A stretch of DNA of 21,678 nt, from positions 1 through 21,678 of the IMG/VR virus record IMGVR_UViG_3300027996_001819; one strand, 5' to 3'. The stretch is from a virus. Below are positions 1 through 21,678 of this stretch, piece after piece (the first letter of the stretch is position 1; each line of letters starts with the position of its first letter). The translations under genes and the position numbers were made by a program. The notes beneath the pieces were generated by a model. The model did no database searches. It was given only the letters and a program-made list of their open reading frames with translations, and was not told the DNA's origin.

Positions 1-1182
1 AGCCAACCCTTGACCCACTCTATACCACGGCATTCCCTTATCACTACGTCTGGAAAAACCCTGCCCAGTAATTGGGAAGTACTCAGGTTTGACAGTGCCG
101 TTAAAGGAGCTATTACCAAAGTAATACTGGTCTTTCAAATTAGCAGAACCTTCGGGTGCGACGTAGGAGTCCAACCCAGCCTTAGACCAAGTAGATGAAT
201 CTGTTGTGACGTTAGCTGGGGTTTTTGGAGAAACGGTTGCCCAGCCCCCTATATCGTTCCAGTTAGCGGTTACTCCGATATAATCCACGCTGCCATTTGC
301 GTAGATAAATTTCTCTATAACGCCAGCTTCTCGTTTTGAAACTTCAAAGTCTGCCAATAGAGGTGTAGAAGGGTCATATTCCAGAAACCCATATACGTTG
401 ATTATGTTCTTGTTATTGAATGTGGTGCCCTGATAGTTGTTTAGTAATACGTCGACACTAGAAAGAATCTCCCTAGGGTCCGATACTGAGACTGAATATA
501 GGGGTGAGCCAGCCTGACTCTTATTTTGAGTGTAGCTCTGTAGAATACCGCCAAACGCAAAGTGATTACGACCTCTCCATTCAGTATCATCGTTCCATAA
601 TAGACTACGATCTTCAATAACGTTGTCTACTAGGTCTACTAGATGGTAGGTTTCAAGTGAATCAAAATTATCAGCGTCGTATGTTTCCTGCGGGAAGAAC
701 CAACCCCAAGCGTTTTTAGGGTTAGTCTTGGACGGCAGAGTTTGGATGTCGTATAGATCATCATATGTTTGACGAAAAGCCTGCTCAACCGTTGATGGGT
801 TTTTCCCAAACTTGAAAAAGACTGGGGTGCCGACTACTGGAGGTAGGAATGTATCTGTTATACCACTGTGGTATGGGTCGTCGCCAGCACCTAGTGGGTT
901 TCCATCAGATTTGTGGAATTCATCGTTGACCAACTGAACACTGAGCGTAGATGTGGTGTCACCGAAACCGGCGTTTAGGTCGAAATTCTGAATAGAAGCA
1001 CCTAAAAAGGTTTGTTGAATGAAACCCTCATTGCCAAAATTCCCTGAGGAAATGTTATCTGCAGTCCAACCAGCAGTAGATAGAGACCCACTAGCACCCT
1101 GAGGTAGCGTATGATGTACGGGCCAGTCTGTCCCATGTGCCCCAGAAGGTGGAACTATTCCATAATTGTTGTCAAGTGCCAT
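1..1182 (-). CDS. Partial phage virion (tail) protein, function unknown; 3' end outside window
   Basis: I translated this frame by hand from the ATG at 1182. It stays open for 394 codons to the left edge with no stop, so the gene is cut by the window. The start is well supported: GGAGG at 1192-1188 sits 5 nt before the ATG, which begins one base after the TAA of the upstream gene. The protein starts MALDNNYGIVPPSGAHG and is rich in Gly, Asn, Asp, Ser and aromatic residues, with no signal peptide or membrane segment. Residues about 60-90 (GASIQNFDLNAGFGDTTST, then LSVQLVNDEF) look like an N-terminal beta domain, and several SG dipeptides match the style of the neighbouring genes. Position downstream of the tape measure and giant tail protein suggests a distal tail, baseplate or fibre part. 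I do not recognise the family. That it is coding is near certain; the role is inferred. Confidence 0.88.
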   Translation of the reverse strand, partial: MALDNNYGIVPPSGAHGTDWPVHHTLPQGASGSLSTAGWTADNISSGNFGNEGFIQQTFLGASIQNFDLNAGFGDTTSTLSVQLVNDEFHKSDGNPLGAGDDPYHSGITDTFLPPVVGTPVFFKFGKNPSTVEQAFRQTYDDLYDIQTLPSKTNPKNAWGWFFPQETYDADNFDSLETYHLVDLVDNVIEDRSLLWNDDTEWRGRNHFAFGGILQSYTQNKSQAGSPLYSVSVSDPREILSSVDVLLNNYQGTTFNNKNIINVYGFLEYDPSTPLLADFEVSKREAGVIEKFIYANGSVDYIGVTANWNDIGGWATVSPKTPANVTTDSSTWSKAGLDSYVAPEGSANLKDQYYFGNSSFNGTVKPEYFPITGQGFSRRSDKGMPWYRVGQGLA

Positions 1183-1183
1183 A

Positions 1184-1726
1184 TTATCCTCCGAATCCTT
1201 GTTGTCCGTTGTATGCGTTGAAATCTATCGATGTACGATATGTTGATACAAACGGTATTTCTATTGCGTCCGCGTTATTATTATTAGATGGTAATCTTTG
1301 ATGATGAACGTAGTTGTTGAATATGGTAAAATCTGTGATACCACTCTGATTAACACCTGAAGCACTGGAAAATCTAGAGATGAGATTGTTGAAATGAAAT
1401 ATTCCAGACTCTTGTTCCGTATCGACCAGTGTTCCTTCATCAGGGCCGTATGTCTTTAGGGCACCAGATGCTTGCCACCACGCATCACTAAACTGGTCTG
1501 GGAAATCAGTCTTAGTAATTCCAGCCAATTCGTCCGGAGTATTCTGGTTGGGATAGGGGAATGGCGAGTTGATACCAGACCCGTGCTGTCTGAAGTCAAA
1601 GCTATTAGCTTCACCAGAGGGCAACACCCCAGATGGTAGCTGCTGTCTAGCCGCAGCACTGAGTGGTAAATCTGGACCCAACCCCTCATCGTAGAAGTCG
1701 TCCCAATCTGGTGTGGGATTTGCCAT
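1184..1726 (-). CDS. Small putative virion structural protein, 180 aa, unknown
   Basis: A 180-residue protein beginning MANPTPDWDDFYDEG, acidic and rich in Asn, Ser, Gly and aromatic residues, without Cys, signal peptide or membrane segment. Seven Ser-Gly dipeptides (for example LPSGVLPSGE and SASGVNQSGI) give it the same signature as the adjacent giant protein. An NNNN run precedes a C-terminal Gly-rich end (NGQQGFGG). The ATG is 2 nt after the TAG of the 575-aa gene. The AGGA next to it abuts the ATG and is too close to act as a ribosome site; GGAC at 1738-1735 is the better candidate, so translational coupling is likely. Its own last codons supply the GGAGG used by the next gene. I do not recognise the family; by position a small tail or baseplate component is plausible. 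Two other-frame readings overlap it and are rejected because the gene chain and spacing favour this frame. Confidence 0.82.
   Translation of the reverse strand: MANPTPDWDDFYDEGLGPDLPLSAAARQQLPSGVLPSGEANSFDFRQHGSGINSPFPYPNQNTPDELAGITKTDFPDQFSDAWWQASGALKTYGPDEGTLVDTEQESGIFHFNNLISRFSSASGVNQSGITDFTIFNNYVHHQRLPSNNNNADAIEIPFVSTYRTSIDFNAYNGQQGFGG
1188..1192 (-). promoter_or_regulatory. Ribosome binding site (GGAGG) of the left-edge partial gene
   Basis: GGAGG on the minus strand, 5 nt before the ATG at 1182. It is formed by the final Gly-Gly codons of the 180-aa gene, whose TAA lies between the site and the start. It decides the start of the partial gene and is the strongest Shine-Dalgarno match in the window. 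Confidence 0.85.
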
Positions 1727-1728
1727 TC

Positions 1729-3456
1729 CTATTTGTCCAATTCATATGTGAATGCGATATTAAACGAGTAGGAACCCTCTTTAGGTGTCCAACTCTCTGT
1801 TGGTGCAGTAATGAAATACTTCCTTACTCCCGGCTCGCCCTGAGGGCTAAGTTCCTGTAGAAGCGTAGCCAACTGACTCGCCGTAGGCTCTACCAGACTT
1901 GGTTTTTTCAGAATTAATGAACGTCTGTCTCCACTGTAGGGTATCTTGGTATAGTCCATTACTAGGTTGATAGCTACATCCCTACGGTACTCTGTTCTAC
2001 CACCAATGTTTTGCAGAATAGGGCCAGTTTGTCTTCCAAGTACTGGGATTACAGCAAATACATCTCCCGGATATGTATCATTGACTTGAATGCTCTCAGA
2101 AATTACACCGGACACAATATTAGTAGGGCGATTGTTGAAAGCTAGACTATACGAAATATCTCCAGTGTACTGGTTAGAGCCAATACTGATGGAGACCGGT
2201 TGTGAGTTCAGTTGTACGGCAACTAGATTATTAGCTCTGTGATAGATATCACTAGTCATCCCAAATTGACCATTGTTAGAAATGCTGTTGTACTTCTGTA
2301 GGGCGTGTGCGTACGCACCGCTGACAGCCACAACCTGTTGATCGCCAAGTTTGTCGGGGGCGACCTTGGATAAACCCTTAATAGTTCCATCTATAGAGAC
2401 ATTGATAAACGGATCTGAGTTAGATGTGGCCGTTGTCATACTGTAGTTCTCAGTAGAAGTCCCGCTACTAAGCAACCAGTTTTCGGTTACAGAATATGTA
2501 CCGTTAGCTACATTAATCTGTTCTGTTCTTACATGATTGAATCCACCATAGGAATCTACTAAGTTAACCGTTCCCGACCCTATGATACCAGCTACATTTG
2601 GATATGAGCCACTAGGATTGGTCGCCAAGCGACTCAAAACAAAATCACGAGCTTGTTGCCACGCTGGCTTATCAATGTCTCCATCGTAGTTGTAGACGGT
2701 CTTACCAGTAGCGTTGAGCGTGTGGGAAATACGATAAGAACGAGGGTTTTCTACAGATTCGCCCTGAGCATCGTCAGCCTCCAAGTTCCAGTCTTCACCA
2801 TAATCTTCAACAAAGTGTGTTCCACTACTGTTAAGGAGATCAACTAACTTTGTGTTGGTAGCTCTTAGGCTCCCGTTATTAGCGTATGTACCCTCTAGGT
2901 CTACGAACGCCTGATCGTCGTCGCCGGTGTTTTCTCTGAGTAAGTAGTCAGCCTCAAGTACAATAGTGTACGAACAGACGGTCACATAAGCACCCTCTGT
3001 AAAATCAATACTTACCACCTTAGGGTAGCATACTATGGTAGCTCCTGCGTCATCCAAAATATCAGATAACTCAACCCTTTGACCGTCTTGGGCAAACAGT
3101 CCACGTAGAGCACGCTGCTTGCTCAACATAGCGGAAGCGTTTTTGTTTCCCACTTGCTGACGCCACGGTTTTGGTCTGGAACTGATTGGCTCGTCATCAT
3201 ACAGCCCATAAGGACCAATGAAGTTCGAAGGAATATGTCCAGCGTTAAAGAAATCAAATGGTAGGTTGGTAGCTGGATTCAAGGCATATGGGGTTCCACG
3301 GTCTGCGATTAGGGTTCCTGTTAGGGTAATGGAGTACGTAATACCAAATACACCCTCCTTGTTCTTCAATACGTTCTCAGAGATCTGTATAAAGGGCGTG
3401 GGCCTTATAGTACAGTCCTGAGTATCGTCATTGGTATATCGTACTCTAATTGGCAT
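1729..3456 (-). CDS. Beta-rich putative tail/baseplate structural protein, 575 aa, unknown family
   Basis: A 575-residue protein starting MPIRVRYTNDDTQD, with no signal peptide or membrane helix. The sequence is dominated by alternating beta-strand patterns. Four segments have a similar strand signature: about residue 37 (FGITYSITLTG), about 313 (GTYSVTENWLLSSG), about 430 (YTGDISYSLAFN) and about 560 (GSYSFNIAFTYE). They suggest several related beta-sandwich units or one structural unit repeated. A short helical stretch, DKPAWQQARDFVLSRL, lies near residue 264. The ATG overlaps the TAA of the giant gene in TAATG (one shared base), and GGGGA at 3466-3462 lies 5 nt before it, so translation is coupled and the two products are probably needed together. 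The place in the operon and all-beta character fit a baseplate, tail-tip or fibre-attachment protein. I do not recognise a named family and assign no enzymatic role. Confidence 0.85.
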   Translation of the reverse strand: MPIRVRYTNDDTQDCTIRPTPFIQISENVLKNKEGVFGITYSITLTGTLIADRGTPYALNPATNLPFDFFNAGHIPSNFIGPYGLYDDEPISSRPKPWRQQVGNKNASAMLSKQRALRGLFAQDGQRVELSDILDDAGATIVCYPKVVSIDFTEGAYVTVCSYTIVLEADYLLRENTGDDDQAFVDLEGTYANNGSLRATNTKLVDLLNSSGTHFVEDYGEDWNLEADDAQGESVENPRSYRISHTLNATGKTVYNYDGDIDKPAWQQARDFVLSRLATNPSGSYPNVAGIIGSGTVNLVDSYGGFNHVRTEQINVANGTYSVTENWLLSSGTSTENYSMTTATSNSDPFINVSIDGTIKGLSKVAPDKLGDQQVVAVSGAYAHALQKYNSISNNGQFGMTSDIYHRANNLVAVQLNSQPVSISIGSNQYTGDISYSLAFNNRPTNIVSGVISESIQVNDTYPGDVFAVIPVLGRQTGPILQNIGGRTEYRRDVAINLVMDYTKIPYSGDRRSLILKKPSLVEPTASQLATLLQELSPQGEPGVRKYFITAPTESWTPKEGSYSFNIAFTYELDK

Positions 3457-6400
3457 TAGTATCCCCGTATTCTTAGGCTAAGAGAGTCTGTGGTCTGGTT
3501 ATTAGTCATGTTCAGGTTCAATATTCCTGAGTGCCCACTTGGTGCCTCAATGTTTAGATTCATTGTTCCACTAGGAGATCCAAGGACCGCAGACTGATAC
3601 AGATTCATTGTATTATACACATTTGCACTATCTGGACCGATTAGAGTCAGATTCATATCTCCAGAGTTATCTACCGCACGGCCAGAGGTCACCAGATTGA
3701 ACATTCCACTACTTGGCGTAGGTGCAAACAATGTTAAATCTACCTGTTCTACGTATGGACGATGAGCAACAAATCCCTTGGTTGATGGGTCAAACCCAGA
3801 AACCTCTAGGAAAATATCACCATTTGGATTACTGAAGATGATCCCGGATACTTGGTAAGATAGGGAATCGCCTGATATATTTTGGTAAACCCTAGTTTCC
3901 AAGCGGTCCGTAGCGTCACGGTCCTTCTTCTGTCCAAATACGTGAGCCTCGATCCAGCCGCCGCTATTAGGAATAGATGGCACTTGCCCCCTAAGCATAG
4001 CATCGAATGAATATCCAGCACCAGCATCTAGTAATCCACTAGTAGGATGATTACCACTAGTAGCCCAAGAGTGCCTTGGAGAACCCACCGCCATAACATA
4101 ATCACTATCACCACGACCAGCACGATCAACAGAAACAGAACTGCCAAACCTATCGTTCTCTGTGCCGCTAGTCGTAACAAAGAATCCTCCAAGTCCATCG
4201 TCCGTATATAAGGTTGGAACCCTATCATTATGTCCCTGAGCGTATAATTTCTCAGCATATATCCAAGACTGACCCCTGCTCTGGAAGTCAACTATTTCGT
4301 TGCGGTAATTGAATACGGCCCCGTTGTTGAGAACCATAGTCCCACTAGTGTTGCTGAACTGATCAACGCGAACCCCAGAGCTTCCAAGGTCATAGAAAAC
4401 ATGATTGGGAATATCGTACTCAGCATTGAAGCTCTTTCTTTGGAAGGCTGTGTTTAGTCCGTTTGGTTGTACAGCACCACTATATATGTGGCCGTGTATT
4501 GTTTCAAAATCATGATTAGGAGCACCAATAGCTATCATGTCACAATCGATAGAAACAGATACGCCAAAGTTATCAGACCTTTTCGCGAACTCAACTATAA
4601 AACTAGCATCCAAAATATCATGGTCGTCACGTTGTTGTTCTAAAGCTACAATTGGGCTTGGTGAGAAGTCAACAATACCCACATTTAAGCTGCTAGGCTT
4701 AATTTTCTGCTGGAATTCCCAGGGCAGGAATTCTGAGACCACATTTTCTCCACTTCCTGTTTTCTCGTATACGAACACAGCACCAGCACCACCGTCTTCG
4801 GCAATTCTTACTCCAGAGCGAGATGGGTCATTTTCAATTTCATGCCACTGTACGATACCACTAACACCACTAATAGCACCCTCGGTATAGTAAGCATTAA
4901 ATGGAGAACCCACAACCAGCTTATTATCACTCATGTCGATAGAATAACCAAACAAGTCACCTAAACATCCAGAGTAATATACGTCTAGGTCTAGGTAGTC
5001 AGTATTGGTAGCCTTCATTAGGTCATTAAGACCACCGCCGACCTTAGCGTCAGTGATGAAGTCTTTCTTGTTACCAGATTCTCCCATTAACTCTTCGTAG
5101 GTCTGTGGAGGATTGATATTTAAGAAGTCGCCACTAAATCTTGGGTATATGCCGTGAGTTCCAAGAGCGTCAGAAGTATAGAAACTCTCAACACGTTGTT
5201 TGATCTGTTCCGGACTCTTCAGTTCCGCTGGACGAGTCAGGGTTGAAGGGTCATACGTATCTTCATCGTCGTAGTAATTATCTAGACTCCCAACCACTCC
5301 AGCACCACCGTATAGTGGATCTTGTATGTTGCTAACTGCGTGACCACTAATAGCATGATACTTAGCCGCACTTCCACGTTCTGGTGCTCTCAATTTCTGA
5401 GAGAAGAACCAATTACGACCATTTACGTCTACGCTGTCAACATCTGTATAGATGTAATCATCCCCAAAGGAACCCAGTCCCGTAGTCACTACATCCAAAG
5501 AATCTGGATATAAACTACGAATAAACTCTTGGTTACCACTTAGAGTTTCCGCACGGTAATGAGCACATTGACCCTGTAGAAGTGTGGAGTCAGAGATAAC
5601 AATGATCTTTGAGCGTCTACGACCAGTTTGGAAGGATGAGAAGTTCTCAAATTCTTCAGCAGCAACCACGGGGCCGTCTTCAATAAGCTCGTCACCAAGA
5701 TATTCACACTGAGCACTAATAGCTGAGTTGCAGTAAATTTCACTCTTGTTGGACACTGGACGTGACACAGCAGGAACACTTCCACTTTCCAGAGGATTTA
5801 CTTCCCACCTACAGTTGTATTCCTCTACACCCGTTGGTACTTGACCACTCGTTGTAGTAATAACGGTTTCAATATCTATTGGAAGAGGACAGCCAGAGAT
5901 AGAGATCAGTCTAGGTGTAGTTGGTAGAACACCGTCAATCAGGTCTCCATGAGGGATGAATGTTCTCCACGGTGAGGTAGACAAGTTAATAGTGATCTTA
6001 CTGTCAATCGCCTTGAGATCGTATATACTTTGCGAAGGTGTTAGAACGGTCGTCTTAGACAAATCAATGTCCGAACCACATATACTGCCATCAATATCGG
6101 AGGTGAACAGTTCAGAGTCTTCTTCTCCAAGAGGGTCGTGTGTAGCACCAACAATAGTGCCGCAGATGTCAAACTTCTCAGACACTTTCTCAGATACCCA
6201 GTTTACAAACACGCGATAGCCAGAACCACTAACCGCTGGGAACTCAACGGTAGCATCTGCGTCAATCTTCCATTTATTTGTTGGGTAAACGGTGTATGGC
6301 TCAGTAACGTCGTCTTCCCACCAGATGATCTTTTCGTAGTTAGATCCACCAGACAGAGGAATGAACACGTCCTTGTTTTCGGAAAGTGTACTATCGCTGA

Positions 6401-9400
6401 AGTGTAGACCACTAAGGCTAGACGCAGCTTGGTAATTGGGGAATGTAAACGTATACCCATTGTCGCAACCACTAACACTATCCGTAGAGGTATTAATACT
6501 CTGGACATCAAGATCTGTAGGGTCGTAGCTCTTAATAATGTTTTCAGTAACAAAATACTCGCCAATATTTGGCATCAAGATTGGACGACTCGTTACACTC
6601 AGACCGCTACACAAGTAGTTGACATTGTCAGCAATTTGTTGTCTAGATGACTCCGAGGTGGCATTAAACGTGATGACTAATTTCTTATTCCCAAGATCCA
6701 TCCAATTTTGTAGTTCTTGTAATTCTGACGCAGACGGTTTACCAGATGGATTAGCTACCCACGCGAAGTCTACCAAATTGTTCAGATCTGTAGCTTCTTG
6801 GTTCTCATCAAAGGCACCACCATTGACAGAGAACTCAACGTTAAGTTTATCTCCAAGCCCATGATCTAAACCACTTTCATATGCGTCTGAGAGAGATGTA
6901 CGACCAGTGAATCCGTTAATCTGAATACCACGAGGTGCAGAGGTACAATCTTTACGCACCATATTGATGTAGAACTCAGTGTTCTTATCATCATTTTGTG
7001 TCGCCGCGTCTATACCGCGACTAGCATCGTCCTCTCCCCATTGGGAGCCGATAATGTAAACTCGTGAGTTGTTAAGATCGCCGTTGGTCTTACGGCCAGA
7101 TTCAACTAGACCCAAGATGGAATCTGGGTAGATGACCCTAGTTTCTATTCTCTCTTCATCCTCTGGGTAATATGACCTACCAACACCCTGTAGTAGACCG
7201 TCACGACCATTCAGGGAATCAGGGTCAAAGAAATCACCACTATAAGTGAAGGAATTGTACTCACCACTAACGCTAGAATCAACATCCTCTGAGATATTAA
7301 AGGATACTACATCTAGGTTATCTTCTGCGAACTTGCCACTAAGAGAGCCAGCCTGATGTACTTCCCACTTGTAAAGCGTACGATAGTCACAGTAGTATCC
7401 GGACGTAGCTGGCCTCAACCACGAACTAGGTGGTAGGTGTTCAGCAGTAGTAAGAATAGGTACGGGTTCCTGATTCACCTTAGTAAATAGGGGTGTGGGA
7501 GGATCGTCGCAATTTGGAGTAAAGTTACCAAACTGTAGAGGCCAGTTCTTCTTATATGTTACAACCTTACATGTGTTAGGAGTAGTCTTCAAGCACTGCT
7601 CAGTCCACTCAGCACGTAAGTCTCCACCGTGCTCCAGCGGGAACTCACAGCGAGAGTTAACGATTGGGGGTGGACTACCGTCGCAAGTAGCACCCTCCGG
7701 ACAACCCATTTCATCAGAATAGCCCGTAAGACTATCACGCTCTAGGTGCATACGGATATCACCAACACCCTTGGCGTAGTAATTATTCCGGCCAATGGTT
7801 GCACCAGTAGAGTAAGACGGAATCTTAGCCTTGGTAACATTGTACTTGTCAGCGTTCAGGTCGTCCTGAGAAACACAACCCTGCATAGAGTGTTCAATAC
7901 TCTTAGCCGCGTGGATTCTCATGCGAGACCCAAGTTTCTCAAGTACGTTATTTATGATACCATTGGAATCTGCGTACAAACCGTTTTCTTCCCAAGTTGG
8001 GTCATTACCAACTAGGACAAGGTTTCTATCTCCGAGAGCTAACCAGTTCTTGATGTTATCAATGATCTCATCGCTGGCAGAATCCAACTCTGGAGTCATG
8101 ATGAAAGCAAGACCAGCATCTTGTGGTATTTCTATTTCCGAGAAATCAGTACGACGCCAGTATTTTCCTTGGTAGTCTGAGCTTCCGTTGGCACCAGAAG
8201 CGAAGACCAAGTTCATAGTTTCGTAGTATCCAGCATCCCTCTCTGCTTTATGAGAAGAACGGTCAAGGTTACCAAACCTACCGAATTCAACTACTCCGCT
8301 ATGAGAGTGATACTTACGTGAAGCAAACATACGGACAGCACCAGCATTATGATGTGAAGCCCAACGCATCTTACCGTCGCCCCAAACATTCGAGTCTTCA
8401 AACTCGTTGAACGAGTCTGTTGGTGCTCCAAACGCCACAACGTCTCCATCGTCGTTTACTGCTGTACTCCATCCCAAACGAGATGTAGGAGCAAACGTCT
8501 TAGGTAGAAACTGACGTGTACCAATGTATGCAATATCTCCATAGCCATAAGAGTATGAAGGAGAGTATGACTGAGGTAGTACAGTCCAGAAGTTGATGTC
8601 ATTACGGAATTCAAACCGTTCGCTAGATGACAGGAAGTCGTATGTGGCTGTCTTAGCAGTAGCAACACCAGATAGTAATACGATTTGTGCGTAGTAGGAC
8701 TCGGCAGCGGTTTTGCTCTCAGCCTGACACCAAGCTAAAACGTTATCATAAACCCTCTGATCTTCATCAGCGTTTCTCTCAAAGACCCTACAGGAAACAC
8801 TGTTCCAAGGAGAGCCTACGGATACTATTTCGCCATTAGTACTGATAGCTACACTGTGACCGAAGCGGTCATTGTAAGTATTAGCATATGTCGCACCAAA
8901 TATATCAGCATTGTCCTCTTCCAGTTCAGCTATATCATTTGGAGATGTAATGACCTGAACACAGTTGAAGTTGTCACGTTCTTTTTCGAATATGTAAACT
9001 CGACCACCCGAAGCTGGTGGAACTTGGAACTCAGTAAGAATAGAACCGTGCGTATCTCCCCAGTCCTGCCCAACTCCGCTCGCGACAAAGTTGCGGTTGA
9101 GGGTCGAATTAGTGTATGTTGACGATAGTCTTCCGGAGTCGAACGTATTAGTAAGTAAAGCACTTGCCGTAGTAGCCCAATTTTCAGACTGACCAAATAC
9201 CTTGTTCAGGTGTCCACTTTGAGCTAGGTTTGTAGTTGGATCAAACACACCACTCTGAGATGAGTAAGCTAGATAGAAACTAGAGAACCTATCATAGAGA
9301 TTAATGGCGTTCCCACCAGTATCAGCATACTGTAGGGCACCAGCCGTAGATCCAGTCTGCTCTTGAAACATACCAACTATTGCTGGGATACCACTATACA

Positions 9401-12400
9401 GCGTATTTTGACCAGCGGGGAATGACTCAAACCACGCTTCCATTACGCCGCTATGCTGTTGATCTGAAATCACAGGGCGAGCAGCCGCAATCCAATCAGT
9501 TAGAGAGCCACTACCTCCTAGAAGCCCAGAACCAACATCTTCTAACAAGGCAAGGTCATCAAGTCTTGGAATATACCTATGGGTAAACCAGCTTGACTCA
9601 TCTGAAGGAACAACAGGATATTCCTTATTGGAATAGGTAAGTTGAAGAACAACTATCTTAGGATTGATCTCTGCGTACCATTCACTAGGTCCAGCGTTCC
9701 AAGGTGCTGAGAAGTATTTCCACAAGATATTGAAACGTGAAGCCGTAGACGCCACGGAAGCCAATTCAGATTTGTTATAATCAAACAGGTCGGTAAATAT
9801 TAGGCCAGCAGTTGGGATGCCAGAAGTTTCAATGTCTGTGAATTCCCTGTTCCACTTAGCACGGGGAGCACCCACAACAACAACCTCACGGTCACCGCTT
9901 ACTGCCATGTCTAATGAGCTACCAAACTCACGACCCTCTTGACCAATCTGCCACTTGTTTCCAGATATTGAGAACTGATCAAATGTTAACAGGTTTTCAG
10001 CAGTACGCTGAATATAATCTTTTCTGAATCCAGTTGGAAGGGTCAGTGGTTCAATCAAGTTCCAAGAGGCACTCTTACCAGCTACATCGGTGCCTCGACG
10101 GTATAGGAATACAGAGCCAGCACCAGATACATCCACCATGCCGGGATCAGCATTTCCAAAAGCGTCTACTCGATTCTGGTCAAACTCTGGAATAGTCATA
10201 TGAGGAGCGGAGATAGCCATCAGGTCACCCTTGACAGATACCTGACTTCCATATTCGTCGCCAGCACTTCTACCAGAAGCTACAATGAATGGAGAATCAA
10301 CTGTCAGGTTAGCAGATGGAGCCACACTGGCGGCATCGTCACCTATAAACTTAACACCAGAGAATACCAAGTCTTGATCACAGTCTTCAGTACAGCAATC
10401 CCAATCAGTACCGCACATACCATAACCCCATTCCTCAAACGTTGGAGGAACAGAGATAGGGTCAGTTGATCCGGTTTTTATGGTCATGGTAGCGTTATAA
10501 GCTACAGATGGCATGAGTTCCGTGTATTTTCTCAATCCGTAGTAATTACCGCTGTATCCCAAGTCCCCACTAAAGTTAATAGCACCAGAGTTGGTGTATG
10601 TCTCTGTGGCTCGGAATATGCCTCCATCGTTGCATGTGGCCGCACGCCACGTTGTACAATCCGTCCTGAGAATAGGATCAACAGCCTTGCTTGGGCTATT
10701 ACCAGTACATGATCCATACCCAGTTAAATCTACACCGCGAATTTCATTGGTGACATCTAGGGTTGCCACATGATCATCTGTTAGCTCAATACCAGTACCG
10801 TAGTTGTTGTTGTACCACAAGCCAAATGCTGATCCAAAGTTACTGCTATAATTAGCAGTTACCAGATTCATGGTTCCGCTAGATAATGCTTCAACCGCAG
10901 GATTATGCAAGTAAAGAGGAACTTCAACGTTCATAACATTTGGAGCGTTAATGAACATTGGCATAGAACCAACAAAGCGACGTTTGGTAACTGTGTTGCC
11001 GCCGAGTAGGTTTAGATTGACATCTCCACTAGCGTTGCTCGTGGTCAGATCTTGAATTGAGTTCCATAGAGTTAGAGGTGTAGTAGACTGAAGTCCGGTG
11101 CTTCCACTTGAAGACGCAAACGTGTTAAGTCTTAGGACTGGACCTGTAGGAGTTGTGGCTACATCCGCATTAAACATAGTAAGCGGCATACCAAAGAAGG
11201 TACCACTACCACCCAATGTAGTCAGAGGATCAAAGTCATCAGAGGTGTCGTGTCTACCTAGAATCTCCGGTAGTGCTAGAGACATAGAATTAGATAGACT
11301 TGAAGGAATCTCACCACTAATATTTAGGGTGAACGTTTCCACTCCCGATTGATGAGGGGTGAATAGCGGAAGCGTTTCCGTAGAAACAAAAGCACCCTGA
11401 AGATTAAGCGTGAACCCACTAGGTGCCGTCGCAAATACATCGTACGGCAGTGGAATATTCATAGTAAGAGGTAGGGTTCCACTGCTATCCTGTGGAAATC
11501 CACCAACATTCAGATTAAGCTGAGATTCTGATGGGAAGGCACCGCTAGCATACAGGTTCATAGTGCCAGATACGTCAACATCGCAAACGTTCGCATCTTC
11601 CATTCTTACATGTGAGGAATGTAATTCTATCTTAGAAGAATACGCTGGGCCTGATGGATAAACGAGGTCGTATTGTACGAACATATCGTTCACATCATCG
11701 GAGAAATATCTCTCCGAGAAATCTTTGACCCTTGGTTCTGACGGAAATAATGACCAAGCCTCTGTCTCATCGCAGATATCATCGTAGGTAAATGATGACT
11801 CTAGTTTTTGAATACAACCAGAGGGTTTCAGATAGTGAGACTTGCGGTTTACCAGTCCCCAGTTTGGCTCATCTGGAGTCCAGTAAGGGTCTTGATTCTT
11901 TGTGTATAGGCTGACAATCATACGTGGGCCAGATGGAAGTACATCTCCACAACCAGACCACGAAATACCCATTCCCGTTTTGTGAGATACCACACTCTCT
12001 ACAACAATAGCGTTTTCTGAGAATGTATATCCACAAGGTATATTCTTTGTAATACGACGGTTAACGGCGTAGAAGTTGTTGGGAATATCACTTAGGTGGA
12101 ACCGTAAGAAATCATTCTCTAATTGCGTATGATACGATACTCCACTATCAATAGCAGAAGGAGTAGGAAGGTCCACAGAATTAGAATAACTGGTGCCGCT
12201 ATGTTGAATATCAAAGATGATATGTTCTGTATTCGGACGGAGCTGCCATTGGTCATAACCCATACCAAATTGACAGTGCTCAAAAGCACCCAAAGCCCAA
12301 TCGTTGTATGTGTCTTCATTAACTCTATCCCATAATTTGTAGCGGTCGTTAGTATACGACTCGCTCGGATCAAAGAATTTAACCCGACTGTTTTCTAGGA

Positions 12401-15400
12401 ATTTTTCTGCCGTTACACCTTTATATGTCTTGTCTGCGTTGGACTCTACAATGTTGGTACCAGACCCATAAAGCGTTTTAACTCCAGAACTCCAAGATGA
12501 AATTCCGAATTCACTAACGAGCATGTTCATACCAACGCCAGAACCCGCAGACCATCCCAGTGTAAGGTCAGCATTTGTATCTGCCTTACGGAACGGTACG
12601 GAACTAGCACGTAGTACATTGAAAGGTGATAGAAATTCATTATCAGTGTAGAGTTTAAGACCACTACTCTGATGATCGTTGTACGTCAAGATGGCATTCA
12701 GCGGGAATTGGTACCCACTGTAAGGCACGGTGTCGGCAATAGAGATGATGTTGTTAGACGTATCTCTAGCGTATCCACATAGATACCCACCGCTATAACC
12801 AAGGGCGAAATCTAATTGAGACGGCGTGTCCCACTTAGAACAAATAACGCCACTTTGGAACAGGTCATACCCAACACCGGAAACGGTTGGGTCTGGCGTA
12901 AATCGAACGAAAACGGAAAATCCGCTAGCAGCACTAACATTCCCAAAGTTGATATTTTGCGTGTCTTGTGAGATTCTTACTGAACGATCAAAAGCGTCAG
13001 CAATCTTACCATAGAGAGGATTACCCACAAAATTAACCGCACCACTAGCTAATGATGTCCAGTCAGAAGTTGTGTAACTACCACTATATCCGGGTAACTG
13101 ACTTTGGAATAGGGTTCCGCTGGAATATCTCCAACCAACGTTGTGGTAGACTTCTGGCGTGGTAGCAAACAAACCACTAACCGTACCTAGGCCACTACCA
13201 AGCTCTGTGGATTGAACGTAGAGTCCATCAACATTATCAAAGCGGTAGTATCCAGATAGGAATGGGTAATCAATTGTTGGGTTCTCAAATCCAAAGCCGA
13301 ACATATCAGGGTCGTATGGGCCGCAAACCGTACCCTCTGACCCACGCCATCTTCTAGCGTAGTTACTCTTTATTGTACCATCCGAAGTATAAGAATGGAT
13401 TCCACTGATTGAGGATAGAGGACCGTAACCACTACCAGCATTTAGGATATCGTCTGTAGACCCCATAGATGTTGGGTATAGGGCCGCTTCCGATCTACCG
13501 TCTTGGACCTTCCCAAACTTTTTTCCGCCCTGAGTGAAGAGATTAAGGGCGTTTGAGGGTGCGTACCTTACACATAGTTCAGTGTAAGCAATGGAAGCAC
13601 CGCTAGGAAGTGGGAAGATATCTAGATAGATCTTCTCTAGGTATGAACTCATTGAGTAGTCTTGAGATAACCCAAGGCGTACATCATCATCCAGAATCTG
13701 AAGAGGAACTTCATACCACGCAAATTCTGTACCACTGACTACGGGGTATTGAGTAAGTGAATAATGGTCACCACCAGAATTACCGCTAGCTTCCCAGTAG
13801 TCTTCATGTTCAGATAAGCTACCACCGGCCACTATGTAATCATCATCGTCAGAATAAAACCCTGAGATAACAGGGTGAGATCCAACACTCCCAACGTATT
13901 GATCGTTTAGGAATACGCCCGATGGATTTTGTAGGAAACCGCCAGACGGAGAGGTGTCATGCAGGAGCTTATCTTCGCTGTAGCCAACAACATCAAGTAC
14001 ATAGTCTCTAGTTCCAAACGCTTTCTTAGCTAGAACTTTAAGTGTAATGGTGTCTACAGTGTAGAATATTGAGTCGTTTTTATGAACATTTTCCCTACGG
14101 TTTTCTGTGTTGAAAGCACCGCTGGGACTGAACCACATATTATTAGTAGACTGATCAAACTGATAGTTGAATGCTCCTTGAGTAATTTCGTCTACATTAG
14201 TGGAACATTCTCCAAAACGCAGCATCAGCTTCCCTGAGTCAGCAACCCCACCCCCAGAAGCAGACTGAACTTTGATGAATCTTTGTGCTGTCGGAACCCC
14301 AAGGATTCTTACTAAGTCTTGAGCACCACATATATCTTCATTTGTAACACCTAGTGGGCTAGCAGCAGAATCAACATCGTCAACCCAAACAGTGTCTACG
14401 GACGGATAAATAGTAGTGTCAAAATCATATTGAGGCATGAATTGGGCACGTATACATCTCTCTAGTCTTCTACCAGTAGATGGAACTTCCATGTAAGCTG
14501 GGAAGTAATCTTCGCGTCTAGGGCCGAATCCACCACTATTACAGATCTCAATTGCGGAAATTTTAAAACCGTTTGTGGGATTCAGAAACTTGACCTCTTG
14601 GGTCGATAGAGGAGCACCGTCTAGAGCCAAATAGTTGTTACCACTACCATCTGTCAGGATATCTGGTAGGATATAGTTTTCTTCAAACCCTTTACTGAAA
14701 CCCTCTGTAAACGCATCGTCAAGAGATACAGCACGAACACTGAAGTGCAACTGATAACCGCTAACCATTTGCATGTGCGGTTTTGTTCTTCTATCCCAGT
14801 CATAATCATCTATCGCATTAGATTCAGGAAGTGATGAATATGTGGAGAACTTAGATTGATCTACAGTGGAGTCGCCCTTCAGTGATATATCATTATACTT
14901 GACAATCAGATTTCCAGATGGGTCCAGCAGTTGAATATTGTAAACAGTGTAGAGAGGAGGTACGCTAGATTCATAGTTCTCTAACGGTGCAGCTACCCTC
15001 ATTCTTAGGGCTGTGTAGTCTGGACGTACGTTTAGATTAGTAAGATCGCACTTATACTGAAATAGACCCTCTGTATGAACCGTATCAGGGTTTATGTAAG
15101 AGGTTACGTCATCACTAAGGGTCACGGAGTCACCGCCATCCTTAAGGATGCCCTCATATACACCCTCATCAATGAAGCTGTACAGACCTGAAGTTTCAGC
15201 TAGTGGACCTACAAATGAACCAAACCCAGAAGCTACGGGTAAGTCAGCCTGAGGATATAGTTTTTCTTGGCACTTGAAATCACCAAACTCACCAGCAACC
15301 TTATCTATGTCTAAGACATTAAGATTACCCTCAAGTGTGAGTAGTTCACTAAGAGCATAGTCTACCTTTATACCGTCATCCAGTTCACCCTCTGCGTCTA

Positions 15401-15917
15401 GCGATATGTCGATTGGGATGAAGGATGTAAGTCTACTCTCTACCTCAGACAAGAACGTAAGGGTCGCCTCCATAGCTGCTGCCGTGGAGATGATAGGGGC
15501 CGTCTCTGGACACGAACCGTCTAACCTGATAGCATCTAATGCCTCAATCTGACGGTCCACAGCGTCTGTGCTGGATGTGTACTGAAGAGTAACGTCACAA
15601 CCATTAATAGATACCACTGAGTAGTAGTAGGTTTGATAGTTGGCAGAGATCTCTGCTACCCACGTATCATCCAAACAAGTACAGTCGCATCCATTCAGCG
15701 TCACAGTGTAAAGAGGGCCAGAGCCAACAACAGCCGAAACAGTGTCCATACAGAATTCAGCTACAGGTGGAGATGTAAGCTCACCCTCAGCCTGTATGGT
15801 GGTACCCATATTAGCTTCAATGATCATGTGAGCAGTAAACTCACCCCCAGCGGAACACGAAGCGTCCGTTGCTTTGAGGCAGCTACATTCTAAAGCTACG
15901 TGATGTTCACCTGACAT
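3456..15917 (-). CDS. Giant multidomain phage tail protein (4153 aa) with LamG-like domain, split FG-GAP propeller and SG/MNL repeats
   Basis: Probable distal tail or host-contact protein, about 450 kDa. Start: ATG at 15917, AGGA at 15930-15927, 15 nt after the tape measure stop. Order of parts by eye: Cys-rich N-terminus (Cys 11, 13, 21, 56, 77, 79, 81, 107); unrecognised beta-rich region to about 880; LamG-like domain 885-1150; SG-x-MNL repeats 1440-1695; a CCTEDC-type Cys cluster near 1830; FG-GAP blades 1-4 at 1885-2503; two DUF4350/GldG-like modules at about 2598-2990 and 3045-3466; blades 5-7 at 3652-3950; SG-x-MNL repeats 4070-4153. About 130 Ser-Gly dipeptides occur. No signal peptide or clear membrane segment is seen. 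FG-GAP and LamG folds usually bind proteins or glycans; an adhesin or tail-tip scaffold is inferred. A link to the VrlC-like large structural proteins of marine myoviruses is possible but unchecked. The frame is uninterrupted, so coding status is certain. Confidence 0.92.
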   Translation of the reverse strand: MSGEHHVALECSCLKATDASCSAGGEFTAHMIIEANMGTTIQAEGELTSPPVAEFCMDTVSAVVGSGPLYTVTLNGCDCTCLDDTWVAEISANYQTYYYSVVSINGCDVTLQYTSSTDAVDRQIEALDAIRLDGSCPETAPIISTAAAMEATLTFLSEVESRLTSFIPIDISLDAEGELDDGIKVDYALSELLTLEGNLNVLDIDKVAGEFGDFKCQEKLYPQADLPVASGFGSFVGPLAETSGLYSFIDEGVYEGILKDGGDSVTLSDDVTSYINPDTVHTEGLFQYKCDLTNLNVRPDYTALRMRVAAPLENYESSVPPLYTVYNIQLLDPSGNLIVKYNDISLKGDSTVDQSKFSTYSSLPESNAIDDYDWDRRTKPHMQMVSGYQLHFSVRAVSLDDAFTEGFSKGFEENYILPDILTDGSGNNYLALDGAPLSTQEVKFLNPTNGFKISAIEICNSGGFGPRREDYFPAYMEVPSTGRRLERCIRAQFMPQYDFDTTIYPSVDTVWVDDVDSAASPLGVTNEDICGAQDLVRILGVPTAQRFIKVQSASGGGVADSGKLMLRFGECSTNVDEITQGAFNYQFDQSTNNMWFSPSGAFNTENRRENVHKNDSIFYTVDTITLKVLAKKAFGTRDYVLDVVGYSEDKLLHDTSPSGGFLQNPSGVFLNDQYVGSVGSHPVISGFYSDDDDYIVAGGSLSEHEDYWEASGNSGGDHYSLTQYPVVSGTEFAWYEVPLQILDDDVRLGLSQDYSMSSYLEKIYLDIFPLPSGASIAYTELCVRYAPSNALNLFTQGGKKFGKVQDGRSEAALYPTSMGSTDDILNAGSGYGPLSSISGIHSYTSDGTIKSNYARRWRGSEGTVCGPYDPDMFGFGFENPTIDYPFLSGYYRFDNVDGLYVQSTELGSGLGTVSGLFATTPEVYHNVGWRYSSGTLFQSQLPGYSGSYTTSDWTSLASGAVNFVGNPLYGKIADAFDRSVRISQDTQNINFGNVSAASGFSVFVRFTPDPTVSGVGYDLFQSGVICSKWDTPSQLDFALGYSGGYLCGYARDTSNNIISIADTVPYSGYQFPLNAILTYNDHQSSGLKLYTDNEFLSPFNVLRASSVPFRKADTNADLTLGWSAGSGVGMNMLVSEFGISSWSSGVKTLYGSGTNIVESNADKTYKGVTAEKFLENSRVKFFDPSESYTNDRYKLWDRVNEDTYNDWALGAFEHCQFGMGYDQWQLRPNTEHIIFDIQHSGTSYSNSVDLPTPSAIDSGVSYHTQLENDFLRFHLSDIPNNFYAVNRRITKNIPCGYTFSENAIVVESVVSHKTGMGISWSGCGDVLPSGPRMIVSLYTKNQDPYWTPDEPNWGLVNRKSHYLKPSGCIQKLESSFTYDDICDETEAWSLFPSEPRVKDFSERYFSDDVNDMFVQYDLVYPSGPAYSSKIELHSSHVRMEDANVCDVDVSGTMNLYASGAFPSESQLNLNVGGFPQDSSGTLPLTMNIPLPYDVFATAPSGFTLNLQGAFVSTETLPLFTPHQSGVETFTLNISGEIPSSLSNSMSLALPEILGRHDTSDDFDPLTTLGGSGTFFGMPLTMFNADVATTPTGPVLRLNTFASSSGSTGLQSTTPLTLWNSIQDLTTSNASGDVNLNLLGGNTVTKRRFVGSMPMFINAPNVMNVEVPLYLHNPAVEALSSGTMNLVTANYSSNFGSAFGLWYNNNYGTGIELTDDHVATLDVTNEIRGVDLTGYGSCTGNSPSKAVDPILRTDCTTWRAATCNDGGIFRATETYTNSGAINFSGDLGYSGNYYGLRKYTELMPSVAYNATMTIKTGSTDPISVPPTFEEWGYGMCGTDWDCCTEDCDQDLVFSGVKFIGDDAASVAPSANLTVDSPFIVASGRSAGDEYGSQVSVKGDLMAISAPHMTIPEFDQNRVDAFGNADPGMVDVSGAGSVFLYRRGTDVAGKSASWNLIEPLTLPTGFRKDYIQRTAENLLTFDQFSISGNKWQIGQEGREFGSSLDMAVSGDREVVVVGAPRAKWNREFTDIETSGIPTAGLIFTDLFDYNKSELASVASTASRFNILWKYFSAPWNAGPSEWYAEINPKIVVLQLTYSNKEYPVVPSDESSWFTHRYIPRLDDLALLEDVGSGLLGGSGSLTDWIAAARPVISDQQHSGVMEAWFESFPAGQNTLYSGIPAIVGMFQEQTGSTAGALQYADTGGNAINLYDRFSSFYLAYSSQSGVFDPTTNLAQSGHLNKVFGQSENWATTASALLTNTFDSGRLSSTYTNSTLNRNFVASGVGQDWGDTHGSILTEFQVPPASGGRVYIFEKERDNFNCVQVITSPNDIAELEEDNADIFGATYANTYNDRFGHSVAISTNGEIVSVGSPWNSVSCRVFERNADEDQRVYDNVLAWCQAESKTAAESYYAQIVLLSGVATAKTATYDFLSSSERFEFRNDINFWTVLPQSYSPSYSYGYGDIAYIGTRQFLPKTFAPTSRLGWSTAVNDDGDVVAFGAPTDSFNEFEDSNVWGDGKMRWASHHNAGAVRMFASRKYHSHSGVVEFGRFGNLDRSSHKAERDAGYYETMNLVFASGANGSSDYQGKYWRRTDFSEIEIPQDAGLAFIMTPELDSASDEIIDNIKNWLALGDRNLVLVGNDPTWEENGLYADSNGIINNVLEKLGSRMRIHAAKSIEHSMQGCVSQDDLNADKYNVTKAKIPSYSTGATIGRNNYYAKGVGDIRMHLERDSLTGYSDEMGCPEGATCDGSPPPIVNSRCEFPLEHGGDLRAEWTEQCLKTTPNTCKVVTYKKNWPLQFGNFTPNCDDPPTPLFTKVNQEPVPILTTAEHLPPSSWLRPATSGYYCDYRTLYKWEVHQAGSLSGKFAEDNLDVVSFNISEDVDSSVSGEYNSFTYSGDFFDPDSLNGRDGLLQGVGRSYYPEDEERIETRVIYPDSILGLVESGRKTNGDLNNSRVYIIGSQWGEDDASRGIDAATQNDDKNTEFYINMVRKDCTSAPRGIQINGFTGRTSLSDAYESGLDHGLGDKLNVEFSVNGGAFDENQEATDLNNLVDFAWVANPSGKPSASELQELQNWMDLGNKKLVITFNATSESSRQQIADNVNYLCSGLSVTSRPILMPNIGEYFVTENIIKSYDPTDLDVQSINTSTDSVSGCDNGYTFTFPNYQAASSLSGLHFSDSTLSENKDVFIPLSGGSNYEKIIWWEDDVTEPYTVYPTNKWKIDADATVEFPAVSGSGYRVFVNWVSEKVSEKFDICGTIVGATHDPLGEEDSELFTSDIDGSICGSDIDLSKTTVLTPSQSIYDLKAIDSKITINLSTSPWRTFIPHGDLIDGVLPTTPRLISISGCPLPIDIETVITTTSGQVPTGVEEYNCRWEVNPLESGSVPAVSRPVSNKSEIYCNSAISAQCEYLGDELIEDGPVVAAEEFENFSSFQTGRRRSKIIVISDSTLLQGQCAHYRAETLSGNQEFIRSLYPDSLDVVTTGLGSFGDDYIYTDVDSVDVNGRNWFFSQKLRAPERGSAAKYHAISGHAVSNIQDPLYGGAGVVGSLDNYYDDEDTYDPSTLTRPAELKSPEQIKQRVESFYTSDALGTHGIYPRFSGDFLNINPPQTYEELMGESGNKKDFITDAKVGGGLNDLMKATNTDYLDLDVYYSGCLGDLFGYSIDMSDNKLVVGSPFNAYYTEGAISGVSGIVQWHEIENDPSRSGVRIAEDGGAGAVFVYEKTGSGENVVSEFLPWEFQQKIKPSSLNVGIVDFSPSPIVALEQQRDDHDILDASFIVEFAKRSDNFGVSVSIDCDMIAIGAPNHDFETIHGHIYSGAVQPNGLNTAFQRKSFNAEYDIPNHVFYDLGSSGVRVDQFSNTSGTMVLNNGAVFNYRNEIVDFQSRGQSWIYAEKLYAQGHNDRVPTLYTDDGLGGFFVTTSGTENDRFGSSVSVDRAGRGDSDYVMAVGSPRHSWATSGNHPTSGLLDAGAGYSFDAMLRGQVPSIPNSGGWIEAHVFGQKKDRDATDRLETRVYQNISGDSLSYQVSGIIFSNPNGDIFLEVSGFDPSTKGFVAHRPYVEQVDLTLFAPTPSSGMFNLVTSGRAVDNSGDMNLTLIGPDSANVYNTMNLYQSAVLGSPSGTMNLNIEAPSGHSGILNLNMTNNQTTDSLSLRIRGY
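3459..3707 (-). repeat. C-terminal SG-x-MNL repeats of the giant protein
   Basis: About residues 4071-4153 hold five units spaced 13-20 residues apart: SSGMFNLVTSG, SGDMNLTLIG, VYNTMNLYQS, SGTMNLNIEA and SGILNLNMTN, then SLSLRIRGY and the stop. Same type as the internal block near residue 1450-1690. A C-terminal beta-solenoid or a self-association or attachment segment is inferred. Confidence 0.75.
3462..3466 (-). promoter_or_regulatory. Ribosome binding site (GGGGA) of the 575-aa gene, with TAATG stop/start overlap
   Basis: GGGGA lies 5 nt before the ATG at 3456, inside the last codons of the giant gene. The giant stop TAA (3458-3456) shares its last base with the ATG. This arrangement allows a terminating ribosome to restart at once and supports the chosen start. 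Confidence 0.75.
4066..4962 (-). repeat. FG-GAP-type blades 5-7 of the giant protein
   Basis: Three further copies: blade 5 at 4962-4881 (LFGYSIDMSDNKLVVGSPF), blade 6 at 4582-4504 (NFGVSVSIDCDMIAIGAPNH), blade 7 at 4159-4066 (RFGSSVSVD, then YVMAVGSPRH with a longer loop). Linking strands are GAVFVYEKTG, SWIYAEKLY and WIEAHVFGQKK. With blades 1-4 the total is seven. Confidence 0.75.
5520..6783 (-). other. DUF4350/GldG-like module, copy B, in the giant protein
   Basis: About residues 3045-3466. The first half is VDFAWVANPSGKPSASELQ then NWMDLGNKKLVITFN; the second half is RRRSKIIVISDSTLLQG followed by GNQEFIRSLYP. Order and spacing parallel copy A (about 390 versus 354 residues between halves), and both inserts carry a Cys plus WEV segment (YKWEV in A, CRWEV in B) before the second half. 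A tandem duplication is the simplest reading. Confidence 0.45.
6944..8125 (-). other. DUF4350/GldG-like module, copy A, in the giant protein
   Basis: About residues 2598-2990. The first half, AGLAFIMTPELDSASDEI then NWLALGDRNLVLVGND, has the pattern 'hydrophobic strand, P, acidic helix, W at helix end, G, hydrophobic strand' of DUF4350/ABC_transp_aux domains. The second half, NSRVYIIGSQWGED followed by NTEFYINMV, matches their closing 'RVVVVGDS ... NRDFFLN' element. Between them sits a Cys-rich insert with eight or so cysteines. The family call is by eye and could be wrong. Confidence 0.45.
8404..10263 (-). repeat. FG-GAP-type blades 1-4 of the giant protein
   Basis: Four copies of a Y/F/L-G-x-S-hydrophobic ... 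G-A/S-P motif: blade 1 at 10263-10199 (EYGSQVSVKGDLMAISAPHM), blade 2 at 9935-9851 (FGSSLDMAVSGDREVVVVGA, then P), blade 3 at 8875-8803 (RFGHSVAISTNGEIVSVGSP), blade 4 at 8489-8404 (RLGWSTAVNDDGDVVAFGAP). After each comes an aromatic strand of the G-x-V-Y-x-F type (AGSVFLYRR, GRVYIFEKE, GAVRMFASR), as in FG-GAP_2 propellers. About 325 residues are inserted between blades 2 and 3. Confidence 0.75.
10849..11577 (-). repeat. Internal SG-x-MNL beta-repeat block of the giant protein
   Basis: About residues 1447-1690. Short degenerate units, roughly 13-25 residues apart, contain Ser-Gly followed by an alternating strand ending in N-L: for example SGTMNLYASG, ESQLNLNVGG, SGTLPLTMNIPL, SGFTLNLQG, FTLNISGE, SGDVNLNLLGG and SGTMNLVTAN. 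The pattern suggests a beta-solenoid or stacked hairpin spacer. A related block closes the protein. Confidence 0.7.
12475..13262 (-). other. LamG-like (concanavalin fold) domain in the giant protein
   Basis: About residues 885-1148. It opens with SGYYRFDNVDG, like the first strand of LamG_3-type domains, and continues through IADAFDRSVRISQDTQNINF, then ASGFSVFVRFTPD, LDFALGYSGGYLCGYARD, ILTYNDHQSSGLKLYTDNEF and MLVSEFGISSW. This strand order (framework strand, ligand-face strand, 'label with ornament length' strand, closing orientation strand) is what LamG/pentraxin-like domains show. Such domains usually bind glycans or proteins. Assignment is by pattern recognition. Confidence 0.65.
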
Positions 15918-15926
15918 TCATTGTTT

Positions 15927-15930
15927 TCCT
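15927..15930 (-). promoter_or_regulatory. Ribosome binding site (AGGA) of the giant tail gene
   Basis: AGGA lies in the 15-nt gap between the tape measure stop and the giant start, 9 nt before the ATG at 15917. Another ATG at 15921 is only 5 nt from the same site, but its frame closes after four codons (M-N-V-R-stop), so the ATG at 15917 is the real start of the long gene. Confidence 0.6.
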
Positions 15931-15932
15931 AT

Positions 15933-18900
15933 TTAAGCGAGTACCCCGCCCTTGCGTGTCAAATCACCACTACTGTTAAATTTGGACCTACCTATTTCTT
16001 TTCCAACTTCTGCTAACAACTCGTCCTTAATGTTTTGCTTCATAGACTCTAAGAAGCTACCGTTTACTAGGTTTACATTTACATTTGTGGTGTCCAGTTT
16101 AACGCTAAAGTTAGTGTTTGCCAGTTTGTCTACAGCACTAGAAAAATCAGAAAATACATTTCTAAGTGCTGGTATAGCATCTGTAAGCATGTTGCTAGAC
16201 CCCTCAACTGGGCCTCCACCATTACGACGTGCTCTACCTCCACCACGCATATAACCGGGACCACTTGCTCCTCCACCAGAGTTCATGGCTCTTAACATCT
16301 GTAAATTATTACCACGCTGAACTGCTGAACGATTTACCACAAACTCACCCGGTGTCAGCATAGCAGGAACAGTGTCAGTACCACGGGGCACAAACATTCC
16401 GTTGTTAGCATAGACCGTTCCACCCCTAGCAAGTGGCTGACCCTGATTTATTCTAGAGGTCTCGTTGAGTTTGTTTTTGAAAGTAACGTCTGTAGCGATG
16501 ATAGTAGCCTTATTAATAGCAATCTCAGACACATCAAATTGGGCACCTTGTCCAGCTAAATCACCAAGCACCCCAGCTAGCTCTCTACCCTCAGCCTTGA
16601 ACGCTTCTTGCTCGGGAGTTGTACCAGACAAAGCACCGTTTCCTGTAATCCCGAACCTTTTGAGGGTTTCATCTTCCGCAGAACGTAGTTGTTTGTCAGA
16701 CAACCCTTGCCCCTCCAAACTCTTGAATCCAGCACCAAGTGCAGATCCAGAGAACAGACTAGTAAGTCCAGATGAGCCAGATCTCAGGGCCGCACCAGCA
16801 CCAGCCGCAGCTTGACCCTTAATAAACCCTTGAACATCCCCACTAATGAGTTTCTCAAGAGAACTCTTCTCTTCTCTATTCTTAGCTTGAACAATGGTAA
16901 TCTCTTCTTTGAGAAGTGCTATTCTCTGTTTTGTGAAAGTTATAAGTGCTTCATTAGCACGTTTAGCCTCTGGACGTTGATCCTTTTGATCACCCTCAGG
17001 ACCAGCGAAGATACCAGCACCTCCAACAGCAGAACGCCCAGCAATGTCTTGAACAAACGCACCTTGTTGTGTGTTGAAAGTTCCAGAAATATTTGTCGAA
17101 GCACGCCTAATGTCATCAGCACTACCAGTTCTTAGATTAGCACCAAGACCACCTAATTTACCAATATTGTTGAACTGAGCAAGTCTAGCTTGAGTTTGCT
17201 GTTGAGTTGTAAGTCTCTTACCCCCAAACTCTGCGAATGACTTGCCAGCTTCAATCTGTGTGTCGATTGCTGTATTAAGGGACTCTGCCGCTGTAGCCTC
17301 AATTTTCTCACGCTCTTGATACAAACCTATCATCTTGCCGTTGTGAGCGGCTATTATTTTACCAGACTCAAACAGACCGGCGGTAAGTTTTTTAGTTTGT
17401 GAAGCTATGCCCTCTTGTAATACTTTGAAGTCTATAGCTTTACCCGTGTCGAGTTTAGACACTTGGTCTGATATAGCAGCGTTCAGTGCGTCTGTAGTTG
17501 CTTCATCAGCATTCTTAGGAATAAGATCTTTTAACGCTTTTGTAATTGTCGTTTTATCATTCTCATTACCCTTGAGGTTTAAACCTTCTAGCGTCCCCCC
17601 TACGCCCTGATTGAAGTCAGCCGCACCCCTCGCCACATTTGCTTGATTAGTAATAGACTCTCTTAAAGCTGGGTCTGCACCAACAGCACTATCTAGAAGT
17701 GCCGATTCAACCGTCTTGATAGCTGTAGTAGTGTCAGCCCCAATGGTATTCTGAGCCGCCTCTAGTTCTGCCATAGCTATGGCGACGGTGTTAGAACCAG
17801 TCTTTAAACCAGCGGTAAAACCATCTACAGCGTTAGCCGCAAGACTAAAAGCTGAGGTTACTTTCAGGTTGTCAAAATTAGCTTTGGTTAGAAGTTCTTG
17901 TGCGATCCTAGCAGCCTCGATGACTTTGATCTGTAATAATAGACGTTCGGATAAACCACCGTTACGAGCAGATAGTTTTTTAGCAGACTGTTTTAACTCA
18001 TCTATAGACGCCCCTGATTCAGCAAACTTATTAATAACATCAGATGCGATAGCCTCAGTACTAGCTAAAGCATTTGTTCTCTCTGCACCAGTAAGATCAT
18101 TCGCTTCATCCGTAGCTACTGATAATTCTTTACCAATACTTGAGGAGATCCCTGCGAAGTCTATTTTTCCTGACTTCTTTTGATTTGTTAGGTCAGTAAG
18201 TCCAGCTTTAACCTTGACATCTGCAGCACTTTTAGCACTTTGGAACTCCGCCCTATCAATATTTTTTTGTCTTCTTTTTCCAGATTCTTCAAAAGCTCCC
18301 CCTTTTTCGATCCCTGTTGTTGCAGCCTCATGTGTTAGGGCCGCACCGAACCCTAGGGGACCAAGTGCCAAACTTCCGATAAGTTTTCCGGGTTTCTCTT
18401 TCGCCATCTTTCCCGCGACCGAAGCAAAATTACCAATATTTTCCGTGATACCTGCAAGAGAAAACTGCTCTCCAAAACCCTCTGCTTGTGCCTGTCTACC
18501 ACCCTGATTAGCAGCAGTACCTGCATCTCCAGATTTAATAGCCTCTTCTTTAGCTTTTTGAGCCATGTCAGCTATTAAACCCGTAATAGCAGTGCCTATA
18601 GCGTTGAAACCCGTCACGGCTACGGCAGCTAGACCAGCAAATTTCCCTATCCCCTTACCGAGTTGTTTCATTCCACCACTAGAAGACTTCTTAGCCGCCT
18701 TACCAGACTTCGTTACTTCTTTGGTATATCCGGCCACCTCTCTACTAGCTTTTTTAGTTTTCTTAGCGGCTTCTTTTTTAGGGGGGATGCTCTTCTTTTC
18801 CGCCACCGTCATCTCCTCAATTTCTTTCTCTAGGAGGCGGGCGGCTTCAGCATTTTTCTTGATAGCTTTTTCGAGATTTTTCTTAGCTTCTTCAGCCGCT

Positions 18901-21678
18901 TCAATGACTGGAGCATGTTTTGTCTGAGCTTTTTCTAGGCGTTTTGTTGCGTTTCTCGTATTGTTGGTTTTCACGGCTTCGCCCCTGGAACCGACCGGCC
19001 GTGCCTTCTTAACTTCGTCGAGGTCTTTCTGATTCTTATCAATCTCAACTCGACCAGGTTTAGCTTCTTTCTCCTTATTCTTTAAATCTTTTTTCAGTGA
19101 CTCCTCTTCTTTGGCTGCTGCTTGTTGCTGTTCATGCTGATCTATTCGTTTGCTGTTTAGTTTTTCCTCTTGTGCGATCCTAGCAGCCTCGGATGTTTTG
19201 CTCGAACCCTCCTTATCTTTCTTCCCTTCTTCTTTCTTCCCTTCTTCTTTCTTCCCGCTGCCTTTCTTTCGCTTCTTTTTCTTCCCTTTATCTTTTTCCC
19301 CCTTAAACCATGATGCAGCAGTTTTTACCCATTTGTCTGCAGCTTTACCCAACCTCCCTAACGCTTTAGAAGATTTATCACCAGTCAGTCCAAATACAAG
19401 AATAGCAGCACCCACAGTTGCTATCGCAGTAGTTAGCCTTTCGCCAGACTTAGCAATTAGGAACTGTGACTTACTAGCACCCTCACTACTATCTCCGAAT
19501 GTTGAAATAGCAGCCGTAGCCGCAGATAGAGCGAAACCAAATTTACCTATGGCACCTACATCAAAACCTCCACCACCAGCAGATCCACCACCTTTAAATT
19601 TTTGGATACCACCAACCGCTCCGCCCTTGGCAAACTTAGCAACACCGCTCTTATTCATAGAGTTTAGATTGCTCGCTCCGATTTTGGAAGCAGCACTCTT
19701 GTTTATGACAAACTCGCCGGGGGTCAGGAGGGCGGGAACTGTATCAGTGCCAACAAGACCGCCAGTGGCAAATTCCGTACCCTTTTGTCGTCTTCCCTTA
19801 GCAAAATCTAGTGCGTTCGACTGATTTGTACCCTTGGCAAAATTCTCTCTAAGAGTAGCAACAACCTCTGGTCTATCAAGGATAGACGTTATCTGATCTC
19901 CAAGCCTACTAGCTTCGGAGTTTTTAACCTTCTTAGTGAACGAGGAAATGTTACCACTTGTGAATCTAGTTTTAGCGTCGGTTTGGATTTTCCCAAGCCT
20001 GTTTTTACCGAAGTTTGAAGCTACACCACCAAGTCCAGTAGGGAAGTCAAAATTTGCATTTGCCGAATCGCGGTCGGATGGATCGTAGGGAACTCCAGCG
20101 TTAGAAACAACACCCTCGAAAAGGTTACCAATAACTTGGTCAATATTAGTCTGACGAAGTATCTTGGCAGAATCTTCAACCCCACCTTCAGATATTCTAG
20201 TGCTAGTTGATAATTCTCTAGACCCAGCCTGAACGCCTCTCTCAACGTTTTCTAAAATTGTATCCTCGATACTCTCTGCTTTTTCTCTACTTAGAGCTTC
20301 GGCTACAAGTTTGAAGTCTGTTTTTTTGTTTATCTCCTTTTCAATCTGTGTCAACTCTTTTCTGAGAGGGCTAGTTGTTTTAGCCCCCCTTAGAACAGTA
20401 TAAGATTTGCTCTTTTTAAGCTCTTTGAGAACAGCACCTTTTTCTAGCTTTCCAGCGAGGTCCGTAAGTCTACCCTCTGGAGATAAGAACGCACCCCCAT
20501 AGGTATCGTCTATCTCAGTGTCGGGAATATTACCAATCTGTTCTGAGAGTGCGGAGATAGTACCACTACCCTTTAGGCTAGACTTGCCAGAGAACTTAGG
20601 GTCTTTTCGTTTTGACGCAATAGATTGACGTAAATCTCCTCCACGATTGAACTTGTTTTCATTCATAGCGGCTAGAGTACCAGCACCCATTTTGCCAACA
20701 CTACTCTTACGGATAACGAACTCACCCGGAGTAAGCATAGCGGGAACGGTATCCCCATTACCAACACCCGGAACTATACCGCCACTAGCAAACTTCCTAA
20801 TCGGACCGCCTTGGTTACGAGTTTGTAAACCGCGTACGGCAGCACCAGCACCTCCAAGGAAGGAACCAAAACCCTGTGCGAATTTGAAAGCAGCAACCGC
20901 TCCCAAGAGTGGAATGAGGGGCTTAACAGTCTCCGCAATTTGGATAAACGCACTAGCTAAACTTAGGGCCGTTCTGGTAAATACTTGGAAGGAAGTACTA
21001 GCCGCAATACCACGCACTAGAGCTAAGAACTGTTCTCTAACCTTTGTAATCTGGACAGCTAGGGCCTGTTGTGCTGTCGCAGCATCTTTGGTAAGAGAAT
21101 TAGAACCAGATTGTGCTACCAAGAGGGCTTCTTGAGCAACCTTGTATTGTTGGAGTAAGGGAATAACCTTACCAATTTGACGGAAGCCACCGAGTTCTTC
21201 TGCTATGGAGATAAACTTAGTATCACCAGCGGGTAGTGCGGCAAACGCCTTACCTAGAGCTTGAGCGGCCTTGAAGGGACCAATGAAGCGACCCTCTGCG
21301 TTCGTTAGTTCTACCCCAAGCTCTCGGAGGTACTGAATCGTCTCCGGTCTCTGAACACGAGTAAAGATAGTACGTAAACCAGTACTAATGGATTCAGCAC
21401 TTTCACGAGTTGTTTGACGTACACTTGTGAATAGGGCTAGGAGTTCTTCAAGATTACCACCAGCAGATTTGAACACACCACCGAATCTACGTACGGCACC
21501 AATAAGGTCACCAGCTTCTACGGCGAACGCACCGGCAACGGCGTTGATAGAACCAAGCTGTCCTTCGAGGGCACCAACACCCTGTTCAAACTGGCGGATT
21601 ACAGCGATAGCACCTTCTGCCGTCTGAGTAATATCATCAAACGTGGGTGCTAGTGTACTTTTTGCGAGACTGGATAGG
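15933..21678 (-). CDS. Tail tape measure protein (partial, N-terminus outside window; at least 1914 aa)
   Basis: Sets tail length and helps DNA passage during infection. The frame is open to the right edge: 67 residues lie upstream of the GTG at 21476, so that GTG is internal and the true start is outside. Visible residues about 70-250 match the TP901-type tape measure core (PhageMin_Tail): an RQTTRESAESISTGLRTIF helix, then YLRELGVELTNAEGRF, then ISIAEELGGFRQIGKVIPLL. Three copies of a TVPAMLTPGEFVI motif flanked by Gly-Gly occur at about 297-346, 638-686 and 1750-1803. Residues about 785-985 are a Lys/Glu-rich coiled-coil region. Short hydrophobic segments (about 245-275, 715-780, 1010-1037) are typical of tape measures. 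It ends TRKGGVLA, 15 nt before the giant gene. Product call is firm; total length unknown. Confidence 0.93.
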   Translation of the reverse strand, partial: LSSLAKSTLAPTFDDITQTAEGAIAVIRQFEQGVGALEGQLGSINAVAGAFAVEAGDLIGAVRRFGGVFKSAGGNLEELLALFTSVRQTTRESAESISTGLRTIFTRVQRPETIQYLRELGVELTNAEGRFIGPFKAAQALGKAFAALPAGDTKFISIAEELGGFRQIGKVIPLLQQYKVAQEALLVAQSGSNSLTKDAATAQQALAVQITKVREQFLALVRGIAASTSFQVFTRTALSLASAFIQIAETVKPLIPLLGAVAAFKFAQGFGSFLGGAGAAVRGLQTRNQGGPIRKFASGGIVPGVGNGDTVPAMLTPGEFVIRKSSVGKMGAGTLAAMNENKFNRGGDLRQSIASKRKDPKFSGKSSLKGSGTISALSEQIGNIPDTEIDDTYGGAFLSPEGRLTDLAGKLEKGAVLKELKKSKSYTVLRGAKTTSPLRKELTQIEKEINKKTDFKLVAEALSREKAESIEDTILENVERGVQAGSRELSTSTRISEGGVEDSAKILRQTNIDQVIGNLFEGVVSNAGVPYDPSDRDSANANFDFPTGLGGVASNFGKNRLGKIQTDAKTRFTSGNISSFTKKVKNSEASRLGDQITSILDRPEVVATLRENFAKGTNQSNALDFAKGRRQKGTEFATGGLVGTDTVPALLTPGEFVINKSAASKIGASNLNSMNKSGVAKFAKGGAVGGIQKFKGGGSAGGGGFDVGAIGKFGFALSAATAAISTFGDSSEGASKSQFLIAKSGERLTTAIATVGAAILVFGLTGDKSSKALGRLGKAADKWVKTAASWFKGEKDKGKKKKRKKGSGKKEEGKKEEGKKDKEGSSKTSEAARIAQEEKLNSKRIDQHEQQQAAAKEEESLKKDLKNKEKEAKPGRVEIDKNQKDLDEVKKARPVGSRGEAVKTNNTRNATKRLEKAQTKHAPVIEAAEEAKKNLEKAIKKNAEAARLLEKEIEEMTVAEKKSIPPKKEAAKKTKKASREVAGYTKEVTKSGKAAKKSSSGGMKQLGKGIGKFAGLAAVAVTGFNAIGTAITGLIADMAQKAKEEAIKSGDAGTAANQGGRQAQAEGFGEQFSLAGITENIGNFASVAGKMAKEKPGKLIGSLALGPLGFGAALTHEAATTGIEKGGAFEESGKRRQKNIDRAEFQSAKSAADVKVKAGLTDLTNQKKSGKIDFAGISSSIGKELSVATDEANDLTGAERTNALASTEAIASDVINKFAESGASIDELKQSAKKLSARNGGLSERLLLQIKVIEAARIAQELLTKANFDNLKVTSAFSLAANAVDGFTAGLKTGSNTVAIAMAELEAAQNTIGADTTTAIKTVESALLDSAVGADPALRESITNQANVARGAADFNQGVGGTLEGLNLKGNENDKTTITKALKDLIPKNADEATTDALNAAISDQVSKLDTGKAIDFKVLQEGIASQTKKLTAGLFESGKIIAAHNGKMIGLYQEREKIEATAAESLNTAIDTQIEAGKSFAEFGGKRLTTQQQTQARLAQFNNIGKLGGLGANLRTGSADDIRRASTNISGTFNTQQGAFVQDIAGRSAVGGAGIFAGPEGDQKDQRPEAKRANEALITFTKQRIALLKEEITIVQAKNREEKSSLEKLISGDVQGFIKGQAAAGAGAALRSGSSGLTSLFSGSALGAGFKSLEGQGLSDKQLRSAEDETLKRFGITGNGALSGTTPEQEAFKAEGRELAGVLGDLAGQGAQFDVSEIAINKATIIATDVTFKNKLNETSRINQGQPLARGGTVYANNGMFVPRGTDTVPAMLTPGEFVVNRSAVQRGNNLQMLRAMNSGGGASGPGYMRGGGRARRNGGGPVEGSSNMLTDAIPALRNVFSDFSSAVDKLANTNFSVKLDTTNVNVNLVNGSFLESMKQNIKDELLAEVGKEIGRSKFNSSGDLTRKGGVLA
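16270..16430 (-). repeat. TPGEF motif copy 3 in the tape measure protein
   Basis: Unit with RGTDTVPAMLTPGEFVVNRS, then AVQRGNNLQMLRAMNSGGG, near the C-terminus. It lies about 1100 residues after copy 2 and is followed by a Gly/Arg-rich stretch (SGPGYMRGGGRARRNGGG). Confidence 0.85.
17896..17919 (-). repeat. 24-bp exact direct repeat, copy 1 (in tape measure gene)
   Basis: Identical over 24 bases to 19168-19191, in the same orientation and reading frame. On the coding strand both copies encode AARIAQE preceded by a Glu codon. Flanks differ at once on both sides. Confidence 0.85.
19168..19191 (-). repeat. 24-bp exact direct repeat, copy 2 (in tape measure gene)
   Basis: Partner of the copy at 17896-17919, about 1270 bp away in the same gene and frame. 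It sits directly after the KKEEG tandem region in the coiled-coil part of the protein (SEAARIAQEEKL); the other copy reads IEAARIAQELLT. Confidence 0.85.
19218..19256 (-). repeat. 15-bp tandem repeat encoding KKEEG in the tape measure protein
   Basis: Two full copies (19218-19232, 19233-19247) and a partial third (to 19256) of a 15-bp pyrimidine-rich unit on the plus strand. On the coding strand it reads as purine-rich Lys-Lys-Glu-Glu-Gly codons, inside a longer Lys-rich run (GKKKKRKKGSG before it, KKDKEG after). Copy number could change by slippage without shifting frame. Confidence 0.85.
19619..19766 (-). repeat. TPGEF motif copy 2 in the tape measure protein
   Basis: Unit with GTDTVPALLTPGEFVINKSA, then KIGASNLNSMNKSG and a closing KFAKGG. 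Closest in layout to copy 1, from which it is separated by about 340 residues. Confidence 0.85.
20638..20786 (-). repeat. TPGEF motif copy 1 in the tape measure protein
   Basis: Gly-Gly-flanked unit containing GNGDTVPAMLTPGEFVIRKS, then a Lys-Met-Gly turn and AAMNENKFNRGG. It is one of three copies in this protein. The motif is frequent in phage tape measures; its function is not known to me. Confidence 0.85.

Follow-up and report, generated by a model that had tools for sequence, protein, structure and literature searches.

A giant protein of uncultured phages with a probable integrin-alpha-type propeller split within its fourth blade

FG-GAP propellers, domains inserted into them (such as integrin alphaI, PMC3192720) and FG-GAP proteins of viruses are already known. 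The integrin alpha propeller with alphaI (e.g. alphaM, PDB 7usm and 7p2d) has seven FG-GAP blades and bears inserted domains in its loops. In the available text of PMC3192720, alphaI is located between blades 2 and 3, and bacterial integrin-type FG-GAP propellers are described as having seven full-length motifs per protein. Among viruses, gp108 of Sinorhizobium phage Phosso (PV764938) and other FG-GAP proteins (e.g. A0A6J5S3H5) display the FG-GAP_2-like order FG, GAP, GAVxVY and W..xQK[IL]. Phosso gp108 (locus L236, PV764938.1 58845-72380), annotated as hypothetical, is a very long FG-GAP-like array with glycine-rich and LamG-like interruptions. The window analysed here, an IMG/VR virus record of 21,678 bases, encodes a protein, P0001, with repeats of the same order.

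Gene context and relatives of P0001

All evident genes of the window were on the minus strand. Residue r of P0001 corresponds to position 15917-3(r-1).

3456..15917, minus: P0001, bearer of the split propeller (ORF, 4153 aa)
15933..21677, minus: tape measure protein gene, upstream of P0001, context (PHROG 4211, E 4e-14; conserved synteny)
1729..3456, minus: gene of a 575-aa protein, conserved downstream neighbour of P0001, context (synteny)

Downstream of P0001, proteins of 575, 180 and at least 394 aa are encoded in this order, and the succession of tape measure, giant protein, 575-aa homologue and 394-aa homologue recurred in most loci. Short repeats of the SGTMNLxxxG type were observed on both sides of the propeller, at P0001 residues ~1448-1690 (about 10848-11576) and C-terminally at ~4068-4135 (3513-3716).

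Scanning of viral contigs and genome contigs yielded 69 distinct sequences in which six or more blades were recognised. A complete ordered set of seven was present in 61, and the remainder were mostly cut by the end of the locus or had a divergent blade 1. All 61 had four blades followed by three, the interval from blade 4 to blade 5 being 1071-1282 residues; a search for relatives with a short insert found none. When the window protein was used in tblastn against 50,697 annotated phage records, neither a match nor an insert-bearing relative was obtained; with a divergent relative as the query, the sole match in annotated phage records was the FG-GAP protein of phage Phosso. Several relatives (L106, L116, L123, L127, L130, L131, L133, L144 and L197) encode the N-terminal ~1300-1770 residues as a gene of their own, and some of these relatives have overlapping reading frames at the junction. 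The propeller halves and the insert stay in one gene even there.

The three genome-contig matches (L219, L220 and L221) were contigs filed under SAR202 and Verrucomicrobiales MAGs; they had phage gene order and are probably phage sequence binned with a bacterium. The phage group of P0001 is uncultured, without close cultured members. A related contig of 172,984 bases carried genes for ribonucleotide reductase, DNA polymerase, terminase, RIIA and tail fibre or spike-like proteins. The contractile sheath family PF04984 had no match in 15 contigs, with positive controls, whereas the search for T4 Gp23 was uninformative, since the control genomes also gave no match. The gene content and the missing sheath match fit a large phage with a non-contractile tail. 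At L075:3159-8079, the DNA polymerase is encoded by two open frames separated by a gap, the first and the second corresponding to consecutive portions of a single PHROG profile.

Seven blades and the split of blade 4

In a Pfam profile search, FG-GAP_2 (PF14312) matched P0001 with 69.4 bits against a curated cut-off of 23 (E 2.9e-19), and all 37 members of sequence set A5 matched this profile. For the older FG-GAP family (PF01839), the window record gave no match at E 1e-3. FG motifs were located at residues 1883 (YG), 1998, 2352, 2481 (LG), 3656, 3784 and 3924, forming a group of four at 1883-2499 and a group of three at 3656-3950. After each motif came [GS][AS]P and then a G-x-V-x-x-F/Y strand. 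Six of the seven motifs conformed to a strict regular expression, for which 0.5 matches were expected; a count of six was not attained in any of 2000 shuffles. A blade HMM trained on the window and 12 relatives gave exactly seven matches of 15-37 bits, the next best being -3 bits, which indicates that there is no eighth blade. The count and the grouping given by the annotation at 4066-10263, corresponding to residues 1886-3951, were thus borne out. The calcium motif DxDxDG was absent from the strand 1-2 loops of all blades when the turns were read directly (KGD, SGDRE, TNGE, DDGD, DNK, DCD and GRGDSD). PDB sequence searches returned nothing significant.

10035..10292, minus: blade 1, residues ~1876-1961 (motif, HMM; strand 4 'SWNLIEPLTLP' at 1951)
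9858..9950, minus: blade 2 strands 1-2, residues ~1990-2020 (motif, HMM, AF2)
8937..9008, minus: blade 2 strands 3-4, residues ~2304-2327 (AF2, strand-4 profile)
8493..8885, minus: blade 3, with a helical excursion between strands 3 and 4, residues ~2345-2475 (motif, HMM, AF2)
8313..8492, minus: blade 4 strands 1-3, residues ~2476-2535 (motif, HMM, L028 model and alignment)
5382..5414, minus: blade 4 strand 4 'NWFFSQKLRAP', beyond the insert, residues 3502-3512 (strand-4 profiles; predicted strand at L028 model 964-970)
4983..5381, minus: linker from blade 4 to blade 5, about 130-140 residues, partly helical (L028 model)
4692..4973, minus: blade 5, residues ~3649-3742 (motif, HMM, L028 model)
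4236..4589, minus: blade 6, residues ~3777-3894 (motif, HMM, strand-4 profile)
3927..4169, minus: blade 7, residues ~3917-3997 (motif, HMM)

The AF2 model of window residues 1735-2575, made with 37 sequences, covered blades 1-4 and displayed confidently predicted blades in a partial propeller. Its best PDB matches were integrin alphaM and alphaX (Foldseek E 1.5e-6 and 7e-6), and comparison with an integrin alpha chain gave Z 17.7 and an rmsd of 3.1 Å over 218 residues.

Strand 4 of the blades follows the pattern W/F-x-x-x-Q-K-L/I-x-x-P. A profile of this strand was trained on blades 1, 2, 5 and 6; among all held-out sites of P0001, residue 3502 scored highest (18.9; reached by none of 3000 shuffles). 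In an independent profile from the repeats of Phosso, a distant FG-GAP_2 phage protein, 3502 came second among 4143 positions, flanked in the ranking by the known strands of blades 6 and 5. Taken alone, this score was modest: 2% of shuffles attained it somewhere. The best strand-4 site was at the equivalent place in 57 of 67 relatives. A second AF2 model, comprising blade 4, the insert and blade 5 of relative L028, with window positions mapped by alignment, had a pLDDT of 85 and a strand exactly at the equivalent of 3502. The pTM of the AF2 models was 0.60-0.64. No propeller chain was among the best matches listed for the L028 model, the list being occupied by sandwich and alpha/beta domains.

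With strand 4 of blade 4 at 3502, past the insert, the main insert falls between strands 3 and 4 of that blade. The insertion of about 1150 residues had been described as domains looped out between blades 4 and 5; the distance from the blade 4 GAP to the blade 5 FG is indeed ~1157 residues and the domains are looped out, but structurally most of them, ~965 residues (about 2536-3500), lie inside blade 4, and a linker of ~140 residues makes up the rest. Another candidate strand, 'DFKCQEKLYPQ' (residues 213-223, 15249-15281), was considered as a strand that might close blade 7 from the N-terminal end. This site is conserved and scored high with the first strand-4 profile; it was not adopted because its score with the Phosso profile was low (0.4, rank 81) and several relatives encode this region in a gene separate from that of the propeller.

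Because the strands of blade 4 come from both sides of the insert, the two halves are assigned to one ring, and this is the strongest argument for it. The separation of the blade groups by ~1150 residues would also suit two structures, a closed four-bladed propeller of blades 1-4 and an independent three-blade unit of blades 5-7. Such an arrangement is very improbable: the model of blades 1-4 matched integrin and WD40 propellers of at least seven blades, no four-bladed propeller was recognisable among the best 50 entries, strand 4 of blade 4 adjoins blade 5 beyond the insert, and the count of four plus three is constant in 61 relatives. Tail proteins are usually oligomeric, and the ring could close only in an oligomer, blades 1-4 of one chain being completed by blades 5-7 of its neighbour in the tail tip. 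The sequence evidence would then be unchanged; since blade 4 itself is split, however, the chains would need to exchange within a single blade, and a closed monomer is simpler, so that a domain swap appears improbable. The preferred reading is one ring within one chain, in agreement with the earlier proposal of a single split propeller and supported by the presence of seven blades only, the invariant layout, the single gene, the integrin-like model of blades 1-4 and the strand at 3502. Each model covers part of the ring; it is very probable that the seven blades close, with blade 5 packed against blade 4 and blade 7 against blade 1. As a whole, residues ~1876-3997 are best explained as one integrin-alpha-type FG-GAP_2 propeller with nested inserts and a role at the tail tip, and we consider this explanation probable.

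Domains inserted in blades 4 and 2

Domain folds of the blade 4 insert were measured on the L028 model and then mapped onto the window by alignment.

7878..8297, minus: ThuA/IFT52-GIFT-like (DUF4350-like) alpha/beta domain, first part, residues ~2541-2680 (L028 fold, profile)
7314..7760, minus: beta-rich stretch with a long strand, residues ~2720-2868, approximate (L028 model)
7047..7313, minus: CBM-like beta-sandwich, first part, residues ~2869-2957, approximate (L028 fold match)
6498..6920, minus: second copy of the alpha/beta unit, residues ~3000-3140 (hhalign to copy 1; model strands and helices)
5880..6350, minus: CBM-like beta-sandwich, second part, residues ~3190-3346, approximate (L028 model)
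5670..5879, minus: beta-rich stretch, return part with a long strand, residues ~3347-3416 (L028 model)
5466..5669, minus: ThuA/IFT52-like domain, second part ('SKIIVISDST...NQEFIRSLYP'), residues ~3417-3484 (L028 fold)
9009..9857, minus: alpha/beta domain of ~285 residues between strands 2 and 3 of blade 2, residues ~2021-2303 (AF2, family alignment)

The outer inserted domain of the L028 model had a GATase1-like fold and matched IFT52 GIFT (Z 15.2) and ThuA (Z 12.5). These matches spanned model residues 81-945 with about 200 residues aligned, which means that the ThuA/IFT52-like domain is itself interrupted. The DUF4350 profile gave 22.4 bits against a cut-off of 30.4 for the window fragment, and its best E among relatives was 1.5e-7. 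A beta-sandwich, the fold expected of a CBM, was also present, with Z 9-11 (maximum 11.4) to CBM16, CBM35, CBM61 and CDTb RBD1; the fold is common, and a Z of about 11 for a jelly-roll is no proof of sugar binding. The sandwich, with 118-130 residues aligned over model residues 405-820, is interrupted too. The second alpha/beta copy lies between the two sandwich parts and matched copy 1 in hhalign (P 8.3e-10). Two strands of ~28 residues flank the sandwich in the model and may form a stalk. Read from these alignment ranges, the insert looks nested, the ThuA/IFT52-like domain containing the CBM-like sandwich and the sandwich containing the second alpha/beta copy.

The domain in blade 2 is a further insert, unmentioned in the first-pass annotation. 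In the AF2 model it consisted of alternating strands and helices, with pLDDT mostly 80-94. Foldseek of the model of blades 1-4 favoured alphaI-containing integrins. In several relatives, DxSxS stands at the end of a strand of this insert; the window has EQTGS there. Pfam VWA had no match in the blade 2 insert in sequence set A5; hhalign against vWA gave P 0.1, the best local match being the DxSxS segment, and a doubled vWA profile, used as a permutation test, gave no significant support in hhalign. It seems unlikely, though conceivable, that P0001 represents a phage-specific tail-tip family in which an integrin-like propeller scaffolds adhesion domains nested at several levels and the blade 2 insert is a vWA domain, perhaps circularly permuted, with a MIDAS. 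If this were true, the vWA-bearing protein would be an independent counterpart of the alphaI integrin head.

Proposed role and comparison with known propellers

Since the gene directly follows the tape measure gene, a site in the tail tip or baseplate is most likely, and from this position and the CBM-like fold we infer a role in host adhesion. The propeller would act as a rigid hub displaying the inserted domains outward, and the CBM-like part is predicted to bind a glycan of the host surface. Location in the virion together with glycan binding is somewhat favoured. The same architecture could instead serve as a structural spacer or an enzyme, as there are enzymes among the ThuA and GATase1-like relatives; no conserved cysteine nucleophile was seen at 'LVLVGNDP' of the ThuA-like domain, however, and the CBM-like fold and the tail-gene context also speak against this alternative, which we regard as possible but not probable. 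A propeller in host recognition would have a likeness in the receptor-binding protein of S. aureus phage phi11, which reportedly has five blades, belongs to a different family and has no nested insert.

Compared with Phosso gp108, whose repeats are many and mostly contiguous, P0001 probably has one seven-blade ring split four plus three. Its outer inserted domain shares the fold of ThuA, IFT52 GIFT and DUF4350 domains but differs from them: the window sequence stays under the Pfam cut-off, several hundred residues interrupt the domain, and it is duplicated. Like the bacterial FG-GAP propellers of PMC3192720, P0001 has seven repeats in a prokaryote-associated protein; the available text of that paper describes no within-blade insert of ~1000 residues and makes no mention of phage. 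A nested within-blade insert conserved across a phage family was not found described in the literature searched. P0001 shows to what extent a propeller can be interrupted: in a single blade, ~965 residues with inserts within inserts separate strand 3 from strand 4, an arrangement retained by every complete relative found. It also supplies domain boundaries open to testing for a very large protein family from phages that lack close cultured members.

With the integrin alpha propeller, P0001 shares the seven FG-GAP blades and the bearing of inserted domains in propeller loops, and no evidence of shared descent past the repeat family was found. P0001 differs in being of the FG-GAP_2 type without DxDxDG calcium loops, and in place of an alphaI domain between two blades it has ~285 aa inside blade 2 and ~965 aa inside blade 4. 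The arrangement offers a parallel to the integrin alpha head, where ligand binding has passed to an inserted domain.
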